Notes under the pieces: generated by a model
Told to the model about the DNA's origin: nothing
Seen by the model: the letters and a program-made list of their open reading frames with translations, nothing else
Databases searched by the model: none
Shown here: positions 1-64,000 of the stretch, in pieces
Layout of the letters: each line of letters starts with the position of its first letter
Position numbering within the stretch: the stretch's first letter is position 1
Translations under genes and position numbers: made by a program
Assembly (NCBI GenBank): GCA_947626345.1
Contig: CANQSF010000010.1
Coordinates: 1 to 64,000, forward strand
DNA: 64,000 nucleotides
Direction: 5' to 3'
Origin: an uncultured Oscillospiraceae bacterium
GTDB taxonomy: Bacteria; Bacillota; Clostridia; Oscillospirales; Oscillospiraceae

Positions 1-110
1 AGCGCCTTCTCGATGGCGATGGAGTCCTCATTGCCCACGGCGCTCAAAAGCGTGAGCGTCATCTTCGCGGTGTTGAACACCGGGTTCGTGAGCTCATAAA
101 GCTCGTTCAT
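1..110 (-). CDS. Unknown small protein, N-terminal part only
   Basis: Only the first 36 codons lie inside the window; the gene runs off its left edge. The visible N-terminus starts MNELYELTNPVFNTAKM and continues as a helical, moderately hydrophobic stretch. No double-glycine site is seen in this part, so it may not be a precursor peptide. An AGGAGA-type ribosome site precedes the ATG. It lies just downstream of the frameshifted leader peptide gene and on the same strand, so it is probably the next gene of the peptide cluster. I do not recognise the family. Confidence 0.6.
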   Translation of the reverse strand, partial: MNELYELTNPVFNTAKMTLTLLSAVGNEDSIAIEKA

Positions 111-136
111 GCGCGTTCTCCTTTCGGGCCGGCCTG

Positions 137-369
137 TCAGCGCAGCCCAAGCTCTTTGGCGCCGTCATCGCAATAGCTTCCACTGCTATACTGCTTGGTT
201 TTTTTCTCAGGGTCGTGGCAGCGCTGGCAAATAAACAGGTCATTGAGCCAATCCTTAAATCCGCCCCCGGCCACATTTTCCAGGACCTCGTCGGGCAGAG
301 CCTCATCTATACCCCCCCCCCGACATTTTCCAGGGTCTCGTTGTTCTTCTTGTTTTCGTTATCGTCCAT
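137..369 (-). pseudogene. Frameshifted double-glycine leader peptide (LP1)
   Basis: The gene begins with the cluster's usual leader start (MDDNENKK, ATG at 367-369) and ends with a cysteine-bearing core (FICQRCHD, then a lone Cys, end KELGLR), but the two halves are in different frames. They meet at a run of ten G at 311-320. As written, translation stops at TAG three codons after the run; 8 or 11 G would give one open frame of 76 or 77 residues. In that frame the leader end appears twice, ETLENV-Gly run and later DEVLENVAGG. The core resembles the zinc-ribbon cores of its neighbours. It could be a pseudogene, a phase-variable gene or an assembly error in the homopolymer. Confidence 0.7.
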
Positions 370-374
370 CGGCT

Positions 375-563
375 TCACCCATTCGAGAATCTGATGTTAT
401 AGTGGGACTCGCAATACCACCTGCCATCAGGGCCCTGTATGGTGCCAGAGCCGCAGCGGCAGTCCACACAGTCTTGGAGAACGACCGTCTTTCCCCCGGC
501 CACATTGTCCAGCGCCTCGTCGGCCAGTTCCTCAAAGCTCTTTTTGTTCTCGTTGTCGTTCAT
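375..563 (-). CDS. Double-glycine leader peptide with Cys-rich core (LP2)
   Basis: This 62-residue precursor has the shared 24-residue leader (NDNENKK, then ELADEALDNVAGG) followed by a 38-residue core. The core carries four cysteines and a histidine (CVDCRCG near residues 32-37, WYCESHY near 49-55), a pattern that fits metal binding. Cleavage after the Gly-Gly by the C39 domain of the cluster transporter is inferred from the leader type. A strong GGAGG ribosome site precedes the ATG. It has its own upstream element (587-605) shared with LP9, LP11 and the STAS operon. No modifying enzyme is adjacent. Its biological activity is unknown. Confidence 0.85.
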   Translation of the reverse strand: MNDNENKKSFEELADEALDNVAGGKTVVLQDCVDCRCGSGTIQGPDGRWYCESHYNIRFSNG

Positions 564-586
564 AGTGGTCCTCCTTTTTTCGTTCT

Positions 587-605
587 CTGTCTCTTTATAC
601 GTTTC
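587..605 (-). promoter_or_regulatory. Cluster promoter-like element before LP2
   Basis: Read on the minus strand the element contains GAAACGTATAAAGAGACAG. The same core occurs before LP9 (GGAACGTATAAGAAAG), LP11 (GGAACGTATCAAGAAA) and the STAS gene (GATCGTATAAAGAGACAG). All four lie in non-coding gaps on the same strand. CGTAT resembles a -10 of an ECF-type promoter and TATAAA a normal -10; no consistent -35 box was found. A GCCC-TTT-GGGC hairpin plus T run lies just upstream and may end transcription from the Sel1 gene. Confidence 0.5.
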
Positions 606-642
606 AAAAAGCCCAAAGGGCCGGCGGTCCCGAAAGATTTTT

Positions 643-2418
643 TCAGTCCCCGGCGGCGGGATCCTCCGCCGTCAGCTCCTCCAGCCGCGCCATGGCGATG
701 GGGAGTCCCTGCTCCGCCGCGCCGGTCAGCAGCTCCATGGCCTTCTCTTCATCCTGCTCCACGCCATAGCCGGAGAAATAGCAGACGGCCAGCGCATACA
801 TGGCATCCCTGTCGTTGTCCCCGGCGGCGTCGGCCAGCAGCTCCGCGGCTTTTTCATAGTCCTGTTCCACGCCCCGGCCCATGAAGTACATCTGGCCCAG
901 GACCCGCCTGTCGGAGATGCCCAGGTCGCCGTCGGCCTCCTGCGCCAGCAGGAGCTCCGCGGCCCGGCTGAAGAGCTCTTCGGCCCTCTCCTCGTCCTTT
1001 TCCGTGCCCATGCCCTCTTCGTAGAGCGCGCCCAGATACATCAGGGCCCCCGCGTTCTCCTCGTCCGCCTCGATGGTCTTTTCATACCACTGGACCGCTT
1101 GGGCGTCGTCCGGATCCACCGCGCCGCAGCCGTCGTCATAGTACCGGCCCAGCAGATACATGCCGGAGCTGTCGCCGGCCTCCGCCGCCTTTTCGGCCAG
1201 CTCGAAGGCCTTGGCCTCATCCAGCTCCACGCCCAGGCCGCAGGCGTACAGCCAGCTCAGGTTCGCCGAGGCCAGACCGTCTCCCTGCTCCGCGGCCTGG
1301 GCGTAATACTCCGCCGCCTTGGCGTAATCACGCTCCACGCCGTCGCCGTATTCGTACAGGCAGCCCAGGTTGTTGAGCGCGCTGACGTCGCCCTGCTCCG
1401 CCGCCTTCTCGTACCACTCCCTGGCCTGGACGTAGTCCTGCTCCACGCCATCGCCGTAGTCGTACATCACGCCCACGTTGAAGGCTGCGTTGGCGTTGCC
1501 CTGCTCCGCCCCCTTTTCGTACCACTCCATCGCCTGGGCGTAGTCCTGCTCCACGCCCTCGCCGGCATAGTACATATAGCCCAGATACTCCCAGACGTCG
1601 GGATGATCCTGCTCCGCGGCCAGGCTGAAGAACTCAAATGCCTTTTCATTGTCCAGCTCCACCCCGAAGCCGAAATAATACATACAGCCCAGGTGAAAAT
1701 AAGCATCGCAGTAGTCCTGCTCCGCGGACTTTTCATACCACTCCAGCGCCTTGGCATAGTCCTGCTCCACACCGGCGCCGTACTCGTACGCGACGCCCAG
1801 AGAGGCCATCGCCACACGGTCGCCGCGCTCAGCCGCTTGGGAAAAGAGCTCCACGGCCCGGGTCTCGTCCATCTCCACGCCCTCGCCATAGAAATAGCAC
1901 TGACCCAGATCGCACAGGGCCCCATCATAGTCCTGGTCAACGGCCTGCTGGAAAAGCGCCGCAGCCTTGGCCTCGTCCGCCTCCACGGCCTGGCCGTCAT
2001 CATAGAGCCAGCCCAGGACCAGCGCCTCCCGGCCGGTGAGCTCGCTCTCGTCCACGGCGCTGAGCCGGGCGTACAGGCTGTCAAAGAGTTCCTCCGCCTT
2101 GGCCTCGTCTTGCTCCACGCCCTTGCCATCTTCATAGAGCTTCGCCAAGCGATACACGGCCTCCGCCTGATCCTGTTCGGCGGCCTTTTCATACCACGCC
2201 GCCGCCTGGGCATAGTCCACGTCCACCACGCCATAGCCGTTTTCGTAGAAATCGCCCACTGCGTATTGGGCGTCCGGCTCGCCCTTTTCTGCCGCCTGAG
2301 TGTAATCGTCAAAGGCCTTCGCCTTGTCCGGCTCCTCGGGCCTTTTCCCGAAGCCCGCGGAAAGTCCCAGCAGCATGACCGCCGCCAGGATCAGCGCCAA
2401 CGTCCTTCTGATGCTCAT
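643..2418 (-). CDS. Secreted Sel1-repeat (TPR-like) protein
   Basis: The 591-residue protein starts with a signal peptide (MSIRRTLALILAAVMLLGLSA) and then consists almost wholly of about fourteen Sel1-type repeats of about 36 residues, each with the pattern A-x3-Y-x2-AAE-x-G and G-x-GVExDyxKA. Sel1 repeats form helical solenoids that bind other proteins. The repeats are rich in Asp and Glu, giving a strongly acidic surface. The start at 2418 is chosen because GGGAGG lies nine bases upstream and the signal peptide then starts properly. It sits between precursor genes, so a role as an extracellular scaffold or chaperone for exported peptides is an inference only. Confidence 0.88.
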   Translation of the reverse strand: MSIRRTLALILAAVMLLGLSAGFGKRPEEPDKAKAFDDYTQAAEKGEPDAQYAVGDFYENGYGVVDVDYAQAAAWYEKAAEQDQAEAVYRLAKLYEDGKGVEQDEAKAEELFDSLYARLSAVDESELTGREALVLGWLYDDGQAVEADEAKAAALFQQAVDQDYDGALCDLGQCYFYGEGVEMDETRAVELFSQAAERGDRVAMASLGVAYEYGAGVEQDYAKALEWYEKSAEQDYCDAYFHLGCMYYFGFGVELDNEKAFEFFSLAAEQDHPDVWEYLGYMYYAGEGVEQDYAQAMEWYEKGAEQGNANAAFNVGVMYDYGDGVEQDYVQAREWYEKAAEQGDVSALNNLGCLYEYGDGVERDYAKAAEYYAQAAEQGDGLASANLSWLYACGLGVELDEAKAFELAEKAAEAGDSSGMYLLGRYYDDGCGAVDPDDAQAVQWYEKTIEADEENAGALMYLGALYEEGMGTEKDEERAEELFSRAAELLLAQEADGDLGISDRRVLGQMYFMGRGVEQDYEKAAELLADAAGDNDRDAMYALAVCYFSGYGVEQDEEKAMELLTGAAEQGLPIAMARLEELTAEDPAAGD

Positions 2419-2476
2419 ATAGGTACCTCCCATTCGCTGTCTGCCCAGCACGGGGCAGGATATGTCTTTCAAACGC

Positions 2477-2641
2477 TTACCGCTTCTTCTGACCTTCCTC
2501 TTCCTGCCCGGCCAGCAGCTCCTCCAGCTCTTTCGGGGTCAGCGTCTGCGGGCCGCTGAAGTCCATCGTGCCGCCTGTGACGGAGTCCATTGCCTCGTCC
2601 GCCAGCTCTTCCGGGGTCTTTTCGTTCTCGTTGTCGTTCAT
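2477..2641 (-). CDS. Double-glycine leader peptide without cysteines (LP3)
   Basis: A 54-residue precursor with the shared leader (NDNENEK, then ELADEAMDSVTGG) and a 30-residue core that is acidic and helical (LTPKELEELLAGQEEEG) and ends in KKR. It has no cysteine, unlike most of its neighbours. The ATG at 2639-2641 follows a GGAGAACGACT ribosome site. The gene lies between the secreted C39-like protease and the Sel1 protein, in the same direction. Export through the NHLP transporter and cleavage after TGG are inferred from the leader. Confidence 0.8.
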   Translation of the reverse strand: MNDNENEKTPEELADEAMDSVTGGTMDFSGPQTLTPKELEELLAGQEEEGQKKR

Positions 2642-2652
2642 AGTCGTTCTCC

Positions 2653-3438
2653 TTATTCTTCTTCGGGGCGGGCCACCAGGAAGCACATGTCGTTCAGCTC
2701 GCCCTCGTCAAAGTAATCATAGAAGGTGAAGTTGTACATAAACCGCTCGGCGGGATAGATGCCGTAACCGTCCTGGTCATGATCCGTGCTGTCGTATGGG
2801 TCAGCCACGATGATCACGTCGTCCTGGGTGGTCTCGGTGCCCATGTCGTCGTAACCGATGATGATCTGCCAGTGGGCGCCCCAGTCGTTCCAGCCGATGA
2901 TGATGGGGTCCCCGGCTGCCAGGGTCTGCTGGATGTAATCGAAGGTGAAGATATCCTCCACGTCCTCCCCCGCGTCGATGGCGGAGTAGCACTGGAAACC
3001 GCCCACGGCGTCGAACAGGCCCGCCATCTGGCTCATGCTGGTGGCCACCGGCTCCAGCCCCTGGGGCCGCAGCCGGGCCAGGCTCTCCTCGTCATAGTCC
3101 CCCCGCAGGCCGTACCACTCCATGGTCATCAGCACGCACGCCACGCCGCAGCTCCACTCGCTGGACTGCTGCATGGTCTTGAAATTGGTCAGGATGGTAA
3201 GGCTCTCGGTGGAGGTCATGTTGTAAAAATCCGGGTGGCGGAAGTAGGGGCTGTCCTCATGGTCCCCCGCCCGCTCCACGCTGTCCGAGCCGTCCTCAGG
3301 GCTGATATCCGCCCCGTCGTCGAATTTCATCTCGTCGGAGAAGTTTTCTTCCTCCGCCGCCAGCGCCGGCATGGCCGCGCCCAGGATCAGCGCCGCCGCC
3401 AGGGCCAGCGCCAGAAAGTATCTCGCGCTTCGCTTCAT
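2653..3438 (-). CDS. Secreted C39-like (papain-fold) cysteine protease
   Basis: The 261-residue protein has a clear signal peptide (residues 1-27, ending MPALA). The rest matches the C39-like papain fold: a Gln-x5-Cys element (Q91, C97 in SSEWSCGVAC), a catalytic His (H189 in GAHWQIIIGYDD) and an Asp (D213 in VADPYD). Family members cut peptides or act as isopeptidases outside the cell. The start is set by AAGGAGATATGAC just upstream. Since it is encoded among the leader peptides, a second processing step after export, or removal of competing peptides, is plausible. The substrate is unknown. Confidence 0.82.
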   Translation of the reverse strand: MKRSARYFLALALAAALILGAAMPALAAEEENFSDEMKFDDGADISPEDGSDSVERAGDHEDSPYFRHPDFYNMTSTESLTILTNFKTMQQSSEWSCGVACVLMTMEWYGLRGDYDEESLARLRPQGLEPVATSMSQMAGLFDAVGGFQCYSAIDAGEDVEDIFTFDYIQQTLAAGDPIIIGWNDWGAHWQIIIGYDDMGTETTQDDVIIVADPYDSTDHDQDGYGIYPAERFMYNFTFYDYFDEGELNDMCFLVARPEEE

Positions 3439-3449
3439 GTCATATCTCC

Positions 3450-3650
3450 TTACCACAGCTGTTTGCCGCAGTCGGGGCAGTAGTAATGGCCGTCGTGCCA
3501 GTCCAGCTTATCTACGGTGAACCATTTGATGCATTCGGAGCAGGCAAACATATTCTGATCCGCAGTCTCCCAGTTCCAGCCCCCGGCCACCTTGTCCAGC
3601 GCCTCGTCGGCCAGCTCCTCCGGGGTCTTCTTGTTCTCGCTGTTTTCCAT
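3450..3650 (-). CDS. Double-glycine leader peptide with zinc-ribbon core (LP4)
   Basis: A 66-residue precursor: shared leader (MENSENKK, then ELADEALDKVAGG), then a 42-residue core with two CxxC pairs (FACSECIKW near residues 36-44 and YYCPDCGKQLW at the end). The spacing between pairs, about 20 residues, is that of a small zinc ribbon. The start at ATG 3648-3650 follows a GGAGAAACATC ribosome site and fits the family leader. It is followed closely by the C39-like protease gene. The core is rich in aromatic residues. Confidence 0.87.
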   Translation of the reverse strand: MENSENKKTPEELADEALDKVAGGWNWETADQNMFACSECIKWFTVDKLDWHDGHYYCPDCGKQLW

Positions 3651-3682
3651 GATGTTTCTCCTTTCCCCGTCCGGGACGGTCA

Positions 3683-3886
3683 TCACACATACCCGAGATC
3701 GCGGGCGCAGTCGGCGCACATGGACTTATGCTTTGTCGGATCCTTCGGGTCACGGCATATCACCAGCCTCTCTTTTGGCTGATTGCACTCGGGACAGGTG
3801 ACCGTGGGGCGTACGTATTCCTTCCTCCCCCCGCCCGTTATCGCGTCCAGGGCCTCGCAGCTCTTCTTGTTCTCGTTGTCGTCCAT
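3683..3886 (-). CDS. Double-glycine leader peptide with zinc-ribbon core (LP5)
   Basis: A 67-residue precursor with a shortened leader (MDDNENKKSCEALDAITGG) that lacks the ELADEAL segment but keeps the start and the Gly-Gly end. The core has two CxxC pairs (TCPECNQPKERLVIC and MCADCARD) with a fifth Cys between them, and is basic. It resembles a zinc ribbon or treble clef of a DNA- or RNA-binding protein, but the leader marks it for export. GGGAGAAACGACA precedes the ATG. The shortened leader could test how much of the leader the exporter needs. Confidence 0.83.
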   Translation of the reverse strand: MDDNENKKSCEALDAITGGGRKEYVRPTVTCPECNQPKERLVICRDPKDPTKHKSMCADCARDLGYV

Positions 3887-3917
3887 TGTCGTTTCTCCCT
3901 TCCCCGGCTCCGCCGGA

Positions 3918-4088
3918 TCACACCGTACCGCCCGTCTTTCCGCCTATGGCGTCGGGCGGGTCAGGCGTCGCGCCCTCGATCGGTTGGCGGCCAAATGGTT
4001 CTATAATGACGGATTTGCCACCGTCCACCTTGTCCAGCTCCTCGTCCGCCAGGGCCTCGGGAGCTTTCTTGTTCTCGTTGTCGTTCAT
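3918..4088 (-). CDS. Double-glycine leader peptide, Cys-free core (LP6)
   Basis: A 56-residue precursor: leader NDNENKK then ALADEELDKVDGG, core KSVIIEPFG followed by a Pro/Asp stretch and the end AIGGKTGGTV. It is a close paralogue of LP7 immediately upstream; the two cores share the first residues (KSVII) and the last ten. The DNA around the stop codons (3921-3952 and 4112-4144) is nearly identical, so one arose by recent tandem duplication. No cysteine is present. The function of the Gly-rich tail is unknown. Confidence 0.82.
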   Translation of the reverse strand: MNDNENKKAPEALADEELDKVDGGKSVIIEPFGRQPIEGATPDPPDAIGGKTGGTV

Positions 4089-4111
4089 TGTCGTTTCTCC
4101 CTTCCCGGCGG

Positions 4112-4279
4112 TCACACCGTACCGCCCGTCTTTCCGCCTATGGCGCCGGGCAGGACAGACCTCACACCCTCATGCGGTGGAGGGTCGTTGGTTATAATGA
4201 CAGACTTGCCCCCGGCCACCTGATCCAGCGCCTCGTCGGTCAGCTCCTTCGGGGGCTTTTTGTCCTCGTTGTCGTTCAC
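4112..4279 (-). CDS. Double-glycine leader peptide with GTG start (LP7)
   Basis: This 55-residue precursor is easy to miss because it is short and starts with GTG (4277-4279), preceded by AGGAGGAGAGAAC. The leader (NDNEDKK, then ELTDEALDQVAGG) and the core (KSVIITNDPPPHEG, end AIGGKTGGTV) match LP6 next to it. The middle of the core differs completely from LP6 while both ends are conserved. That pattern suggests fast change in the middle, or different selection there. Export by the cluster transporter is inferred from the leader. Confidence 0.82.
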   Translation of the reverse strand: MNDNEDKKPPKELTDEALDQVAGGKSVIITNDPPPHEGVRSVLPGAIGGKTGGTV

Positions 4280-4290
4280 GTTCTCTCCTC

Positions 4291-4596
4291 CTATGACAAA
4301 GCCAGCTTCAGCAATTCCAAGAACTCCGGGTCGAGGTCTTTGAGCTGCTCTCTGAACTGCTCAACGAGCTGCTCAGCGAGCCAATCGGTCATGCTCGGAT
4401 CCTCCACCCCGCCGGAGACGCCGTCCAGCTCCTCGTCGGTCAGCTCGCCCTTCTTTCCGCGGAGGACTTTCTCCAGCTTCGCGAGCTTCTCCGCTGTCAG
4501 CTCCACCCCGCACGCCTTCGCCGCGGCCTCCAATTCCTCCGGGCTCTTGGCCTGCTGCGCTTTTTCCACGAATTCCTCGATCTTCTTCTGCTCCAT
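4291..4596 (-). CDS. Nif11-type leader peptide (LP8)
   Basis: The 101-residue protein has a long helical leader typical of the Nif11-related precursor family: SPEELEAAAKACGVELT near residues 18-34, then LTDEELDGVSGG ending near residue 63. The 38-residue core (VEDPSMTDWLAEQL to LKLALS) is acidic and amphipathic, with no cysteine. Nif11 leaders are established substrates of NHLP-type C39 transporters, so this gene links the short-leader peptides around it to that export family. GGAGAACTATC precedes the ATG. The core could act as a helical membrane-active peptide; that is a guess from its pattern. Confidence 0.85.
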   Translation of the reverse strand: MEQKKIEEFVEKAQQAKSPEELEAAAKACGVELTAEKLAKLEKVLRGKKGELTDEELDGVSGGVEDPSMTDWLAEQLVEQFREQLKDLDPEFLELLKLALS

Positions 4597-4629
4597 GATA
4601 GTTCTCCTTTCTGCCGGGTCACCCGGCCA

Positions 4630-4866
4630 TCAAAGTTTGCGCCATGTCCATTCCGGGCCGTAGTTGTCTTTTAAGCAATCCTCGCAGATATAGGAAATGG
4701 ATCTTGCATAACCCGCCGGGTCACGGTAGGAACCCACTCCCAGGGGAATGTCGTCCCGACCGCATATAAAGCAGCATGGCTTATACATTGACCACCCGCC
4801 AGCCACCTTGTCCAGCGCCTCGTCGGCCAGTTCCTCGGGGGTCTTTTTGTTCTCGTTGTCGTCCAC
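4630..4866 (-). CDS. Double-glycine leader peptide with zinc-ribbon core (LP9)
   Basis: A 78-residue precursor with leader MDDNENKK then ELADEALDKVAGG and a 54-residue core. The core has CCFICGRD and, about 24 residues later, YICEDCLKDN, ending in WTWRKL. The two CxxC pairs fit a zinc ribbon. AAGGAGGAATGACGTG precedes the ATG. A separate upstream element at 4901-4922 suggests that this gene starts its own transcript, running through LP8 to LP3. Confidence 0.87.
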   Translation of the reverse strand: MDDNENKKTPEELADEALDKVAGGWSMYKPCCFICGRDDIPLGVGSYRDPAGYARSISYICEDCLKDNYGPEWTWRKL

Positions 4867-4900
4867 GTCATTCCTCCTTAAAACAATACTTGTTTTGGGG

Positions 4901-4922
4901 TCTCTGCTTTCTTATACGTTCC
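4901..4922 (-). promoter_or_regulatory. Cluster promoter-like element before LP9
   Basis: On the minus strand the sequence GGAACGTATAAGAAAGCAGA matches the elements before LP2, LP11 and the STAS gene. As before LP2, a GC-rich inverted repeat (GGCC-TTTC-GGCC) stands about ten bases upstream of it. The start codon of LP9 is about 40 bases downstream. Confidence 0.5.
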
Positions 4923-4956
4923 GGCAGGCCGAAAGGCCGATGGCGGTCGAGAAAAT

Positions 4957-6255
4957 TCATTCCTCCGGCTCGTCCGGCAGGCGCATTTTGGGCACGTGCA
5001 CGTCGAAGGGTCCGCTGAGCGTGCAGTAGATGCCCTCCGATTCCAGCAAGTCCACGAATTGGTTCACATATGTATCGTCCTCGAACTCCTGCATGAAGCA
5101 GTAGTCGAAATACCCGTTGCAGGTATTGATCTCGATGCAGATGCCGCTGCCGTCCGTGGTCACGGAGCAGTGCACCGATTCGATCATATTCGCCATGCTG
5201 CCCCAGTCCGTCCGGCCCACGTAGCTGACCTTGAAGCTCACAGGCGCGGAGGCGGGCAGATTACCGATGCCCGTCCTGGCCCCGGTGACCACGGGCCGCA
5301 GCAGGGCGAACTTCTCCTGAAGCGTCAGCCTATCCAGCTCCTTTTCCAGAGCCAACTGCTTTTTCACCGTGTCCCACACCGTCTCCGGCTGGCTCTGGAG
5401 CATCACCATGCCCCGGCTGCATATGGCCAGCCGCTCGATGTCCGAGCCCTTCAGCCGGGGCGGATAAGCAAGCTCGATGAGCCTGACTATGCTCTGGTGA
5501 GCCAGAGGCTTACCGAGTACGTCCCGGAAGTTGTGGGCCATGCCGCACACCACCGGCTCTGCCATGTCCGGGTACAGGGTGTGCAGCGTCTTTGCCATAA
5601 AGGCGGATGTGATGGTGGCGGGGCTGCCGTCCTGGGTGCGGGTGTATTTCATGAAGGAGGTCTCCCCGATTCGGATGTGCCAGCAGCGCTGACGCCCCAC
5701 GGGGGTGTGGTCCGTGACGGAAAACGCGCCGCTCCAATGGGGCAGCATGGGCTCCTCCGTCTCCGGTATCTCTGTCTGGAACGGGTCCTCCATCTCTCCT
5801 TCGGGGATGTCCTCCCCCGCCAGCCGCACGCCAGCCGGGTCCAGGGTCCGCCCCTCCGTCTCGCAGAGGTAGTAGTAGAGCACCGTTTTGATCCAGTGGA
5901 AGGCCCCGGCTCCGTCCGTCAGGGCATGGAATGCCCCAAAGATGACGCTGGTACGCTCGTAACTCACGCCCACTAGATGGTAGTTGGACGCGGCTGTGTT
6001 CAGCTTCGCCGGCTCCGGCCCCTTCACGATGGTCACCGGCAGGGGGTTATCCTCCAGCACCAGCGCCTCACCCTGCACCGCAAGGCGCACGGAGAAGTAG
6101 GGATACCTCTCCATGGCCTTGTCCAGGGCCCTTCGCAGGGCCTCCGGCTCGATGGGATTTTTCAGCGTTACCCGCACGCTGAATGCGTTTGCAAAGTCCC
6201 GGTTCGCCCCGTAAAACATCGCCAGGCTCACCGGCGCCAGTTTTGTTGTCGCCAT
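4957..6255 (-). CDS. Condensation-domain-like acyltransferase
   Basis: The 432-residue protein has the HxxxDG active-site motif of the condensation/alcohol acetyltransferase/wax-ester superfamily (HALTDGAG, H110-D114). An N-terminal segment (residues 25-60, RVTLKNPIEPEALRRALDKA) is typical of that fold. Such enzymes move an acyl group from a CoA or carrier-protein thioester to an amine or alcohol. No carrier protein or adenylation domain of a peptide synthetase is nearby. The ATG at 6253-6255 follows GGAGAGATCT. Its place among precursor genes makes acylation of an exported peptide the obvious hypothesis, but this is not shown. Confidence 0.75.
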   Translation of the reverse strand: MATTKLAPVSLAMFYGANRDFANAFSVRVTLKNPIEPEALRRALDKAMERYPYFSVRLAVQGEALVLEDNPLPVTIVKGPEPAKLNTAASNYHLVGVSYERTSVIFGAFHALTDGAGAFHWIKTVLYYYLCETEGRTLDPAGVRLAGEDIPEGEMEDPFQTEIPETEEPMLPHWSGAFSVTDHTPVGRQRCWHIRIGETSFMKYTRTQDGSPATITSAFMAKTLHTLYPDMAEPVVCGMAHNFRDVLGKPLAHQSIVRLIELAYPPRLKGSDIERLAICSRGMVMLQSQPETVWDTVKKQLALEKELDRLTLQEKFALLRPVVTGARTGIGNLPASAPVSFKVSYVGRTDWGSMANMIESVHCSVTTDGSGICIEINTCNGYFDYCFMQEFEDDTYVNQFVDLLESEGIYCTLSGPFDVHVPKMRLPDEPEE

Positions 6256-6278
6256 AGATCTCTCCGTCCGCCGTCCCG

Positions 6279-6485
6279 TCAGCTGTTGCCGGGGAACACC
6301 GTGCGGCTGCTGATGCACCACACCTTTGCGCACGACGGGCAGTGCACCGTGCGGTTGCCCTCCGGCGCGCTCATAGCGGCGCCGCAGGAGCAGGTGAAGA
6401 ACAGAAACCCGTTCTCATATTTTGCTTTTACGCCCCCTGCCACCGCGTCCAGTTCCTCTTCGTTCAGGATGTTTCTCTCGTTCAT
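6279..6485 (-). CDS. Double-glycine leader peptide with zinc-ribbon core (LP10)
   Basis: A 68-residue precursor with a short leader (MNERNILNEEELDAVAGG, Gly-Gly at 17-18) and a 50-residue core. The core contains FTCSCGAA, then about 14 residues later VHCPSCAKVWC: a CxC and a CxxC pair plus one extra Cys, similar to an RNA-polymerase-subunit or transposase zinc ribbon. TAAGGAGAAACGATC precedes the ATG. It lies directly upstream of the acyltransferase gene, with 23 bases between. The leader keeps only the EELDAVAGG part of the family motif. Confidence 0.83.
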   Translation of the reverse strand: MNERNILNEEELDAVAGGVKAKYENGFLFFTCSCGAAMSAPEGNRTVHCPSCAKVWCISSRTVFPGNS

Positions 6486-6540
6486 GATCGTTTCTCCTTA
6501 TCAGTTAGTGATGATTTGATTTTCGCGCCGGGGCGCCCTA

Positions 6541-6765
6541 TTACACCCCGAGGGCCACATGGTACTTTTCATAGCACTCTCTGCACAGGTTCACCGGACC
6601 GGAGGGGCCGTAGTAGGTATCTACGGAGAAGTCGTGCAACCGAAAGCAGCAGGAGCAGCCGACATACCCGTCCTCCAATTCATCCCCCTCGCTGCCGCCC
6701 GCGACGGCGTTCAGCGCCTCGTCGGCCAGTTCCTCAAAGCTTTTCTCCTTTTTGTTGTCGTTCAT
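6541..6765 (-). CDS. Double-glycine leader peptide with zinc-ribbon core (LP11)
   Basis: A 74-residue precursor with the shared leader (NDNKKEK, then ELADEALNAVAGG) and a 50-residue core. The core starts acidic (SEGDELEDG) and then has GCSCCFRL and NLCRECYEKYH, again two cysteine pairs about 23 residues apart. The start ATG at 6763-6765 is fixed by the leader; the ribosome site (GAAAGGCG) is weaker than for the others. It is the first precursor gene downstream of the exporter genes and has its own promoter-like element at 6791-6806. Confidence 0.85.
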   Translation of the reverse strand: MNDNKKEKSFEELADEALNAVAGGSEGDELEDGYVGCSCCFRLHDFSVDTYYGPSGPVNLCRECYEKYHVALGV

Positions 6766-6790
6766 AACGATTCGCCTTTCTGTTTTTCTA

Positions 6791-6806
6791 TTTCTTGATA
6801 CGTTCC
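6791..6806 (-). promoter_or_regulatory. Cluster promoter-like element before LP11
   Basis: The minus-strand sequence GGAACGTATCAAGAAA matches the shared element before LP2 and LP9. It lies in the 198-base gap between the exporter gene and LP11, about 26 bases from the start codon. The rest of that gap shows no gene. Confidence 0.5.
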
Positions 6807-6963
6807 AGGCGGCCCGGAATTTTTTCAGGCCCCGACGGGTTTTCCCGCGGAGCGCGCAGAGTCCCGGCGGCCACGCGTGCAAATACTTACCGGTTTTTTC
6901 CGACCGTCCTCTCTCTGCCCGCCCAGCGGTTCGGCGATATCTTCCGGCGTCTGCGGCGCGCCT

Positions 6964-9159
6964 TTATGCGCTCGCCGTGCTCTCCGTGTCCAGCCGCTGC
7001 CGGGCCACCAGCTCCGCAAAGAAGCCGTCCGCGGCTATCAACTCCTCATAGGTCCCGTCCTCCACGATATGCCCTCCGTCCAGCACGATGATCCTATCGC
7101 AGTGGCGGATGGTGCTCAGCCGGTGGGCGATGACGATGCGGGTGCATTTGAGCTTATCCAGAGACTCAGACACGATACGCTGTGTGATATTATCCAGGGC
7201 CGAGGTAGCCTCGTCAAACATGAGGATGCGGGGCTTGGGGGCGATAGCGCGGGCAATGAGAAGCCTCTGCCGCTGGCCGCCGGAGATGCCGCCGCTACCC
7301 TCGGAGATCATGGTGTGCATGCCCATGGGCATGCGCCGGATGTCCTCCGCCACGCCCGCCATCTCCGCCGCCGCCCAAGCGTCGTCCATGGTCAGCCACG
7401 GCGCGGAGATGGTGATGTTGGAGTAGATATCGCCCTGGAAGAGCTTGCCGTCCTGCATCACCACGCCCATGCGCCGCCGCAGGCTCTTCAGGTCCAGGCC
7501 CGACATATCCCGGCCATCGTAGTAGATGGCGCCCTTCTGGGGCTTCTCAAAGCCCAGCAGCAGCCGCATGAGCGTACTCTTCCCGCAGCCGGTCTTTCCC
7601 ACGATGGCCACATACTGACCGGGGCGGATCTTGAGGCTCATGTCGTCTACCACGTTGGGCATATCCTCCGAATACCGGAAGGAGACGTTGTTGAGCTCAA
7701 TGCCGCCGGAGAGCCGCTCAACCACCTGTTTGTTCTCCGCGATCTCCGGCTCCGCCTCCAAGATGGGCTTAGCCATATTGAGGATGGGGATGATCTGGCC
7801 CACCATGGCCGCGATGCCGGCCAGGGACATGAACGCGCCGCTGATCATGGCGTAAGCGGAGTTGAAGGCATAGTATTCCGCCGGGGACACGCCGCTTTCC
7901 ACCGCCGCCACATACATCACCAGCGTCCCGGTGAGCGAGATAGCAAGGCTGATGACGCTGTTCACCTTCAGAAACATGGGCGGGTCATATTGCAATCGCG
8001 CCCCCTTGGCGTACTGCTCGCTCCACTTGGCGAAGGCCCGCTTCTCCGCGCCGGAGAGCTTCACCTTCTGCACGCCGCTGATGAGGGCGTAGGAAAGGCC
8101 GCTCTCCTTGGCGCTCTGCTCCAGCAACTGCTGGGTAACGCCCCGCTGGCGGATGGAGGTGAGCACCGAGAACACCAGCGTCACGGCCACGATCACCAGT
8201 GCCGGGGCCACCAGCGCCGGGGCGTAGGCGAAGATCTGGGTGATCTGCAAAAGGGAGAAGAGACTGGTAAGGCCCACCGCCGCCACCGAGGATATGAGCA
8301 GCGTGGACAGGACCTTGATATTCATCACGCGGCTTGCCATCTCGCCGGTGCTGTACTGCCGGAAGAAGTTGGCTGGCAGGGAGAAAAGCCGCATCATGCC
8401 CGCGGCTTCCACCGACACGGAGACCTTTGTGCTCATGCGCGTGGCGAGAAGCTGCTTGACTGTCTCCAAGAGCAGGGAGCTCACGCTCACCAGCAGCATG
8501 AAGCTCACCAGCGCCGCCAGCACTGTCGTGCTCCCGCTGGCCGCCACACGGGAGAACAGCAGATTGTTCAGTCTGGGCAGCAGCAGGCCTACCAGGCTCA
8601 CCGCCAGCGCGGACAGGGCGAACAGCGTCCAGTCCGCCCAGGAGGTGCAGGAGGCGATGTATCGCATCAGGCCAGGGATGCCGATCTTCCCCTGGGGGAA
8701 GGGTTTATAAAAGGCGACGGCCTCTTTTTCAAAGAGCGCCTCTGTCCGGGCGTTCACCCGCTGGCGCTTGCCCGTGTCCGGGTCGGCGTAGGTGTAGCCG
8801 GAAAGGCCCGTGGGGACCATGGCCGTGAGAGCGCCGTCGGACTTCCAGCGGACCAGCATGGCCCCGACGGCGTCCTTGTGCCAGCCCTTCTCCAGCGTCA
8901 CCGTCCGGCGCATGATGCCGTAGGGACGCAGCAAAAACTCCAGCTGCTCGTTCCAATCCTTCACCGAGTCGGGTACTTCCTGGCTCTTGGCGTGATAGTA
9001 GCGCAGTATTTCCTCTATGGCGCTTTTGGCCTGCGCTCTCTCATCCCCCGCCGCGACCCGGCGGCCCAGAACCGCCCCCGCGATGGAGGCGATGCCCTCC
9101 TCGAGGGCCTGCTGGTCCTGGAGGCGGCGCTGGCGTATCTGTTCGTCAAACCATCCCAT
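6964..9159 (-). CDS. NHLP-type ABC transporter, permease plus ATPase
   Basis: The 731-residue protein has an N-terminal soluble region of about 170 residues without the C39 cysteine, then a six-helix ABC exporter domain, then an ATPase domain: Walker A GKTGCGKST near residue 520, signature SGGQRQR near 627, Walker B ILMFDEATSALD. The architecture is that of the second ABC protein of nitrile-hydratase-leader (NHLM/NHLP) peptide systems, which pairs with a C39-bearing partner. It follows that partner gene by 12 bases. Substrates are inferred to be the double-glycine peptides encoded downstream. Confidence 0.9.
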   Translation of the reverse strand: MGWFDEQIRQRRLQDQQALEEGIASIAGAVLGRRVAAGDERAQAKSAIEEILRYYHAKSQEVPDSVKDWNEQLEFLLRPYGIMRRTVTLEKGWHKDAVGAMLVRWKSDGALTAMVPTGLSGYTYADPDTGKRQRVNARTEALFEKEAVAFYKPFPQGKIGIPGLMRYIASCTSWADWTLFALSALAVSLVGLLLPRLNNLLFSRVAASGSTTVLAALVSFMLLVSVSSLLLETVKQLLATRMSTKVSVSVEAAGMMRLFSLPANFFRQYSTGEMASRVMNIKVLSTLLISSVAAVGLTSLFSLLQITQIFAYAPALVAPALVIVAVTLVFSVLTSIRQRGVTQQLLEQSAKESGLSYALISGVQKVKLSGAEKRAFAKWSEQYAKGARLQYDPPMFLKVNSVISLAISLTGTLVMYVAAVESGVSPAEYYAFNSAYAMISGAFMSLAGIAAMVGQIIPILNMAKPILEAEPEIAENKQVVERLSGGIELNNVSFRYSEDMPNVVDDMSLKIRPGQYVAIVGKTGCGKSTLMRLLLGFEKPQKGAIYYDGRDMSGLDLKSLRRRMGVVMQDGKLFQGDIYSNITISAPWLTMDDAWAAAEMAGVAEDIRRMPMGMHTMISEGSGGISGGQRQRLLIARAIAPKPRILMFDEATSALDNITQRIVSESLDKLKCTRIVIAHRLSTIRHCDRIIVLDGGHIVEDGTYEELIAADGFFAELVARQRLDTESTASA

Positions 9160-9171
9160 AGCGCGCCCCCC

Positions 9172-11346
9172 TCAGTCGTTGGACACCAGACGGGTATAGT
9201 ACCCGCCCCTGGCGTAAAGCTCGTCGTGAGTCCCTCGCTCCACCACTTTGCCCTGATCCAGTACGATGATCTCATCGCAGTCCCGAATGGTGCTGAGCCG
9301 GTGGGCCACCACGATGCAGGTGACGCCACGGTCCTTGATGGACTTGACCACCTCATACTCCGTCTTAGCATCCAAGGCGGAGGTAGCCTCGTCCAGGATG
9401 ATGATGGTGGGATCCTGGGCCAGGACGCGGGCGATCTCCATGCGCTGACGCTGGCCGCCGGAGAAGTCCCGGCCGCCCTCCGTCAGTCTGTGGTTATAGC
9501 CGCCGTCCCGCTGCACGATGTCGCTGTGGATCCCTGCATCCCGCGCCGCCAGGATCATCTCAAAGTCCTCGATGGACTTATCCCACATCTTGATGTTCTC
9601 CGCGATGGTGTCCTCAAAAATGATGACGTCCTGATCCACTACCGCGAGAGAGCCGGTAAATACGCTCCGGTCAATGTCCCGGATGGGTTTGCCGTCAAAG
9701 AGGATCTCCCCGCTCCAGGGCTGATAGAGCCCGGATATCAGCTTGGACAGCGTGCTCTTGCCGCAGCCAGAGCTGCCTACGAAGGCCACCCGGCTGCCCG
9801 GTTTCAAAGAGAGGTTGAAGTCCTCGATCAGAGGCGACCCCAGCTTGGAGTAGCCGAAGGTGACATGCTTCATCTCCAGAGCGCCGGAGAGCTTGTCGTA
9901 GCTGTCCGGCTCTGCGCCCTCGGCCATGTTGCTGTCCTCCGGGTAGGCCATCACATCCTCCACCCGCTCCATCTCCGTGCGCATCTCCTGGATGGTCTGC
10001 CCGGCGGTGATAAGAGTAGTGGCGGGTGCAGTGAAACTCAAGAGAAAGCCCTGGAAGGCCATGACCATACCGATGGTGAACTGCCCCTGCATCACGAACA
10101 GCACACCAAGGAACAGAATGACCATATCGCTGATAACGCTCACGATCGACGGGATCAGGCCAAGGTATGCGTCCGTCTTGGTAAAGCGCATCTGCTGGGT
10201 GTTGACGCTGGCCTGATAGCCGGCCCAGCGCTCAAAGTAGCCGTTCTCCGCGCCGGCGGCCTTGATGGTCTCGATCATCTCGATGGCCGCCATGGTGGAG
10301 GACGCCAGCTTGCCGGAATCGCGCATCTGCACGCGGGTGATGTTCACCCGCTTTTTGGAGATGAACCGGCTCACCGCCAGATCGATGACCACGGACGCCA
10401 GGCCCACCAGTGTCAGGACCCAGGAATAGCGCAGCATGACCACCAGGTAGAACACCATCATGATGGCATTCAGCACCAGGGGCCCCAATGTGTTCACCAG
10501 TTCCTGGGCGATGGAGGCGTTGGTAGCCTGCCGCTGCTGAATGTCGCCCGCCATGCGCTGGGAGAAAAACTCCATGGGCATGTGCAGCACCTTCCACAGG
10601 AACGTGGCCGCACCCACCGAGGCCAGCTTTCCCGTGATGCGAAGGGACCACACCGCCTGGACCCAGGCGACGATGAGCTGCAGAACGCTCACGCCCGCCA
10701 ATATCAGCACGAAGGGCCACAGCCAGTCCGGGTTCTGGCCCGTCAGCAGCCGGTCCATGAAGATGCGGGAGAAGGCGGGGTTTATGACCCCGAACAGGGC
10801 GCTTATGAGCGTGGTCAGCGCCACGAACACTAGCGCCGCTCCCGCGCCGGTCAGGCGCTTTTTCGCGTATCCCGCCATGCTCTTGGGGCTGCCGCCGGGC
10901 TGGAAATCCTCCCCCGGCTCAAACATCAGGCAGATACCCGTGAAGGACTCGTCGAAGGTCTCCATGCTCACCGGGGTGACGCCTCTGGCCGGGTCGTTCA
11001 GGATGGCCTTGCCGCCCTTGAAGCCGTCCAGCACCACGAAGTGGTTGAAGTTCCAGTGGATGATGCAGGGGAACGTGCCGCTCTCCCGCAGGTCCTCCGG
11101 CTCCAGGCGGTACGCCTTCGCCGTGAGGCCGTAGCTTCGCGCGGCCCGCAGCACATTTTTGGCGTTGGAGCCGTCCCGGCTCACGCCGCAGTCGGCGCGC
11201 ACCTGCTCCAAAGGGACCCACTTATCGTAATACGCCAGCACCATGGTAAGGGAGGCCGCTCCGCACTCCAGTGCCTCCATCTGCATGACTACCGGCACCT
11301 TCGCTACCCCTTTGGTGACGGGTCTCTTTATTACTGCTGTCTTCAT
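9172..11346 (-). CDS. NHLP-type C39 peptidase ABC transporter
   Basis: The 724-residue protein combines an N-terminal C39 peptidase with an ABC exporter. Catalytic residues are visible: C28 (QMEALECGAASL), H102 (NFNHFVVLDG) and D118 (NDPARG). Six membrane helices follow (about 160-440), then Walker A GSSGCGKST near 527, signature SGGQRQR near 630, and ILDEATSALD. Proteins of this kind cut leaders after Gly-Gly and export the core. It is placed 7 bases after the HlyD-like gene and just before the second ABC gene, the usual order of NHLP systems. This is the best evidence that the small leader peptides are exported. Confidence 0.94.
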   Translation of the reverse strand: MKTAVIKRPVTKGVAKVPVVMQMEALECGAASLTMVLAYYDKWVPLEQVRADCGVSRDGSNAKNVLRAARSYGLTAKAYRLEPEDLRESGTFPCIIHWNFNHFVVLDGFKGGKAILNDPARGVTPVSMETFDESFTGICLMFEPGEDFQPGGSPKSMAGYAKKRLTGAGAALVFVALTTLISALFGVINPAFSRIFMDRLLTGQNPDWLWPFVLILAGVSVLQLIVAWVQAVWSLRITGKLASVGAATFLWKVLHMPMEFFSQRMAGDIQQRQATNASIAQELVNTLGPLVLNAIMMVFYLVVMLRYSWVLTLVGLASVVIDLAVSRFISKKRVNITRVQMRDSGKLASSTMAAIEMIETIKAAGAENGYFERWAGYQASVNTQQMRFTKTDAYLGLIPSIVSVISDMVILFLGVLFVMQGQFTIGMVMAFQGFLLSFTAPATTLITAGQTIQEMRTEMERVEDVMAYPEDSNMAEGAEPDSYDKLSGALEMKHVTFGYSKLGSPLIEDFNLSLKPGSRVAFVGSSGCGKSTLSKLISGLYQPWSGEILFDGKPIRDIDRSVFTGSLAVVDQDVIIFEDTIAENIKMWDKSIEDFEMILAARDAGIHSDIVQRDGGYNHRLTEGGRDFSGGQRQRMEIARVLAQDPTIIILDEATSALDAKTEYEVVKSIKDRGVTCIVVAHRLSTIRDCDEIIVLDQGKVVERGTHDELYARGGYYTRLVSND

Positions 11347-11353
11347 AGGCGCC

Positions 11354-11830
11354 TCAATTCAGCAGGAAGGAGATGGGCGAAACGCTGTCCACCACGACCT
11401 GGACCTCATAGACGCCCTCGTCCAGCTGCGTATCCAGCTCCGCCGGGTACACCCACTGGCCAGTCACAAGATCGCCCACATGCAGGGCATAGGCGTCAAA
11501 GCTCTCGTCCACCACCACGGGCTTGGAGGCCACGCCGGCCAGGGCATAATCATTCCCGCCGATGTGTACGGTCTGGCCAGTCCGGACAGCGTTCAGATCG
11601 TCCTCCGCTATGTAGCACACCGCCGCGCCATCCGGCCCGGCCACCGCCGCAGCCGTCACCGTGGTCTCCAGATGACCAAGCGCCGACCAGACGATGAGCC
11701 CCGCCAGCAGCGCGATCACCGCTGCCAGTACCAGCCACACGCCCGGACCGGTCACCCGGATATAGTCGTTCATCTGCTCCGGGCTGGACACCTTATCCAG
11801 GCTCTTTTGGCGAAACAGTCCGTTTTCCAT
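11354..11830 (-). CDS. NHLP-system HlyD-like secretion protein
   Basis: The 158-residue protein has a short cytoplasmic start (MENGLFRQKSLDKVSSPEQ), one membrane helix (about residues 33-52) and a beta-rich extracellular domain. This matches the secretion (membrane fusion) protein of NHLP systems, here shorter than the typical HlyD family because the long coiled coil is missing. The ATG at 11828-11830 follows GGGGAGATCAATT. It precedes the C39 transporter with a 7-base gap and probably forms a complex with the two ABC proteins. Confidence 0.82.
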   Translation of the reverse strand: MENGLFRQKSLDKVSSPEQMNDYIRVTGPGVWLVLAAVIALLAGLIVWSALGHLETTVTAAAVAGPDGAAVCYIAEDDLNAVRTGQTVHIGGNDYALAGVASKPVVVDESFDAYALHVGDLVTGQWVYPAELDTQLDEGVYEVQVVVDSVSPISFLLN

Positions 11831-11869
11831 AATTGATCTCCCCTTGCTGGTTTTTATTTTTTGCTGCAC

Positions 11870-13048
11870 TCAGAATGTCAGGTTATCCACACGGCCCAAA
11901 AGTTCAGCCAGCCGGGTCTTACAGTTTTCGATGATGATCTGTCCCTCGGGCGAGCTCCCCTTCCGGCGGATGGTGCGCCGCAGCAGCCGGGTGTAGCCCA
12001 CCACCCGGGCCTTGTCGGCGATCCCGGCCAGGCGGGCAGGATCGTCCGTGCCGAAGTAGAGCCGCAGCGTCTTGTCCCAGATGGCGGCGCAGGTGTCGTA
12101 ATCCAGGCCCAAAAACCGCTCCACCACCGTGTGATCCGGCTCGCCGAAGCCCTGATAGGCCAGGAAGATGGATGCGAACTCGAACACGGGATGGCCCATG
12201 CACAGGGTGTCCATGTCGATGAGCAGCACCTCGCCGTTCTGGACCATCACGTTCTTCACGTGGTAGTCCCCGTGGAGCATGTGCCGGTCCTCCGGCACGG
12301 CGGCGATGAGCCGGTGCAGCTTTTCGTACTGCTCCAGGGGCAGGTGGCTGCTGAGATAGTCGGCCCAGCCCAGGGCCACGGCCTTCATGTCCGGCATGTC
12401 GCCGGGCCGCACCTCGGTGGCGTGGATCTTTTTCAGCAGGTCCACATAGACCTGCACATACTCGTCCAGCCGCTCCGGCTGGGCCAGGATGAGCTTGGCC
12501 AGGCTCTTGGCGTTCAGCAGTTCGAACACGGAGCCGTACCCCTCCCCCACCTTCACCACGTCGTAGGGGATGGCGGTAGGGATGCCCAACACGAAGGCCC
12601 TCCGGGCCAGCTCCCGCTCCCGCTGGATGTCTGGCAGGCTGTCCGGATTCAAGTACACCTTGATGATGGTGTCCGGGTCCAGGCGGTACACCTCGCCGTT
12701 GGCGCCCCGGCCGATGACCTCGCAGCCGTCCACGCTCAGCCGCCGGTAGGCCTTCCCCACCGGCATCATCTCCGTGAAGCCGGTCATCTCCAGGATCTCA
12801 TACACCTCCGACGAGGCGTTCACCAGCCGCAGCTCCGGCCGCTCCTTCCGCAGCCGGAGGATGATGCGCAGCCCCGCGCTGGATATATACGTCAGCCGCT
12901 CCAGATCCAGCACCACCGCCTCGGCGGGGATGTCCTGCCGCAGCCGGTTCAGCTCCTGCTCCGCCTGGGCGGCGTTGCCGGAGTCGATGTGGCCGATGAG
13001 CGACGCCGTCAGTACACCGTCCTCAAGTTTTCCCTCTGCCAGACTCAT
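11870..13048 (-). CDS. STAS domain fused to APH-type kinase
   Basis: The 392-residue protein has an N-terminal STAS domain (residues 8-100) with the phosphorylatable Ser pair (S56-S57 in TYISSAGL). An aminoglycoside-phosphotransferase/choline-kinase-like domain follows: Gly loop GRGANGEV 113-120, K130, catalytic loop HGDYHVKN (D261, N266) and LIDMD (D278). STAS proteins of the SpoIIAA type are targets of RsbW-like kinases, and the next gene upstream encodes one. The kinase substrate is unknown; it could be a small molecule or a peptide. The gene is 13 bases after the RsbW-like gene and 39 bases before the HlyD-like gene, so it joins signalling and export in one operon. Confidence 0.85.
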   Translation of the reverse strand: MSLAEGKLEDGVLTASLIGHIDSGNAAQAEQELNRLRQDIPAEAVVLDLERLTYISSAGLRIILRLRKERPELRLVNASSEVYEILEMTGFTEMMPVGKAYRRLSVDGCEVIGRGANGEVYRLDPDTIIKVYLNPDSLPDIQRERELARRAFVLGIPTAIPYDVVKVGEGYGSVFELLNAKSLAKLILAQPERLDEYVQVYVDLLKKIHATEVRPGDMPDMKAVALGWADYLSSHLPLEQYEKLHRLIAAVPEDRHMLHGDYHVKNVMVQNGEVLLIDMDTLCMGHPVFEFASIFLAYQGFGEPDHTVVERFLGLDYDTCAAIWDKTLRLYFGTDDPARLAGIADKARVVGYTRLLRRTIRRKGSSPEGQIIIENCKTRLAELLGRVDNLTF

Positions 13049-13061
13049 AGAATCTTCTTCC

Positions 13062-13481
13062 TTATGCTTCCAAGCGCTTTTCCACAGTTAGAATGTTCTG
13101 ACCGTCCTTATACTCATAGCGCACGTCGTCCATGGTCTTTTTCACCATGAAGATGCCCAGGCCGCCGATGGGCCGGTCCTCCGCAGAGAGGGTCACGTCC
13201 GGGTCAGCCTTGGCCAAGGGATCGTAGGGCTTGCCGTGGTCGATGAACGTGATGCGCACCGCCAGCGGATCCCGGTCCACGTCCACCCGCACCGTAGCCG
13301 GGCCGGAGGGGTCGTAGGCGTACCGGGCGATGTTGCTGAAAAGCTCGTCGATCGCCACGTCGATCTGCATCTGCGCCTTCATGGGGCAGTCAAGCGTTTC
13401 CAGCCGCTCGTCCACAAAAGCTGTCACCGCCGGGATGTTCTCCAGCGTGGCCTCCACTGTCATCTCGCTGCGATCGTTCAT
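13062..13481 (-). CDS. RsbW/SpoIIAB-like anti-sigma-type serine kinase
   Basis: The 139-residue protein is a single HATPase domain of the RsbW type. The N box (DELFSNIARYAY), the G1 box (DHGKPYDP) and the G2 box (GGLGIFMVKK) are all intact, so ATP binding and Ser kinase activity on STAS proteins are expected. It overlaps the SpoIIE-type phosphatase gene by four bases (ATGA) and precedes the STAS-APH gene. Together these give kinase, phosphatase and two STAS targets, the parts of a partner switch. No matching sigma factor gene is adjacent, so the output is not clear. Confidence 0.9.
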   Translation of the reverse strand: MNDRSEMTVEATLENIPAVTAFVDERLETLDCPMKAQMQIDVAIDELFSNIARYAYDPSGPATVRVDVDRDPLAVRITFIDHGKPYDPLAKADPDVTLSAEDRPIGGLGIFMVKKTMDDVRYEYKDGQNILTVEKRLEA

Positions 13482-15088
13482 TTCATCTTCTCCTTATATT
13501 CCAGGCACAGCATCGTGATGTCGTCGAACTGGGGAGCGTCGCCCACGAAGGCATCGATATCCGCTTTCACCGACGGCAGCAGCTTATCCGGCGCGGCGTC
13601 GGCGTACTTGTTCAGCACCGCCTCCAGCCGCTCCATGCCGTACAGCTCGTTGTGGGCGTTGGTTGCCTCGGTGACGCCGTCCGTGTACTGGAAGATCGCA
13701 TCCCCCGGCTCCATTTGCAGGGATCCCATCTTGTACCGGGTCATGTCCATGCCCGCAAGGACGAACCCGGCTCGAATCTTCTCGGGGGTGTATTTTCCCT
13801 GCCGGCGGATGAACGGCATCTCGTGGCCGGCGTTGACGAAGTTGAACTGGCCGGTCTTCAGGTCCAGCACGCCCTCGAAGGCGGTGATGAACAGCTCCTC
13901 GCCGTTGCCTTCACACAGGAGCTTGTTGACTTCCATGAACACCTCGCCCAAGTCGCGCCCGGGGGTAGTGTGATCCTTGATGAGCGTCTTGCCGATGACC
14001 ATGAACAGCGCCGCGGGCACGCCCTTGCCGGACACGTCCGCCATGACGATCGCCAAGTGGGTATCGTCCACCATAAAGAAGTCATAGAAGTCGCCGCCCA
14101 CCTCCTTGGCCGGGTCCATGGTGGCGTAGATATCCACCTCTGGCCGGTCCGGGAAGGGCGGGAAGATGCAGGGGAGCATGGAGGCCTGGATGTGGGTGGC
14201 GATGTCCAGCTCCGCGCCGATGCGCTCCTTTTCTGCCGTCACCGCCGTCAGGTTGTCGATGTACTGTTTGATCTCCGCCTCCATCTTCAGGATAGAGGAT
14301 GCCAGCACGCCGATCTCGTAACGGTTCTCCGTGGCTTTCAGGGCCGTCACCGGGTTTTCCCCATCGTTGGCGAAACGCTCTGCCTCGCCGGTGATCTCCG
14401 CGATGGGCTGGATCACCTTCCGGTTCAGCCACAGCAGGTAAACCAGCAGCGAAAGGATCACCATCGCCGCCGCGATGGATGTGACCCAGAGGATATAGGT
14501 GCTCCGCGCGCCATAGAGGACGGTCATGGATTTCTCCACGCCGATCACGGCTACCACCTTGCCGGAGGAATCCTTCACCGCCAGGCCTGCCGTGGTGTGC
14601 GCGCCGGACTCGGTATAAGAGTACAGATACTTCTCCGCCCGGCCGCCCGTTGTCAGGATATGCTTCAGGTCGTCCACATAGTTCGGGTCAATGTCCCGGG
14701 AGACATAGCCGAATTCATAGCGGCTGAAGCCTGTGGCCGGGTTGACGGAGTCGTAGATGTAGGTGGTCGTCATGTAATCCGTCTCGTCTATCTTCGCCAC
14801 ATAGATGAAATTACAGTTGCTGCTCACCACCAGCTCGTCGAGACGCGCCAGGATGGCGTCGTACTCCTCGTCCGTCTGCCCCGACTGCAGATACTCATCC
14901 AGTTTGTCCGGGTTCAGATAGGTCAGCGCCGTCTCCGCCACCTCATAGGCGGTGTCGTTATACTGCTGCTCCAGCACATGGGTGAACTGCTGGTAGCCCG
15001 TCACCGCCACGATCACGCTCAGGATCACGATGACTGCCACGATGCTCGCCACCATCACTACCGCCAGTCTGCGGTTCTTCTTTTTCAT
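13478..15088 (-). CDS. Membrane SpoIIE-family protein phosphatase
   Basis: The 536-residue protein has two membrane helices (about 9-30 and 198-218) around an extracellular sensor region of roughly 165 residues. A HAMP-like segment follows, then a PP2C/SpoIIE phosphatase domain (from about residue 300) with metal-binding Asp motifs (EVGGDFYDFF, ADVSGKG, FDDIT). Enzymes of this group remove phosphate from STAS proteins after sensing an outside signal. Its partners would be the STAS proteins at both ends of the operon. Four-base overlaps with the genes on both sides show tight translational coupling. The ligand is unknown. Confidence 0.9.
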   Translation of the reverse strand: MKKKNRRLAVVMVASIVAVIVILSVIVAVTGYQQFTHVLEQQYNDTAYEVAETALTYLNPDKLDEYLQSGQTDEEYDAILARLDELVVSSNCNFIYVAKIDETDYMTTTYIYDSVNPATGFSRYEFGYVSRDIDPNYVDDLKHILTTGGRAEKYLYSYTESGAHTTAGLAVKDSSGKVVAVIGVEKSMTVLYGARSTYILWVTSIAAAMVILSLLVYLLWLNRKVIQPIAEITGEAERFANDGENPVTALKATENRYEIGVLASSILKMEAEIKQYIDNLTAVTAEKERIGAELDIATHIQASMLPCIFPPFPDRPEVDIYATMDPAKEVGGDFYDFFMVDDTHLAIVMADVSGKGVPAALFMVIGKTLIKDHTTPGRDLGEVFMEVNKLLCEGNGEELFITAFEGVLDLKTGQFNFVNAGHEMPFIRRQGKYTPEKIRAGFVLAGMDMTRYKMGSLQMEPGDAIFQYTDGVTEATNAHNELYGMERLEAVLNKYADAAPDKLLPSVKADIDAFVGDAPQFDDITMLCLEYKEKMK

Positions 15089-16728
15089 CTCACTGCCTCT
15101 CCCTTGAAAAAGTCTTTCTGCTCCTGGGTCTGCAGGATGTGGATGGGTTTATTCTGTTCCATGCGATATCCCTTCCCCGCCAGGAATTCACGGTACGCCG
15201 CGAAAGCGCCTTTTTGCAGGGGCAGCACCCGCACATCGCCGATGTGCCCCATCTCCCGGGCGCCCTTATATCCGAAGCAGCTCTCCCGAAGGCAATCGTC
15301 CAGCAGCGTTTCCGCTCCCGCCGGCAGCGCTCCCGTCCTCGGCTCCAGATACACCGAATAGTACGGCGTGGAGCCACGAAAGCCCGTGTCCGCGCAGTAC
15401 CCCTCCAGGGAACAGCCCGAGAGCCGCTCAAATCGCTGCATCGCCTTTTCCATCTGCCGCATATCCATTTTCTCGTCCGCCACGTTGAGCACCTGGCTCT
15501 TCCGGCGGCTCATGCGGATGATCGGCGCCTCGCCGTAGAAGCCCGTCACCTCCACGATATCCCCCATCATATACCGGTAAAGGCCGGACAGGGTGGTGAC
15601 CACCAGCTCGTAGCTCTTCCCGGCCTCCACCTCCCGGAACGTCAGCGTCTGCTCCCCTGTCCCTCCCTCCGGAAGGAACTCAAAGAAGCAGGACTCCGGG
15701 ATCAGCACATAGCGGGCGTCCTCCTCCTTCAGCGTGTAGACCGCGCCCAGGATGCTCTCCGAGGAGGCATAGGCGTAAAAATGGATGGGCAGGTCACCGA
15801 TGAATATGCGTAGCTCATCCATGTACCCCTGGAAGATGCTGCCCCCCGCCATGCGGATGTACCGCAGCTTAGGCCAGATGCGGCGCACGAGCCCGTCGGC
15901 CGCGCCGTTCCCCGCCGCGGCCCGCAGCTCCTCCGCCCGTGCGGGATCGGGGGCGATGCGCTCTTTTATGTAGCGCTTCCACGGATCGCTGATCGCAAAG
16001 CAGCTGCTGACCTCTCCGCTGCCCACATCCTCCACGAAAGCGTCCCAGTGCTCCAGGAGATACTGGAACATCTGCACCACCCCATGCACGAAAACGCCGT
16101 GGATCGCGGTGATATCCCGGCAGGCCAGAGCGAAGCGCAGCCTCACATAGAGCAAGTTCTCCATTTTCTCCGGGAACATCACCTCCCGGGGAGAGGTATA
16201 GGCGGAGAAGTCGATCTCGTCTCTCGATTCCAGCCACCGCATCAGCACGCCGGAGCGCACGCCGTTCATGGTGCCGTCCGGCATGGCGGTGCGGTAAAAC
16301 TCGCCGGTCTCAAAGATCCTGCCAAACAGCTTCTCGTCCGGGAGGCCCGCCAGCTCTTTCCAGATGACGTCCTGCACTGCATCCAACAGGTATATCCGGT
16401 GGACCGTCACATCCCGCTGGGTGATGGGCACATACTTCGGCTGGGAGGTGCTGCCCGCGCTGATGCAGTAGAACACCGGCTCATCGGCTGTCAGAAGCCC
16501 TTTTTCTCCCCCGATCTGGCGCTCTATAAGCGGTTCATAGTCGTCATACCGGGACAGGGGCACCTGCTTTCGGTAGTCCTCTACGGTGCGAAGGCCGGAA
16601 AAGCCCCACTTCTTTCCGTATTCTGTCTGCGCGTTGCGCTCCAGCAGCTCCATCAGGAACCGCTCCTGCACACGGACGGCGTCGCCGCACACGGCCTCCA
16701 TGCGCCGGAGCCCTGTTTCTTCTGTCAT
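15085..16728 (-). CDS. GH3-family acyl-adenylating enzyme
   Basis: The 547-residue protein resembles the GH3 (auxin-responsive promoter) family of the adenylate-forming superfamily: an ATP-loop ISAGSTSQPKYVPIT near residue 90, and later YRYMMGDIVEVTGF and RMSRRKSQVLNVADEKM, where the C-terminal domain begins. Known plant members join amino acids to acyl acids through an acyl-AMP; bacterial ones are mostly uncharacterised. GGAAAGGAAAGT sets the start at 16728; a start six codons earlier is possible. Lying in the exporter operon, it may make or attach a small acid or amino acid, but no substrate can be read from the sequence. Confidence 0.8.
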   Translation of the reverse strand: MTEETGLRRMEAVCGDAVRVQERFLMELLERNAQTEYGKKWGFSGLRTVEDYRKQVPLSRYDDYEPLIERQIGGEKGLLTADEPVFYCISAGSTSQPKYVPITQRDVTVHRIYLLDAVQDVIWKELAGLPDEKLFGRIFETGEFYRTAMPDGTMNGVRSGVLMRWLESRDEIDFSAYTSPREVMFPEKMENLLYVRLRFALACRDITAIHGVFVHGVVQMFQYLLEHWDAFVEDVGSGEVSSCFAISDPWKRYIKERIAPDPARAEELRAAAGNGAADGLVRRIWPKLRYIRMAGGSIFQGYMDELRIFIGDLPIHFYAYASSESILGAVYTLKEEDARYVLIPESCFFEFLPEGGTGEQTLTFREVEAGKSYELVVTTLSGLYRYMMGDIVEVTGFYGEAPIIRMSRRKSQVLNVADEKMDMRQMEKAMQRFERLSGCSLEGYCADTGFRGSTPYYSVYLEPRTGALPAGAETLLDDCLRESCFGYKGAREMGHIGDVRVLPLQKGAFAAYREFLAGKGYRMEQNKPIHILQTQEQKDFFKGEAVR

Positions 16729-16756
16729 ACTTTCCTTTCCCACCATATCGCGTCTG

Positions 16757-18493
16757 TCACAGCACGATCAGAAGCGTGTTCATCCCAAACGTGTCCTGGT
16801 AATCCACCTTCTTCACCAGCTTTTGCAGCATCCGCATGCCCATATAGAGCATGTCGTCGTCCCCGCCATCCCCGGACAGGAGCGGGTCAAACTTTTTCCC
16901 GTTATAGCGGATGCGGATGCCGGTCTCGCTGGGCACGGCGTACACCCGGATGTCAAACAGGATCCGCTGGGGGTCGTTGATGCTCGTGATGAGCGTCATC
17001 ATCTCCTCCAGCGCCAGACTCACCCGCATCACCTGCTTGGCCTGCATCCCGTTTTCCTGGCAGAAATCCGTGATCCTCTCACTGGCCTCGCAGATCTTCT
17101 CGTTATCGCTGATCATGGAGAAGTTGATGACCTGGCCCGCCTTTTCCAGCGTCTGATCCATGAGAAAATACCGGCTGGTCATCTCGCTCCGGCGGTGCAG
17201 GATCCCGGTGATGAGATACCACACACACACCGTGAGCAGTTCGCCCGCCGTGAGGAACAGCCACGGCGTTATCCCGGACGCCAGCAGAGCCAGCAGGCTC
17301 AGCGCCGCGAACACATAGGACTTGAGGATGATGATCAGGTTGGACAGCCCCGCGCGGCCCGAAACGCTGTAATAGGAGGACAGCACGTTGTTCCAAAGGG
17401 AGGGGATCAGGCTGACGGCAAGGCACAGCATAGGCAGCCGCATGGGCTGCGCCAGGCCGTAGGCCGCCGCGATGAGATCCGCGCCCAGCACGATGACCGC
17501 GCCGAAGACAAGGCTGTACAGAACGCCCTTTTTCAGCTCCAGCCGCAGCAGGATGCAGATGCTCTCGTTGTCTTTCTCGCCCCGGTACACGCCCATCATC
17601 GCCGTGCCCGCCTGGGGAACGCCCACCGTCACGGCCTCGGCAAAGGCGCTGATCCCGTTCAGCACGGAAAACTCCGCCAGCATCATGCTGCCGCCGTATC
17701 TCTGCAGCAAGCCATTCACGCACAGAATGCGCAGCGTCTGCACCAGGTTGTTCATCGCGGCCGGACTGCCTGCCGCGGCCAGCTCCCGAAATTCTTCTCT
17801 CCCCGGGATCGCCGGCCCCGGTCTGAAATGGAAAGTGCCGCGGTGAAGACTCATGAAGCCGACAAGGCACGCCGCCGCCGTCGCAATGACGCTGGCCAGC
17901 GCCGCGCCGAACACGCCCAGGTTCAGGCCGTACAGGAATGCGACGTCCAGCGCCACGTTCCCCGCGCCCATGATCGTCATCATCACGGTCACGGTCTTGT
18001 TCTTTCCGTCCAGGCGCAGGTACCAGAATGGGACATACAGAAAGATCTTCGGAAATGCGCCCGCCAGCGTGACAAGCGCATAGTCCTTCACCATGGAAAG
18101 GATCTTTTCATCGCTGCACAGAAAAGCCGCGATCTTATCGATCAGAAGGAGCCCGGCGGCTGTCATGACAACAGAGGAGAGCAGGCAGAGCGTGATCGCA
18201 TAGCGGTAATACATCCCCGCCTTGTCCCTGTGGTTGGCGCCGATCTCCCTGGAACTGCAGATCGCCGCGCCAGACACGAAAAAGGAGCCGGCGATGCAGA
18301 GGATCAGATAGACCGGCACGCAGAGATTGATGGCCGCAAGGCCCCCCGCTCCGATCTTCTGGCCTACCAGGACTCCGTCCGCGATGATATTGACGCAGCC
18401 GCTCAAAATCGACAACATCCCCGGCCAAAGCGCCGCGCGGTATGTCTTTCCCAGAAACTCCTCGCTCTGTACCAGGATGTTCTCCTCTTCCAT
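16757..18493 (-). CDS. MATE-type transporter fused to RsbW-like domain
   Basis: The 578-residue protein begins with twelve-helix MATE/polysaccharide-flippase-type membrane segments (about residues 15-430). A soluble C-terminal domain of about 130 residues follows, with the layout of an RsbW-like HATPase (LALEEMMTLITSI as N-box position, YNGKKFDPL as G1, LYMGMRMLQKLVKKV as G2). The N-box Asn is missing and the G1 Asp is replaced by Asn, so the domain may bind a STAS protein or nucleotide without kinase activity. The gene follows the STAS gene by 17 bases. A transporter gated by a partner switch is a reasonable inference. Confidence 0.8.
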   Translation of the reverse strand: MEEENILVQSEEFLGKTYRAALWPGMLSILSGCVNIIADGVLVGQKIGAGGLAAINLCVPVYLILCIAGSFFVSGAAICSSREIGANHRDKAGMYYRYAITLCLLSSVVMTAAGLLLIDKIAAFLCSDEKILSMVKDYALVTLAGAFPKIFLYVPFWYLRLDGKNKTVTVMMTIMGAGNVALDVAFLYGLNLGVFGAALASVIATAAACLVGFMSLHRGTFHFRPGPAIPGREEFRELAAAGSPAAMNNLVQTLRILCVNGLLQRYGGSMMLAEFSVLNGISAFAEAVTVGVPQAGTAMMGVYRGEKDNESICILLRLELKKGVLYSLVFGAVIVLGADLIAAAYGLAQPMRLPMLCLAVSLIPSLWNNVLSSYYSVSGRAGLSNLIIILKSYVFAALSLLALLASGITPWLFLTAGELLTVCVWYLITGILHRRSEMTSRYFLMDQTLEKAGQVINFSMISDNEKICEASERITDFCQENGMQAKQVMRVSLALEEMMTLITSINDPQRILFDIRVYAVPSETGIRIRYNGKKFDPLLSGDGGDDDMLYMGMRMLQKLVKKVDYQDTFGMNTLLIVL

Positions 18494-18510
18494 GCTCTTT
18501 GATCCTCTTA

Positions 18511-18807
18511 CTATTCGATGGTCAGGATATCCGCGAAGCCTGTGACCTCAAAGATCTCCATGATCGTCTCGTTCACGTTTTTGATCACCATGGAACCTTG
18601 CCGGTTCATGACCTTCTGGGCGCTGAGAAGCACGCGCAGTCCCGCGGAGGACAGGTACTCCAGCCCAGAGAAGTCCATCACCAGCTCCGTGACGCCATTC
18701 GCGCTCTGCTTCAGTTCCGCCTCCAGCTGCGGCGCAGTGGTGGTGTCCAGCCGGCCTTCCAGGGCCAGATCCAGATGGGAACCATTCTGGTTTTTCGTGA
18801 TAGTCAT
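18511..18807 (-). CDS. STAS-domain anti-sigma factor antagonist
   Basis: The 98-residue protein is a single STAS domain of the SpoIIAA/RsbV type, with the Ser pair at 53-54 (LEYLSSAGLRVLL) that RsbW-like kinases phosphorylate. The start at 18807 is preferred because GGGAG lies eight bases upstream; an ATG two codons earlier is too close to it. It is the first gene of the long minus-strand operon ending with the exporters. A leader of about 200 bases separates it from its promoter-like element and contains a 17-base inverted repeat. Confidence 0.9.
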   Translation of the reverse strand: MTITKNQNGSHLDLALEGRLDTTTAPQLEAELKQSANGVTELVMDFSGLEYLSSAGLRVLLSAQKVMNRQGSMVIKNVNETIMEIFEVTGFADILTIE

Positions 18808-18891
18808 GTTCATATCTCCCTTTGATATATATATTCTTGTTTCTGCCTGACGGCAGGGTTCAGACTGTGACCCCCTCCGGGGCAATCATTT

Positions 18892-18908
18892 GCTGGAGCC
18901 GCTCCAGC
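18892..18908. repeat. Inverted repeat in the STAS operon leader
   Basis: GCTGGAG and CTCCAGC form perfect 7-base arms around three bases, in the untranslated leader of the STAS operon. No T run follows, so it is not an obvious terminator. It could be an RNA hairpin or a protein site. Confidence 0.4.
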
Positions 18909-19016
18909 GTTCGAACGTGGCAGAGTTTCACCGTGCTGTATGCAAGGCGCATATGTACCGCGACTGTCTGTCACAGAATGGTGAAGTTGGTGTTTTTACG
19001 GCTCTTGACCGCCGTG

Positions 19017-19034
19017 CTGTCTCTTTATACGATC
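19017..19034 (-). promoter_or_regulatory. Promoter-like element before the STAS operon
   Basis: The minus-strand sequence GATCGTATAAAGAGACAG shares 15 identical bases (CGTATAAAGAGACAG) with the element before LP2, 18 kb away. This suggests that the signalling/export operon and the precursor genes are switched on together. No convincing -35 box was found. The rest of the 283-base gap shows no gene. Confidence 0.5.
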
Positions 19035-19090
19035 TAGTCAGGCGAAAGCGCTGGCGCTGAGCATGCGCAAAGCGCAAGGGATACACTGCG

Positions 19091-20479
19091 TCAAACGTTC
19101 TCCGGCATATTCAGCCGGATGCGGGAGGTAAACATATTATTCTCGGCATCATATCGAAACTTGGCGCTCCCACCATATTTCTGCGCGGCCTGGGCGATGC
19201 TCCGAAGCCCATATCCCCCCGTCTTTCTGCTTAGAAACGACTCTGCGGGCAGGAAACCGTCCTCAGTCTGCATCCGGCGGCCCAGGCGCACGCCATCGCA
19301 GGCATTGGATATCTCGATGGCGAGGGACCTGTTCACTGTGCCGACACTCACGTTGATCCATCGGTTCTGGCCGCACCTCCTGCAGGCGTTGACTGCGTTT
19401 TCCAGAGCGTTGCCAAACACCACCGTCAGGTCCGTGGGGTCGATGGTCACCTTGTCGCACTGGGCGTGGATGTCGCACCGAATACCCTCGTCCCGAGCCA
19501 CGCCCGCATAGTATTGCAGCAGCCCGTTGATCACCATGTCCTTACAGTAGACCTCATTTATACGCTTGGTTGCAGCTTCCAGCACCTGGGACAGATAGCC
19601 CCTCATCTCCTCCAGCCGGCCTTCCCGAAGCATCTCGTTCAAGGCGCTATAGTGATGGCGCAGGTCATGGCTCATCCGCCGGGTGTTCTCCATTTCGCTG
19701 GCAATTTTTTCATACTGCAGCTTCTGGATCTCCAGGGCACGCTGGTGGTCATTGTCACGTTTACGCCACACGGACTCCCGAAAGATCAGCCAGTAGATCA
19801 CCAGCTGGTACAGCAACGTCATCAGAAGCTGTGGCAGCTCACGCACATACTCCCGGTATCCCAAACGGTAGTAGCGGACGTCGGCCGCCATCATCATCAG
19901 CAGGAAAACCACCGTGGTCACCGCCAGTATAAAGAACTCCTGGCGCATCTTCTTCGTCTCTATCTCCTGGAGATACTCGCTCAGCGGCCGGATCACCAGA
20001 AGCAGCATCAACGGCAGCAATATCACCGTCGTGACTGCGTACACTGCCAGCCCGCGGAGGGAATATACAGACCAGTTCTCCAACTCCTGGGACAGCGGGA
20101 TCACTCTGGCTGCGGCACCGAGCAGCATATTCACCACCCAGTACTGGGTCACGCCGTAAAACACCACTGCAAACACGACCATGGTCTTTTTGATCGGGGC
20201 CTCCCGCACCAGCCAGCCCTGGGCGATGAGCGTGAGCAGTATGACGGCGGCCATGAAGATGTTAGCGGCCATCGCTATGGTTCCCTGCTGCGCCACTGCG
20301 TACATCGCGGCCGGGAACAAGGCCGACAGCCCTGTTCCCGCTGCCACCTCCCCGAAAAGGACCTGCTTTTTCTGGAAACGGTACGCTTCTTCGGGAAAGG
20401 GCAGAAAGACCATCATCACACAGGGGAATATCTCAAGAAAGAAGCCGGCGGCGTTGCGCAGATATACACCTATGCCCAT
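19091..20479 (-). CDS. AgrC-like membrane sensor histidine kinase
   Basis: The 462-residue protein has about six membrane helices in the first 220 residues. A cytoplasmic kinase follows, with the H box MSHDLRHHYS (His near residue 269) and a GHKL ATPase domain (N box NALENAVNAC, later GGYGLRSIAQ). This is the layout of peptide-sensing AgrC-type kinases. It overlaps the LytTR regulator gene by ten bases. The regulator and exporter neighbours suggest that it senses a peptide, possibly one exported by this cluster. No AgrB or AgrD gene was found nearby. Confidence 0.9.
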   Translation of the reverse strand: MGIGVYLRNAAGFFLEIFPCVMMVFLPFPEEAYRFQKKQVLFGEVAAGTGLSALFPAAMYAVAQQGTIAMAANIFMAAVILLTLIAQGWLVREAPIKKTMVVFAVVFYGVTQYWVVNMLLGAAARVIPLSQELENWSVYSLRGLAVYAVTTVILLPLMLLLVIRPLSEYLQEIETKKMRQEFFILAVTTVVFLLMMMAADVRYYRLGYREYVRELPQLLMTLLYQLVIYWLIFRESVWRKRDNDHQRALEIQKLQYEKIASEMENTRRMSHDLRHHYSALNEMLREGRLEEMRGYLSQVLEAATKRINEVYCKDMVINGLLQYYAGVARDEGIRCDIHAQCDKVTIDPTDLTVVFGNALENAVNACRRCGQNRWINVSVGTVNRSLAIEISNACDGVRLGRRMQTEDGFLPAESFLSRKTGGYGLRSIAQAAQKYGGSAKFRYDAENNMFTSRIRLNMPENV

Positions 20480-21207
20480 GGCCGATCCTCCGAAAAACTC
20501 TTTCGCCGGGAAAGCTGCTCGAACACATAATCGTCATAAGCCGCACGGATGGCGGCGCTCTGCCGCACCGCGATGGGCAGCTGGGCACCGTCCTGCAAAG
20601 CGCAGGTGTTCGCTCCCATCTGCGCGATGTAGTCCATGTTGACGATGATCCCTCTGTTGATCCGTAAAAAGCTCCCGCCCAGCTTTTGTTCCAGTTCACT
20701 AAAAGGTTTCCAGACCTTCAGCCGCCGCCCATCGGACAGGGAGATGGTCACGACATGATTATCACCTTCAAGTAAGTAGATCTGATCCAAAAACACCGTG
20801 ATACGGTTTGTTCCCACGGCGAAGGAGATCGTCTCCCTCTGTTTTCTACGGAGCTCCGTCAGCCGGCGGAAGGCTTCCACCACACCCTGGGTGGTCACCG
20901 GCTTGACCAGATAATGCAGTGCGTTCAGGGAAAACGCATCCACCGCGTGCTCCGTGCTGGTGGTGACGAAGGCGATCCCCGTCTCAGGGGATATCTCCCG
21001 CAGCGCCTTGGCGATGTCCACGCCGTTTTCCCCAGGCATATAGATGTCCAAAAATGCGATATCGAAATCGGGCACGCCCTTCGCTGCCTCCAACAGCGAG
21101 GCGCCGTCCAGAAATTTCTCCGCTTTCCTCGTCGGGTCCCATCCCTGTAAGGCTTTCTCGAAATGCTCCAACTCCAGCGGGTCATCATCACAGACTGCGA
21201 TCCGCAT
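20470..21207 (-). CDS. LytTR-family response regulator
   Basis: The 245-residue protein has a receiver domain (acidic cluster CDDD, phospho-Asp D54 in AFLDIYMP, Lys in LVKPV) and a C-terminal LytTR DNA-binding domain from about residue 130 (LLEGDNHVVTISLSDGR, LRINRGIIVNMDYI). LytTR regulators bind pairs of 9-base direct repeats about 21 bases apart, upstream of the -35 box. Just such a pair lies before this gene's promoter (21495-21532) and before the M13 peptidase promoter. GAGGAGG seven bases upstream sets the ATG at 21207. The untranslated leader of about 240 bases holds repeated hairpins. Confidence 0.92.
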   Translation of the reverse strand: MRIAVCDDDPLELEHFEKALQGWDPTRKAEKFLDGASLLEAAKGVPDFDIAFLDIYMPGENGVDIAKALREISPETGIAFVTTSTEHAVDAFSLNALHYLVKPVTTQGVVEAFRRLTELRRKQRETISFAVGTNRITVFLDQIYLLEGDNHVVTISLSDGRRLKVWKPFSELEQKLGGSFLRINRGIIVNMDYIAQMGANTCALQDGAQLPIAVRQSAAIRAAYDDYVFEQLSRRKSFSEDRPWA

Positions 21208-21299
21208 AGACACACCTCCTCACAGCGGGTCCCAGACAATAACGCCTGCGATCATTTCCATTCGCTCGTCAATATAGTGGTGAACACACATATTTTTGA

Positions 21300-21461
21300 T
21301 TATACTATGTCGCGCGGTTCCGATGTCAGTCGGGAGCGCGACCGGTATTCTGGGATATAATAGCGGTTTCGACGCTATTATACCATGTCGCGCGGTTCCG
21401 ATGTCAGTCGGGAGCACGACCGGTATCTTTTCGGTATAATGCCGTTACAACGTCATTATAA
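21300..21461. repeat. Composite hairpin repeat element (two GGTTCCG units)
   Basis: Two hairpins at 21309-21342 and 21387-21420 share the pattern stem-GGTTCCGA-loop-TCGGGAG-stem. The outer stem of the first (GTCGCGC/GCGCGAC) pairs perfectly; the second has one mismatch. Between and after them lie AT-rich hairpins: TATAATAGCG/CGCTATTATA at 21356-21382 and a TATAATG/CATTATA pair at 21435-21460. A related element occurs at 40167-40282 with a different but still pairing outer stem. Here the element lies in the untranslated leader of the LytTR regulator gene. The whole gap 21208-21639 holds no gene. Confidence 0.7.
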
Positions 21462-21484
21462 CATACCGACCGGGATTGCCTCAA
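21455..21484 (-). promoter_or_regulatory. Candidate promoter of the regulator-kinase operon
   Basis: On the minus strand, TTGAGG at 21479-21484 and TATAAT at 21455-21460 are separated by 18 bases. The transcript would have a leader of about 240 bases before the LytTR gene. The tandem repeat at 21495-21532 lies ten bases upstream of the -35 box. Confidence 0.55.
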
Positions 21485-21494
21485 TGCGACAGGC

Positions 21495-21532
21495 TTGACG
21501 TTTTCGAAGTCAAACCTGACTTTTTCGAAATC
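21495..21532 (-). promoter_or_regulatory. Tandem 21-bp repeat, candidate LytTR operator (regulator gene)
   Basis: Read on the minus strand, two copies of the unit GATTTCGAAAACGTCAGGTTT (with small changes: AAAAAGTCA and GACTTCG) follow each other with a 21-base period. This is the spacing of LytTR-family direct repeats. The pair stands just upstream of the candidate promoter of the LytTR gene itself, so autoregulation is likely. The same pair, better conserved, is at 23749-23785. Confidence 0.6.
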
Positions 21533-21639
21533 CTGCCCTTGATATAGCAAAAACAGAGGCCATCCTATGCCAGGATGACCTCTGTACAATTGGTGGTTTG
21601 CGCCGTATCCTGAACCGGCTCAACAATACTTGGACACCG

Positions 21640-23658
21640 TCACCAGATGCCCACCCGGTCCTCAGGGGCCACGTACATGCCGTCGCCCTCCTGGACGTCA
21701 TAGGCCGTATAGAACGCGTCGGTGGCACTCACCACCGCGTTGACCCGGACGGAGTCGGGGGAGTGAGAGTCCAGACGGATCAGGTAATCGAAATACTCCT
21801 GGGATTCCTTCACGGCCCACACCTGCGCCCAGGCGGTGAACAGCTCCTGCAGAGCCTCAGGGTCGTCCCCGCACAGCTCCGTCACGCAGTGCATGGCGCC
21901 CAGGTCAGCGATGTTCTCGGTCAGGGTCAGGTTCCCGTTGACGGTGACGCCGTCCAGCACCTCGTAATTGTCATAGTAATCGACGATGTCCTGCTGCAGC
22001 GCCGTAAAGTTGGCGTAATCCTCCTCGGTCCACCACATGTTCAGGTTGCCGTTCTCGTCGAAGTTGGCGCCGGAGCTGTCGAAGGCGTGGGTCAGCTCAT
22101 GGCCGATGACCGCGCCGATGCCGCCCAGATGGGCCGCCCGGCTGGCCTCCGGATCGAAGAACGCGCCACGAATAATGCCGGCGGGGAACACGATCTCGTT
22201 GGCGGTGGGGCTATAGTAGGCGTTCACAGTCTGCGGCGTCATGCTCCAGGCGGCCTTGTCCACTTCCTCGCCCAGCTGGCTATAGTTGTAAGCGGTGATG
22301 GCCCGGAACAGATTCAGCTGGTTCTCGATAAGGCTCCCGCCGTCCGCCGGGGACACATACTCCACATCGTCCAGATAGGCCACGAAATCATAGCTGTCGG
22401 GATAGCCGATCTTCACGGTCATGGTGTCCAGCTTCTTCTTGGCGGCCGCCTTGGTCTCGTCGCCCATCCAGTCCAGCTCGTCGATGCGCCCGGCGAACCA
22501 GTCCAGGATCTCGTTGACGATGTCCAGTACTTCCTGCTTGCTGTCTTCGGAGAAATACTTCTCCACATAGATCTTGGCAAAATCCCACTCCAGATCCGAC
22601 TGGACCGCGCTCTTGGCTGCCTCAGGCAGTTCTTTGGGCGTGACGCCGTTCATGGCAGAGGAGTAGTCCAGCGCCGCTTGCCGGTAGTCCATGCTCACAT
22701 AAGAGGACATGTCCTTGAGCAGCGTGGCGACGGAGAAGTCCTTCAGCACCGGCAGATTCTCTTCGGTGAGCGCCTGGCCGATGGCCTCCAACTGGCCTCG
22801 ATCCACCACCAGGAACTGCTCCGCGCCGGACACCTGGTGCGCCTCCAGCACCGGCGCCAGATCAATGGTGGGCAGCAGCGCGGCCACCTCGTCCATGCTC
22901 ATGGGGAGGTACGCCTTGGAATAATCGTGCATATCCTCCTCGGACAGCGACGGGCCGGCCAGCTGGGTCTGCAGGGCAAAGATGGCCTCGGTCTTGTCGG
23001 CGGCCTCCTCCTCGCTCAAGCCGTACAGCACGAACAGCTCCGTGATGAACGTCTTATAGAGATCCCAATAGGGGGACATACTCTCGTCCTCCAGGTATTC
23101 CTTGCCCAGCCCCAGATCCGCCTGACCCACATAGGCGGTATAGTGGTTGGAATCATACAGATCTGTTCCCACGCCGAAGGACAGCAGGCTCGTATAGCCC
23201 AGCTCGCCGCCCAGGGAGGCGAGCGCCTCCACATATTCCTGAACGGTCCCGGCCTGCTCGATGGCGTCCAGATAGGGGCGCAGCGGCTCGATACCGGTGG
23301 CGTTGCGGCTGTCCTCGTCCACATAGGACAGGTACAGGTCCGCGATCTTCTGCTCCGGGGTCCCCTTTTCATAGGTCCCGGCGTTGGCCACGCACTCGTC
23401 CACGATCTCGTTCAGCTCGTCGGTAATCTCCAGATCGTTCTCGGTGAAGGCGTCCCAGGCCGCGTAGCCCACGGGGATCTCCACCTCGCCCAGCCGGTCA
23501 AAGTTCACATAGGCGTACAGGTCGTCCTCCGGCGAAGGCTTGGTCTCCGGCAGGAAATCCAGAATGCCGTCGTCCTCCTCCGAAGCGAAGGCCGTACCAC
23601 AGCACCCCAGCACCAACACCAGCGCCAGCACAAAGGCAAGTATGCGTTTTGCTCTCAT
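21640..23658 (-). CDS. Secreted M13-family metallopeptidase (neprilysin/PepO type)
   Basis: The 672-residue protein has a signal peptide (MRAKRILAFVLALVLVLGCCGTA) and the M13 zinc site: HELTH near residue 520, the downstream Glu in LTENIADLGA, and the substrate motif NAYYSPTANEIVFPAGI. The C-terminal DSHSP and the end of the family (VGIW) are complete. M13 enzymes cut oligopeptides of up to about 40 residues, outside the cell here. It carries the same operator repeat as the neighbouring LytTR regulator and is probably controlled by it. It may mature or degrade exported peptides. The cysteine in the signal region leaves a lipoprotein anchor possible. Confidence 0.92.
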   Translation of the reverse strand: MRAKRILAFVLALVLVLGCCGTAFASEEDDGILDFLPETKPSPEDDLYAYVNFDRLGEVEIPVGYAAWDAFTENDLEITDELNEIVDECVANAGTYEKGTPEQKIADLYLSYVDEDSRNATGIEPLRPYLDAIEQAGTVQEYVEALASLGGELGYTSLLSFGVGTDLYDSNHYTAYVGQADLGLGKEYLEDESMSPYWDLYKTFITELFVLYGLSEEEAADKTEAIFALQTQLAGPSLSEEDMHDYSKAYLPMSMDEVAALLPTIDLAPVLEAHQVSGAEQFLVVDRGQLEAIGQALTEENLPVLKDFSVATLLKDMSSYVSMDYRQAALDYSSAMNGVTPKELPEAAKSAVQSDLEWDFAKIYVEKYFSEDSKQEVLDIVNEILDWFAGRIDELDWMGDETKAAAKKKLDTMTVKIGYPDSYDFVAYLDDVEYVSPADGGSLIENQLNLFRAITAYNYSQLGEEVDKAAWSMTPQTVNAYYSPTANEIVFPAGIIRGAFFDPEASRAAHLGGIGAVIGHELTHAFDSSGANFDENGNLNMWWTEEDYANFTALQQDIVDYYDNYEVLDGVTVNGNLTLTENIADLGAMHCVTELCGDDPEALQELFTAWAQVWAVKESQEYFDYLIRLDSHSPDSVRVNAVVSATDAFYTAYDVQEGDGMYVAPEDRVGIW

Positions 23659-23708
23659 GGTCGATATGTCTCCCTTCTTCAGCAGCTATCCGCTGCCGTA
23701 TTGTAATG

Positions 23709-23737
23709 ATTTTACCATCTCATTTGGACTTCTGCAA
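23709..23737 (-). promoter_or_regulatory. Promoter of the M13 peptidase gene
   Basis: On the minus strand TTGCAG (23732-23737) and TAAAAT (23709-23714) are 17 bases apart, a good housekeeping promoter. It lies 50 bases upstream of the start codon and 11 bases downstream of the tandem repeat. Confidence 0.65.
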
Positions 23738-23748
23738 TGGGCGTATAC

Positions 23749-23785
23749 TGACGTTTTCGAAATCAAACCTGACGTTTTCGAAATC
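23749..23785 (-). promoter_or_regulatory. Tandem 21-bp repeat, candidate LytTR operator (peptidase gene)
   Basis: Two perfect copies of TGACGTTTTCGAAATC (plus-strand reading) are spaced 21 bases apart and end 11 bases before the -35 box of the M13 peptidase promoter. The match to 21495-21532 and the LytTR-like spacing suggest one regulator for both. From here to 24024 no gene or further structure was recognised. Confidence 0.6.
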
Positions 23786-24024
23786 CCACACCAATTTGGC
23801 TGAGATGCTAGGCTACTATCTTGTTCTAAGCGGACCCAATAGTAAAATATGTATTGCTGGCCACTATCTTCCCTGGTGGGCCAGCCGTTCATAATGACCT
23901 CCGTGCTATCCTCGATGACTGGTTTATCCCCAGCCATCCACAAAAACCTGCGGATAGCCCTCAACGTAATGATGTTGACAAATACGTATTCAATGCGCAT
24001 AATATAGACGTAGGTGGTAAAGAT

Positions 24025-24198
24025 ATGAAACAAAAAGATCTGCTCGATCTCATTTGCAAAAACAACTGGCGAGTGCTGCAAGAGGGCTCAAATCACATCA
24101 TAGTGACGAACGGGACAGACATTGAGGCAGTCCCGCGTCACAAGGAGATCAACGAGCAGTTGGCAAAAGCCATCATCAAACGCAGAAAACTGAGTTAG
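24025..24198 (+). CDS. hicA: HicA-family toxin
   Basis: The 57-residue protein has the size and pattern of HicA mRNA-interferase toxins: an early Lys-rich helix (MKQKDLLDLICKNNW), then GSNHIIV with the catalytic His near residue 24, and VPRHKEI. HicA cuts mRNA and is neutralised by HicB, encoded 12 bases downstream. The ATG at 24025 follows GGTGGTAAAG. The pair stands at the left side of the mobile region and may stabilise it. Its antisense frames are not coding. Confidence 0.85.
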   Translation: MKQKDLLDLICKNNWRVLQEGSNHIIVTNGTDIEAVPRHKEINEQLAKAIIKRRKLS

Positions 24199-24210
24199 GA
24201 GGATCTCAGA

Positions 24211-24597
24211 ATGAAAACAGCATATCCGATCGTTCTGACCCCGGCGGACCGGGGGTACGTGGTCTATGTGCCGGATCTGGATATAAACACAGAAGGAAGC
24301 ACTATCGCAGACGCGATCAGCATGGCAGAGGACGCTATCGGGCTGTGGGGCATCACAGCACAGGATATAGGCAAGGAGATCCCTCCTGCTTCCGCTGCCC
24401 CTCCCACCTGCGCCCCTGGCGAAAGAACTGCATACGCCGTGGTGGATTTTGATACCTACCGCCGGGCACACGACATGCGGGTGGTGCGAAAGAACGTCAC
24501 GTTGCCGAGTTATCTGAACGACATGGCGAAAAAGGCTGGCGTTAATTTCTCGCAAATCCTGCAAGAAGGTTTGAAACAGAGATTGGGTGTCCAGTAA
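24211..24597 (+). CDS. hicB: HicB-family antitoxin
   Basis: The 128-residue protein has the HicB N-terminal RNase-H-like fold (YPIVLTPADRGYVVYVPDLD, then a segment like GxTxxEAxxxAEDAIGLW). A C-terminal ribbon-helix-helix DNA-binding segment follows (VTLPSYLNDMAKKAGVNFS). It would block HicA and repress the pair's own promoter. AGGAGGATCTCAG precedes the ATG. A Pro/Ala-rich stretch links the two domains. Confidence 0.9.
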   Translation: MKTAYPIVLTPADRGYVVYVPDLDINTEGSTIADAISMAEDAIGLWGITAQDIGKEIPPASAAPPTCAPGERTAYAVVDFDTYRRAHDMRVVRKNVTLPSYLNDMAKKAGVNFSQILQEGLKQRLGVQ

Positions 24598-24672
24598 TTT
24601 CCCGCCCTCAATTTGGGGCGTTTTTATTTCACAGAAATGGCGTTTCCGGCTCAAGTTTTCATCTTTGTCACC

Positions 24673-25185
24673 ATGATTGAAGAATTTGAAAGACATTTGA
24701 AAGGTACAAACCTCTCAGAAAACACCACTACTTCGTATCTCTTTGCTGTAAAGCAATTCAGCGAACGATATGACAGTGTGACGAAGCGCAATCTCAAGGA
24801 GCACAAAACTTGGCTGATTGAAAGCTACAAACCCAGGACAGTCAACCTCCGTATCCGGGCAATTAATTGTTACTTGGAGAGCATCGGAAAGGAAGCGTGG
24901 AAATTATCTTCCGTTAAGATCCAGCAAAAGGCGTTTTTGGAGAACGTGATCAGCGAAGCGGATTATACTTACTTCAAGAACTGTCTAAAGCGGGACAACA
25001 ATATGCTATGGTACTTTGTTGTCCGTTTCCTTGCCGCCACCGGGGCCAGAGTCAGCGAACTGGTACAAATCAAGGTAGAACATATTAGGTTGGGACATCT
25101 CGATCTATACTCCAAAGGAGGCAAGCTCCGGCGTATCTACATTCCCATAGGAAAAGCTAATACGAATTTGGCCCATTGCTATTAG
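24673..25185 (+). pseudogene. Truncated tyrosine recombinase
   Basis: About 170 residues remain of an integrase that normally has about 290 or more. The N-terminal core-binding domain is whole (FERHLKGTNLSENTTTSYLFA). The catalytic domain has its first Arg (AATGARVSELVQIKVEHI) and the beta-hairpin Lys (SKGGKLRRIYIP). The reading frame then ends in NTNLAHCY, before the His-x-x-Arg, His and the Tyr nucleophile. It therefore cannot recombine DNA. A perfect inverted repeat (CTATTAGA/TCTAATAG, 25179-25202) lies across the break point. The loss was probably caused by arrival of the next element or by deletion. Confidence 0.8.
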
Positions 25186-25202
25186 ATGTTCCTGTCTAAT
25201 AG
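25179..25202. repeat. Inverted repeat at the recombinase break point
   Basis: Perfect 8-base arms CTATTAGA and TCTAATAG surround eight bases, right where the tyrosine recombinase gene is cut off. It may be the end of an inserted element or a weak hairpin. Confidence 0.4.
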
Positions 25203-25486
25203 CACTAGTCTCGTCACGTTCTGGCTTTTTTCTCTGACTTCCCGACGGATTTCGACAAATTCCGCAGAGAGGGAAAACTAAAATGGTTTTGCGCGAGGGA
25301 ACGCCCCTGCTGGGGTGTGAATCGTCAGAGCAAGATTCTACCATGGGCCCAAAATTCGCTCCGCGCTCATTTTTGTCCCACGGGATCTTGTTGGGGAGTG
25401 CCTTCCCCAAACCTTGCTTGTCGGCCTCGCGGCATTCGCCGTTCGGTGCTCGCATTCGCTCGCTTGTTGCAAAGGAGGATCGGCCC
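25203..25486 (+). other. Non-coding gap before mobC, candidate oriT region
   Basis: No gene was seen in these 284 bases. The stretch holds short inverted repeats, including CCCC-tgct-GGGG near 25305 and TTGGGGA-gtgcct-TCCCCAA at 25391-25410. In mobilizable elements with mobC followed by a MobP relaxase, the nick site often lies in such a gap. The exact nick site cannot be read by eye. Confidence 0.35.
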
Positions 25487-25885
25487 ATGCCGAAAAAGTA
25501 CAACACGCCCCATCGGAGCATGACCGTGAAAACGCGGCTGACCAGAGAGGAATATGCCACCTTCGCGGAAGTCGCAGCTTTGTGCGGCGTCAGCAAAGCC
25601 GCGTTCATCCGCAAGGCCATCACCGGCGCGACGCTCAAGCCCACTATCGTGATCACGGCGGTGAATGATGAGCTGCTGAAAAAGCTGGATGACCTCATCG
25701 CGCAATATGGAAAGATCGGCGGCAATCTCAATCAAATCGCACGGCGTCTGAACGAGTTTGGATCTCCTTATGCCGACTTGGAAAAAGAGGTCCGGGACGC
25801 AGCCGTTGATCTCGCCATGCTGAAGTATGAAGTTCTGGAAAAGGTGGCGGCAACCGTTGGCAACATTCAAACACATAAGCTCTAA
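25487..25885 (+). CDS. mobC: MobC-type mobilization protein
   Basis: The 132-residue protein has an N-terminal ribbon-helix-helix-like part (MTVKTRLTREEYATFAEVAALCGVSKAAFIRKAI) and the MobC signature GGNLNQIARRLNEFG near residue 80. MobC helps the relaxase to open DNA at oriT. AAAGGAGGATCGGCCC precedes the ATG at 25487. Its last 29 bases overlap the relaxase gene in another frame, an arrangement common in this element type. Confidence 0.9.
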   Translation: MPKKYNTPHRSMTVKTRLTREEYATFAEVAALCGVSKAAFIRKAITGATLKPTIVITAVNDELLKKLDDLIAQYGKIGGNLNQIARRLNEFGSPYADLEKEVRDAAVDLAMLKYEVLEKVAATVGNIQTHKL

Positions 25886-27395
25886 AAACGCCCGGTACAG
25901 CGACGCGGAGAAGTATCTGCTTTTCGAGCATGACGAGTTCACCATGAAGCCCATTCTGGATGAAAGCGGGCGGCTCATTCCGCGCCAGGATTACCGCATT
26001 GCCGCGCTCAACTGTGAGGGCCAGGATTTTGCCATTGCCTGCATGAGAGCGAATCTGCAATATGGCAAGAACCTGGATCGGGGCGATGTGAAAAGCCACC
26101 ACTACATCATCAGCTTTGACCCGCGGGACAGTGCAGATAACGGCCTGACCGTGGACCGGGCGCAAGAGTTGGGCGAGCAGTTTTGCCGTGACCATTTCCC
26201 CGGCCACCAGGCGCTGGTCTGCACCCACCCGGACGGCCACAACCACACCGGCAACGTCCATGTACATATCGTCATCAACAGTCTGCGGATCGAGGATGTC
26301 CCCATGCTGCCGTACATGGACCGGCCCGCTGATGTGAAGGCCGGGATGAAGCACCGCTGCACCACCGCGGCAATGGACTACTTCAAGGCCGAAGTCATGG
26401 AGATGTGCCACCGGGAGGGACTATACCAAGTTGACCTTCTGAATGGCAGCGAGGATCGAGTCAATGACCGGGAGTATTGGGCGCAGAAAAAGGGGCAAGC
26501 CAAACTGGACAAAAGCGGCAAGCCCACCAAGTTTGAAACGGACAAGGAGAAACTGCGAAAAATCATCCGTAAAGCGTTGGAGACGGCCACCACATTTGAC
26601 GAGTTTTCCGAGTTGCTTCTCTGTGAGGGCGTGACAGTCAAGGAGAGCCGGGGCCGTCTATCCTATCTCTCGCCGGACAGAGCGAAATCCATCACAGCCC
26701 GAAAGCTGGGCGACGCCTATGATCTTGCGGCAGTGAATGAGATGTTTACACAAAACGCACTGAAGCAGCCTGTGCGCCACAGCGTTCTGGACAAACTCCG
26801 GGAGGCCGGGAGCGTCCAGCGGCTCGTGGACATAGATACTAAACGCGCCGAAGGGAAGGGTGTCGGCTATGAAAAGTGGGCGCAGAGATTCAATCTCCAG
26901 CAGATGGTCAACACCTTGAACGCATATACCGATTACGGCTTTGCTTCTATGGACGAGTTGAACGAGTGGTTGTCTGCCGCCCGGAGCGAATTGCAAGAGA
27001 GCCGGGAAAAACTCAAATCCATTGAAACTGTCCTCACCGGGAAGAAAGAACTGAAAAAGCAACTTTTGACTTATTGGGAAACGAAGGATGTCCGGCAAGA
27101 ATACAAGGCACTGAAAACAGCCAAGGCCAGGGCTGAATACGCCCAGGCGCATGAACGTGAGTTCAAGCTGTCCAACGCCGCCGCCAAGTATTTCAAGGAC
27201 CACGGTATCACCAAGCTGCCCAGCACCAAGGCCCTGCAAGCGGAGATACAGCAACTCATATCGGAAAAGAACGCCCGGTACAAAGACTACCGAGAGAAGC
27301 AGCGGCGAGTGAAGGAACTGGAAACCGTGAAGAGCAATCTGGAGAACATACTGGGCCACAAGAAAGAGAAGCGCCATGAGCTTATTCCATCTTGA
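25857..27395 (+). CDS. MobP-type relaxase
   Basis: The 512-residue protein is a relaxase of the MobA/MobL-like group: an N-terminal region with KSHHYIISFDP (about residue 80), the three-His metal site (HPDGHNHTGNVHVHIVINS near 130-148), then a long charged coiled-coil tail (360-500). The TTG at 25857 gives the usual family start (ATFKHISSKNARYS) and has AAGGTGG upstream; an in-frame ATG ten codons earlier is less likely. It would nick oriT and lead the strand into a recipient, using a helper conjugation system, since no transfer genes are present. Confidence 0.9.
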   Translation: MATFKHISSKNARYSDAEKYLLFEHDEFTMKPILDESGRLIPRQDYRIAALNCEGQDFAIACMRANLQYGKNLDRGDVKSHHYIISFDPRDSADNGLTVDRAQELGEQFCRDHFPGHQALVCTHPDGHNHTGNVHVHIVINSLRIEDVPMLPYMDRPADVKAGMKHRCTTAAMDYFKAEVMEMCHREGLYQVDLLNGSEDRVNDREYWAQKKGQAKLDKSGKPTKFETDKEKLRKIIRKALETATTFDEFSELLLCEGVTVKESRGRLSYLSPDRAKSITARKLGDAYDLAAVNEMFTQNALKQPVRHSVLDKLREAGSVQRLVDIDTKRAEGKGVGYEKWAQRFNLQQMVNTLNAYTDYGFASMDELNEWLSAARSELQESREKLKSIETVLTGKKELKKQLLTYWETKDVRQEYKALKTAKARAEYAQAHEREFKLSNAAAKYFKDHGITKLPSTKALQAEIQQLISEKNARYKDYREKQRRVKELETVKSNLENILGHKKEKRHELIPS

Positions 27396-27813
27396 CCTGC
27401 TCCCGCCTGTTGAGCGGAAGCCGGACGGGTCTCTCCCCAGAATGAACGGTAGACAGCGCCAGCGGGCCGTCACGCTCATCCGCAAGCTGTGCAGTGCCTG
27501 TGATACTGGCAACTGCCTTTACCTGGATGACGGTGAGGAAGTCCCGTGTCCGCAGACGCTATCCTACTCTGTCTGTTGCAAGGTCTTTCGCTGGGTGTTG
27601 CTGAAGGACAGAGAAGGACAAGCTCTGGAAACAGAGCTATTCGGCAAGGACACCATGAAGCGGTGCGCGATCTGCGGCAGAGCGTTCATACCTGGCTCCA
27701 ACCGGGCGAAATACTGTGACGGTTGCAGAGCCATAGCCCAGCGGCGGCAAAAGGCGGAGTACGCCAAACGACGCCGGGCGAATAGTAGAACGATAGAGCA
27801 GCAAAGTCCCTGA
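27376..27813 (+). CDS. Cysteine-rich VLP-type element protein
   Basis: The 145-residue protein matches the small Cys-rich proteins found next to relaxases in Clostridial elements: MNGRQRQRAVTLIRKLC, then GNCLYLDDGEEVPCPQ and SYSVCCKVFRWVLL. A C-terminal zinc-finger-like part follows (KRCAICGRAF, AKYCDGCR) with a basic end. It overlaps the relaxase gene by 20 bases. Its role is unknown; binding to DNA or RNA at mobilization is plausible from the cysteine pairs and basic tail. Confidence 0.75.
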   Translation: MSLFHLDLLPPVERKPDGSLPRMNGRQRQRAVTLIRKLCSACDTGNCLYLDDGEEVPCPQTLSYSVCCKVFRWVLLKDREGQALETELFGKDTMKRCAICGRAFIPGSNRAKYCDGCRAIAQRRQKAEYAKRRRANSRTIEQQSP

Positions 27814-27987
27814 ATCTGCAAGGCTTTCCGGGCGCAAAACTCGGAAGGGTGGTATAAAGCCTCACGCGCTGGGATACAGGCATTTTGTTTGGCCAAGGAA
27901 TACGGATGTTGTGGCGTTTCTGTTCCCTGCTTCCTGGCTTCCTGAAGAAACGATTTTATTGAAGAAAATACGAAGGAGAAAACTATT

Positions 27988-28260
27988 ATGAGTGGTAAAG
28001 ACAAGCCTGTTGATCTGAATGCCTGCTATGAACCCATAATCAAGCCTCCCAAGCGGCTTCTGAAGGAGTGGGAGGACGGGCCGAAGCCTACGCCGGAGAA
28101 CGCATCATATACTTTCCGGGACATCGACGGGACCGAGCATTTCTGCTGCGGCGACACCAACATCGCAGTTTCCGAACATTTCCGGCCTGCCGGGAAACAG
28201 CCGGAGGAACTGATCGAAGATGTGATCCAGTACGCCGCGAGAACGAACCGCGATAGTTGA
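27988..28260 (+). CDS. Small element-encoded protein of unknown function
   Basis: A 90-residue protein with AAGGAGAAAACTATT before its ATG. The N-terminal half is Pro/Lys-rich (PIIKPPKRLLKEWEDGPKP). The second half reads YTFRDIDGTEHFCCGDTN and SEHFRPAGKQPEELIEDVIQYAA. The second half faintly recalls the small TnpW-like proteins of such elements (xGTxYxVxxHF, then a helix), but the match is weak. It lies between the Cys-rich protein and the serine recombinase gene. Confidence 0.6.
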   Translation: MSGKDKPVDLNACYEPIIKPPKRLLKEWEDGPKPTPENASYTFRDIDGTEHFCCGDTNIAVSEHFRPAGKQPEELIEDVIQYAARTNRDS

Positions 28261-28338
28261 AACTGCCCCGCGCTTGTCGTATAATAGGGACGGCAAGTAT
28301 TGTAAGCGTGGGTTGTTTCTCTTGGAAGGAGGTTTATT

Positions 28339-29945
28339 TTGAAACAACCGTACAATACCGCACTATACATGAGATTGAGCCGTGATGACGAAAACTACGG
28401 CGACAGCGTGAGCATTGAAACGCAACGCACCATCGGCAATATGCCCGCGAGAACGGCCTGAACGTCATAGGCGAATATGTGGATGACGGCTGGAGCGGGA
28501 CGAATTTCGAGCGTCCGAGTTTTCAGCGGATGATGGACGATGTGGAGACCGGCAAGATCAACTGCATCGCCACCAAGGATCTGAGCCGCTTCGGGCGGGA
28601 ACATGTGATGATGGATTATTATCTGGAATTTGTGTTCCCGGAAAAGCACATCCGCTACATAGCCGTGACAGAGAACGAGGACACCGAAAAGGGCCTGTCC
28701 GATTTCGTCCCTTTTAAGAACCTGTTCAATGAGTGGTTTGCCAAGGACACCAGCCGAAAGGTGAAAGCGGCCCTCCGGGCCAAGCACGCCGCAGGACAGC
28801 GGAGCTTCACCTACGCGCCTTTGGGATACATCCGGCACCCGGAGATCAAAAACGCCCTCGCCATCGACGAGGAAACGAAGTGGATCGTTGAGAAGATATT
28901 TGATCTCGCTGTGCATGGAGCAGGCGCCGCGAAAATCACGAAGGCGCTGATTGCAGAAAAGATACCCACCGCAGGCTACCTCAACTACAAGCGATACGGC
29001 ACCTTTGCCAACATCTACGCCGGAGCGCCGGAGGAAAAGTCCTACGCCTGGACGATCTCGCAGGTGAAGTCCATTCTCCGGGACGAGACGTATATCGGCA
29101 ACAGCGTCCACAACAAGCAGACCAACCTCTCCTATAAGAACAAGAAGCGTGTCCGCAAACCGCCGGAGGAATGGGTCCGGGTGGAGAACACCCAGGAGGC
29201 CATCATCAGCCGGGACGTGTTTGAGCAGGTGCAGCAGCAGATCGCCGGACGGCGCAGGCAGATGAAAGACGCCACCACGCAGATTTTCGCCGGATTATTG
29301 AAGTGTGCCGATTGCGGATGGTCCATGAGTTTTGCCACGAACAAGCAGAACATTGTACCATATAGCTACTTTAACTGCACATCCTACCGGCAGTTCGGCA
29401 AAGAACGCTGTTCGTCACATTACATCCGCTATGACGTTCTGTATGCCTATGTGCTGGGCCGCATCCGCTACTGGTCGCAGCAGGCCAGACAGGGAAAAGA
29501 ACAGCTCCTTCAGCGGCTGTTGGCAAGCGGGAGCGTGGAACTTGCGGCAGCGGCAAAGAAACGTCGGGCGGAGCTGATAAAAGCGGAGAAGCGGCAGGCC
29601 GAGGTGGACAGGCTGTTCACCAAGCTGTATGAGGACTGGTCCGCCGAGCGCATCACAGGTTACAACTTCAATATGCTGTCGCAAAAGTACCAGACGGAGC
29701 AGCAAGAGCTTTTGGAGAAGATAGAGCGGTTGAAAGCAGAACAGGCGTCCGAGCAGCAGTCCGCCGACGATGCCGAGAGATGGGTCAAGCTGATCCAAAA
29801 ATATGCCGACCCCACGGAACTGACAGCCGAACTTCTGAACGCCCTGATAGAGAAGATCGTGGTACATGAGGCAGTCAAAGACGAGACTGGCCACCGGGAG
29901 CAGAAAGTGGATATCTACTATCGCTTCGTAGGTAAAATCGACTGA
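28339..29945 (+). pseudogene. Large serine recombinase broken by a frameshift
   Basis: The gene starts with TTG at 28339 after GGAAGGAGG. It codes for the catalytic start of a resolvase (YNTALYMRLSRDDENYG, with the active Ser in RLSRDD). Near 28430-28445 the frame breaks and stops at 28459-28461. The remaining 488 codons (from VIGEYVDDGWSGTNFERP onward) are open in another frame to 29945 and include the resolvase domain, the recombinase domain (APLGYIRHPE) and the zinc-ribbon (CADCGWSM). Related sequences suggest that four bases are missing between ATC and GGCAATAT. If real, the element cannot excise itself. Confidence 0.8.
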
Positions 29946-29976
29946 TACCCCAAGCATTACACATCCATATCCTTAA

Positions 29977-30465
29977 CTGTGTGAAACGGGCCGGACCTGC
30001 CCGGATCTAAGAAGCCTTCTGCTGCTGGCGGAGGTGTTCTCCGCGTCCCTTGACGATCTTGTCAAAGGGGATATCGCGGAAATGAAAAAACAGATAGACG
30101 ACGCGGAAAAAGCGGCCTTCCGGCGGGACAGCAACATCTTCACGGCGCTGTTCGCGGCCATGCTCGTCACATGCGTGCCGCTGGCGATGCTGTGGCGGTG
30201 GCGGGGCCTGGCGGCCTGGTCGGTCCTGGCCGCCGTGACGTTCGCCTGGTCACTCCGGGTGGAGCGCTGGAAGAAGAAGTTCGACATCCAGACCTACAGG
30301 GAGATCGTGGCCTTCACCGAGGGCCGGACCCTCTCCGAGATCGAAAAGGCCCGGGAGGAGGGCAAGCGCCCTTACCAGAAGGCCCTGCTGGCCGCCGGGT
30401 CCGGGCTGCTGGGCGCGGCGGTGGCGCTGGTCATGATATGGCTCTGGCGGCGGTTCTTTCTCTGA
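29977..30465 (+). CDS. Membrane protein of unknown function, start unclear
   Basis: The frame is open from 29977 with no ATG near its start. A GTG at 30034 would give 143 residues, but the residues before it (DLRSLLLLAE) look coding too. The protein has a soluble helix (DDLVKGDIAEMKKQIDDAEK), two close membrane helices (about 38-72), a cytoplasmic helix (TYREIVAFTEGRTLSEIEKARE) and a last membrane helix. The mobile element may have replaced the original 5' end. Family not recognised. Confidence 0.55.
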   Translation: MCETGRTCPDLRSLLLLAEVFSASLDDLVKGDIAEMKKQIDDAEKAAFRRDSNIFTALFAAMLVTCVPLAMLWRWRGLAAWSVLAAVTFAWSLRVERWKKKFDIQTYREIVAFTEGRTLSEIEKAREEGKRPYQKALLAAGSGLLGAAVALVMIWLWRRFFL

Positions 30466-30477
30466 AAAACGAGGTAA

Positions 30478-31344
30478 ATGATGCTCTGTTCTCTCTGTCC
30501 CAGAAAATGCGGCGCGAGCCGGGATGAGGCCCATCCCGGCTTTTGCGGCGCGGGCTGGGAGCCGGTGGTAGCCCGGGCGGCCCTCCACTTCTGGGAGGAG
30601 CCCTGCGTCAGCGGCGAGCGGGGCAGCGGGGCAGTGTTCTTTTCCGGGTGCACCCTGCGGTGCGCGTTCTGCCAGAACCATGATATCAGCGCCGGCGGCC
30701 GGGGCAGGACCGTGTCCGTGGAGCGGCTGCGGGAGATCTTCCGGGAGCTGGAACGCCAGGGGGCGCACAATATAAACCTGGTCACCGCCTCCCACTTCCT
30801 GCCCGCCGTGCTCCGGGCCCTGGAGCCACAGCCGTCCGTCCCGGTGGTGTGGAACACCGGCGGGTATGAATCCCTCCCGGCCCTGCGGGCCTTGGAGGGG
30901 AAGGTGCAGGTGTACCTGCCGGACATGAAGTACATGGACGGCGCGCTGGCCGGGTCGCTCTCCGGCGCGGCGGATTATCCGGAAGCCGCGAAAGCGGCCA
31001 TTTTCGAGATGTTCCGCCAGACCGGGCCCTATCAGCTGGACGGCGACGGCATGCTGACAAAAGGCGTGATGATCCGCCATCTGGTACTGCCGGGGCAGCT
31101 GGACAACACCTTCGCGGTGCTGGACTGGATCCGGGAGACCTTCCGGGACGGGGACGTGCTGGTGTCCCTCATGGGCCAGTACACCCCCAACGGCGTGGGC
31201 GGGCCGGACCGGCGGCTGACGGCGGAGGAGTATCAGCGCGCCTGCGATTACATGGCCGCTCTGGGCCTTTTGGAGGGCTACACCCAGGAGCTTTCCAGCG
31301 CCGAGAGCGAATACACCCCGCCCTTCGACGGCACGGGGGTGTGA
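30478..31344 (+). CDS. Radical SAM protein, PflX/pyruvate-formate-lyase-activase-like
   Basis: The 288-residue protein has an N-terminal Cys motif (LCSLCPRKCGASRDEAHPGFCGAG) and the radical SAM cluster motif CTLRCAFCQNHD (CxxxCxxC) near residues 58-65. This is the layout of the PflX group, related to activases of glycyl radical enzymes. Its natural substrate is not established. It follows the membrane protein gene by 12 bases. A GAGGTAA ribosome site precedes two successive ATGs. I see nothing that links it to the peptide cluster 19 kb away. Confidence 0.85.
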   Translation: MMLCSLCPRKCGASRDEAHPGFCGAGWEPVVARAALHFWEEPCVSGERGSGAVFFSGCTLRCAFCQNHDISAGGRGRTVSVERLREIFRELERQGAHNINLVTASHFLPAVLRALEPQPSVPVVWNTGGYESLPALRALEGKVQVYLPDMKYMDGALAGSLSGAADYPEAAKAAIFEMFRQTGPYQLDGDGMLTKGVMIRHLVLPGQLDNTFAVLDWIRETFRDGDVLVSLMGQYTPNGVGGPDRRLTAEEYQRACDYMAALGLLEGYTQELSSAESEYTPPFDGTGV

Positions 31345-31383
31345 CCTGGGTCTGACAACCCCTCCGCCTCGTTTCACTCGGCA

Positions 31384-31410
31384 CCTCCCCTTGCACAGGG
31401 GAGGCTTTTT
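31384..31410 (+). terminator. Terminator after the radical SAM gene
   Basis: CCTCCCC and GGGGAGG pair around seven bases and are followed by CTTTTT. Confidence 0.8.
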
Positions 31411-31423
31411 AATGCTCTTTATT

Positions 31424-31477
31424 GGCCCCCTTGTGTAAAGGGGGCTGGCACGCGCCAGCGTGACTGGGGGATTGTCT
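31424..31477. repeat. Dispersed intergenic repeat, copy 1
   Basis: GGCCCCCTTGTGTAAAGGGG, then GGCTGG, a variable hairpin (GGCACGCGCCAGC) and TGACTGGGGGATTGTCT. Two further copies lie at 57868-57920 and 57955-58008. It carries a CCCCCTT/AAGGGGG hairpin. Function unknown. Confidence 0.7.
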
Positions 31478-31581
31478 TAATTGATGACACTTTTTGCCGT
31501 GACGGGCGGCGGCAAATTTTGCCTTGCGTTCCCGGGCAGGACGGGATACAATAAAGAAAAACGAGAGAAAAAGAGACATCC

Positions 31582-32949
31582 ATGGCAGACAGAGACACCC
31601 TTATCCGAGACTATACCTCCGGGCCGGTGGCCAGGCAGCTGCTGGGCTTTGCCTGGCCGTTCATGCTGTCCAACCTGCTGCAGACGGCCTACAACCTCAC
31701 CGATATGGTGGTGGTGGGCCAGTTCGTGGGCCCGGCGGGCCTGTCCGCCGTGGGCATCGGCGCGGACCTCATCCACATGTACACCTTCGTCTGCATGGGC
31801 TTTTGCAACGCCGGGCAGGTGCTGATCAGCCAGTACATCGGCCTTAAGGACCGGGGCGCGGTGTCCAGGATCGTAGGGGCCATGTTCACCTTCATCCTGG
31901 GACTGAGCCTGGCCATCTCCGCCCTGGGGCTCATCTTCGCGGACCGGCTGATGGGGTGGCTGAACGTGCCGCCGGAGGCGCTGGGATACTGCCGGTCCTA
32001 TACCGTGTGCTGCACGGCGGGGCTGTTCTTCCTGGTGGGCTACGTGCTGGTGGCGGCCATATTGCGGGGCATGGGCGAGTCGAAGCGGCCCATGGTGTTC
32101 ATCATCATCGCGTCGGTGCTGAATGTGGTGCTGGACATCGTATTCGTCTCCCAGGGCATGGGGCCCTTCGGCGCGGCCCTGGCCACAGTGATCGCCCAGG
32201 GGGTCAGCTTTGTGCTGTGTGTGGGGTATCTGTGGCGGCGGCGGGGGAGCCTGGGGTTCGAGTTCGCGCCCAAGTATCTCCGGCCCGGCCGGGAGGACTT
32301 GGGCAAGCTTTTAAAGCTGGGCGTGCCCATGTCCATCCAGTCCTGCGCCATCAACGTCTCCATGCTGTTCGTGTCCCGGTGCATCAACGTCTATGGCGTG
32401 ACGGTGTCTGCCGTCACCAGCGTGGGCAACAAGCTGTCCACCGTGGCCAGCATCATCTGCCAGGCCCTGAGCCAGTCCGGGGCCACGCTGGTGGGCCAGA
32501 ACTTCGCCGCCCGGAAATTCGACCGGGTGGCCCGGGCCCTGGGCACCGCCGTGGCGGTGGGGCTGGCGTTCACGGCCGGCCTCTCGGCCGTGATGATCGC
32601 CGCGCCGGAGGGGGTGTTCGCCCTGTTCGACGACGATCCGGCGGTGCTGGCCATGAGCCACAGCTACGTGCTCATCGCGGTGCTGAACTTCTTCGGCTAC
32701 GCCCTGCGGGGCCCCAGCACGGCCCTGTGCAACGGCATGGGCTTTCCCGTGATGAACTTCATCCTGGGCATCCTGGACGGGGTGGTCATGCGCATCGGCC
32801 TGTGCGTGCTGCTGGCCCGGACCTTCGGCATGGGCGTGATGGGCTACTGGCTGGGCGGGGCCCTGGCGGGCTACACCTTCTTCCTGGTGATGTGCCCTTA
32901 CTTTTTGTCCGGCAAATGGAAAAAGCGTGCGCCGCCCGCGGCGGCGTGA
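31582..32949 (+). CDS. MATE-family efflux transporter
   Basis: The 455-residue protein has twelve membrane helices and typical MATE start motifs (YTSGPVARQLLGFAWPFMLSNLLQTAYNLTD, VGQFVGPAGLSAVG). Such pumps export drugs or metabolites with Na+ or H+. It is unrelated in layout to the fused MATE protein at 16757-18493, having no C-terminal domain. It precedes the DUF523 gene by 12 bases. No substrate can be assigned. Confidence 0.88.
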   Translation: MADRDTLIRDYTSGPVARQLLGFAWPFMLSNLLQTAYNLTDMVVVGQFVGPAGLSAVGIGADLIHMYTFVCMGFCNAGQVLISQYIGLKDRGAVSRIVGAMFTFILGLSLAISALGLIFADRLMGWLNVPPEALGYCRSYTVCCTAGLFFLVGYVLVAAILRGMGESKRPMVFIIIASVLNVVLDIVFVSQGMGPFGAALATVIAQGVSFVLCVGYLWRRRGSLGFEFAPKYLRPGREDLGKLLKLGVPMSIQSCAINVSMLFVSRCINVYGVTVSAVTSVGNKLSTVASIICQALSQSGATLVGQNFAARKFDRVARALGTAVAVGLAFTAGLSAVMIAAPEGVFALFDDDPAVLAMSHSYVLIAVLNFFGYALRGPSTALCNGMGFPVMNFILGILDGVVMRIGLCVLLARTFGMGVMGYWLGGALAGYTFFLVMCPYFLSGKWKKRAPPAAA

Positions 32950-32961
32950 AAGGAGGCGCCC

Positions 32962-33414
32962 ATGATCCTGGTCAGCGCATGCCTTTTGGGCCACGACTGC
33001 AAATATAACGGTGGCAACAACGACAACGCCGCCGTACATAGATACCTGGAGGGGAAGGACTGGGTCTGCTTCTGTCCGGAGCGGTCCGGCGGCCTGCCCG
33101 CGCCCCGGCTGCCCAGCGAGATCCGGGACGGCCGGGTGTACAGCAAGGCGGGGGAGGACGTGACGGCGGAGTTCCGCCTGGGGGCGGAAAGGGCTCTGGC
33201 CTTCTGCAAAGCCCACGGCGTTGACCGGGCCATCCTGAAGGCCCGCAGCCCCTCCTGCGGCGTGCACGCGGTGTACGACGGCACCTTCACCGGCAAAGTG
33301 ACGCCCGGCATGGGCATAACGGCGGCTCTGCTGGCGGAAAACGGCGTCGCGCTCCTGGACGAGGAGGACGTGGCGGCGCTGATCGATAAGGAAAAAACAT
33401 CCAAGGAGGTATGA
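32962..33414 (+). CDS. DUF523 family protein
   Basis: The 150-residue protein matches the DUF523 family: start LVSACLLGHDCKYNGGNN, the middle motif CPERSGGLPAPRLPSEI and KARSPSCGVHAVYDGTF. The conserved cysteines hint at a metal or redox site, but the function is unknown. AAAGGAGGCGCCC precedes the ATG. It lies in a probable operon with the MATE pump and the aldo/keto reductase, three bases before the latter. Confidence 0.88.
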   Translation: MILVSACLLGHDCKYNGGNNDNAAVHRYLEGKDWVCFCPERSGGLPAPRLPSEIRDGRVYSKAGEDVTAEFRLGAERALAFCKAHGVDRAILKARSPSCGVHAVYDGTFTGKVTPGMGITAALLAENGVALLDEEDVAALIDKEKTSKEV

Positions 33415-33417
33415 CAT

Positions 33418-34533
33418 ATGGCTGACTATTTCGGGAAGGAGACGCCCAAGCTGGGCTTCGGCCTGATGCGCCTGCCCAAACGGGGCGCCATCATCGACAC
33501 CAAGCAGACATCCCAGATGGTGGACATGTTCCTGGAGGCGGGGTTCACCTATTTTGACACCGCCTATGTGTATCTGGGCTCCGAGGCCGCCGCCAAGCGG
33601 GCGCTGGTGGACCGGCATCCCCGGGAGAGCTTCACCCTGGCCACCAAGGTGAATGCCTCCGTGGCCCCCACGGAGAAGGCCGCCCGCAAGCAGTTCGATA
33701 CCAGCCTCAAGCGCACCGGCGCGGAGTATTTCGATTACTATCTGCTCCACTGCCTGATGGCGAAAAACCGGGAGAAGTATGAAAAATACCATCTCTGGGA
33801 GCACGTGCGCCGGCTGAAGGAGCAGGGCCTGATCCGCCACGTGGGCTTTTCCTTCCACGACGGGCCGGAGGTGCTGGACAGCCTGCTCACCGAGCATCCG
33901 GAGGTGGAGTTCGTGCAGCTGCAGCTGAACTACTCTGACTGGGAGGACCCCCAGGTCACCTCCCGGGCCAACTATGAGGTGGCCCGCCGCCACGGCAAGA
34001 GCGTGGTGGTCATGGAGCCGGTGAAGGGCGGCCGCCTGGCCGATCCCCCGGCGGAGGTGAAAAAGCTCTTCACCGACTACGCCCCCGACGCCTCCCCCGC
34101 CTCCTGGGCCATCCGGTTCGCCGCCAGCCTGGACGGGATATTGACGGTGCTGTCCGGCATGAGCAATGTGGCCCAAATGCAGGACAACCTGTCGTTCATG
34201 AAGGCCTTCCAGCCCTTGAACGACGCCGAGCGGCAGATCATCGCCCAGGCACAGCAGATCCTGGGCCGCTCCGCCGCCATCCCCTGTACCGGCTGCGCCT
34301 ACTGCGTGGAGGGCTGCCCCCAGCGCATCCCCATCCCCGCGGTGTTCGCCGCCGCCAACCAGCACCTGTCCGGCGGCTCATTGGAGCAGGCCAAGGCCAG
34401 CTACCGTGCCGCCACGGAGCACAAGGGCCTGGCCTCCGCCTGCGTGGGCTGCCGCCACTGCGAGTCGGTGTGTCCCCAGCACCTGCCCATCACGGACCAC
34501 CTGAAGAGCTGCGCCCAGCTGCTGGAAAACTGA
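33418..34533 (+). CDS. Aldo/keto reductase with C-terminal 4Fe-4S domain
   Basis: The 371-residue protein has an aldo/keto reductase barrel (GFGLMRLPKRG, FDTAYVYLGSE with catalytic Tyr, KVNAS, FSFHDGPEV). A C-terminal ferredoxin-like part holds two cysteine groups (CTGCAYCVEGCPQRI and CVGCRHCESVCPQHL). This fused type is common in anaerobes and probably uses ferredoxin-like electron transfer; substrates are mostly unknown. AAGGAGGTATGACAT precedes the ATG. Confidence 0.9.
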   Translation: MADYFGKETPKLGFGLMRLPKRGAIIDTKQTSQMVDMFLEAGFTYFDTAYVYLGSEAAAKRALVDRHPRESFTLATKVNASVAPTEKAARKQFDTSLKRTGAEYFDYYLLHCLMAKNREKYEKYHLWEHVRRLKEQGLIRHVGFSFHDGPEVLDSLLTEHPEVEFVQLQLNYSDWEDPQVTSRANYEVARRHGKSVVVMEPVKGGRLADPPAEVKKLFTDYAPDASPASWAIRFAASLDGILTVLSGMSNVAQMQDNLSFMKAFQPLNDAERQIIAQAQQILGRSAAIPCTGCAYCVEGCPQRIPIPAVFAAANQHLSGGSLEQAKASYRAATEHKGLASACVGCRHCESVCPQHLPITDHLKSCAQLLEN

Positions 34534-34552
34534 CCGCGCCGTAGATCGACAG

Positions 34553-34587
34553 CGCTCCCGGAGACCGAAGTCCCCGGGAGCGTTTTT
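34553..34587 (+). terminator. Terminator after the aldo/keto reductase gene
   Basis: GCTCCCGG and CCGGGAGC pair around a short stem-loop and are followed by GTTTTTC. It lies between convergent genes and may serve both. Confidence 0.75.
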
Positions 34588-35282
34588 CATGGGATGTCCG
34601 CGATCTCCACCACCGTGAGCTTCCCGTCCGCGACGGTGAAGCGCACGTCGAAGGAGAGGTAGTTGAAACCGTACCGCCGCGACGGCTCGTCGATGTAGGC
34701 CGGGCGGGGATCCTGGGCCAGCAGGCCGATGAGGGCGTCCCGCTTGTCCGGCGGGATCTTCTCCAGCAGCGCCGGCGGGAAGTCCACCTCCAGGGCGTAG
34801 TCCAACACCTCCCCGGCGAAGCCCGCCGCCGCCTGCGGCCGGCTGTCGGTGAAGGGAAGATAGGGCTTCACGTCATAGATGGGCGTGCCGTCCATCAGAT
34901 CCGCCCCCGCCACCACCAGCACCGGGCCCCGCTTTTCGTCCCGCTCCAGGCGGACGAGCTCCACGCATGACAGGCCCAGGGCGTTGGGCCGGTAGGGCGA
35001 GCGGGTGGCGAACACCCCCATCCGCCGGTTGCCCCCCAGCCGGGGCGGCTTCACCGTGGCGGCCCAGTCCTCCCGGCCGTTCTCCGAAAAGCCCCAGATG
35101 AGCCACAGGTGGGAGTAGCCCTCGATCCCCCGGAAGGCCACCGGGTCCCGGTACATGGGCTCGAACACGATCCGGGCGGTGAGGGACGGCACCAGGCCGC
35201 TCTGCCGGGGCAGGCCGAATTTGGTGGGCAGGTCCGTCTCGATGTGGGCGATGGGCTGGATGAGCCGTTTCTCCGCCAGCAT
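34587..35282 (-). CDS. trmO: TrmO-like tRNA methyltransferase (TsaA family)
   Basis: The 231-residue protein has the TsaA/YaeB fold: PIAHIETDLPTKFGLPRQSG at the start, then FRGIEGYSHLWLIWGF, GVFATRSPYRPNALGLS and GADLMDGTPIYDVKPYLP. A C-terminal extension (FNYLSFDVRFTVADGK) is also seen in family members. E. coli TrmO methylates N6-threonylcarbamoyladenosine in tRNA with SAM. AAAGGAGGCGGCGCC sets the start at 35282. A role in tRNA is inferred from the family. Confidence 0.85.
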   Translation of the reverse strand: MLAEKRLIQPIAHIETDLPTKFGLPRQSGLVPSLTARIVFEPMYRDPVAFRGIEGYSHLWLIWGFSENGREDWAATVKPPRLGGNRRMGVFATRSPYRPNALGLSCVELVRLERDEKRGPVLVVAGADLMDGTPIYDVKPYLPFTDSRPQAAAGFAGEVLDYALEVDFPPALLEKIPPDKRDALIGLLAQDPRPAYIDEPSRRYGFNYLSFDVRFTVADGKLTVVEIADIP

Positions 35283-35448
35283 GGCGCCGCCTCCTTTGCG
35301 TTTTTTGCTTTTATCAGTATAACACGGTTTCGCCCATGCGGAAGTTTTTTTCGCCTCCGGAAAGCTCTTCCGGCGCATAATCCGCCGTGTTTTCGCGCAA
35401 GCTATGCCATGCAAGATCATTTAGTCTGACGAAAAAGGAGTCTTTTTC

Positions 35449-35661
35449 ATGGTCATCGACAGGATAGCCCTGATCCTCGCCATCATCGGCGGGCTGAACT
35501 GGGGCAGCATCGGCCTGTTCCGATTCGACATCGTCGCCTGGATCTTCGGCGGCCAGACCAACCCTGTTTCCCGGGTGATCTATACCCTGGTGGGCCTGGC
35601 GGCGCTGTGGTGCGTATCGCTGCTGTTCCGGACCCGGGACGAAGCGGATGAAGAGGCGTGA
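35449..35661 (+). CDS. DUF378 membrane protein
   Basis: The 70-residue protein has two membrane helices and the DUF378 pattern (GGLNWGSIGLF, then YTLVGLAALW). The C-terminal tail is acidic. Members are found across Bacillota without a known function. AAAAAGGAGTCTTTTTC precedes the ATG. It is a single-gene unit with its own terminator. Confidence 0.88.
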   Translation: MVIDRIALILAIIGGLNWGSIGLFRFDIVAWIFGGQTNPVSRVIYTLVGLAALWCVSLLFRTRDEADEEA

Positions 35662-35667
35662 CATCAA

Positions 35668-35699
35668 GAAAAGGCCCCGTCGTTTGACGGGGCCTTTCG
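35668..35699. terminator. Bidirectional terminator between convergent genes
   Basis: GGCCCCGTC and GACGGGGCC pair around GTTT, followed by TTTC on the plus strand and TTTTC on the minus strand. Confidence 0.8.
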
Positions 35700-35729
35700 T
35701 GTATCCCGGCGGCCTGCGCGGGCCAGAGG

Positions 35730-37382
35730 TCATTGGACGTAGATGGTGAACTCCTGCACGTCCGTGTGGTCCGCGTTGCGTTCAATGCCGGTGAGCACAT
35801 CCGGCTCGTCCATCCCGTAGTTATAGCTCACCCGCACGACGGCGGTGCCGGAGCGCATAGCGGTCACGGTGCAGGAGGGGCTGGTGGTGTTCGTCAGCTC
35901 CACAACGCCGCTGCCGCTGACGATCTCCCAGGTGTAAAGCTCGTAGTTGGGGCCGTATTTGCGGGAGCAGTCCAGGGTGATGGTCTGCCCCTGGACCATC
36001 TGGCGCTCGGCGGAACCGCCCGTGTAGCCCTCGCTCTTGTCGAGACTGGGGGCGATGAGAGCCTCAATCTCATAGGGGGCGGAGGCCAGCTTCGCGTAGA
36101 CGTAGTAGACGCCCACCACGCCGGGCTCCCAGTACATGATCCGCACGGTGGCGTCGTCGAAGAGATTGTTCGCAAAGGATTTGGGGGTGATAAAGTCCCC
36201 GTCGTGCCCCAGGCCCAGGAAGGGCGTTTCGTGGACGTAGACGTCGAAGTCATCCGCGTTGTCAAAGCCCCAGGACTTGTCATAATAGAGGTCGCGGAGG
36301 GTGAATATGTCGCCGGTCATGATCCGGGAGGCGGGGGAGCTGAAGAAGATGGTCTCATCCCGGTAGAAATTCCACGCCCACACGTGGTCCTCGGTCTTTC
36401 CCCGCTTGAACTCCGCGTCTGTGGTGTAGAGCTCCCCGTCCCGTAGGATGACGGCCTGGCCCACCTGCACGGAAAGGCGCCCGTCATCCGTCTGGAAGCT
36501 CCCGTCAGGCATCAGATAGAGGCCGGCGTTCGCGGAGGGGCCGCCTATCTGGACGTCCTCGCTGACGCCGCCCAGGCGCAGGCCCAGGTCCACCACCTCC
36601 ATGGAGGCAGGGAGGATCAGCATCCCCTTGAGCTTGCCCCGCTCCAAGGTGTAGTACAGGCAAATGTTGCAATCGATATCGGAGAAGTTAGCCTCCTGGG
36701 TGTAATCCACCCGCCCGGTGCCGGTGTACCGGATGGCGTAGCTCACGAAGGTGTCGTCGTAGGTCTTTTCCCACTTGTCGATCAGCTCCAGGTTGTGGGC
36801 GCCGTCGCATATGGCGTCAACGTACTCCTCGATGTCCTCCACGTTGGCGCTGGAGCCCTTGAAGGCGTAATAGACCGGGTCGTTCCTCTTGCTCTCCTCA
36901 CTGGGAAGCTCCACGCTCATGGCAGCGCCCATGAAGTCGTAGATGTCCTGGATGTACACGCTCTCCGGGCCGACGGTGTAGGCGTAGGGGTTCGCGGTCA
37001 CGGGGTCGGAGACCAGCGTGGGGGAACTGGGCATGGCGGTCCCGCCGCTTGCCACGCTGTCGTTACCGTTGTCAGAGTCGTTTTCAGAGTCGCCGTCCAG
37101 CACGACGCCGTATCCGCTGCCGGAACCGTTTTCGGAGCCGCCGCCGGTGCCGCCGCCTTCGGTGTAGCCGCTGTCCATGTTCGTACCGGCGCCGCCGTCC
37201 CGGTCATTTTTGACCATGACGCCGATGATGGCAGCCAGCGCCACGATGATCACCGCCATGACGGCGATGACGGCGATCAACACGCCGTTCCTGCCGCTCC
37301 CTCGCGGCCTGCGGCCACTGGGCGCGGGCGAGCCGGGGGCGTAGGCGTTTCCATAGAGAGAAGCGGTTCCATTATTATCCAT
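35730..37382 (-). CDS. Membrane-anchored cell-surface protein with Ig-like end
   Basis: The 550-residue protein has a short Gly/Pro-rich cytoplasmic part, one membrane helix (about 33-58, VLIAVIAVMAVIIVALAAII) and a Gly/Ser/Asn-rich linker (about 65-115). A large extracellular part follows, whose last 95 residues look like a bacterial Ig-like (BIG2-type) domain (VQGQTITLDCS, GTAVVRVSY). The middle region is not recognised. GCAAGGAGGGCTAAAC sets the start. It is divergent from the collagen-like gene, with 233 bases between. Confidence 0.75.
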   Translation of the reverse strand: MDNNGTASLYGNAYAPGSPAPSGRRPRGSGRNGVLIAVIAVMAVIIVALAAIIGVMVKNDRDGGAGTNMDSGYTEGGGTGGGSENGSGSGYGVVLDGDSENDSDNGNDSVASGGTAMPSSPTLVSDPVTANPYAYTVGPESVYIQDIYDFMGAAMSVELPSEESKRNDPVYYAFKGSSANVEDIEEYVDAICDGAHNLELIDKWEKTYDDTFVSYAIRYTGTGRVDYTQEANFSDIDCNICLYYTLERGKLKGMLILPASMEVVDLGLRLGGVSEDVQIGGPSANAGLYLMPDGSFQTDDGRLSVQVGQAVILRDGELYTTDAEFKRGKTEDHVWAWNFYRDETIFFSSPASRIMTGDIFTLRDLYYDKSWGFDNADDFDVYVHETPFLGLGHDGDFITPKSFANNLFDDATVRIMYWEPGVVGVYYVYAKLASAPYEIEALIAPSLDKSEGYTGGSAERQMVQGQTITLDCSRKYGPNYELYTWEIVSGSGVVELTNTTSPSCTVTAMRSGTAVVRVSYNYGMDEPDVLTGIERNADHTDVQEFTIYVQ

Positions 37383-37556
37383 GTTTAGCCCTCCTTGCTT
37401 CAACGGCGATCACGGCTCAAGATCCGGGGCGGTCAAGCTCAGCTCAGCTATGCCCGGCATCCAATATTGTAACCTTTCGCAGGCGTGTTGTCAAAACAAA
37501 AACCGGCACGTTCCTTCTACATCCCAAGAGCCGGGCATTTCTCTCCTGAGGGCCGC

Positions 37557-37584
37557 ACAGATCGGCACGTTCCGTCATATAGTA
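37557..37584 (+). promoter_or_regulatory. Candidate sigma-K-type promoter of the collagen-like gene
   Basis: AC at 37557-37558 and CATATAGTA at 37576-37584 are 17 bases apart, matching the mother-cell sigma-K pattern (AC, N16-17, CATAnnnTA). The start codon is 31 bases further on, with GGAGG between. Collagen-like spore-surface proteins are often made under this factor. Confidence 0.45.
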
Positions 37585-37615
37585 AGAGCGGGCGCAAAGC
37601 CCAAAGGAGGATAAT

Positions 37616-38404
37616 ATGGCGGATTGTGTTGAAAACATGAACATCGTCCCCGGCGCTCAGGCAAACGGCCTGGGCCGCTATTGCTGCCCCAACCAGCCCT
37701 GCTGCCCCAGCATGATCGCGGGCCCCACCGGGCCCACCGGGCCCATGGGTCCTACCGGCCCTGCCGGCCATGTGGGTCCCATGGGTCCCACCGGCCCTAC
37801 TGGCGCCACCGGCGCGACGGGCGCTGAGGGTCCCATCGGCCCCATGGGCCCCATCGGTCCGACTGGCGCGACGGGTGCGACTGGTCCGACTGGGCCCACT
37901 GGTCCTGTCGGTGCTACCGGTGCGACGGGCGCTACGGGCCCTGTGGGTCCTGCTGGCCCCATCGGTCCTACCGGACCCACTGGTCCTGTCGGGGCTACCG
38001 GGGCCACTGGCGCGACGGGGGCTATAGGCCCTGCCGGCCCTATTGGTCCGACCGGTCCTACCGGTCCTGTCGGGGCTACTGGAGCCACTGGTGCTGCGGG
38101 CCCCGCTGGTCCCATTGGTCCTGTCGGTCCCACTGGTCCGACTGGCCCTGTCGGCGCTACCGGTGCTGCGGGTCCTGTGGGTCCTGCTGGCCCCATTGGT
38201 CCGACTGGGCCTACCGGTCCTACCGGTCCTACCGGGCCGACTGGCCCTGCGGGCGCGGACGGAGCCCCTGCCACCCCGGCGGCCGCCGTGGCGGACATCG
38301 CCGCCCCGGCCACGGCCACGACGGCGGAGGTGGCCGCCACGCTGAACACGCTGCTGGCCAATCTCCGCGCCGCCGGCCTGCTGGACGGCACGGCCGCCGG
38401 CTGA
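37616..38404 (+). CDS. Collagen-like triple-helix protein
   Basis: The 262-residue protein has a 35-residue N-terminal part with four Cys ([10 protein letters not shown]), then about 60 Gly-X-Y triplets rich in GPTGPTG and GATGATG. A C-terminal domain of about 45 residues follows, Ala-rich and helical ([18 protein letters not shown]). This is the layout of BclA-like exosporium filament proteins, where the N-terminus anchors and the end trimerises. The Thr in the Y position is typical of glycosylated bacterial collagens. AAAGGAGGATAAT precedes the ATG. The genome makes spores (gpr is present), so a spore-surface role fits. Confidence 0.88.
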
Positions 38405-38420
38405 CGGCAGAATGATCGTC

Positions 38421-38451
38421 AGGGATGGCAGACCGTCGTCATGCCATCCCT
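38421..38451 (+). terminator. Terminator-like hairpin after the collagen-like gene
   Basis: AGGGATGGCA and TGCCATCCCT pair around 11 bases; the downstream T content is moderate (GTTTCTGTTTT). Confidence 0.6.
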
Positions 38452-38469
38452 GACCGTTTCTGTTTTGCC

Positions 38470-39321
38470 TCAGGCGCGCTTTTCGATGTGATCGTGCATC
38501 CGCCAGAACAGGCTGAGCGCCGTCTCCAGATCGTGGGCCTCCCAGGTGGCGGTCCCGTCCCGGAACTGCCCCTTCCAGGGGAAGCTGTCCGGCGGATCGA
38601 AGCGATAGCCCTCCGTCAAATCCAGCTCGCACACGCAGTGGTCGGAGAAGGGATACGCCGTCTTGCTCTCCCGCTCGCGCAGCGCCTCCTTCACGCCCTC
38701 GTAGATGAGCGGATAGGTCTCCGCCGGGGAGGGCTCCCAATGGCGGCTTTTATCCTTCACGGTGATGCACGTCACGTTGGCCGACAGCTCCAGCGCCTCC
38801 CGGTGGGACGCGGCGCAGCCGATGTTCGCGATATAGGGCACGTCGCAAAAGCACATGACGCTCTCGCCGATCTCGGCGACGTGGATGCCGTTGATATAAA
38901 ACGACGCGATGGGCGGCGTGTGGATCGTGTGGGGGAAATAGGCGTTGGGCTCACCGTTTCTGGCGTGCTGTCCGACGGTGATAAGGCCGTAGGGCTCCGT
39001 GGCCGCCTGTCCCCGGATCCGGCTCCACAGGATGCTCCTGTCGGGCAGGTCGAACAGGCGGACCATGGGCGGGAGCTTCTCCAGCTCGATGTTGGACTCC
39101 CTGCACCCGGCAAAGTGCATGTCGAACAGGAGGATGTCGTCGATGCCCATGTCCGCTGCGGCGGCGCATACGGCGAGCACGTCGCTGGTGATGCACCCTC
39201 TGCCGTAGGATCTCCACAGCTTGTTCTCCGGGTACATCTCCTCGTGCCAGCAGGCCTCCCGGTTGGACTCGAATATGCCGCTGGCGCCCTCCATATCCGC
39301 GACGACGATCAGCTGCTTCAT
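38470..39321 (-). CDS. M55-family D-aminopeptidase (DppA-like)
   Basis: The 283-residue protein begins with the M55 zinc-site motif VVADMEGASGI and has further conserved parts (LFDMHFAG, VGQHARNG, NGIHVAEIGES). DppA-type enzymes release D-amino acids such as D-Ala from peptides and form ring-shaped decamers. It may recycle peptidoglycan peptides. GAAAGGAGAGAACGC precedes the ATG. The GNAT gene follows upstream on the same strand, 28 bases away, so the two may form one operon. Confidence 0.88.
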   Translation of the reverse strand: MKQLIVVADMEGASGIFESNREACWHEEMYPENKLWRSYGRGCITSDVLAVCAAAADMGIDDILLFDMHFAGCRESNIELEKLPPMVRLFDLPDRSILWSRIRGQAATEPYGLITVGQHARNGEPNAYFPHTIHTPPIASFYINGIHVAEIGESVMCFCDVPYIANIGCAASHREALELSANVTCITVKDKSRHWEPSPAETYPLIYEGVKEALRERESKTAYPFSDHCVCELDLTEGYRFDPPDSFPWKGQFRDGTATWEAHDLETALSLFWRMHDHIEKRA

Positions 39322-39349
39322 GCGCGTTCTCTCCTTTCTATGCTCATTC

Positions 39350-40138
39350 TCAGGATGGCTGCCGCCGGGCGTTCATCTCCGCCACCACGGCGTCGCTCTT
39401 GGCGGTCAGCTCCACCCAGGCGGGGCGGAACCCGCTCCGGATGGCGTTGCGCACCGACCGGACATTGGACCAGGCGGCGCAGTAAAAGGGCACCTTGCCC
39501 CGGGCCAGGATCTCCAGGGCCAGGCGGCTGGTGAGGGCCGAGGCCACGCCCCGCCGCCGGTGGCCGGGCAGCACGTCCACGCCGATCTGCCACATGCTGT
39601 CGCAGTCGGCGGAGCAGCCCGCCAGGCCGATGAGCCGGCCGCCGTCGTAGGCTCCCACCGCCAGCACGTCCAGCGTCCGCCGCTTTTCGCACAGCGCGTT
39701 GCTCCAGGCATCGGTGTAAAGCCCGGCGAAGTCCTCCGGATGCAGTATCCGCAGCTCGTAGGGGCAGTCCAGCGGCCGCAGGGCCGTCAGGTCCGGCAGG
39801 AAGTACTCCGCCATGAAGCACAGCCGCAGTCCCACCGGCCGCAGGGCGTCGTCCAGCACGTGCAGCGCCGGCGTCTCGAAGCAGCGCTCCGGCGGGAACC
39901 GGCCGATGTAGTCCGTCACGGCGGCCCGGCACTCCTCGCCGACGGAGGCCACCACGTTGTTCCCGTAGGAGACGAGATCACAGGCGAAGGGCAGCTCCAG
40001 ATATCTTCTGGCGCCCGGGTCCGCCCGGGAGGCGACGACGACGTTTTCGCCGCGCTGAAAGTCCTCCGGCGCGCAGCTCAGGTCCACCGCCGATTGGCGC
40101 AGGGCGATCCGGAGGATGTCCTCATTGGTGAAGTCCAT
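39350..40138 (-). CDS. GNAT-family N-acetyltransferase
   Basis: The 262-residue protein has an unrecognised N-terminal half and a GNAT domain in the second half: VGAYDGGRLIGLAGC, then QIGVDVLPGHRRRGVASAL, which holds the acetyl-CoA loop (Q/R-x-x-G-x-G/A pattern), and FYCAAWSNVRSVRNAI. It transfers acetyl groups to an unknown amine. CAGGAGATATC precedes the ATG at 40136-40138. Its upstream leader holds the second copy of the composite hairpin repeat. Confidence 0.82.
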   Translation of the reverse strand: MDFTNEDILRIALRQSAVDLSCAPEDFQRGENVVVASRADPGARRYLELPFACDLVSYGNNVVASVGEECRAAVTDYIGRFPPERCFETPALHVLDDALRPVGLRLCFMAEYFLPDLTALRPLDCPYELRILHPEDFAGLYTDAWSNALCEKRRTLDVLAVGAYDGGRLIGLAGCSADCDSMWQIGVDVLPGHRRRGVASALTSRLALEILARGKVPFYCAAWSNVRSVRNAIRSGFRPAWVELTAKSDAVVAEMNARRQPS

Positions 40139-40166
40139 GATATCTCCTGAAAATGGTAGTGGGGTC

Positions 40167-40282
40167 ATTATAGCATAACGCCGCAGGCGGGATGCTATAA
40201 TGGGGCATGTTTTGCGGTTCCGGCGAAGCCGGGAGCAAAACCGCCTGAGATCATGTATAATAGCCGCTCTGCGGCTATTATA
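40167..40282. repeat. Composite hairpin repeat element, second locus
   Basis: Three hairpins in a row: ATTATAGCAT/ATGCTATAAT (40167-40201), a GGTTCCGGC-gaa-GCCGGGAG hairpin closed by GTTTTGC/GCAAAAC (40209-40241), and TATAATAGCCGC/GCGGCTATTATA (40256-40282). Order and spacing match the element at 21300-21461. The outer stem differs in sequence but still pairs, as expected for a conserved structure. It lies upstream of the GNAT gene. Confidence 0.7.
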
Positions 40283-40313
40283 GCATAAGATGATCTTATT
40301 TTCTACAGACAAA

Positions 40314-40343
40314 GGGCGCGGGAGAGCTTCCCGCGCCCTTTTT
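40314..40343. terminator. Hairpin terminator downstream of ahcY
   Basis: GGGCGCGGGA and TCCCGCGCCC pair around a short loop. A run of five T follows on the plus strand and TTTGT on the minus strand; the minus-strand ahcY transcript is its likely user. Confidence 0.65.
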
Positions 40344-40365
40344 GCCGTATGTGCTCCGATCCTCG

Positions 40366-41601
40366 TTACACGCCCAGGTATTCCCGCTGCTCCGGGGTGA
40401 GGGTGTCGATGGCGATGCCCAGGGTGTCCAGCTTCCGCCGGGCCACGGCCTCGTCGATCTCTCTGGGCACGGGGTAGACGCCGGGGGCCAGCTTGCCCCG
40501 GTTGTCCGCCAGATACTTGGCGGACAGGGCCTGGATGGCGAAGCTCATGTCCATGATCTCCGCCGGATGGCCGTCGCCGGAGGCCAGGTTCACCAGCCGC
40601 CCCTCGGCGATGACGAACACCGTCCGGCCGTTGGGCAGGGTATAGCCCACGATGTTGTGCCGGGCCTCGTGGGTGGAGACGGCGCACTTTTCCAGGGCGC
40701 GCATGTCCACCTCCACGTCGAAGTGGCCGGCGTTGGTGAGGATGGCCCCGTCCTTCATCAGGGGGAAGTGCTCCGCGGTGATGACCTTCTCGCAGCCGGT
40801 GACGGTGCAGAAGATGTCGCCGATCTTGGCGGCCTCGGCCATGGGCATGACCCTAAAGCCGTCCATCACCGCCTCGATGGCCCGGATGGGGTCCACCTCG
40901 GTGACGGTGACCCGGGCGCCCAGGCCCTTGGCCCGCATGGCCACGCCCTTGCCGCACCAGCCGTAGCCAGCCACCACCACGTCCTTGCCCGCCACGATCA
41001 GGTTGGTGGTGCGCATGATGCCGTCCCAGGCGGACTGGCCGGTGCCGTAGCGGTTGTCGAACAGGTGCTTGCAGTCGGCGTCGTTCACCAGCATGGCGGG
41101 GAAGCGCAGCGTGCCGGCCTTGGCCATCTGGTTCAGGCGGATAATGCCGGTGGTGGTCTCCTCGCAGGAGCCGATGACGCGGGGCAGCAGGTGGGCATAT
41201 TTGGTGTGTATCCGGTGGACCAGGTCGCCGCCGTCGTCGATGATGATGTCCGGTCCCACGGACAGGGCCTTGTCGATGTTGGCGTCATACTCCTCCGGGG
41301 TGCAGCCGTGGAAGGCGTGCACCTCCAGCCCGCCGGCCACGAGGGCCGCCACCACGTCGTCCTGGGTGGACAGGGGGTTGGAGCCGGTGATGTGCATCTC
41401 CGCTCCGCCCCGGGCCATCACCCGGCAGAGGTAGGCCGCCTTGGCCTCCAGGTGCAGGGACAGCGTCACCTTCAGCCCGGCGAGGGGCTTGGTTTTTTCA
41501 AATTCCTCTCCGATGGAGCGGCACAGGGGCATGTTCCGCTCCACCCAGGCGATCTTTTTCTCCCCGGAGGGGGCCAGAGAGATGTCTCGGATGGTGCTCA
41601 T
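40366..41601 (-). CDS. ahcY: Adenosylhomocysteinase
   Basis: The 411-residue enzyme splits S-adenosylhomocysteine to homocysteine and adenosine. Motifs visible: HITGSNPLSTQDDV, EETTTGI, the NAD loop VVVAGYGWCGKGVAMRAKG near residue 205, and HFDVEVD. The length is that of the short bacterial and archaeal type without the extra loop. The gene lies 34 bases downstream of metK in the same direction and probably shares its riboswitch-controlled transcript. Together they make and recycle SAM. Confidence 0.96.
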   Translation of the reverse strand: MSTIRDISLAPSGEKKIAWVERNMPLCRSIGEEFEKTKPLAGLKVTLSLHLEAKAAYLCRVMARGGAEMHITGSNPLSTQDDVVAALVAGGLEVHAFHGCTPEEYDANIDKALSVGPDIIIDDGGDLVHRIHTKYAHLLPRVIGSCEETTTGIIRLNQMAKAGTLRFPAMLVNDADCKHLFDNRYGTGQSAWDGIMRTTNLIVAGKDVVVAGYGWCGKGVAMRAKGLGARVTVTEVDPIRAIEAVMDGFRVMPMAEAAKIGDIFCTVTGCEKVITAEHFPLMKDGAILTNAGHFDVEVDMRALEKCAVSTHEARHNIVGYTLPNGRTVFVIAEGRLVNLASGDGHPAEIMDMSFAIQALSAKYLADNRGKLAPGVYPVPREIDEAVARRKLDTLGIAIDTLTPEQREYLGV

Positions 41602-41635
41602 GGTTCGTTTTCCTCCCTATGATAGGTCTCAGCTT

Positions 41636-42895
41636 TTATTTCTTGCCCCAGAATTTCCACCAGGGGCGCTTTTTCGTCTCGCCGTCGGAGGGGATCAGCG
41701 CCTCCTTGGGCTCCGGGATGGCGGCCTTCAGGGCCTCGGCCTTGTCGGTGCGCTCCCAGGCCACATCCAGGTCGTCCCGGCCCATGTGGCCGTAGGCGGC
41801 CAGCTGCCGGTAGATGGGCGTGCGCAGCTCCAGATCCCGGATGATGGCCGACGGGCGCAGGTCGAACACCTGCATCACGGCCTTCTGCAGGGTCTCGTCC
41901 GACTCCTTGCCGGTGCCGAAGGTGGTCACGTTCACGCTCACCGGGTTGGCCACGCCGATGGCGTAGGCGATCTGGACCTGGCAGCGGCGGGCCAGGCCGG
42001 CGGCCACGATGTTCTTGGCCACCCAGCGGGCAGCGTAGGCGCCGGACCGGTCCACCTTGGTGGGGTCCTTGCCGGAGAAGGAGCCGCCGCCGTGGGGGGC
42101 GCTGCCGCCGTAGGTGTCCACGATGATCTTCCGGCCGGTGAGGCCGGAGTCCCCCTGGGGCCCGCCCACCACGAAGCGGCCGGTGGGGTTGATGTAGTAC
42201 TTGATGTCGCCCTGGTCGAAGCCGGTGGGGATGACGGGGGTGATCACCTCGCGGATGATGTCCTCCCGGATCTGCTCCGGCTCCACAGAGGGGGCGTGCT
42301 GGGCGGAGACCACCACCGTGTCCACCCGGACGGGGCGGTCATTCTCGTCGTACTCCACGGTGACCTGGGTCTTGCCGTCCGGCCGCAGGTAGGGCAGCGT
42401 GCCGTCCTTGCGGACCTGGGCCAGCCGGCGGGCCAGCTTGTGGGCCAGGCTGATGGGCAGGGGCATCATCTCCGGGGTCTCGTCGCAGGCGTAGCCGAAC
42501 ATCATGCCCTGGTCGCCGGCGCCGTTTTGCAGCTCCTCCGCCTCGCCGCCGTCCTTTTTCTCCTTGCTCTCGTTCACGCCCATAGCGATGTCCGGGGACT
42601 GCTCGTTGATGGAGGTGATCACGGCGCAGGTGTCGCAGTCCATGCCGTATTTGGCCCGGTCATAGCCCACCTCCCGCAGCACCTGGCGGGCGATATGGGG
42701 GATGTCCACATAGCAGCTGGTGGTGATCTCGCCCATCACGTACACCATGCCGGTGGTGGTGGTGCACTCGCAGGCCACATGGCCCTCAGAATCCTGGGCC
42801 AGGATGGCGTCCAGGATGGCGTCCGCGATCTGGTCGCAGATCTTGTCCGGATGGCCCTCCGTAACAGACTCGGAGGTGAACAGATAATGTCCCAT
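41636..42895 (-). CDS. metK: S-adenosylmethionine synthetase
   Basis: The 419-residue protein makes SAM from methionine and ATP. Family motifs are complete: [50 protein letters not shown] and [16 protein letters not shown]. It is longer than usual (about 390-400) because of a C-terminal tail ending [10 protein letters not shown], which is basic and Trp-rich. AAAGGAGAATCGCT sets the start at 42895. A SAM-I riboswitch precedes it, so expression falls when SAM is plentiful. Confidence 0.97.
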
Positions 42896-42934
42896 AGCGA
42901 TTCTCCTTTGCATAAAATTCCCGCGCCGGCGGGA

Positions 42935-43078
42935 CAAAAAAAGAGCCCGCCGGATCGGCGGGTACAGAACAGCGTGTCTTATCTTTCGATCTTCACCGCC
43001 GGATTTGGCACCTTATGCGCTCCCGCACAGGTTGCCGGGCTTCACAGGGCCGGTCCCTCCGCCACTCTTGATAAGGCT
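42935..43078 (-). promoter_or_regulatory. SAM-I (S-box) riboswitch with terminator
   Basis: On the minus strand the S-box core is nearly perfect: CTTATCAAGAG, GAGGGACCGGCCC, GAAGCCCGGCAACC, GGTGCCAAATCC and GAAAGATAAG, in order. A terminator follows (CCCGCCGATCCGGCGGGC then a run of T, ending near 42935). SAM binding should favour the terminator and stop metK-ahcY transcription. The remainder of the gap before hpf holds the two promoters listed. Confidence 0.95.
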
Positions 43079-43097
43079 TATGAAATTTTCTATCCAC

Positions 43098-43125
43098 ATT
43101 CTATCACGGATTCGGACAAAGTCAA
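43098..43125 (-). promoter_or_regulatory. metK promoter
   Basis: On the minus strand TTGACT (43120-43125) and TAGAAT (43098-43103) are 16 bases apart, just upstream of the riboswitch. Confidence 0.7.
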
Positions 43126-43199
43126 TAGCGTCCGGCGCATTTTCCCCGGCGGCCGGGGGAAGGGCCGGCCAAAAACTGGAAAAATTTCATAAATAGCTA

Positions 43200-43228
43200 T
43201 TGTGCCGGGGCAAAAACTGTGGTACACT
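43200..43228 (+). promoter_or_regulatory. hpf promoter
   Basis: TTGTGC (43200-43205) and TACACT (43223-43228) are 17 bases apart, 24 bases before the start codon of hpf. Confidence 0.6.
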
Positions 43229-43251
43229 TTTCACAAAGGAGGTAATGCGAT

Positions 43252-43797
43252 ATGACATTCACATTTACCGGCAGAAAATTTGAGGCGTCCGATGAACTGA
43301 AGGCCTACGCGGAAAAGAAGGTCGGCAAGATCGACCGGCTGTTCCGCACGGACAGCGACGCGTCCGTCACCTTCAGCGCCGAGCGGGGCCGCTACACGGC
43401 CGAGGTCACCATCCGCAACAACGGCATGTTCTATCGGGTCGCCGAGACCACCAGCGATATGTATGCCTCCATCGACTCCGCCTGCGCCGCCCTGATCCGT
43501 CAGGTGCGCAAGAACAAGACCCGCCTGGAAAAGCGCCTGCGGGAGGGCGCCTTCGAGCGCAGCTCCTCGCCGGAGGTCATGCCTGAGGACGATGAGGAGA
43601 CCCCGGAGTACAAGCTCATCCGCACCAAGCGCTTTGCCATCAAGCCCATGAGCCCCGAGGAGGCCATCCTGCAGATGGACCTGCTGGGCCACTCCTTCTT
43701 TGCCTTCCGCAACCAGGAGGAGGATGAGGCGTTCTCCGTGGTCTACAAGCGCAACGACGGCGGATACGGCATGATCTCCGACGCCCACGGTGAGTGA
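43252..43797 (+). CDS. hpf: Long-form ribosome hibernation promoting factor
   Basis: The 181-residue protein has the N-terminal HPF/RaiA domain (FTFTGRKFEASDELKAYAEKK, then YRVAETTSDMYASIDSA). The C-terminal domain of the long form follows (VRTKRFAIKPMSPEEAILQMDLLGHSFFAFRN). The long form binds two ribosomes together as inactive 100S particles in stationary phase. AAAGGAGGTAATGCGAT precedes the ATG. It is a single-gene unit with a strong terminator. Confidence 0.95.
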   Translation: MTFTFTGRKFEASDELKAYAEKKVGKIDRLFRTDSDASVTFSAERGRYTAEVTIRNNGMFYRVAETTSDMYASIDSACAALIRQVRKNKTRLEKRLREGAFERSSSPEVMPEDDEETPEYKLIRTKRFAIKPMSPEEAILQMDLLGHSFFAFRNQEEDEAFSVVYKRNDGGYGMISDAHGE

Positions 43798-43815
43798 TCG
43801 CTGACCGGTTTTTTG

Positions 43816-43847
43816 ACAGACGGCCCCTGGGGCCGTCTGTTTTTTTC
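43816..43847 (+). terminator. hpf terminator
   Basis: ACAGACGGCC and GGCCGTCTGT pair around five bases and are followed by seven T. Confidence 0.9.
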
Positions 43848-43909
43848 CGGGGCCGGGAACTTTTTTCTCCCGGCGGCGTCTGAGGGGTACAACAGGACAT
43901 AAGGAAAGG

Positions 43910-44869
43910 ATGGGACTTGCGATGAAAAAGAAACTGCTCGCCTGGGCGATGATCCTTCTGCTGACGGTGGGCCTTCTCAGCGGCTGCGGCGGCTCCGGAA
44001 AAGCCAGCGACAGCGCCGCTCAGACCGCGCCGTCGGAGGCCTGGGACATGGCGGCGTCCGAAGAGACGGCCGCCTACGACGGCAGCGCCGCCATGGATAT
44101 GCCCTCCGCGCCCCAGGAGGGGGCCAAGATCATCTACACCGCCGAGCTGGACCTGGAGACCACCGGCTTCGACGAGGCGGTGAAGACCATCGCCGACCTG
44201 ACGGCGGAGCTGGGCGGATACTATGAGTCCAGCAGCATCTCCAACGGCGGCACCTACCGCTCCGCCCGATATGCCGTCCGCGTGCCGGCGGAGAACTACC
44301 GCGCCTTCCTGGACCGGGCGGGCTCGGCCTGCCATCTGCTGGATCTGTATGAGTACACCGACGACGTCAGCATGGTCTACTACGACACCGCCGGCCGCCT
44401 GGAGACCCAGCAGGCCAAGCTGGAGCGGCTGCAGCAGCTGCTGCGCCAGGCGGAGAACATGGAGGACATCATCGCCATCGAGAGCGCCGTCGCCGAGACC
44501 GAGGAGCAGATCGACCGGCTCAGCGGCGAGCTGCGCCACTACGACACCCAGGTGGACTACTCCACCGTCAACGTGTACCTGCGGGAGGTCTACCGGCTCA
44601 GCAACGTGGAGGAGCCGGCCCAGGGCTTCGCCAGCCGCCTGGCCGCGGCGCTGAAGAGCGGCTGGAGCGGCTTCGTGACCGGGATGCAGAACATCGCCGT
44701 GGCCCTGGCCTACGGCTGGATGTGGCTGCTGCTGGCGGCGGTGATCGCCCTGATCGTCATCCTGATCGTGCGGCGCAGCGCCAAGCGCCGGGCCAAGGCC
44801 CGGGCCGAACATCCGGCCGCCTATGCCGCCCCCGTGTACACCGCCCCCCAGGAGAAGAAGGACCCTTGA
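43910..44869 (+). CDS. DUF4349 membrane lipoprotein
   Basis: The 319-residue protein starts with a lipoprotein signal (LLTVGLLSGCGGS, lipobox Cys about residue 26). It then has the DUF4349 region (IIYTAELDLETTGFDEAVKTIADLTAELGGYYESS), a coiled-coil part (ETQQAKLERLQQLLRQAENMED), and a C-terminal membrane helix (ALAYGWMWLLLAAVIALIVILIV) with a basic cytoplasmic tail. An ATG four codons downstream (43922) is an alternative start. The function of the family is unknown. The gene stands alone. Confidence 0.85.
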   Translation: MGLAMKKKLLAWAMILLLTVGLLSGCGGSGKASDSAAQTAPSEAWDMAASEETAAYDGSAAMDMPSAPQEGAKIIYTAELDLETTGFDEAVKTIADLTAELGGYYESSSISNGGTYRSARYAVRVPAENYRAFLDRAGSACHLLDLYEYTDDVSMVYYDTAGRLETQQAKLERLQQLLRQAENMEDIIAIESAVAETEEQIDRLSGELRHYDTQVDYSTVNVYLREVYRLSNVEEPAQGFASRLAAALKSGWSGFVTGMQNIAVALAYGWMWLLLAAVIALIVILIVRRSAKRRAKARAEHPAAYAAPVYTAPQEKKDP

Positions 44870-44880
44870 TCCAGCCCACG

Positions 44881-44912
44881 AAAAAAGCCCCGCTCAGCGA
44901 GCGGGGCTTTTT
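44881..44912. terminator. Bidirectional terminator
   Basis: AAAAAAGCCCCGCT and AGCGGGGCTTTTT form a hairpin with T runs on both strands, between the convergent DUF4349 and HtrA genes. Confidence 0.9.
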
Positions 44913-44922
44913 CTCTTCGCAG

Positions 44923-46299
44923 TCAGAAGCCGAAGCCAAAGCCGCCGAAGAACTGGCGGAAGAAGTCCTCCATGTCCATATATTCCTCCCGAGAGGGCTG
45001 CTGGACGGTCTCCTCCTGGGGCGGTTGGCTCTCCCCCAGGGTGGCGGTCAGGGTCAGCACGGTCCCGTTGCGCCAGACGGTGAGCTCCACCGTGTCCCCC
45101 ACCGCGTAGGTGCGGACCATGCTGGTCAGCTCCGTGGAGCCGGCCACCGCCTTGCCGTCCAGGGCGGTGACGATGTCGTTCACCTGCAGCCCGGCCTCCT
45201 CGGCGGGGCTGTCGGGGTCGATGGAGGCGATGAGGGCCCCCGCCGCCAGGCCGTACTGCTCCGCCACCGAGGCGGGCACGGTCTTGCCGGACACGCCCAG
45301 GGTGGCTCGGTCGGCCACATAGCCGTGCTGGAGGATCTGGTTGGCCACATGGGCGGCGTCCTGGATGGGGATGGCGAAGCCCAGGCCCTCCACGCCGGTG
45401 GCGCTGGTCTTGGCGGTGACCACGCCGATGACCTTCCCCTCGGCGTTGTACACCGGCCCGCCGGAGTTGCCGCTGTTCACGGCGGCGTCGATCTGGAACA
45501 TGCTGATGGGCACGGAGTTGGCGTCGGTGGTGATCACCCGGTCGGTGGCGGAGATGATGCCGGTGGTCATGGTGAAGTTCAGCTCGCCCAGGGGGTTGCC
45601 CACCGGGTATATCTCCCGGCCCACCACGATGTCCTCGTCGCTGCCCAGAGCCACGGGGGTCAGGCCGCTGGCGTCGATCTTCAGCACGGCCACGTCGTTC
45701 TCCTTGTCATAGCCCACGATGTCCGCGGTGTACTCCGTGCCGTCGTACATGAGCACGGACACGTCGTAGCCGCCCTTGCGGGCGTCCTCGATGACGTGGT
45801 CGTTGGTGAGGATATAGCCGTCGGCGCTGATGATGAAGCCGGTGCCGGACACGCTGGACGCGCTGACCTGGCCGAAGAAGTTGGTGTAGGTGATCTCTGT
45901 GGTCACGCCCACCACCTGCTTTTTCGCCAGCTCATAGATGGCCGCGCCCGCGCCGGTATAGGTCTGCGTCCCGTCCGACGCGCCCGTCACGGCGGCGTCG
46001 GCGCCGCCCTCGGGCAGCTGGGGCACGGCGGGCTCGTCCAGCAGGGCGTTGCCCCGGTCCTCCCCCCGGAGGAACAGATAGGACCCGCCCACCCCCAGGG
46101 CCGCCGCCAGGATGGAGCAGACCAGGCAAAGGGCGATCACCGCCGCCGGGCGCATCCCGGAGCGCTTCCGCTTCTGCTTCCGGTCCGGCGCCGGCTCCGG
46201 GGACGGCGCGGTATAGCCGCCGGACGCGCCGTAATGGGCGGACGCCTCGGACGGATCGCTCTGACTGACGCTGTAATATCCGTTGTCGTTATCGTTCAT
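44923..46299 (-). CDS. HtrA/DegP-like membrane serine protease
   Basis: The 458-residue protein has a disordered cytoplasmic N-terminus, one membrane helix (about residues 60-82), a trypsin-like domain and one PDZ domain. The triad is complete: His in ILTNDHVIEDA, Asp in KENDVAVLK, Ser in VNSGNSGGPVYN. It degrades misfolded proteins at the outer face of the membrane. The last residues are Phe/Gly-rich (FRQFFGGFGFGF). GCAGGAGGCTTTACC sets the start. It is divergent from the second HtrA gene, with 218 bases between. Confidence 0.93.
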   Translation of the reverse strand: MNDNDNGYYSVSQSDPSEASAHYGASGGYTAPSPEPAPDRKQKRKRSGMRPAAVIALCLVCSILAAALGVGGSYLFLRGEDRGNALLDEPAVPQLPEGGADAAVTGASDGTQTYTGAGAAIYELAKKQVVGVTTEITYTNFFGQVSASSVSGTGFIISADGYILTNDHVIEDARKGGYDVSVLMYDGTEYTADIVGYDKENDVAVLKIDASGLTPVALGSDEDIVVGREIYPVGNPLGELNFTMTTGIISATDRVITTDANSVPISMFQIDAAVNSGNSGGPVYNAEGKVIGVVTAKTSATGVEGLGFAIPIQDAAHVANQILQHGYVADRATLGVSGKTVPASVAEQYGLAAGALIASIDPDSPAEEAGLQVNDIVTALDGKAVAGSTELTSMVRTYAVGDTVELTVWRNGTVLTLTATLGESQPPQEETVQQPSREEYMDMEDFFRQFFGGFGFGF

Positions 46300-46450
46300 G
46301 GTAAAGCCTCCTGCGGAAAAACGTTCCGGATGGGTATAATGTATCCCGAAGGGGCCGGGATTTCCACTGGAAACTGTGAATAAATTATAGATATTTTGTG
46401 ACGGCCGCGCCGGCGGACAGGGCGGCGCGGATTTTTTCAAACTGTTAACA

Positions 46451-46479
46451 TTTTTCTCGTGAAAAAGTATTACTATAAT
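46451..46479 (+). promoter_or_regulatory. Candidate promoter of the second HtrA gene
   Basis: A perfect TATAAT at 46474-46479 has a poor -35 (TTTTTC at 46451-46456) 17 bases upstream. Confidence 0.45.
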
Positions 46480-46517
46480 CCCTGCAGAGCAGAAATACGC
46501 TCCGTGGGAGGCGCAGC

Positions 46518-47852
46518 TTGTCCAACGACCGTGAACCGCGGCCCTCCGAGCTGGAGGACCCGGAATATCATATCGTCCGCCCGGAACAGGATCGGTCGGC
46601 GTACAGCGACGCCTATTACCGCTCCGCCCCCCGGGAGGGCGGGGCTTCCTATGGCTATAACCCCGCCAGGTATTATACCGGCGGGGAGCCCTGCGGTCCC
46701 CATCGGGGGCAGATCGGCATCCGCGCCCTGCTGGCGCTGTGCCTGGCGGCGGTGATCGGCGCGGGCGTGCTGGGCATCGGCGGGCTGTATCTGCTCAGCC
46801 GGGACCGGCGGGAGGCCAGGCAGGAGGGGCAGAACGCCATCTCCGACGAGATCTATGCCCAGGTCAGCCAGGACCAGGACCCGGAGGGCCCGCTGACCGC
46901 GTCGGCCCCGCCGGCGGACGCCGCCGCCATCCCGGCGGAGGACATCTACGCCGCCGCCTGCGGCCAGGTGGTGGGCATCCGCTCCACCGACGGGCGCGTC
47001 ACGGAGACCGGCTCCGGCTTCATCGTCACCGACGACGGCTACATCCTGACCAACTATCACGTGATCGAGACTGGCTATGCCCGGGGCCTGCCCATCACCG
47101 TGGTCACCCAGGAGGGGACGGAGTATACCGCCCAGGTGACGGGCACGGAGTCGGACAGCGATCTGGCAGTGCTGAAGATCGAGGCCGAGGGCCTGCATCC
47201 GGCCGCCTTCGGCGACGCGGACGCCACCGCCGTGGGCGAGCGGGTCTACACCGTGGGCGACCCCCTGGGGGACCTGCCCTATACCATGACCCGGGGGACC
47301 CTGTCCGCCCGGGACCGGCAGATCACCATCGCCTCTAACGCCACGGTGAACATGTTCCAGTTCGACGCCGCCGTGAACCGGGGCAGCTCCGGCGGCCCGC
47401 TTTATAATGCATACGGCCAGGTCATCGGCGTGGTCACCGCCAAATACGCCGCCGAGGGCGTGGAGGGCCTGGGCTTCGCCATCCCCTCCTCCGAGGCGGT
47501 GGCCATCGCCAACGAGCTGATCACCAAGGGCTATGTGTCCGGCAAGGCTTATCTGGGCCTGGTGCTGGACAACACCTACACCCCCTCGGTGGCCCAGTAT
47601 TACCGCCGGGACCCGGGCGCCTACGTGGCCTCCGTCCAGGAGGGCAGCGCCGCCCAGCAGGCGGGCCTGCAGGCGGGGGACGTGATCACCGCCGTGGACG
47701 GCGCCGCCATATACAGCGCCGACGGCCTGGTGGCCGCCGTCAAGGGCTACAGCGCCGGGGACACCGCGGAGCTGACCGTGAACCGGAGCGGGGAGACGCT
47801 CTCCCTCGCGGTCACCTTCGGTCAGGCCGTACCCGAGGACGCCACATCCTGA
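46518..47852 (+). CDS. Second HtrA/DegP-like membrane serine protease
   Basis: The 444-residue protein has the same plan as its divergent neighbour: acidic cytoplasmic start, membrane helix (about 73-95), protease domain and PDZ domain. The triad is present: His in ILTNYHVIETG, Asp in SDSDLAVLK, Ser in VNRGSSGGPLYN. The start codon is TTG, with GGGAGG upstream. The sequence identity with the neighbour is moderate, so the duplication is old. The sigma factor gene follows 108 bases downstream, which suggests an envelope-stress unit. Confidence 0.92.
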   Translation: MSNDREPRPSELEDPEYHIVRPEQDRSAYSDAYYRSAPREGGASYGYNPARYYTGGEPCGPHRGQIGIRALLALCLAAVIGAGVLGIGGLYLLSRDRREARQEGQNAISDEIYAQVSQDQDPEGPLTASAPPADAAAIPAEDIYAAACGQVVGIRSTDGRVTETGSGFIVTDDGYILTNYHVIETGYARGLPITVVTQEGTEYTAQVTGTESDSDLAVLKIEAEGLHPAAFGDADATAVGERVYTVGDPLGDLPYTMTRGTLSARDRQITIASNATVNMFQFDAAVNRGSSGGPLYNAYGQVIGVVTAKYAAEGVEGLGFAIPSSEAVAIANELITKGYVSGKAYLGLVLDNTYTPSVAQYYRRDPGAYVASVQEGSAAQQAGLQAGDVITAVDGAAIYSADGLVAAVKGYSAGDTAELTVNRSGETLSLAVTFGQAVPEDATS

Positions 47853-47960
47853 ATACCCCGCGCCGGACGGTCTGACCGCCGGCGCGAAAAATTTTTTCTT
47901 CGTCTGTGCAATAAAATCCCTTTTCCCCGCATTGCTTCTATGACAGGAGATAACAGCAAC

Positions 47961-48527
47961 ATGCAGTTGGGATCGGCAAAACCTGTGGAACAGGCCCCCG
48001 GCGGGATCCGCCTGGAGACCCTCCTGGCCGGGATCGCCCAGGGCGACCGGGAAGCGCTGGCAGAGCTCTATGGCGCCGTCCGCGGCGCGGTGTACGCCAC
48101 GGCGCTGGGCATCCTCCGGAGCGTCCCGGACGCCCAGGACGTGACCCAGGACGTGTTCGTCCGGATCTGGGACAGCGCCGGCGGCTACCGCCCCCAGGGC
48201 ACGCCCATGGCCTGGATCCTCACCATCGCCCGGAACATGGCCCTCATGCGCCTGCGCGGCAGCGGCCGCACCGAGCCCATGGATGAGGCGGCCTGGTCCG
48301 CGCTCTCCGCCCCCGGCCTGACGCCGGAGGACCGGACCGCCCTGCGGGCGGCGCTGGAACGACTCGCCGACGAGGAGCGGCAGATCGTGCTGCTCCACGC
48401 CGCCGCCGGATTGAAGCACCGGGAGATATCCCAGCTTTTGCAGATCCCTCTGGCCACCGTCCTGTCAAAATATCACCGGGCGCTGAAAAAACTGCGCACC
48501 CACATGGAAGGAGATGACGCCTTATGA
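47961..48527 (+). CDS. ECF-type RNA polymerase sigma factor
   Basis: The 188-residue protein has sigma region 2 (ALGILRSVPDAQDVTQDVFVRIWDSAGGY) and region 4 (LERLADEERQIVLLHAAAGLKHREISQLLQIPLATVLSKYHRALKKL). The start at 47961 is preferred because AGGAGA lies nine bases before it; an in-frame ATG seven codons earlier lacks a good ribosome site. It overlaps the anti-sigma gene by four bases. Its targets may include the HtrA genes, but no consensus promoter was confirmed. Confidence 0.92.
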   Translation: MQLGSAKPVEQAPGGIRLETLLAGIAQGDREALAELYGAVRGAVYATALGILRSVPDAQDVTQDVFVRIWDSAGGYRPQGTPMAWILTIARNMALMRLRGSGRTEPMDEAAWSALSAPGLTPEDRTALRAALERLADEERQIVLLHAAAGLKHREISQLLQIPLATVLSKYHRALKKLRTHMEGDDAL

Positions 48528-50176
48528 CCGACCGGGAACTGCTGCAGCGGCTGAAGACCGCCGTGGATCATACCGCTCCCGACGACGTACAGGACGTCCT
48601 CTCCCGCTGTGGGACGGGGAAAGGAACGGTCATTCACATGAACGAAGCGAAAAAGAGCAGAAAGAGCAAGAGCTGGACACAGGCGCTGATCGCCGCGTGC
48701 CTGGCGCTGGTCCTCCTGGCCGGAGGCGGCGGGATCTTCTATCAGCGCGCCTATGCCGTGGCCTCTGTGGTCAGTCTGGACGTGAACCCCAGCATCCAGC
48801 TGGAGGTGAATCGCAGCGAGAAGGTCCTGTCCTGCAGCGGCCTGAACGATGAGGGCCGTACCGTCCTGGCGGACATGGACGGCGGCAGGGACCTGAAGGG
48901 CGCCAAGCTGGACGTGGCGGTGAACGCCATCGTGGGCGCCCTGGTGCGCAACGGCTATCTGGACCATCTGGACAGCGCCATCCTCATCTCCGTGGAGGAC
49001 AGCGACGCCGACCGTGGCGCCCGGCTCCAGCAGGAGCTGGTGGCCTCCGTGGACGGCGTGCTCCAGACCGCCGCCAACAACGCCTCGGTGCTGAGCCAGA
49101 ACGTGGCCGCCAGCGCCGATCTGGACGCCCGGGCCCGGGAGAACAGCATCTCCACCGGCAAGGCCAGCCTGATCGACCAGGTGCTGGCCCTGAACGGGGA
49201 GCTGTCCTTTGAGGAGCTGGCGGGGCTGAGCGTGGAGGAGCTGCGGGATCTGATCAAAATCGGCGCGCCGGACATGCCCATCGGCCGTGACGCCGCGCTC
49301 CAGGCGGCGCTGGACTTCGCCGGCCTGACCAGGGAGAGCGTCCCCTACGTGGACGTGGACCCGGAGCTGGACGAGCGGGTGCCCTATTATGAGGTGGAGC
49401 TGGTCGTGGACGGCAAGGAGCAGGACTACGGCGTGCAGGCCTTCACCGGCGAGGTCATCCAGGGCGTCGCTATCCCCGACATGCTGACGCCGGGCCCGGC
49501 GCTGCCCCAGGACACCGCGGCCGTCACCGAGGCGGAGGCGGAGGCCATCGCCTGGTCGGACGCGGGCGTGGCGGAAAATGCCTCCACCGTGGTCAAGCAG
49601 GACTGGGACGACGGCAGGCTCCACTGGGACGTGTGGTTCACGGACGGCGGATATGAGTACGAATACGAGATCGACGCCGCCACCGGCGCCATCCTCAGCA
49701 GCGAGCGGGAGCCCGTCTCCCGGACCGTCACCTCCGTCACCGCACCGGTCTCCCCCGGCCCCGCTGCGGACAGCGGCGCCGCCTCCGGCGACGTGGGTGA
49801 GGCCGCGGCCAAGGCGGCGGCTCTGGCCCACGCAGGGCTGAGCGAGAGCCAGGTCACCCGGCTGACGTGCCAGCGGGACTACGACGACGGCCGGCTGGAG
49901 TACGAGATCGAGTTCCGGGCCGGCGGCTACGAGTACGAGTACACCGTGGACGGCGCCACTGGCTCCATCCTGGACCACGAGCGGGACTGGGACGACGACG
50001 TCCGTACCAGCGCCAGCAGCGCCCAGCCCGGCGGGACGGTCTCCTCCGGCGCGTCTCAGGACAGCCGCTACGACGACGACTGGGACTGGGATGACGACGA
50101 TGACGATGACGATGACTGGGATGACGACCACGACCGGGACGACGATTGGGACGATGACGACTGGGACGACGACTGA
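48524..50176 (+). CDS. RsgI-like anti-sigma protein with PepSY domains
   Basis: The 550-residue protein has a short cytoplasmic part that would hold the sigma factor, one membrane helix (about 50-70) and an RsgI-type segment right after it (SVVSLDVNPSIQLEVNRSEKVL). Outside follow PepSY-like domains (YEYEYEIDAATGAILSSERE, YEYEYTVDGATGSILDHERD) and a final stretch of about 35 residues made almost only of Asp and Trp. PepSY domains bind or inhibit proteases. The acidic tail could bind cations or wall polymers. Four-base overlap with the sigma gene shows coupling. Confidence 0.88.
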   Translation: MTDRELLQRLKTAVDHTAPDDVQDVLSRCGTGKGTVIHMNEAKKSRKSKSWTQALIAACLALVLLAGGGGIFYQRAYAVASVVSLDVNPSIQLEVNRSEKVLSCSGLNDEGRTVLADMDGGRDLKGAKLDVAVNAIVGALVRNGYLDHLDSAILISVEDSDADRGARLQQELVASVDGVLQTAANNASVLSQNVAASADLDARARENSISTGKASLIDQVLALNGELSFEELAGLSVEELRDLIKIGAPDMPIGRDAALQAALDFAGLTRESVPYVDVDPELDERVPYYEVELVVDGKEQDYGVQAFTGEVIQGVAIPDMLTPGPALPQDTAAVTEAEAEAIAWSDAGVAENASTVVKQDWDDGRLHWDVWFTDGGYEYEYEIDAATGAILSSEREPVSRTVTSVTAPVSPGPAADSGAASGDVGEAAAKAAALAHAGLSESQVTRLTCQRDYDDGRLEYEIEFRAGGYEYEYTVDGATGSILDHERDWDDDVRTSASSAQPGGTVSSGASQDSRYDDDWDWDDDDDDDDDWDDDHDRDDDWDDDDWDDD

Positions 50177-50205
50177 CCCGGCATCTCCAAGGAATAAAAA
50201 CAGCG

Positions 50206-50240
50206 AGCGCCTCCGCCGATAACGGCGGAGGCGCTTTGCT
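50206..50240. terminator. Terminator between convergent genes
   Basis: AGCGCCTCCGCC and GGCGGAGGCGCT pair around six bases. Short T runs stand on both sides, so it may serve the anti-sigma gene and rplA. Confidence 0.75.
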
Positions 50241-50255
50241 TGTCAAACGACTCTA

Positions 50256-50948
50256 TTAAAGTCCCTTCTGGGCGTTGACCTTGATGCCGGGGCCCATGGT
50301 GGAGGCGGTGACGCAGCTGCGGATGTACTGGCCCTTGGCAGCGGCGGGCTTGGCCTTCACGATGGCGCCGATCAGGGCGTCGTAGTTCTCCTGGAGCTTC
50401 TCAGGACCAAAGCTCACCTTGCCGATGGGGCAGTGGATGATGTTGGTCTTGTCCAGGCGGTACTCGATCTTACCGGCCTTGACCTCATGGATGGCCTGGG
50501 TCAGGTTGGGGGTCACGGTGCCCGCCTTGGGGGAGGGCATCAGGCCCTTGGGGCCCAGCACCTTGCCGAGACGGCCCACCACGCCCATCATGTCGGGGGT
50601 GGCGATGACCACGTCGAAGCCGAACCAGTTCTCGGTCTGGATCTTCTGGACCATGTCCTGTCCGCCCACGAAGTCGGCGCCGGCGGCCTTGGCCTCCTCT
50701 TCCCGCTCGGGCTTGCAGAACACCAACACGGTGCGGCTCTTGCCGGTGCCGTGGGGCAGCACGATGGCGCCGCGGACCTGCTGGTCAGCGTGACGGCCGT
50801 CCACGCCCAGCTTCACGTGCAGCTCGACGGTCTCGTCGAACTTGGCCTTGCTGGTCTTGCACACCAGGTCGAAGGCCTCCTGGGGATCGTATACGGTCTG
50901 CTTGTCAAAGAGCTTGGCGCTCTCTTTATAATTCTTGCCTCTGAACAT
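50256..50948 (-). CDS. rplA: Ribosomal protein L1
   Basis: The 230-residue protein is L1 of the large subunit, which forms the mobile stalk next to the E site and can repress its own operon. Typical parts: [35 protein letters not shown], and the C-terminal segment [26 protein letters not shown] sets the start at 50948. It is last in the operon rpmG-secE-nusG-rplK-rplA. Confidence 0.97.
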
Positions 50949-51007
50949 TTGATACTCCTCCAAAAAATGTGGTTAAGCGGAAGTTTTCCTCCCACATATG
51001 GGGCGAA

Positions 51008-51433
51008 TCACTCGCCCACCAGAACGCCCATGCTCCGGCAGGTGCCGGCGATCATGCTCATGGCCGACTCAATGCTGGTGCAGTTGAGGTCGGGCATCTT
51101 CTGCTCCGCGATCTTCCGCAGGTCTTCCTTGGAGATCGTGGCGACCTTGTCCCGCTGGGGCACGCCGGAGGCGGTCTCGATGCCGCAGGCCTTCTTGATG
51201 AGCAGGGCCGCGGGCGGGGTCTTGGTGATGAAGGTGAAGCTGCGGTCGGCATAGACGGTGATGACCACGGGGATCATCATGCCCATGTCGCCCTTGGTGC
51301 GCTCGTTGAAGTCCTTGGTGAACTGGCCGATGTTGACGCCGTACTGACCAAGGGCGGGGCCCACGGGGGGCGCCGGGGTAGCCCGGCCCGCCGGGACCTG
51401 GAATCTGACGTATCCAACTACTTTCTGAGACAT
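51008..51433 (-). CDS. rplK: Ribosomal protein L11
   Basis: The 141-residue protein binds the GTPase centre of 23S rRNA. Family motifs: the Pro-rich loop [20 protein letters not shown] near residues 17-36 and [12 protein letters not shown] at the end. The length is standard. It lies between nusG and rplA, the usual order. Confidence 0.97.
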
Positions 51434-51476
51434 TTTTTATTCTCCTCTGTCCTCGTATGATGAGGTAAGTCAAAAG

Positions 51477-52004
51477 TTATTCGTCTTTCACCGGCTCGAT
51501 CTGGTCAAGCTCCAGATCCACCGGCGTCTCCCGGCCGAACATGGAGACGATGACCCGGACCCGGTCCTTCTCCGGCTCCAGCTCGTCCACCGTGCCGAGA
51601 AAGCCCTCCAGCGGACCGTCTGTCACCTTCACGGTATCGCCCAGGCCGAAGCCCACCACGATCTCGTGGCGCTCCACGCCCAGATCCAGCACCTCCCGCT
51701 CCGTCAGGGGGACGGGCTTGCCGTCCATGGAGACGAAACCGGTGGAGCCGCGGGCGTTGCGCACCAGGTGCCAGCTCTCGTCCGTGAGGATCATCTTCAC
51801 CAGCACATAGCCGGGGAAGGTCTTGCGCTCATAGGTCTTCTCGCCGTTGTCGGTGTGCTCGGTGACGGTCTCCATGGGGATCTTGACCTCCAGGATGAGG
51901 TCCTCCATGTGCCGGTTCTCCGCCGCCTTCATGATGGAGGCGGCCACCGTGTTCTCATACCCGGAATAGGTATGAACGACGTACCATTTCGCGGATTCTG
52001 CCAT
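51477..52004 (-). CDS. nusG: Transcription elongation/antitermination factor NusG
   Basis: The 175-residue protein has the NGN domain (KWYVVHTYSGYENTVAASI, FPGYVLVKMILTDESWHLVRN) and a C-terminal KOW domain (GDTVKVTDGPLEGFLGTVDELEPEKDRVRVIVSMFG). It binds RNA polymerase and tunes elongation and pausing. It starts one base before the end of secE is cleared (gap of one base), so translation is coupled. Confidence 0.97.
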   Translation of the reverse strand: MAESAKWYVVHTYSGYENTVAASIMKAAENRHMEDLILEVKIPMETVTEHTDNGEKTYERKTFPGYVLVKMILTDESWHLVRNARGSTGFVSMDGKPVPLTEREVLDLGVERHEIVVGFGLGDTVKVTDGPLEGFLGTVDELEPEKDRVRVIVSMFGRETPVDLELDQIEPVKDE

Positions 52005-52005
52005 G

Positions 52006-52269
52006 TTACGCGAAGATGTTGATCAGCGCCTTCACCGTCGCCTGGGCGGCGCTGTCAAAGCCCCAAAGCACGATGGCGCACACCACGATGACCACCAGGG
52101 CCACGCCGGTGTTCTTCATCGTCTGCTTGGGCGTGGGCCAGACGACCTTTTTCAGCTCGCTCTTCATGTCGCGGAACCACTTTTTCACCCGCGCGAAGAA
52201 CTTCAGCTTCTCGTCTGTCTTCTTGACCGCGACCTTCGGCTGCGGGGCGGCCTTTTTTTCATCTGCCAT
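52006..52269 (-). CDS. secE: Preprotein translocase subunit SecE
   Basis: The 87-residue protein has a Lys-rich cytoplasmic start, the conserved amphipathic helix (FRDMKSELKKVVWPTPKQT) and one membrane helix (GVALVVIVVCAIVLWGF). It clamps SecY in the secretion channel. The order rpmG-secE-nusG is standard. Confidence 0.95.
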   Translation of the reverse strand: MADEKKAAPQPKVAVKKTDEKLKFFARVKKWFRDMKSELKKVVWPTPKQTMKNTGVALVVIVVCAIVLWGFDSAAQATVKALINIFA

Positions 52270-52284
52270 TGTTCCCGGCCCCCC

Positions 52285-52446
52285 TTACTTGGTCTCCTGA
52301 TGCAGTGTGTGCTTGCGGCAGAAGGGGCAATACTTGTTCAGTTCAAGCTTTTCCGTGGTATTTTTCTTGTTCTTGAACGTATTGTAGTTCCTCTGTTTGC
52401 ACTCGCTGCAGCGCAGTACAACTTTGATCCTTGCGTCTGCTGCCAT
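52285..52446 (-). CDS. rpmG: Ribosomal protein L33
   Basis: A 53-residue protein, easy to miss for its size. It reads [37 protein letters not shown] and [10 protein letters not shown]. Both CxxC pairs are present, so this is the zinc-binding form. CAAGGAGGTGCCGAAAAT precedes the ATG at 52444-52446. First gene of its operon. Confidence 0.95.
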
Positions 52447-52525
52447 ATTTTCGGCACCTCCTTGTTAAATTGCCTCCCTATTCCGGCCATAACGGGACGA
52501 CCCGTCCGGACGGCAGGTAAAAGTT

Positions 52526-52554
52526 ATCCTAGCATATCCCGGGGGAAAATGCAA
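52526..52554 (-). promoter_or_regulatory. Promoter of the rpmG-rplA operon
   Basis: On the minus strand TTGCAT (52549-52554) and TAGGAT (52526-52531) are 17 bases apart, 80 bases before rpmG. Confidence 0.65.
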
Positions 52555-52637
52555 GGGATATTTCATGATTTTTTGGCGGATGCGTCAAAGTTTCCGATCC
52601 CCGTTGCGTTCTCGCCGCCGGCGTGGTAACATGGGAG

Positions 52638-52740
52638 CCACAGAGTAGGGTCGGCCGCGTCATACCGCCGTGCGCGGTATCCAGTGCCGGGGGAACGGGA
52701 AGTTGTCCCCCGGACGAAACGGCGGCGAAGGGACCGCGGA
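52638..52740 (+). promoter_or_regulatory. Tetrahydrofolate riboswitch (class I)
   Basis: Conserved parts of the THF riboswitch appear in order: CAGAGTAGGG, GTGCCGGGGGAACGGGAAGT, TGTCCCCCGGACGAAACGG and CGAAGGGACCGCGG. The expected pairings (GTGCCGGGGG with CCCCCGG, and the closing CCGCGG) can be drawn. It lies about 80 bases before folT, the classic location. Binding of reduced folate should lower expression. Confidence 0.85.
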
Positions 52741-52817
52741 AAATCTTTTTTCATTCCGCCGGCGCCCGCGCCAATGCCTGCGGTGGCCGCCCCGCATTCC
52801 GCTGGAGGGAATTGAAT

Positions 52818-53336
52818 ATGAAAAACGCCAAACGTCTCGTGACCGACGGGCTGTGCGCAGCGCTGTATGTGGTGCTGTCCAGCTTCCTCAGCCTCAACCT
52901 GGGGCCCATCAAGCTGTCCGTCAGCGGCCTGCCCGTGCTGCTGACAGGGCTGCTGTTCGGGCCGGGGGACGGCCTGGTGGTGGGCCTGCTGGGGGGCTTT
53001 CTGGGCCAGCTGCTGGGCCCCTACGGGGTGAGCGCCACCACGCCGCTGTGGATGCTGCCCGTGGGGGCGATGGGGCTCATCCCCGGCTGGTACGCCAAGT
53101 ACAAAAACTATGACCTGCCCCGGGCCCATCTGGCCGCCGTGGTCTTCATCGCCCTGCTGGCGGACACCACCATCACCACCGGCGTGATGTATGTGGACTG
53201 TTTGGTGTACAAATACTCCTTCGTCACCTACTCGCCCTACATCGTCTGGCGGTACGTGGCGGACGTGATCAAGGCGGTGCTGTACACCTTGGTGCTGCCG
53301 CCCATGCTGAAGATACTGAGAAAGGAACGCACATGA
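52818..53336 (+). CDS. folT: ECF-type folate transporter S component
   Basis: The 172-residue protein has about five or six membrane helices and the FolT pattern (RLVTDGLCAALYVVLSSFLSLNLG, LLFGPGDGLVVGLLGGFLGQLLGPYG). S components bind the vitamin and join the shared ECF energy module encoded elsewhere. The folate assignment rests on the THF riboswitch upstream as well as the sequence. GCTGGAGGGAATTGAAT sets the start. It overlaps ruvX by four bases. Confidence 0.88.
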   Translation: MKNAKRLVTDGLCAALYVVLSSFLSLNLGPIKLSVSGLPVLLTGLLFGPGDGLVVGLLGGFLGQLLGPYGVSATTPLWMLPVGAMGLIPGWYAKYKNYDLPRAHLAAVVFIALLADTTITTGVMYVDCLVYKYSFVTYSPYIVWRYVADVIKAVLYTLVLPPMLKILRKERT

Positions 53337-53737
53337 GGATCATGGCCATCGACTACGGCGACGCCCGCACCGGCGTGGCCGTGTCGGACCCGCTGGGCAT
53401 GCTGGCCGGCGAGACCTTTGTGATCAGGGAGTGGGACGCCGTCCGGCTGGCGGACGCCATCACTGCCGAGGCCAGAGCCAGGGACGCCTCCCCCCTGGTG
53501 TTGGGACTGCCCAAGAATATGGACGGCACCGAGGGCCCCCGGGCGGAGAAGTCCCGGGCGCTGAAGGCGCTGCTGGAGGAGCGGGGCATGGACGTGGTGC
53601 TCTGGGACGAGCGGCGCACCACCGTGGACGCTCACCGCATCCTGCGGGAGAACGGGAAAAAGGAGAAAAAGCACCGGTCCACCGTGGACGCGGTGGCGGC
53701 AGCGCTGATCCTGGAGGGGTATCTGGGCTCGCTGTGA
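53333..53737 (+). CDS. ruvX: Holliday junction resolvase-like protein RuvX/YqgF
   Basis: The 134-residue protein has the RNase-H-like fold of YqgF: start RIMAIDYGDARTGVAVSDP, LVLGLPKNMDGTEGP, LWDERRTTVDA and STVDAVAAALILEGYL, with the catalytic acidic residues kept. In E. coli it also acts in 16S rRNA maturation. Translational overlap with folT is unusual in function but tight (ATGA). Confidence 0.92.
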   Translation: MRIMAIDYGDARTGVAVSDPLGMLAGETFVIREWDAVRLADAITAEARARDASPLVLGLPKNMDGTEGPRAEKSRALKALLEERGMDVVLWDERRTTVDAHRILRENGKKEKKHRSTVDAVAAALILEGYLGSL

Positions 53738-53747
53738 GACATGAATG

Positions 53748-53779
53748 AAAAAGGCGCACCGCCGAAGCGGTGCGCTTTT
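53748..53779. terminator. Bidirectional terminator
   Basis: GCGCACCGC and GCGGTGCGC form a hairpin around CGAA, with A and T runs on its two sides. It lies between convergent genes. Confidence 0.85.
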
Positions 53780-53790
53780 CCTTGTCCATT

Positions 53791-54399
53791 TTACCGACCC
53801 AGGGCCGCGTCGATGTCCTTGCAGTACTCCTCGAACATCTCATCCGCGCTGTCCGCGCCCAGGGACGTGGAGGCGACGGTCCCGTCCGGGGCGATGATCA
53901 CCGTATAGGGGATGCCCATGCTGGGATACAGCGCGCTGATGGACCCGTCCGTGTCCAGCACCACCGGGAAGTCGTAGCCCGCCTCCGCCATGAAATCCGC
54001 CACGGTCTGTTCATCCTCCTCCTGGTCCACGGCCACCAGGGCCAGCTCATCCCCGTATTTCTCCATCAGCCGGGGGAAGGCGGGCATCTCGCCCACGCAG
54101 GGATCGCACCAGGTGGCCCAGAAGTTCAGCAGGATCACCTTGCCCTCCTGGTCGGACAGGGTGTATTCCCCGCCGCCCAGCAGCGTGCCGGTGAAATCTG
54201 TATACCGGGTCCCCTCCAGGGGCACGTCCGGGATATCCTCCAGCGCGCCCGTCAGCTCCTCAGGAAGCTGCTCCTTCACATCCTCCGGCATGTCCGACAG
54301 GATGTCCTTCGCCACAGTCTGGGCGGAGCAGGCCGCCAGGGTCAGGCACAGCGCGGCCGCCATCACCAGGGCCACCAGCTTTTTTCCCTTGCTCTTCAT
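53791..54399 (-). CDS. TlpA/ResA-like thioredoxin lipoprotein
   Basis: The 202-residue protein has a lipoprotein signal (AAALCLTLAACSAQT), a linker and a thioredoxin domain with the redox pair in FWATWCDPCVGEMP and the cis-Pro region MGIPYTVIIAPDG. It acts outside the membrane, probably reducing disulfides or supporting cytochrome or cell-wall proteins. The next gene (VanY-like) lies 33 bases upstream on the same strand. Confidence 0.9.
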   Translation of the reverse strand: MKSKGKKLVALVMAAALCLTLAACSAQTVAKDILSDMPEDVKEQLPEELTGALEDIPDVPLEGTRYTDFTGTLLGGGEYTLSDQEGKVILLNFWATWCDPCVGEMPAFPRLMEKYGDELALVAVDQEEDEQTVADFMAEAGYDFPVVLDTDGSISALYPSMGIPYTVIIAPDGTVASTSLGADSADEMFEEYCKDIDAALGR

Positions 54400-54432
54400 G
54401 CTCTTTCTCCTTCTCGCGATCGTTTTTTATTA

Positions 54433-55245
54433 TTATTGGTACAGCGCCAGGAATTCCTCCAGGCACAGGCCGTGCTCCATCATATACGCTGCGGCCTCCT
54501 GTCCCACGTACCGCAGGTGCCAGGGCTCGTATTCCACGCCGGTGATATCGGTCTTGCCGTCGGGATAGCGGACCACGAAGCCGTACTGGGCGCAGTGCTG
54601 CTCCAGCCAGAGCATCAGCCCGCTGCCGCCGATCCAGGGCTCCATCTCCTGATCCCAGCTCTCCAGGATGTCGGCGCAAAGGCCGGACTGGTGCTCGCTG
54701 CTGCCGGGATAGTTCACCGCCAGGCGGGTCTTTTCGTGGGCCTCGGCCTCGCTCAGCCCCTGGGCGGTGTACTGATCGATGTGGTTCCAATAGATGTAGT
54801 ACTGGGTATCGTAGTCCCGATAGCCGGAGCAGAAATAGACGGTATAGCCCGCGGCCTTGGCGTCGGCGATCAGCTGGGACATGGCCGGGGCCACCCGGCT
54901 GTCCATGCTCTGTCCGTCGGCCACCTCGGTCAGCTCCGGCGGCGCGAAATCCTCCCCCAGGGGGTGGTCATAGTCGATGAGCCGCAGCTGCCAGCTGCCC
55001 GTGTCCACCGCCGGCGGGGCAGGCGTGGGCTCCGCCGTGGGCGGCGGGGATGGGGTGAGCTGCACGTCCGCCGGCGCCGCCGCTGTGGCCGTGGGGGCGG
55101 CCGTGGCCTCCGCCTGGGGCTCCTCATGGGTCTGCAGCACCCGGCTCAGCGCCCACACGGCCGCCACCAGGACCAACAGCAGCAATATGAACCGGCTCCC
55201 CGCGTTGGGGGACCGGGTCTTTTTTCCCGCGGCTGAACCGCTCAT
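54433..55245 (-). CDS. VanY-like D-Ala-D-Ala carboxypeptidase (M15B)
   Basis: The 270-residue protein has an N-terminal membrane anchor (FILLLLVLVAAVWALSRVL), a Pro/Thr/Ala linker and an M15B domain. Zinc ligands and catalytic residues are visible: SSEHQSGLCADI (His and Asp) and YEPWHLRYVG (Glu and His). It trims the last D-Ala of peptidoglycan peptides. A GAGAGGAGCGCGCCC site sets the start at 55245. No vancomycin-resistance genes are near, so a housekeeping wall role is more likely. Confidence 0.92.
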   Translation of the reverse strand: MSGSAAGKKTRSPNAGSRFILLLLVLVAAVWALSRVLQTHEEPQAEATAAPTATAAAPADVQLTPSPPPTAEPTPAPPAVDTGSWQLRLIDYDHPLGEDFAPPELTEVADGQSMDSRVAPAMSQLIADAKAAGYTVYFCSGYRDYDTQYYIYWNHIDQYTAQGLSEAEAHEKTRLAVNYPGSSEHQSGLCADILESWDQEMEPWIGGSGLMLWLEQHCAQYGFVVRYPDGKTDITGVEYEPWHLRYVGQEAAAYMMEHGLCLEEFLALYQ

Positions 55246-55264
55246 GGGCGCGCTCCTCTCCCTC

Positions 55265-56485
55265 TCAGCCGGCGAACCGGGTGGCCGTGGCCTCCGGAAC
55301 GGCGGCATAATCCCACTGGTGATCGGTCTGGGCCAGCCTGTCGCTGGTCACATTGAAATAGTCCCAGTATTCCGGGCCCCACTGACCGGCGTCCTCCAGG
55401 CCGTACCAGCTGTCGTCATACAGGTCCCAGGTGGGGTCAGCGCAGTACCACTCCCCCTCCAGCCGGACCATGTTCCAGGCGTGGTCCTCCGTGCTGCCGT
55501 AGCTGGCCCCCGGCACGATGATGCACTCCACGCCGGCCATGTCCATGAGTAGCTGGAAGCTGGACGCCACGCCCAGGCACACCGCCCGGTGGGCCACCAG
55601 GCCGCCATAGGGGCCGTAGGAATCCCGGCTCACCTCCATCAGCGGGTCCTGATGGGCCCAGTCGTACACCAGGTTCCAGGTGATCCAGCCGTACAGGGCC
55701 CGCTCCTTATCATAATCGCTCATGCCCTCGGAGAGGGTCGAATCCAACACCTGCGCCGCGGCGTCGTATATGGCCCGGTCATACTCTCCCAACCCGGAGG
55801 GGTCTCCCGCCGCCCAGGCCGCCAGGATGGCCGAGGTGTCATAGATGGTCATATCGTCCGTGTGGGGCGGCACATATGCCGTCCGGCCGGCGGCCGGATC
55901 GGCGGTGGGCGCCGCCGTGGCCGTGGGCTCTGGCGTGGCAGTGGGCGCCGCCGTCTGCGCCGGCAGGGCCGTGGGGGGCGTGCCGCCTGTCAGGAGCGCC
56001 TCGGCCGTCTCACGGGCCAGCTCCGGCGCGGGACAGATGAGGAGCAGCGCATAGCCCTCCCGGACGACGGCCTCCGAGGCGGCGATCATCTCCGCCTCTG
56101 CGGGGGCGTAGCCGGTGAAATCCCCCTCCCGGGCGTGGATATACGCCTCCAGCGCTGCCTGGACGGCGGCCTCCTCCGCCCCGTCGGTCAGGGACAGCAC
56201 GGCGATCTCAAAGGCCTCGGCCCCGCCCGCCCGATAGATGGCGCAGCCGCTCTGCTCCTCCGGCGTCAGGCCGTAATAGCCGCTGATATACGCCTCCAGC
56301 GCCGCCGGGTCCAGGGTCGCGTCCAGCCGCTCCAGCGCCGCTGGGTCACGGCCCTGGCTCTCCACCGCCGCCGCGGCCAGCTCCTCCGGCCCGCCGGCAT
56401 AGGCGCTCTTCCCGCCGCCGCAGCCGGCCAGCAGCAGGATAAGGGCCGCCAGCAGCAACGACGGGACACGTTTTCTCTCTCTCAT
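55265..56485 (-). CDS. Transglutaminase-like lipoprotein
   Basis: The 406-residue protein has a lipoprotein signal (LLAALILLLAGCGGG) and an N-terminal region with a DUF4358-like pattern. A Thr/Pro/Ala linker follows, then a transglutaminase-like domain with Cys (HRAVCLGVASSFQLLMDM), His (EDHAWNMVRLEG) and Asp (CADPTWDLYDD). Such domains act as cysteine proteases or crosslinkers at the cell surface. GGAGGGAGAGC sets the start. It lies 19 bases upstream of the VanY-like gene and probably in its operon. Confidence 0.87.
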   Translation of the reverse strand: MRERKRVPSLLLAALILLLAGCGGGKSAYAGGPEELAAAAVESQGRDPAALERLDATLDPAALEAYISGYYGLTPEEQSGCAIYRAGGAEAFEIAVLSLTDGAEEAAVQAALEAYIHAREGDFTGYAPAEAEMIAASEAVVREGYALLLICPAPELARETAEALLTGGTPPTALPAQTAAPTATPEPTATAAPTADPAAGRTAYVPPHTDDMTIYDTSAILAAWAAGDPSGLGEYDRAIYDAAAQVLDSTLSEGMSDYDKERALYGWITWNLVYDWAHQDPLMEVSRDSYGPYGGLVAHRAVCLGVASSFQLLMDMAGVECIIVPGASYGSTEDHAWNMVRLEGEWYCADPTWDLYDDSWYGLEDAGQWGPEYWDYFNVTSDRLAQTDHQWDYAAVPEATATRFAG

Positions 56486-56563
56486 GCTCTCCCTCCGAAC
56501 AGGGTCTCGTCCCATTATACGCCCCTTGCCGGCGGGAATCAACCGCCCGGCGGGGCATAAAAC

Positions 56564-56596
56564 GACCTCCGGCCAGAGGGCCGGAGGTCTCTTTTC
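56564..56596. terminator. Terminator between rpsT and the transglutaminase gene
   Basis: GACCTCCGGCC and GGCCGGAGGTC pair around AGAG. On the minus strand, after rpsT, GTTTTA follows the hairpin. Confidence 0.75.
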
Positions 56597-56604
56597 TTAT
56601 CAGA

Positions 56605-56868
56605 TCACTGGGCAGCGTTGAGCTTCTTCGCCATAGCGGATTTCTTGTGGGCCGCGTTGTTCTTGTGGATAAGGCCCTTGGCGGCCGCCTTGTCAACGGA
56701 CTTCACGGCAGCTTTATAGGTCTCCGCAGCCTTTTCGCCATCGCCGGCCGCAACAGCCGCGTCGAACTTCTTCAGCTCGGTCTTCAGCGCGGATTTCGCC
56801 GCCTTATTCTTTGCGTTGGCGGCCTTCTGCAGCGCGTCCCTCTTGGCCGAGGACTTGATGTTCGGCAT
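56605..56868 (-). CDS. rpsT: Ribosomal protein S20
   Basis: The 87-residue, Lys- and Ala-rich protein matches S20: PNIKSSAKRDALQKAANAKN, KKFDAAVAAGDGEKA and KGLIHKNNAAHKKSAMAKKL. It binds 16S rRNA. Its gene is divergent from gpr, as in many Clostridia and Bacilli. Confidence 0.96.
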   Translation of the reverse strand: MPNIKSSAKRDALQKAANAKNKAAKSALKTELKKFDAAVAAGDGEKAAETYKAAVKSVDKAAAKGLIHKNNAAHKKSAMAKKLNAAQ

Positions 56869-57000
56869 CTACTTGCACCTCCCTATAAAAGTCTGAACAT
56901 GATGTCCGCAGATGAAGATTATAACAACACTTTTTCGGAAATGCAAGTATTTTTTTCATTTTTTGGCCAGAATAAAACCAAACGGACGGGAGGGATCAGC

Positions 57001-57816
57001 ATGGTAGGATGCCGCACGGACCTGGCCACCGAGGAGCTGCCCCAAAACGGAGGGGAGCTGCCCGGGGTGCGCAGCCGGCAGTATGAGCGGGACGGCTTCG
57101 CCGTCACCGACGTGGAGGTGCTGGATCAGCAGGGTTCAAATGTATTATGTAAACCAATTGGCCGGTATCTCACCGTGGATATGGAGAGCTTTTTTCGCCG
57201 GGAGGAGGATTCCTTCCCCCGGGCGGTGACGCTGCTGGCCGCCTGCATGGGGCAGCTGCTGCCCCTGGCCCCGGACGCCAGCATCCTGGTGGCCGGGCTG
57301 GGCAACAGCGCCATCACCCCGGACGCGGTGGGCCCGGAGGCCGCCGCCTCCACCCTGGCCACGCGGCACCTGAAGGCCCAGCTGCCGGACGATTTCGCCA
57401 TGTTTCGACCGGTGAGCGTCTGCTGCACCGGGGTATTGGGTACCACGGGCATGGAGAGCGCGGAGCTGCTCCGGGCCATCGCGGGTGCCGTCTCCCCCGC
57501 CGCCATCGTGGTGGTGGACGCCCTGGCGGCCCGGTCGTCGGAAAAGCTGTGCCGGACGGTGCAGCTGACCGACACGGGCATCATCCCCGGCTCCGGCGTG
57601 GGCAACGACCGGGCGGAGCTGAGCCGCGGCAACCTGGGCGTGCCGGTGCTGGCGGTGGGGGTGCCCACGGTGGTGGACGCCGGCGGCGGGCTCATCGTCA
57701 CCCCCCGGGAGATCGACAAGTACGTCAGAGACGCCGGCAAGCTCATCGCCTACGCGTTGAACATGCACTTTCACCCGGGCCTGTCGGTGTCGGACATCGA
57801 CATGTTCGTGGGGTGA
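57001..57816 (+). CDS. gpr: Germination (spore) protease GPR
   Basis: The 271-residue protein matches the A25 protease that degrades small acid-soluble spore proteins when spores germinate. Motifs: the N-terminal propeptide site CRTDLATEE, VAGLGNSAITPDAVGPEA, VVVDALAARS, PGSGVGNDRAELS and VPTVVDAGGGLIVTPREID. CGGGAGGGATCAGC sets the start at 57001. Its presence shows that the organism, or a recent ancestor, forms endospores. Confidence 0.96.
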   Translation: MVGCRTDLATEELPQNGGELPGVRSRQYERDGFAVTDVEVLDQQGSNVLCKPIGRYLTVDMESFFRREEDSFPRAVTLLAACMGQLLPLAPDASILVAGLGNSAITPDAVGPEAAASTLATRHLKAQLPDDFAMFRPVSVCCTGVLGTTGMESAELLRAIAGAVSPAAIVVVDALAARSSEKLCRTVQLTDTGIIPGSGVGNDRAELSRGNLGVPVLAVGVPTVVDAGGGLIVTPREIDKYVRDAGKLIAYALNMHFHPGLSVSDIDMFVG

Positions 57817-57867
57817 TCTGTCGTTTATGCGGCCCCTCCCATCGCCGCAGGGCGATACCATATCGGC

Positions 57868-57920
57868 GGCCCCCTTGTCAAAGGGGGCTGTCGAGCGAAG
57901 CGCTGACTGGGGGATCGTAA
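57868..57920. repeat. Dispersed intergenic repeat, copy 2
   Basis: GGCCCCCTTGTCAAAGGGGG, CTGTCGAGCG and AAGCGCTGACTGGGGGATCG match copies at 31424-31477 and 57955-58008. Confidence 0.75.
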
Positions 57921-57954
57921 CAGCCCCTCCGAGCGCCGCAGGCGCACTGCTTAT

Positions 57955-58008
57955 GGCCCCCTTGTCAAAGGGGGCTGGCGGCGCGAAGCGCTGACTGGGG
58001 GATTGTCT
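57955..58008. repeat. Dispersed intergenic repeat, copy 3
   Basis: GGCCCCCTTGTCAAAGGGGG, CTGGCGGCGCG and AAGCGCTGACTGGGGGATT. It lies 34 bases after copy 2 in the same orientation; the spacer has a GAGCGCCGCAGGCGC hairpin. Confidence 0.75.
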
Positions 58009-58034
58009 GCTGCGGCGAACTCCGCGAGGCTTGT

Positions 58035-58050
58035 TGTTTCACGTGAAACA
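58035..58050. promoter_or_regulatory. parS site 1
   Basis: TGTTTCACGTGAAACA is the perfect 16-base palindrome bound by ParB/Spo0J. It lies 94 bases upstream of parA, close to the expected replication origin. Confidence 0.95.
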
Positions 58051-58071
58051 TTGGCGCTGTCATATCGAAAA

Positions 58072-58087
58072 TGTTTCACGTGGAACA
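58072..58087. promoter_or_regulatory. parS site 2
   Basis: TGTTTCACGTGGAACA differs by one base from the perfect palindrome and is a known active variant. The two sites are 37 bases apart, centre to centre. Confidence 0.9.
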
Positions 58088-58143
58088 TTGCCAAACCATA
58101 GAATATCTGCTATAATTGCGGGGCATCACAAGGAGGACGGACT

Positions 58144-58911
58144 ATGGGCAGAGTCGTGTGCTTCGCAAATCAAAAGGGCGGCGTGGGCAAGACCACCACG
58201 TGCGTCAACCTGTGCGCCGCCGTGAAGGACAAGCACCGGAACATCCTGCTCATCGACGCGGACCCCCAGGGCAATGCCACCACCGGCATGGGGGTGGACA
58301 AGCACACCGGGGCCACGCTGTATGACGTGCTCATCCGGGGCGCGGCCATCCAAAGCGCCGTCGTCCAGACCCGATACGGGGACGTGGTGCCCGCCAACCT
58401 GGACCTGTCCGGCGCGGCGGTGGAGCTGGTGGACATACCGGACCGGGAGCTGGTGCTGAAAAAGGCCATCGCCCCCATCCGGGACCGATACGACTACATA
58501 TTCATCGACTGTCCCCCCTCTCTGGGGCTGCTGACGCTGAACGCCCTGGCCGCGGCGGACACGGTGCTCATCCCCATGCAGTGCGAGTTTTACGCCATGG
58601 AGGGCCTGACGGATCTGATGACCTCCATGCGGCTGACGAAAAACCGCTTCAACCCATCCCTGAAGATCGAGGGGATCGTGCTGACCATGTACGACCGGCG
58701 GCTCAGCTTCGCCTCCCAGGTGGCCCAGGAGGTGCAGCGGTACTTCGGCAAGGCGCTGTATAAGACCGTGGTGCCCCGGAACGTGCGCATCGCGGAGGCG
58801 CCCAGCCACGGCAAGCCGGTGAGCGCGTACAGCCGTCTGTCCCGGGGCGCGGAGGCATATGACTGCCTGGCCATCGAATTTTTCCGCCACAACCACACCA
58901 TAGACGTATAA
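58144..58911 (+). CDS. parA: Chromosome-partitioning ATPase ParA/Soj
   Basis: The 255-residue protein has the deviant Walker A motif (FANQKGGVGKTTTCVNLC), Walker A' (DADPQGNATTGMG) and Walker B (YIFIDCPPSLGLLTLNAL). It works with ParB on parS in origin segregation and in Bacilli also regulates DnaA. CAAGGAGGACGGACT precedes the ATG. parB follows after 10 bases. Confidence 0.96.
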   Translation: MGRVVCFANQKGGVGKTTTCVNLCAAVKDKHRNILLIDADPQGNATTGMGVDKHTGATLYDVLIRGAAIQSAVVQTRYGDVVPANLDLSGAAVELVDIPDRELVLKKAIAPIRDRYDYIFIDCPPSLGLLTLNALAAADTVLIPMQCEFYAMEGLTDLMTSMRLTKNRFNPSLKIEGIVLTMYDRRLSFASQVAQEVQRYFGKALYKTVVPRNVRIAEAPSHGKPVSAYSRLSRGAEAYDCLAIEFFRHNHTIDV

Positions 58912-58921
58912 GGAGGCGCGT

Positions 58922-59770
58922 ATGGCACCGAAAAAAGGCGTGGGCCTGGGCACCGGCCTGGGGGCCCTGTTCGGGGACGAGCCGGTCCAGCCGGCCCAAA
59001 CACTGCCCATCAGCAAGGTGGAGCCCCGATCCGGACAGCCCCGCACCCGCTTCGACGAGCCCGCCCTGCAGGAGCTGGCCGATTCCATCACCCGGCACGG
59101 GCTGCTCCAGCCCATCACCGTGCGGAAGCTGGACTCCGGCTATTATCAGATCATCGCCGGGGAGCGACGCTGGCGGGCGGCCCGGCTGGCGGGTCTGGCA
59201 GAGGTCCCGGTGCGGATCGTGGAGGCCGACGACAAGCAGGCACAGGAGCTGGCGCTGGTGGAGAACCTGCAGCGGGAGGACCTGAACCCCATGGAGGAGG
59301 CCCGGGGCTATCGGGCGCTAATGGAGGACTTCGGCCTGACCCAGGAAGCGGTGAGCCAGAGCGTGGGGCGCAGCCGTCCCGCCGTGGCCAACGCCCTGCG
59401 GCTGCTGACGCTGCCGGAGGAGCTGGCGAAATGGGTGGAAAAGGGCGATCTCTCCGCCGGCCACGCCCGGGCACTGCTGCCCATCGAGGACGAGGCGCTG
59501 CAACTGCAGGCGGCGAAGCAGGTGATGGAAAAGGGCCTGTCCGTGCGCCAGACCGAGGCGCTGGCCGCCAATCTGCTCAAAGCGCCCAAAAAGAGCCGTT
59601 CCGCGCCGGCGGTGGATTACGCCGCCCACGTCAGCGACCAGCTGGGACAGGCGCTGGGACGGAAGGTACATATCATCGACGGCCGGAAAAAAGGCCGCAT
59701 CGAACTGGAATATTACGGCGCCGACGACCGGGAGGCCCTGCTGCAGGCGCTGTTCACACTGAAAAAGTAG
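58922..59770 (+). CDS. parB: Chromosome-partitioning CTPase/DNA-binding protein ParB/Spo0J
   Basis: The 282-residue protein has the ParB N-terminal domain ([18 protein letters not shown], the CTP-binding [12 protein letters not shown] and [17 protein letters not shown]), the helix-turn-helix that reads parS ([24 protein letters not shown]) and a C-terminal dimer domain. The start is GKG-type typical: [16 protein letters not shown]. It binds the two parS sites about 850 bases upstream and spreads from them. Confidence 0.96.
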
Positions 59771-59784
59771 AGAGGACGATCATT

Positions 59785-61089
59785 ATGCTGGACATCAGAT
59801 TCGTGCGGGAGAATCCCGACGCCGTCAAGGAGAACATCAAAAAGAAGTTCCAGGACCAGAAGCTGCCCCTGGTGGACGAGATCCTGGACCTGGACGTACA
59901 GCTGCGGGCCGCCAAGACCGAGGCCAACGACCTGCGTGCCAAGCGCAACGCTCTGTCCAAGCAGATCGGCATGCTCATGGGCCAGGCGAAAAAAGACCCC
60001 TCCAAAAAGGAGGAGGCGGAGGCCGTGAAGGCCCAGGTGGCCCAGCAGGCCGCCCGTCTGGCGGAGCTGGAGAAGCTGGAGCCGGAGCTGGAGAAAGCCC
60101 TGACCGAAAAGCTCATGGTCATCCCCAACATCATCGACCCCTCCGTGCCCATCGGCCCGGACGACAGCTGCAACGTGGAGCTGGCCCGGTTCGGCGAGCC
60201 GGTGACGCCGGATTTTGAGGTGCCCTACCACACCGACATCATGGAGCGGTTCAACGGCATCGACCTGGACGCCGCCCGGCGGGTGGCCGGCAACGGGTTC
60301 TATTATCTGAAGGGCGACATCGCCCGGCTCCACTCCGCCGTGCTGGCCTACGCCCGGGATTTCATGATCGACAAGGGCTTCGTGTACCACATCCCCCCCT
60401 TCATGATCCGCAGCGCGGTGGTGAACGGCGTCATGTCCTTCGCGGAGATGGACGCCATGATGTACAAGATCGAGGGGGAGGACCTGTACCTGATCGGCAC
60501 CAGCGAGCACTCCATGATCGGCTCCTTCATCGACCAGATCATCGACGAGGAGAGGCTGCCCATCACCTACACCAGCTATTCCCCCTGCTTCCGCAAGGAA
60601 AAGGGCGCCCACGGCATCGAGGAGCGGGGCGTGTACCGCATCCACCAGTTCGAGAAGCAGGAGATGATCGTGGTGTGCCGGCCCGAGGAGAGCATGGACT
60701 GGTACGAGAAGATGTGGCGCTACAGCGTGGAGCTGTTCCGGTCCATGGAGATCCCCGTGCGGCAGCTGGAGTGCTGCTCCGGCGACCTGGCGGACCTGAA
60801 GGTGAAGAGCTGCGACATCGAGGCCTGGAGCCCCCGGCAGCAGAAGTACTTCGAGGTCTGCTCCTGCTCCAACCTGGGCGACGCCCAGGCCCGCCGCCTG
60901 CGCATCCGGGTCCGGGGCGCGGACGGGAAGCTCTACCTGGCCCACACCCTGAACAACACCGTGGTGGCGCCGCCCCGGATGCTCATCGCCTTCCTGGAGA
61001 ACCATCTGCAGGCGGACGGCTCCGTCACCATCCCGGAGGTCCTGCGGCCCTATATGGGCGGGAAGGACCGGCTGATCCCCAGCAAATAA
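59785..61089 (+). CDS. serS: Seryl-tRNA synthetase
   Basis: The 434-residue class II synthetase has the N-terminal coiled coil (about residues 25-105) and the class motifs: motif 2 (CFRKEKGAHGIEERGVYRIHQFEKQEM), and motif 3 (NTVVAPPRMLIAFLENH). It charges tRNA-Ser. AGAGGACGATCATT precedes the ATG, 14 bases after parB. serS near the origin is common in this phylum. Confidence 0.97.
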   Translation: MLDIRFVRENPDAVKENIKKKFQDQKLPLVDEILDLDVQLRAAKTEANDLRAKRNALSKQIGMLMGQAKKDPSKKEEAEAVKAQVAQQAARLAELEKLEPELEKALTEKLMVIPNIIDPSVPIGPDDSCNVELARFGEPVTPDFEVPYHTDIMERFNGIDLDAARRVAGNGFYYLKGDIARLHSAVLAYARDFMIDKGFVYHIPPFMIRSAVVNGVMSFAEMDAMMYKIEGEDLYLIGTSEHSMIGSFIDQIIDEERLPITYTSYSPCFRKEKGAHGIEERGVYRIHQFEKQEMIVVCRPEESMDWYEKMWRYSVELFRSMEIPVRQLECCSGDLADLKVKSCDIEAWSPRQQKYFEVCSCSNLGDAQARRLRIRVRGADGKLYLAHTLNNTVVAPPRMLIAFLENHLQADGSVTIPEVLRPYMGGKDRLIPSK

Positions 61090-61104
61090 CACAATATATA
61101 GAGA

Positions 61105-61137
61105 CGAGGCCGTTCTCAGAGAACGGCCTCGTTTTTT
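61105..61137 (+). terminator. serS terminator
   Basis: CGAGGCCGTTCTC and GAACGGCCTCG pair around three bases and are followed by six T. Confidence 0.9.
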
Positions 61138-62362
61138 ATGCTCCCTCTCCAGGCTCGCCGGGACAAAGCCGGTCCAGCAGCTGGCGGCACTCCCTTCGGG
61201 TCCACACCGCCGGGCTCACCATCCGGGGATTGGCGATGGCCGCGGCCATGTCCGCGATCTCCGCCGCCTGGGTGGCGGTGACGCCCTCCAGCGTGTCCGG
61301 CAGGCCCATGCGGAAAGCCGCCGCCCGCAGCCGGGCGATCAGCGCCGCCGCCCGGGCGGACCGGTCCCCGTCCTCCTCCAGATCGGCCATCACCGCCAGG
61401 GAGGCCAGCCGCTCGTGGGCGGAAATACCATATTTTTCCAAAACAGCCGGCAGGATCGCGGCGCACGCCGGGGCGAACGCCATGCCGCAGACGGTCTGCG
61501 CCGCCCGGATCATGGCCCGGGCATACCCGCCCGCGCCGGTGCCGGAGGCCACCCGCCCGGCGATTCGGGAGGCGGCCAGCAGATCCGCCCTGTCCCGGGG
61601 GGTGCCGCCGGTGTTCCAGCAGGGCTCGAGACTGGCGAAAAACAGCTCCGTCCCCTGGGCGGCCCGGGTCATGGCGGCGCTATCCTTGGGCGAGGCGGCC
61701 AGAAAGGCCTCCACGCACCGGCACAGGCCGTTCATCCCCCCGTCCGCCACCTTCTCCCGGGGGGTATCCGCCAGCAGGTCCGGATCGGACACCGCCACCG
61801 CGGGCATCAGCGCCTCTCCCTCCAGGAAAAACACCGTCCCCCGGCCGTCGGTGACCGTGGCGCCGGCCATGGACTCGGCGCCGCTGCCAGCCGCCGTGGG
61901 CACCGCGATGACCGCGGGCACCCGCCGACGGGGCACCCGGCCGGCGCCGGCCATATCCAGGATGGTCCGTCCCTTGCTCTGGGTCCGGGCGGCGGCGGCC
62001 TTCACCAGGTCCAGCACCGCATCGTCCCCCACCGCGATGAGGCAGTCGCGCCCCTCGTCCCGGAAGGCCGCGGCGATCCGCTCGCCCTCCGCCGCCGTGG
62101 GCCGGGCGGGCAGATCGTCCAGCACCCGCAGGGGCACGTCGTTCTGCTCCAGGGCCTGGCGCAGCCGGAACCCGGCGGCGGCGCTGTCCGCGCCGACGAC
62201 CATCAGCGGCGCGCGGAGCTGACGGTCCCGCAGGAGCTGGCCCAGCGCGTAGATCGCTCCCGCGCCGGTCTCCAGCACCTGCTTGCGGGCAGGGCGCAGT
62301 CTTCCGCCCGCCCGCCGGACCGTCTGTATCGTCCGGCACAGGACCGTGGTCATCACGCCCAT
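61136..62362 (-). CDS. Iron-type (group III) alcohol dehydrogenase
   Basis: The 408-residue protein has the iron-alcohol-dehydrogenase layout: N-terminal NAD part (AIYALGQLLRDRQLRAPLMVVG), AVGDDAVLDLVKAAA, then AVPTAAGSGAESMAGATVTD. The C-terminal helical part holds metal-site positions (DGGMNGLCRCVEAFLA, and CGMAFAPACAAILPAVLEKYG). Two usual His ligands appear replaced (GMNGL where D-A-x-x-H-A-x-E is common; CGMAFAPA where H-G-x-x-N-A is common), so activity or metal use may differ. GGGAGGGAAGTCC sets the start. Substrate unknown. Confidence 0.8.
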   Translation of the reverse strand: MGVMTTVLCRTIQTVRRAGGRLRPARKQVLETGAGAIYALGQLLRDRQLRAPLMVVGADSAAAGFRLRQALEQNDVPLRVLDDLPARPTAAEGERIAAAFRDEGRDCLIAVGDDAVLDLVKAAAARTQSKGRTILDMAGAGRVPRRRVPAVIAVPTAAGSGAESMAGATVTDGRGTVFFLEGEALMPAVAVSDPDLLADTPREKVADGGMNGLCRCVEAFLAASPKDSAAMTRAAQGTELFFASLEPCWNTGGTPRDRADLLAASRIAGRVASGTGAGGYARAMIRAAQTVCGMAFAPACAAILPAVLEKYGISAHERLASLAVMADLEEDGDRSARAAALIARLRAAAFRMGLPDTLEGVTATQAAEIADMAAAIANPRMVSPAVWTRRECRQLLDRLCPGEPGEGA

Positions 62363-62545
62363 GGACTTCCCTCCCAAAAAATTGGAAATAACTTCAAGTT
62401 TTTTCTCATTATACCATGGCTTTTCCTTCTGCGCAAGGGGTCACCGATCCTTCGGCCGCCCGGATGGGCTTATGCGCGGTTTTTGGGGTGACAAATCGCG
62501 ATCATATTGTTATAATAAGGAAAAGCAAGTACGAGGTGATGCGCA

Positions 62546-63157
62546 ATGAAGCTGATCTGGCATGGCCACAGCTGCTTCGCCGTGCAGGCGGAGGGCTATA
62601 CGGTGGTCTTCGACCCCTATGAGGATGGAAAGGTCCCCGGCTGCGGGCCCCTGCGGCTGACCGCGGACGCGGTATACTGCTCCCACGAGCACGGCGACCA
62701 CAACGCCCGCCATCTGGTGACCCTCACCGGACGGGACTGCCCCCTCGCCGTGGAGACGGTGGCCGCCTATCACGACGACAAGCGGGGCCTTCTGCGAGGC
62801 AAAAACACCATCCACATCCTCTCCGCCGAGGGGCTGCGGGTGGCGCACATGGGCGATCTGGGCCACACGCTGAACCACCGGACCCTGGAGGCCATCGGCC
62901 AACTGGACGCGGTGCTGCTGCCCGTGGGCGGGTATTATACCATCGACGCCCGCACCGCCAACGCCGTGGCCCAGTCCCTGGGCGCGCGGGTGGTGATCCC
63001 CATGCATTACCGGCTGGGGGACATGGGCTTCGACGTGCTGGGCACGCTGGACGCCTTCACCGCCCTGCGCCGGGACGTGCGCCATTACGATACGAATACG
63101 CTGGAGCTGGGCCCGGACACTCCTGCACAGACGGCGGTGCTGACCTATGGAGAGTAA
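62546..63157 (+). CDS. Metallo-beta-lactamase-fold hydrolase (UPF0173-like)
   Basis: The 203-residue protein starts KLIWHGHSCFAVQAEGYTVVFDPY and has the metal motif CSHEHGDHN. Later come HMGDLGHTL, LLPVGGYYTID and VVIPMHYRLGDMGF, all typical of the small UPF0173/L-ascorbate-lactonase-like group. The substrate is unknown. GAGGTGATGCGCA precedes the ATG. Its last 11 bases overlap the ROK kinase gene. Confidence 0.88.
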   Translation: MKLIWHGHSCFAVQAEGYTVVFDPYEDGKVPGCGPLRLTADAVYCSHEHGDHNARHLVTLTGRDCPLAVETVAAYHDDKRGLLRGKNTIHILSAEGLRVAHMGDLGHTLNHRTLEAIGQLDAVLLPVGGYYTIDARTANAVAQSLGARVVIPMHYRLGDMGFDVLGTLDAFTALRRDVRHYDTNTLELGPDTPAQTAVLTYGE

Positions 63158-64000
63158 GCGGTATTACGGCGTGGACGTGGGCGGCACCACGGTGAAGATC
63201 GGCCTTTTCCAGGACGAACAGCTCCTGGAGAAGTGGAGCGTGCCCACGGATATATCCGACGGCGGCAGCCACATCATCCGGGACATCGTCCGCAGTCTGC
63301 CCGGTCCCGCCGACGGGGCGGCCATGGCGGTGCCCGGCGCGGTGCTGCCCGACGGGACGGTGAACCGGTGCGTGAACCTGAACTGGGGCGTGTGCCGGCC
63401 GGGGGACGAATTTGCCGCCCTCACCGGCATCCCCTGCCGGGTCCTGAACGACGCCAACGCCGCGGCCCTGGGCGAGCAGCGCCTGGGGGGCGGCCGGGGC
63501 CATGAGAGCGTGCTGTTCGTGGCGCTGGGCACCGGCGTGGGCGCCGGGGTGGTGCTGGACGGCCACGTCCGGGCCGGGACCCATGGGGCCGCCGGGGAGA
63601 TCGGCCACCTGTGCTGGGACCCCAGCGAGGCCGGCGCGCCCTGCACCTGCGGCCGCCGGGGGTGTCTGGAGCAGTACAGCAGCGCCACGGGCATCGTGCG
63701 GCTGGCCGTCCAGGCCGGCGTGACCGGTCTGAGCTGCAAGCAGATCCTTGACGGCGCCGCCGCCGGCGACCCGGTGCTGGAGGCGGTGGCGGACCAGGCC
63801 TTCGACGCGCTGGGCTGGGGCATCGCCGCGGCTGCGGCGGTGATCGACCCGGAGGCGGTGGTCCTGGGCGGCGGCGTGGCCCTGGCGGGGGAATACCTGC
63901 GGGCCAAGGTCCAGGCCGCCTTTGACCGGTTCGCCTTCCACGCCTGCCAGGGCACGCCCATCTATCTGGCCGCTCTGGGCAGCGACGCCGGGCTGATCGG
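63147..64000 (+). CDS. ROK-family sugar kinase, 3' end outside the window
   Basis: At least 284 residues are visible. The ATP loop (YYGVDVGGTTVKIGLF), the sugar-site motif (LNDANAAALGEQRLGGG), LGTGVGAGVVLDG and EIGHLCW are present. So is the ROK zinc motif CTCGRRGCLEQY near residue 165. These point to a glucokinase-like enzyme that phosphorylates glucose or a related sugar. It begins inside the end of the hydrolase gene (11-base overlap), so the two are translated together. Confidence 0.93.
   Translation, partial: MESKRYYGVDVGGTTVKIGLFQDEQLLEKWSVPTDISDGGSHIIRDIVRSLPGPADGAAMAVPGAVLPDGTVNRCVNLNWGVCRPGDEFAALTGIPCRVLNDANAAALGEQRLGGGRGHESVLFVALGTGVGAGVVLDGHVRAGTHGAAGEIGHLCWDPSEAGAPCTCGRRGCLEQYSSATGIVRLAVQAGVTGLSCKQILDGAAAGDPVLEAVADQAFDALGWGIAAAAAVIDPEAVVLGGGVALAGEYLRAKVQAAFDRFAFHACQGTPIYLAALGSDAGLI

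Follow-up and report, generated by a model that had tools for sequence, protein, structure and literature searches.

Partner switches normally free a sigma factor. The locus described here belongs to an uncultured Oscillospiraceae bacterium (GCA_947626345.1, contig CANQSF010000010.1; the whole stretch analysed, positions 1 to 64,000 or 64,000 nucleotides, is referred to as the window). It encodes the same PPM phosphatase, STAS (with conserved serine) and GHKL kinase families as the RsbU/RsbV/RsbW and SpoIIE/SpoIIAA/SpoIIAB systems of Bacillus subtilis, but has no cognate sigma factor and joins an APH kinase to its second STAS, and its relatives often fuse the kinase to the phosphatase or to STAS-APH. 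In the SiaABCD system of Pseudomonas aeruginosa a membrane SpoIIE-type phosphatase, a kinase and an anti-sigma-antagonist-like protein control an enzyme rather than a sigma factor, the output being a diguanylate cyclase to which a DUF1987 protein binds (PMC7647112, PMC8457831). SiaA is the best NCBIfam match for the window SpoIIE. The locus departs from SiaABCD in joining a STAS to an APH-fold kinase and an RsbW-like domain to a transporter, and no operon protein has a Pfam match to GGDEF or DUF1987 (SiaC). SypA/SypE of Vibrio fischeri and BtrU/V/W of Bordetella likewise combine STAS, kinase and phosphatase without acting on a co-encoded sigma factor, and BtrUVW controls a secretion system (PMC8256260). 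These are Gram-negative systems of other architectures and, unlike the window locus, have neither a STAS-kinase nor a transporter fusion.

On the export side, the locus shares both ABC proteins, the C39 peptidase and double-glycine leader peptides with the nitrile hydratase leader microcin (NHLM) export system (TIGR03794/03796/03797), but its HlyD is a short form of 158 aa and the partner-switch genes lie within the exporter operon. In Pseudomonas savastanoi the MATE exporter gene matE adjoins iaaL, whose product is an acid-amino acid conjugating enzyme (PMC7074806), and the window locus has GH3 where P. savastanoi has IaaL. Our search of the open-access literature turned up neither a described STAS-APH fusion nor a partner switch linked to an NHLM exporter.

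Organization of the locus

The operon comprises nine genes, all on the minus strand, running from 18807 to 6964, and is listed below in the order of transcription together with its neighbours.

18511..18807, minus strand, single-domain STAS protein (RsbV/SpoIIAA-like), 98 aa; Pfam STAS 59.9 bits
16757..18493, minus strand, MATE transporter (MatE 75 bits) with a C-terminal degenerate RsbW-like HATPase domain (residues ~455-578)
15085..16746, minus strand, GH3-family acyl-adenylate/amide synthetase; PF03321 212 bits, with GH3_M and GH3_C
13478..15088, minus strand, SpoIIE-type PPM phosphatase with two predicted TM segments and an outside sensor; PF07228 147.9 bits
13062..13481, minus strand, RsbW-like serine kinase; PF13581 (HATPase_c_2) 85.0 bits
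11870..13048, minus strand, STAS-APH, an N-terminal STAS (53.6 bits) and an APH-fold kinase (PF01636 68.5 bits)
11354..11830, minus strand, short HlyD-like exporter protein, 158 aa, one TM; TIGR03794 36.3 bits, cut-off 156.2
9172..11346, minus strand, NHLM exporter ABC1 with C39 peptidase; TIGR03796 945.8 bits, cut-off 853.3
6964..9159, minus strand, NHLM exporter ABC2; TIGR03797 730.2 bits, cut-off 709.4
94..6882, minus strand, about nine small double-glycine-leader peptide genes with NENKKTPEELADEALDKVAGG-type leaders (ORF listing; leader pattern count 9)
19091..21213, minus strand, immediately upstream of the operon, GHKL sensor kinase (6 TM) and LytTR response regulator, by Pfam

Pfam cut-offs were exceeded for STAS, SpoIIE, the RsbW HATPase_c_2, both domains of STAS-APH and GH3. 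The genes are closely packed, with spacings of 17 nt (STAS to MATE), 10 nt (MATE to GH3), 13 nt (RsbW to STAS-APH), 39 nt (STAS-APH to HlyD-like), 7 nt (HlyD-like to ABC1) and 12 nt (ABC1 to ABC2), and with 4-nt overlaps between GH3 and SpoIIE and between SpoIIE and RsbW. A preliminary description of this DNA had placed a complete partner-switching module at 11870-18807, with small gaps and 4-base overlaps, running straight into the exporter genes. Every gene it named was found there on the minus strand and the set is indeed complete (PPM phosphatase, STAS with serine, GHKL kinase with N, G1 and G2 boxes), but the GH3 gene inside the same interval had been overlooked. The same gene set is present in many genomes, so the grouping is not a product of chance, and similar switches recur across many gut bacteria, the cultured commensals Coprococcus catus (L130) and Flavonifractor An82 (L117) being among the carriers. 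A promoter scan gave no excess over shuffled sequence. The window starts at the contig end, and the peptide array represents the last genes visible on that side.

Conservation of the switch core

The candidate phosphoserines of the single STAS are, as the preliminary description had given them, S53/S54 within the motif YLSSAGLR, and the pattern SS[A/S]GLR recurs in 58 of 59 standalone STAS proteins from related loci. The RsbW boxes are intact (E46, N50, D81, G83, G107, G109), with E46, N50, G83, G107 and G109 invariant across 74 homologous domains and D81 present in 73 of them, and scores against the NCBIfam RsbW and SpoIIAB models fall far under cut-off. In SpoIIE, TM segments predicted at ~4-36 and 196-226 flank an outside part of ~160 aa. 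We also considered and rejected a plasmid-borne module (plasmid relatives of RsbW are distant, the best at 43% identity), an anti-phage defence system (PADLOC hits were generic ABC ATPases only) and a further degenerate RsbW in the ~200-aa protein beside STAS (L205, L207, L070 family), for which profile support was too weak.

STAS-APH proteins and natural fusions

The window STAS-APH has the Ser pair S56/S57, as described previously, and the catalytic motifs HGDxHxKN and IDMD. The STAS phospho-motif and the APH catalytic residues (including D261, N266 and D278) are invariant in 24 STAS-APH proteins, and Foldseek matched the APH fold on the model of a homologue, the STAS-APH-RsbW fusion of L156. 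Among the 102 STAS-APH loci, 57 had 5 kb on both sides; near STAS-APH in these we found RsbW in 40, STAS in 36 and SpoIIE in 34, all three together in 27, and an NHLM exporter in 3. Neither RsbW nor SpoIIE was near in 15 of the 57, so STAS-APH may operate with unlinked partners at some loci. A gene for a SpoT/Mesh1-like HD hydrolase often adjoins the STAS-APH gene.

Natural fusions include single-chain STAS-APH-RsbW proteins (11 loci) and SpoIIE-RsbW proteins (35 of the 102 loci), the SpoIIE-fused state requiring at least seven changes on the RsbW tree; they link the kinase to the putative phosphatase and to the candidate STAS-APH effector. The AF2 model of the L156 fusion gave confident domain folds but no confident relative placement (pTM 0.62), and we therefore rejected it as proof of STAS-RsbW docking.

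The MATE-fused domain and GH3

The HATPase_c_2 match of the MATE-fused domain (23.4 bits, E 6e-5) lies below the Pfam cut-off of 27.4, whereas MATE-fused domains match RsbW by profile at 98.8% and the AF2 model (pLDDT 80) has GHKL-type topology; by these comparisons the domain is homologous to RsbW. In the window protein EEMMTLI and YNG replace E..N and DxG, with loss of the N-box Asn and the G1 Asp, and none of 17 MATE-fused domains retains both the N-box Asn and the G1 DxG. A second kinase was consequently rejected. With its ATP boxes lost, the window domain could at most be a docking or receiver domain. The GH3 protein was rejected as an OlsH lyso-ornithine lipid synthetase (87.9 bits against an NCBIfam equivalog cut-off of 620).

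Association of the switch with NHLM export

Both ABC proteins score above the NCBIfam equivalog cut-offs for the NHLM system, whereas the match of the short HlyD-like protein is confined to the N-terminal 49 positions of the HlyD model. This short form (109-166 aa) recurs in switch-linked exporters. The peptide array includes several CxxC cores, with Sel1, C39-like and acyltransferase-like genes interspersed, and one of the peptides matches Nif11 below threshold (14.1 bits against 23.8).

At least two of STAS, SpoIIE and RsbW lie within 8.5 kb of 8 of the 22 scored NHLM exporters, and the pairing is also seen in the window and at two more loci. The association requires at least three changes on the RsbW tree. 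An estimate of how readily chance would place SpoIIE close to an NHLM exporter used 9/26 or 7/26 loci, not the final 8/22, and treated related loci as independent; it is indicative only. The GHKL/LytTR pair, a probable transcriptional input, also stands beside the exporter-linked switches L204, L212, L219, L205, L206 and L207.

Output of the switch

We put at about one half the probability that the switch acts on proteins rather than on a co-encoded sigma factor, with modification and export gated after translation. The membrane SpoIIE phosphatase would sense an outside signal and remove the phosphate that RsbW is expected to place on the STAS serines. Depending on whether STAS-APH is phosphorylated, RsbW would either hold the protein's own APH-fold kinase or leave it active. 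On the MATE transporter, the kinase-dead RsbW-like domain may serve as a docking site for free STAS. Co-expression of the switch with the NHLM exporter and the double-glycine peptides, probably under the upstream GHKL/LytTR pair, would then gate peptide modification and export post-translationally. The preliminary description had named either STAS-APH or the MATE-RsbW fusion as output; STAS-APH is the best candidate on the evidence of the 11 natural single chains with RsbW, whereas the lost ATP boxes count against the MATE-fused domain as a normal kinase. Against the reading as a whole, STAS-APH, MATE-RsbW and GH3 are often all missing from switches that stand beside an exporter.

RsbW might instead act in the classical way, as the anti-sigma factor of an ECF or of sigma F/G whose gene lies outside the locus; the STAS proteins would then be its antagonists, and STAS-APH and MATE regulated passengers. 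We consider this rather unlikely. The genome encodes sigA, the spore sigmas E/F/G/K/H and eight ECF-like genes, one of them in the window (47940-48527), and at four switch-linked NHLM loci without STAS-APH (L199, L201, L204, L212) the exporter is followed downstream, on its own strand and at a distance of 0.3-2.6 kb, by an ECF-type gene. The earlier statement that no sigma factor is encoded is thus not general, but it holds for the window cluster, for its closest relatives (L092, L094) and for the same-strand operon-like runs of all 102 STAS-APH loci, whose flanks contain one sigma-like gene, 3.8 kb away on the opposite strand. An ECF gene also stands beside NHLM exporters that have no switch (L202, L210), so it seems to track the exporter rather than the switch. 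SigB was not found in this genome, which together with the 102 sigma-free runs supports a protein-level output, and sigma F has its own SpoIIAB, very distant from the window RsbW. A soluble anti-sigma role would moreover sit awkwardly with an RsbW that is fused to STAS-APH or membrane SpoIIE.

Under direct control of the exporter, unphosphorylated STAS (or RsbW) would bind the C39 peptidase or the complex of short HlyD and ABC proteins, and STAS-APH, GH3 and MATE would be accessory cargo. This reading draws on the fact that most exporter-linked loci have in common only STAS, SpoIIE, RsbW, short HlyD, ABC1 and ABC2, several having no switch genes beyond the first three. Among the scored exporters, those with a HlyD of at least 192 aa never have two of the three switch genes, and in L239 and L246 a lone STAS directly precedes the short HlyD. 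Yet the rarity of NHLM exporters at STAS-APH loci implies that the switch works without one, and the region that sets the short HlyD apart, beyond its single N-terminal TM, is predicted outside the membrane, away from cytoplasmic STAS; we regard this explanation as unlikely. Mere co-inheritance of the switch with unrelated export genes on a mobile biosynthetic island would fit the scattered occurrence (of 295 genomes from the order, 10 have GH3), the interleaving of RsbW copies from different phyla on the tree and the integrase- and relaxase-like genes at 24.6-27.4 kb of the window, but the 4-base overlaps, and the way in which these genes have come together again and again in several families, make it improbable.

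A protein-level output therefore remains our preferred reading for the window. Since some exporter-linked switches lack STAS-APH and four have a downstream ECF gene, the output probably varies between loci. More tentatively, we suggest that the output of these widespread gut-Firmicutes partner switches may be the STAS-APH kinase together with transporters (MATE, perhaps SDF) bearing RsbW-derived receivers for unphosphorylated STAS, which in this locus would gate both the modification and the export of peptides at protein level.

Significance

Sigma-free partner switches are known, although their targets have been identified in few cases. The STAS-APH-RsbW single chains bring kinase, substrate and candidate effector together in one polypeptide, so that the target of such a switch becomes directly testable in vitro. 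If transporter-borne RsbW-like domains are indeed receivers, phosphorylation switches would have a general means of acting on transport, and peptide export in gut bacteria would be subject to a new level of regulation.

Operon structure and genomic context

The window is part of contig C10; the genome it belongs to measures 2.6 Mb, is 97.9% complete and also contains the sporulation set spoIIAA/spoIIAB/sigF. Its central feature, upheld in its domain identities by Pfam and NCBIfam searches, is:

18807-6964, minus strand: unbroken run of nine genes, in the order STAS, MATE transporter with C-terminal HATPase domain (MATE-HATPase), GH3, SpoIIE phosphatase, RsbW-like kinase, STAS fused to an APH-fold kinase (STAS-APH), short HlyD-like protein (158 aa), ABC1 and ABC2; two 4-base overlaps, remaining gaps 7-39 bases

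The preliminary description had the switch and exporter genes in this same order, but overlooked the GH3 gene. Upstream, on the same strand, Pfam identifies a sensor kinase of the GHKL type and a LytTR regulator. About nine small genes with a common double-glycine leader lie downstream, and their peptides are the expected cargo of the operon's C39-peptidase exporter. Surrounding features (L-numbers denote loci from other genomes or elsewhere in this one) are:

94-6882, minus strand: leader NENKK(T/S)PEELADEALDKVAGG common to about nine small peptides; several of their cores have paired CxxC, resembling tiny zinc ribbons more than classical bacteriocins
4957-6333: 458-aa protein without Pfam match; L092, L094, L204 and L219 have relatives of it after the exporter
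23854-27395, plus strand: HicA/HicB-, integrase- and mobilisation relaxase-like genes, possibly the edge of a mobile element

Recurrence of the switch

Scanning 84,980 species genomes with a STAS-APH alignment revealed at least 557 relatives, of which 80 were fetched and combined with loci from a class-wide search, giving 102 loci with a STAS-APH longer than 300 aa. These loci were chosen for STAS-APH, many come from metagenome bins, and they do not form a random sample. The nearest relatives of the window STAS-APH are from uncultured Oscillospiraceae (84% identity). In 57 loci the flanks reach 5 kb or more on either side; here STAS-APH neighboured RsbW in 40, STAS in 36, SpoIIE in 34 and the complete trio in 27. 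A gene for an HD domain of the RelA/SpoT/Mesh1 type (PF13328) was likewise present in 27, MATE-HATPase in 10 and the NHLM exporter in three. This ~190-aa HD_4 gene (SpoT/Mesh1-like hydrolase) adjoins STAS-APH in about half of loci (L057-L169, e.g., L065:9114-9695), has intact HD, ED and N motifs in the one copy inspected, and is absent from the window operon.

Fusions of RsbW occur with SpoIIE (35 of the 102 loci) and with STAS-APH (11). L092, the nearest relative with full flanks, carries the complete operon, SpoIIE and RsbW being merged into one ORF; the operon of L094 lacks MATE and GH3. At least seven changes (16 by parsimony) in the SpoIIE-fused state and at least three (six by parsimony) in exporter association are required by the RsbW tree. 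Copies from Bacillota, Actinomycetota and Spirochaetota are intermingled in it, consistent with horizontal spread or misbinning.

Of 295 genomes of the order, 25 had a detected NHLM ABC1. Among 22 neighbourhoods scored, eight contained two or more of STAS, SpoIIE and RsbW within 8.5 kb, to which the window, L092 and L094 can be added. All exporter-linked switch loci have the short HlyD, and NHLM exporters with HlyD of 192 aa or more have one switch gene at most. In L079 and L081 the exporter is followed by one 2400-aa gene and then STAS-GH3-SpoIIE+RsbW. A strong GH3 match occurs in six genomes of the order, adjoining SpoIIE or STAS in four of them. The link is looser in other orders of the class, with STAS alone before the short HlyD (L239) or STAS and SpoIIE around the exporter (L246). 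Giant proteins (2200-2425 aa) follow ABC2 at L079:1166-8383 (with Calx-beta repeats), L081:10645-17922 and L203:13266-19901.

Conserved and degenerate motifs

The ATP boxes of RsbW are intact (E46/N50, D81/G83, G107/G109) and these residues are invariant across 74 homologous domains, with D81N the single exception. Both operon STAS domains, standalone and APH-fused, carry the SSAGLR phospho-loop. An orphan STAS elsewhere in the genome (C17:42302-42577; L226:3300-3596) resembles the operon STAS but reads LSPEGLQ versus LSSAGLR. STAS-APH retains the kinase G-loop, Lys130, Glu144, HGDxHxKN and IDMD, and the predicted structure of a homologue matches aminoglycoside phosphotransferases and choline-kinase-like proteins.

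The MATE-fused domain is homologous to RsbW (98.8% probability, profile comparison). Its G1 'DxG' is missing in 16 of 17 such domains, the exception (L089) being without the N-box Asn; in the window copy both features are gone. Two further MATE-HATPase fusions occur in this genome, on C4 (L223:3199-4974) and C17 (L224:3425-5401). The C4 copy, which sits after an apparent AMP-binding enzyme, still has the N-box Asn as well as a DNG motif; the wider family is therefore not degenerate throughout. The sodium:dicarboxylate symporter SDF is preceded by an extra domain in L099, L113, L131 and L139 (e.g., L113:5797-7452), weakly RsbW-like in one of them, L099 (E 3e-4); SDF is possibly a second transporter type carrying an RsbW-like domain.

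Sigma factors and the output of the switch

No sigma gene was found in the same-strand run at the 102 STAS-APH loci; the sole sigma-like gene in their flanks is SigK-like (L103) and lies on the other strand at a distance of 3.8 kb. The host's sigma-70 genes comprise RpoD, SigE, SigK, SigG, SigF, SigH and eight ECF-like genes, four of these judged by sequence only, and include no SigB. For the STAS-APH form, these results support, short of proof, an output that is sigma-free.

In four loci that combine STAS/SpoIIE/RsbW with the exporter but lack STAS-APH (L199, L201, L204 and L212), a genuine ECF sigma gene does lie 0.3-2.6 kb downstream of ABC2. ECF genes also occur beside exporters that lack the switch (L202, L210) or are accompanied by STAS alone (L239, L247), being directly downstream of short-HlyD NHLM exporters at L202:10142-10645, L210:13332-13814, L239:7463-7942 and L247:14274-14759. 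ECF and STAS-APH occurred together in none of 13 exporter-linked switches, although with four and three cases, respectively, this is often expected by chance.

The component types of the window switch are those of RsbUVW and SpoIIE/AA/AB. Neither these systems nor SiaABCD, SypA/E or BtrUVW are known to have a STAS-kinase fusion or a transporter with an RsbW-like domain, and a search of the open-access literature found no description of STAS-APH or of an NHLM-linked partner switch. SiaABCD is a precedent for an enzyme under partner-switch control (PMC7647112, PMC8457831), and SypA/E and BtrUVW are further switches without a co-encoded sigma target (PMC8256260). In P. savastanoi, matE adjoins iaaL, encoding an enzyme that conjugates an acid with an amino acid (PMC7074806), a pair that may serve as a lead, not a test, for the MATE-GH3 pair.

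The analysis establishes sequences, gene order, recurrence and the state of the motifs; phosphorylation, binding, the APH substrate and the direction in which control runs are inferred. In the simplest reading, a sensor phosphatase and a kinase acting on STAS would form a common input, with interchangeable outputs that would include STAS-APH, transporter-borne RsbW-like domains and perhaps an ECF sigma factor in some exporter loci; in the window, the candidate outputs are STAS-APH and the MATE domain.

Follow-up and report, generated by a model that had tools for sequence, protein, structure and literature searches.

Streptococcal peptide systems of the BlpRH and ComDE type use peptides with double-glycine (GG) leaders and a C39 exporter. 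BlpRH/GSP (gallocin) and ComDE-type regulons combine a LytTR regulator, a kinase and secreted peptides, and one common operator of about 30 bp lies just 5' of the −35 element of their targets; the site bound by BlpR in S. gallolyticus is 30 bp long, contains (C/T)GAC repeats and lies at this place (PMC8545106). A survey of LytTR regulatory systems, among them HdrRM and BrsRM of Streptococcus mutans, which show positive autoregulation and have bacteriocin targets, described direct repeats most of which have a spacing of 12 bp and which strongly favour a position 10 bp 5' of the −35 element (PMC6193735). The agr system (AgrC/AgrA) likewise has a LytTR response regulator, a GHKL kinase and tandem direct repeats 5' of its promoters. 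NHLP/Nif11 export systems have TIGR03796/TIGR03797 exporters and paralogous families of GG-leader peptides (Haft, 2010; PMC2887384), and the term 'regulator' is absent from the main text of that paper. Searches of the open-licence literature gave no recognised description of LytTR regulons that include an NHLP exporter or that target an M13 peptidase.

The window analysed here is the whole 64,000-nucleotide stretch at positions 1 to 64,000 of contig CANQSF010000010.1 from an uncultured Oscillospiraceae bacterium. It contains a cluster of about 23 kb (0.3–23.7 kb), absent from the entry of an earlier note on this DNA, with its main genes on the minus strand.

21640–23658, minus strand: M13 (neprilysin/PepO-type) endopeptidase, 672 amino acids (Pfam PF05649, PF01431)
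20470–21213, minus strand: LytTR response regulator, REC and LytTR domains (PF00072, 58.5 bits; PF04397, 41.2 bits)
19091–20479, minus strand: sensor histidine kinase with a GHKL HATPase_c_5 domain and about six TM-like stretches
18511–18885, minus strand: STAS protein
16757–18493, minus strand: MATE transporter with a C-terminal RsbW-type ATPase domain (the RsbW part under the Pfam cut-off)
15085–16746, minus strand: GH3-family protein
13478–15088, minus strand: SpoIIE-type phosphatase
13062–13481, minus strand: RsbW-like anti-sigma ATPase
11870–13048, minus strand: STAS-APH fusion protein
11354–11869, minus strand: short HlyD-like protein, 171 amino acids (TIGR03794, 35.7 bits, cut-off 156.2)
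9172–11346, minus strand: NHLP-type ABC exporter containing a C39 peptidase, ABC1 (TIGR03796, 945.8 bits, cut-off 853.3)
6964–9159, minus strand: NHLP-type ABC exporter, ABC2 (TIGR03797, 730.2 bits, cut-off 709.4)
307–6882, minus strand: about ten small GG-leader peptide genes with larger genes between them, e.g. 375–563, 2477–2686, 3450–3719, 3683–3886, 3918–4115, 4112–4279, 4291–4596 (Nif11-like), 4630–4866, 6279–6485 and 6541–6882

Both exporters exceed the cut-offs of the two NHLP models. The HlyD-like protein covers positions 1–49 of the 421 of TIGR03794, short of a full-length HlyD partner, and, as the partner of a Gram-positive exporter, appears truncated. With a profile of the GG-leader peptides, all strong matches in the genome fell in the cluster and one weak match elsewhere. 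Unlike the NHLP/Nif11 systems, the cluster holds no recognised modification enzyme, and the leaders score just under the Nif11 cut-off (TIGR03798, 30.3 bits, cut-off 32.3). The peptide cores are rich in CxxC pairs and resemble small zinc ribbons (e.g. 3450–3719, 4630–4866 and 6541–6882), and the neighbours 3918–4115 and 4112–4279 have a common core, KSVII...GGKTGGTV. A Sel1-repeat protein (643–2472) and an exported papain-like/C39_2-like protein (2653–3456, weak Pfam matches) lie among the peptide genes. Within the cluster, the STAS, SpoIIE, RsbW-like and MATE-RsbW genes form a partner-switch module (13062–18885), and a mobile element adjoins the cluster (24613–29945; relaxase at 25827–27395 and large serine recombinase at 28479–29945).

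Both domains of the regulator score above the curated cut-offs. Its LytTR signature reads FLRINRG against the published FhRhHRS (PMC4227749); F, R and R are kept, H is replaced by N and S by G, and this was counted against the model. The regulator adjoins the kinase in nearly all complete loci of relatives. The kinase had been called AgrC-like in the earlier note, which holds for the type of kinase domain but not for the locus: in agr, agrB and agrD stand beside agrC and agrA, whereas there is no agrB here, the genome's one AgrB is encoded on contig C37, in a region shared with a different LytTR regulator, and the peptides are of the GG-leader type. The BlpH/ComD-type kinases are the better analogue. 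GG-leader peptides, a C39 exporter, a GHKL kinase, a LytTR regulator and operators common to the locus are all present, as in a Blp/Com-type locus, with the limit that the operators of this genome precede the M13 and regulator genes only. Unlike in the streptococcal BlpRH/ComDE systems, the exporter is of the NHLP type, an M13 peptidase is among the putative targets, STAS/SpoIIE/RsbW genes lie alongside and the host belongs to an uncultured gut lineage of Clostridia. Unlike in HdrRM and BrsRM, the regulator carries a receiver domain and is partnered by a histidine kinase. On this comparison, the best model is a peptide circuit like Blp/Com and not a genuine Agr system, and the proposed connection with peptide sensing gains strength from the peptide precursors and the C39/NHLP exporter in the same cluster.

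LytTR half-sites follow the consensus [TA][AC][CA]GTTN[AG][TG]. Two tandem pairs of such half-sites were located in the window, together with the following promoter elements.

23749–23785, minus strand: operator pair 1, 5' of the M13 peptidase gene; 9-bp half-sites AACGTCAGG (23768–23776) and AACGTCAGT (23747–23755) with a 12-bp spacer
23709–23737, minus strand: promoter of the M13 gene, TTGCAG-N17-TAAAAT, the −35 element beginning 11 bp past pair 1
21553–21585, minus strand: intrinsic terminator 3' of the M13 gene, with a 15-bp stem and a T tail, just before pair 2
21496–21532, minus strand: operator pair 2, 5' of the LytTR regulator gene; half-sites AAAGTCAGG (21515–21523) and AACGTCAAG (21494–21502)
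21455–21484, minus strand: promoter of the regulator unit, TTGAGG-N18-TATAAT, the −35 element 11 bp past pair 2

The two 37-bp pairs are identical at 35 of 37 positions and have a 21-bp period; read on the minus strand they are GATTTCGAAAA[A/C]GTCAGGTTTGA[C/T]TTCGAAAACGTCA. The unit TGACGTTTTCGAAATC has four matches in the window with up to three mismatches, against 0.20 expected from dinucleotide shuffles, and four were reached in none of 100 shuffles. If AACGTCAGG is taken as the half-site, the gap between half-sites is 12 bp and the second half-site ends 9 bp 5' of the −35 element. Each half-site matches eight of the nine positions of this LytTR consensus, and both pairs consist of two 9-bp direct half-sites with a 12-bp spacer close 5' of a −35 element, the arrangement of a LytTR operator. 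The distance to the gene start is about 90 bp for pair 1 and M13 and about 290 bp for pair 2 and the regulator. The terminator closes the M13 gene, so that this gene and the regulator unit are probably separate transcription units. The earlier note had described the same pairs: its coordinates for pair 1 are exact, those for pair 2 are one base off at the start (21496), and the 21-base period, the common orientation and a −35 box 10–11 bases downstream were borne out, the distance being 11 bp for both. It had also named the regulator as the next gene, which is correct for pair 2, although the start codon lies behind a repeat-bearing leader. The stretch between the regulator promoter and the start codon (21280–21480) contains the dispersed repeat GTCGCGCGGTTCCGATGTCAGTCGGGAGCGCGACC twice; this repeat, which is unrelated to the operator, matches the genome at about 20 places, several of which are in tandem on contig C19.

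A search of the whole genome for the pair, as had been proposed earlier, returned two pairs in the 2.59 Mb, each of them lying in a promoter of the present cluster, and a looser pattern likewise gave two. Since the genome holds two pairs only, the pair is no simple repeat. A position weight matrix (PWM) was built from 42 sites of other genomes, with the present genome excluded. The window sites scored 75.1 (pair 2) and 62.9 (pair 1), and the members of the training set 51–81. The next-best scores in the window were −7.9, for a register-shifted overlap with the same operator, and −14 for an independent place; shuffled windows peaked at −20 on average and at −9.6 at most. No further operators were found in this window-wide scan, e.g. 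none before the STAS gene or the peptide genes; the lack of an operator directly 5' of the peptide genes in this genome was counted against the model.

The genus was searched with the pair pattern and its spacing to TTGA in 35 genomes, nearly all of them fragmented metagenome assemblies, which was also counted against the model. Between two and 13 sites per genome were found in each of eight genomes, and the reversed pattern gave zero matches in each of the 35. An ortholog of the regulator (about 57–89% identity, some cut at contig ends) is present in exactly these eight operator genomes, while the best regulator match in the remaining genomes has about 25–38% identity. The operator is thus found in 8/8 regulator-positive genomes versus one decayed site among 27 negatives (Fisher's exact p = 3.8e-7, with G034 counted against and the kinship among the eight genomes ignored), and it lies 5' of the regulator gene in all eight. 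The site in G034 (L107), which occurs without an ortholog, was considered as a counter-example; it is altered, and its surroundings yielded no remnant of a regulator. A match in G019 has three mismatches and looks like chance, and an in-frame TGA in regulator orthologs, considered as recoding, is an earlier natural stop a few residues short of the query.

The M13 protein has an N-terminal export signal, both M13 domains and intact HELTH and ENIAD motifs (HExxH and ExxxD). In regulator-positive genomes the operator precedes six of eight M13 copies (G000, G012:C19, two in G014 and two in G033); the other two (G012:C50 and G009:C113) lie behind another gene and were counted against the model. Three regulator-less genomes carry M13 orthologs that are 92% (G029), 92% (G025) and 83% (G008) identical to the window protein, and no operator was found at their promoters (best PWM scores anywhere in the fetched stretch −33.7, −33.7 and −26.4, respectively); an ordinary TTGATT...TATAAT is visible instead in G029 and G025. 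These orthologs serve as a natural control and provide the strongest evidence that the M13 promoter is wired to the regulator. The kinase of L178 (labelled Monoglobus) is directly followed by an M13 gene, a second link between the two-component system and M13, and the M13 genes of this locus have no operator copy of their own. Two M13 peptidases with apparent N-terminal S-layer-homology segments, judged by eye, are seen there (L178:8268–12711).

The computed regulon comprises 59 sites in nine genomes, taken from the fetched regions with a pattern lacking the −35 requirement; the gene starts of relatives were assigned by a simple script. Both −35 and −10 hexamers occur at the expected spacing at 53 of the 59 sites, and a −10 hexamer in a control window shifted by 12 bp at 20 of 59. 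Of the two hexamers the −10 gives the cleaner result, as the −35 element belonged to the pattern that located most of the regions. Four pairs do not have the usual −35 element: L099 (G033:C9:21020), L108 (G026:C2:90311), L126 (G030:C3:38317) and L131 (G014:C22:21150). Past these pairs an AT-rich stretch is followed, by eye, by an apparent dGTPase–primase–sigma factor order. In relatives the operator also lies directly 5' of GG-leader peptide genes (G009:C12, G009:C59, G026:C2 and G030:C3) and before STAS/MATE/GH3/SpoIIE genes (G014 and G033), the STAS gene having its own copy in two relatives. MATE transporters, exported proteins, SDF transporters and AIM24 are among the other genes so preceded. 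A row of GG-leader peptides follows the regulator in G026:C61 and G030:C14.

A contig scan of other Clostridia gave about 55 loci with the regulator at 52–91% identity, many of them in 'Lapin' metagenome-assembled genomes (MAGs) labelled Oscillospiraceae, Lachnospiraceae, Monoglobus, Gemmiger and others. STAS, SpoIIE, RsbW, HlyD and NHLP exporter genes recur around the regulator and kinase in the loci of relatives. The class-A pair is found 5' of the regulator in many loci. About half of the more distant orthologs have no recognizable class-A pair, which was counted against the model, and the operator assignment therefore rests on the nearer half. In a sequence-free test, about 24 of the 55 upstream regions had 21 bp as their best repeat period, a count far above that of any other single period. 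In random stretches of the same loci, 21 was the best period in 14% (score of at least 12 in 3%), so that the excess is less extreme than against a flat expectation; the raised baseline is perhaps due to coding triplets. Diverged operator classes were recognised in L188, L189, L191 and L192 (CACGAATGGT, 21-bp period, 5' of the regulator), in L194 and L195 (TTCGTAAAAATCA, 20-bp period) and in L178 (GCGTGAAATG, 21-bp period). The three tested classes fit the regulator tree with as few changes as possible: the operator sequence varies with the tree and the 21-bp period is mostly kept.

Comparison with relatives, through co-occurrence, the held-out profile and the M13 promoters, strongly supports the earlier proposal that the pairs are LytTR-type operators, and it shows that they almost certainly belong to a single regulator that would control the peptide-making and export cluster. 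That the M13 gene is a target, as also suggested earlier, finds similarly strong support in the co-occurrence with the regulator and in the operator-less orthologs; given these and the change of the operator with the regulator tree, direct control of the peptidase gene by the regulator is very probable. The full model, in which the pairs are the operators of the regulator, the regulator activates, the kinase senses a peptide and M13 acts on exported peptides, was given a probability of roughly 0.82. A dimer of the regulator (20470–21213) would bind the two 9-bp half-sites, 12 bp apart on one helix face. Bound just 5' of the −35 element, a position that is observed, it would activate RNA polymerase. 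Pair 2 would drive the regulator–kinase unit, giving positive autoregulation, with read-through probably serving the genes behind it, and pair 1 would drive the self-contained exported M13 gene with its own terminator. The kinase would sense an outside signal, most likely a GG-leader peptide cut and exported by the C39/NHLP transporter. The same signal would induce M13, which most likely degrades or trims exported peptides extracellularly, either to shut the signal off by feedback or to protect the cell against its own peptides or those of rivals. Of all the steps, this role of the peptidase is the least certain.

It is possible, though we consider it doubtful, that the pairs are the operators of the regulator while M13 serves more generally as an exported or nutritional enzyme and the signal for the circuit is something other than a self-made peptide. 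The M13 orthologs of regulator-negative genomes use other promoters, so that M13 has a circuit-independent role, and the regulon of relatives includes genes with no clear peptide link, such as the SDF transporters and AIM24. Against this reading, a C39 exporter and about ten GG-leader peptides form the core of the cluster, and in G009, G026 and G030 peptides of this kind come immediately after the operator. Repression from the pairs in place of activation is improbable: the pair sits 5' of the −35 element and not over it, which is the published place of LytTR-family activators (PMC6193735, PMC8545106).

Two further explanations concern the identity of the pairs. With seven LytTR domains in the genome, six of them beyond the neighbouring regulator and over the Pfam cut-off, another LytTR protein might bind them; we regard this as very unlikely, since the operator and an ortholog of the neighbouring regulator go together over the 35 genomes (a comparison made for this regulator alone), the operator precedes its gene in every regulator-positive genome and the operator sequence follows the tree of that gene. 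The near-identity of two pairs only 2.2 kb apart could also mean that they are remnants, without regulatory meaning, of a mobile repeat or of a promoter duplication. This reading is scarcely credible and is already contradicted by the comparative data: the likeness stops at the pair edges, the genome has two copies only, the distance to the −35 element is conserved over the 59 sites and no pair precedes M13 where the regulator is absent.

The mixing in the regulator tree of MAGs carrying different family labels suggests horizontal spread, wrong binning of MAGs being a possible alternative. A wider proposal, rather unlikely in its entirety, is a horizontally spread peptide-signalling system of gut Clostridia in which one LytTR regulon would join GG peptides and NHLP export to a signal-induced extracellular M13 peptidase, which would clear the peptide and so end the signal outside the cell, and to a STAS/RsbW/SpoIIE partner switch, the operators diversifying into private codes with mostly kept 21-bp geometry. 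The analysis provides a clear operator and a computed regulon for a system of peptide export in uncultured gut Clostridia, of which no description was found in the open-licence literature. The system allows a direct test of an exported M13 peptidase as a signal-induced off-switch, and its divergent operator classes are a natural data set on how LytTR DNA specificity changes.
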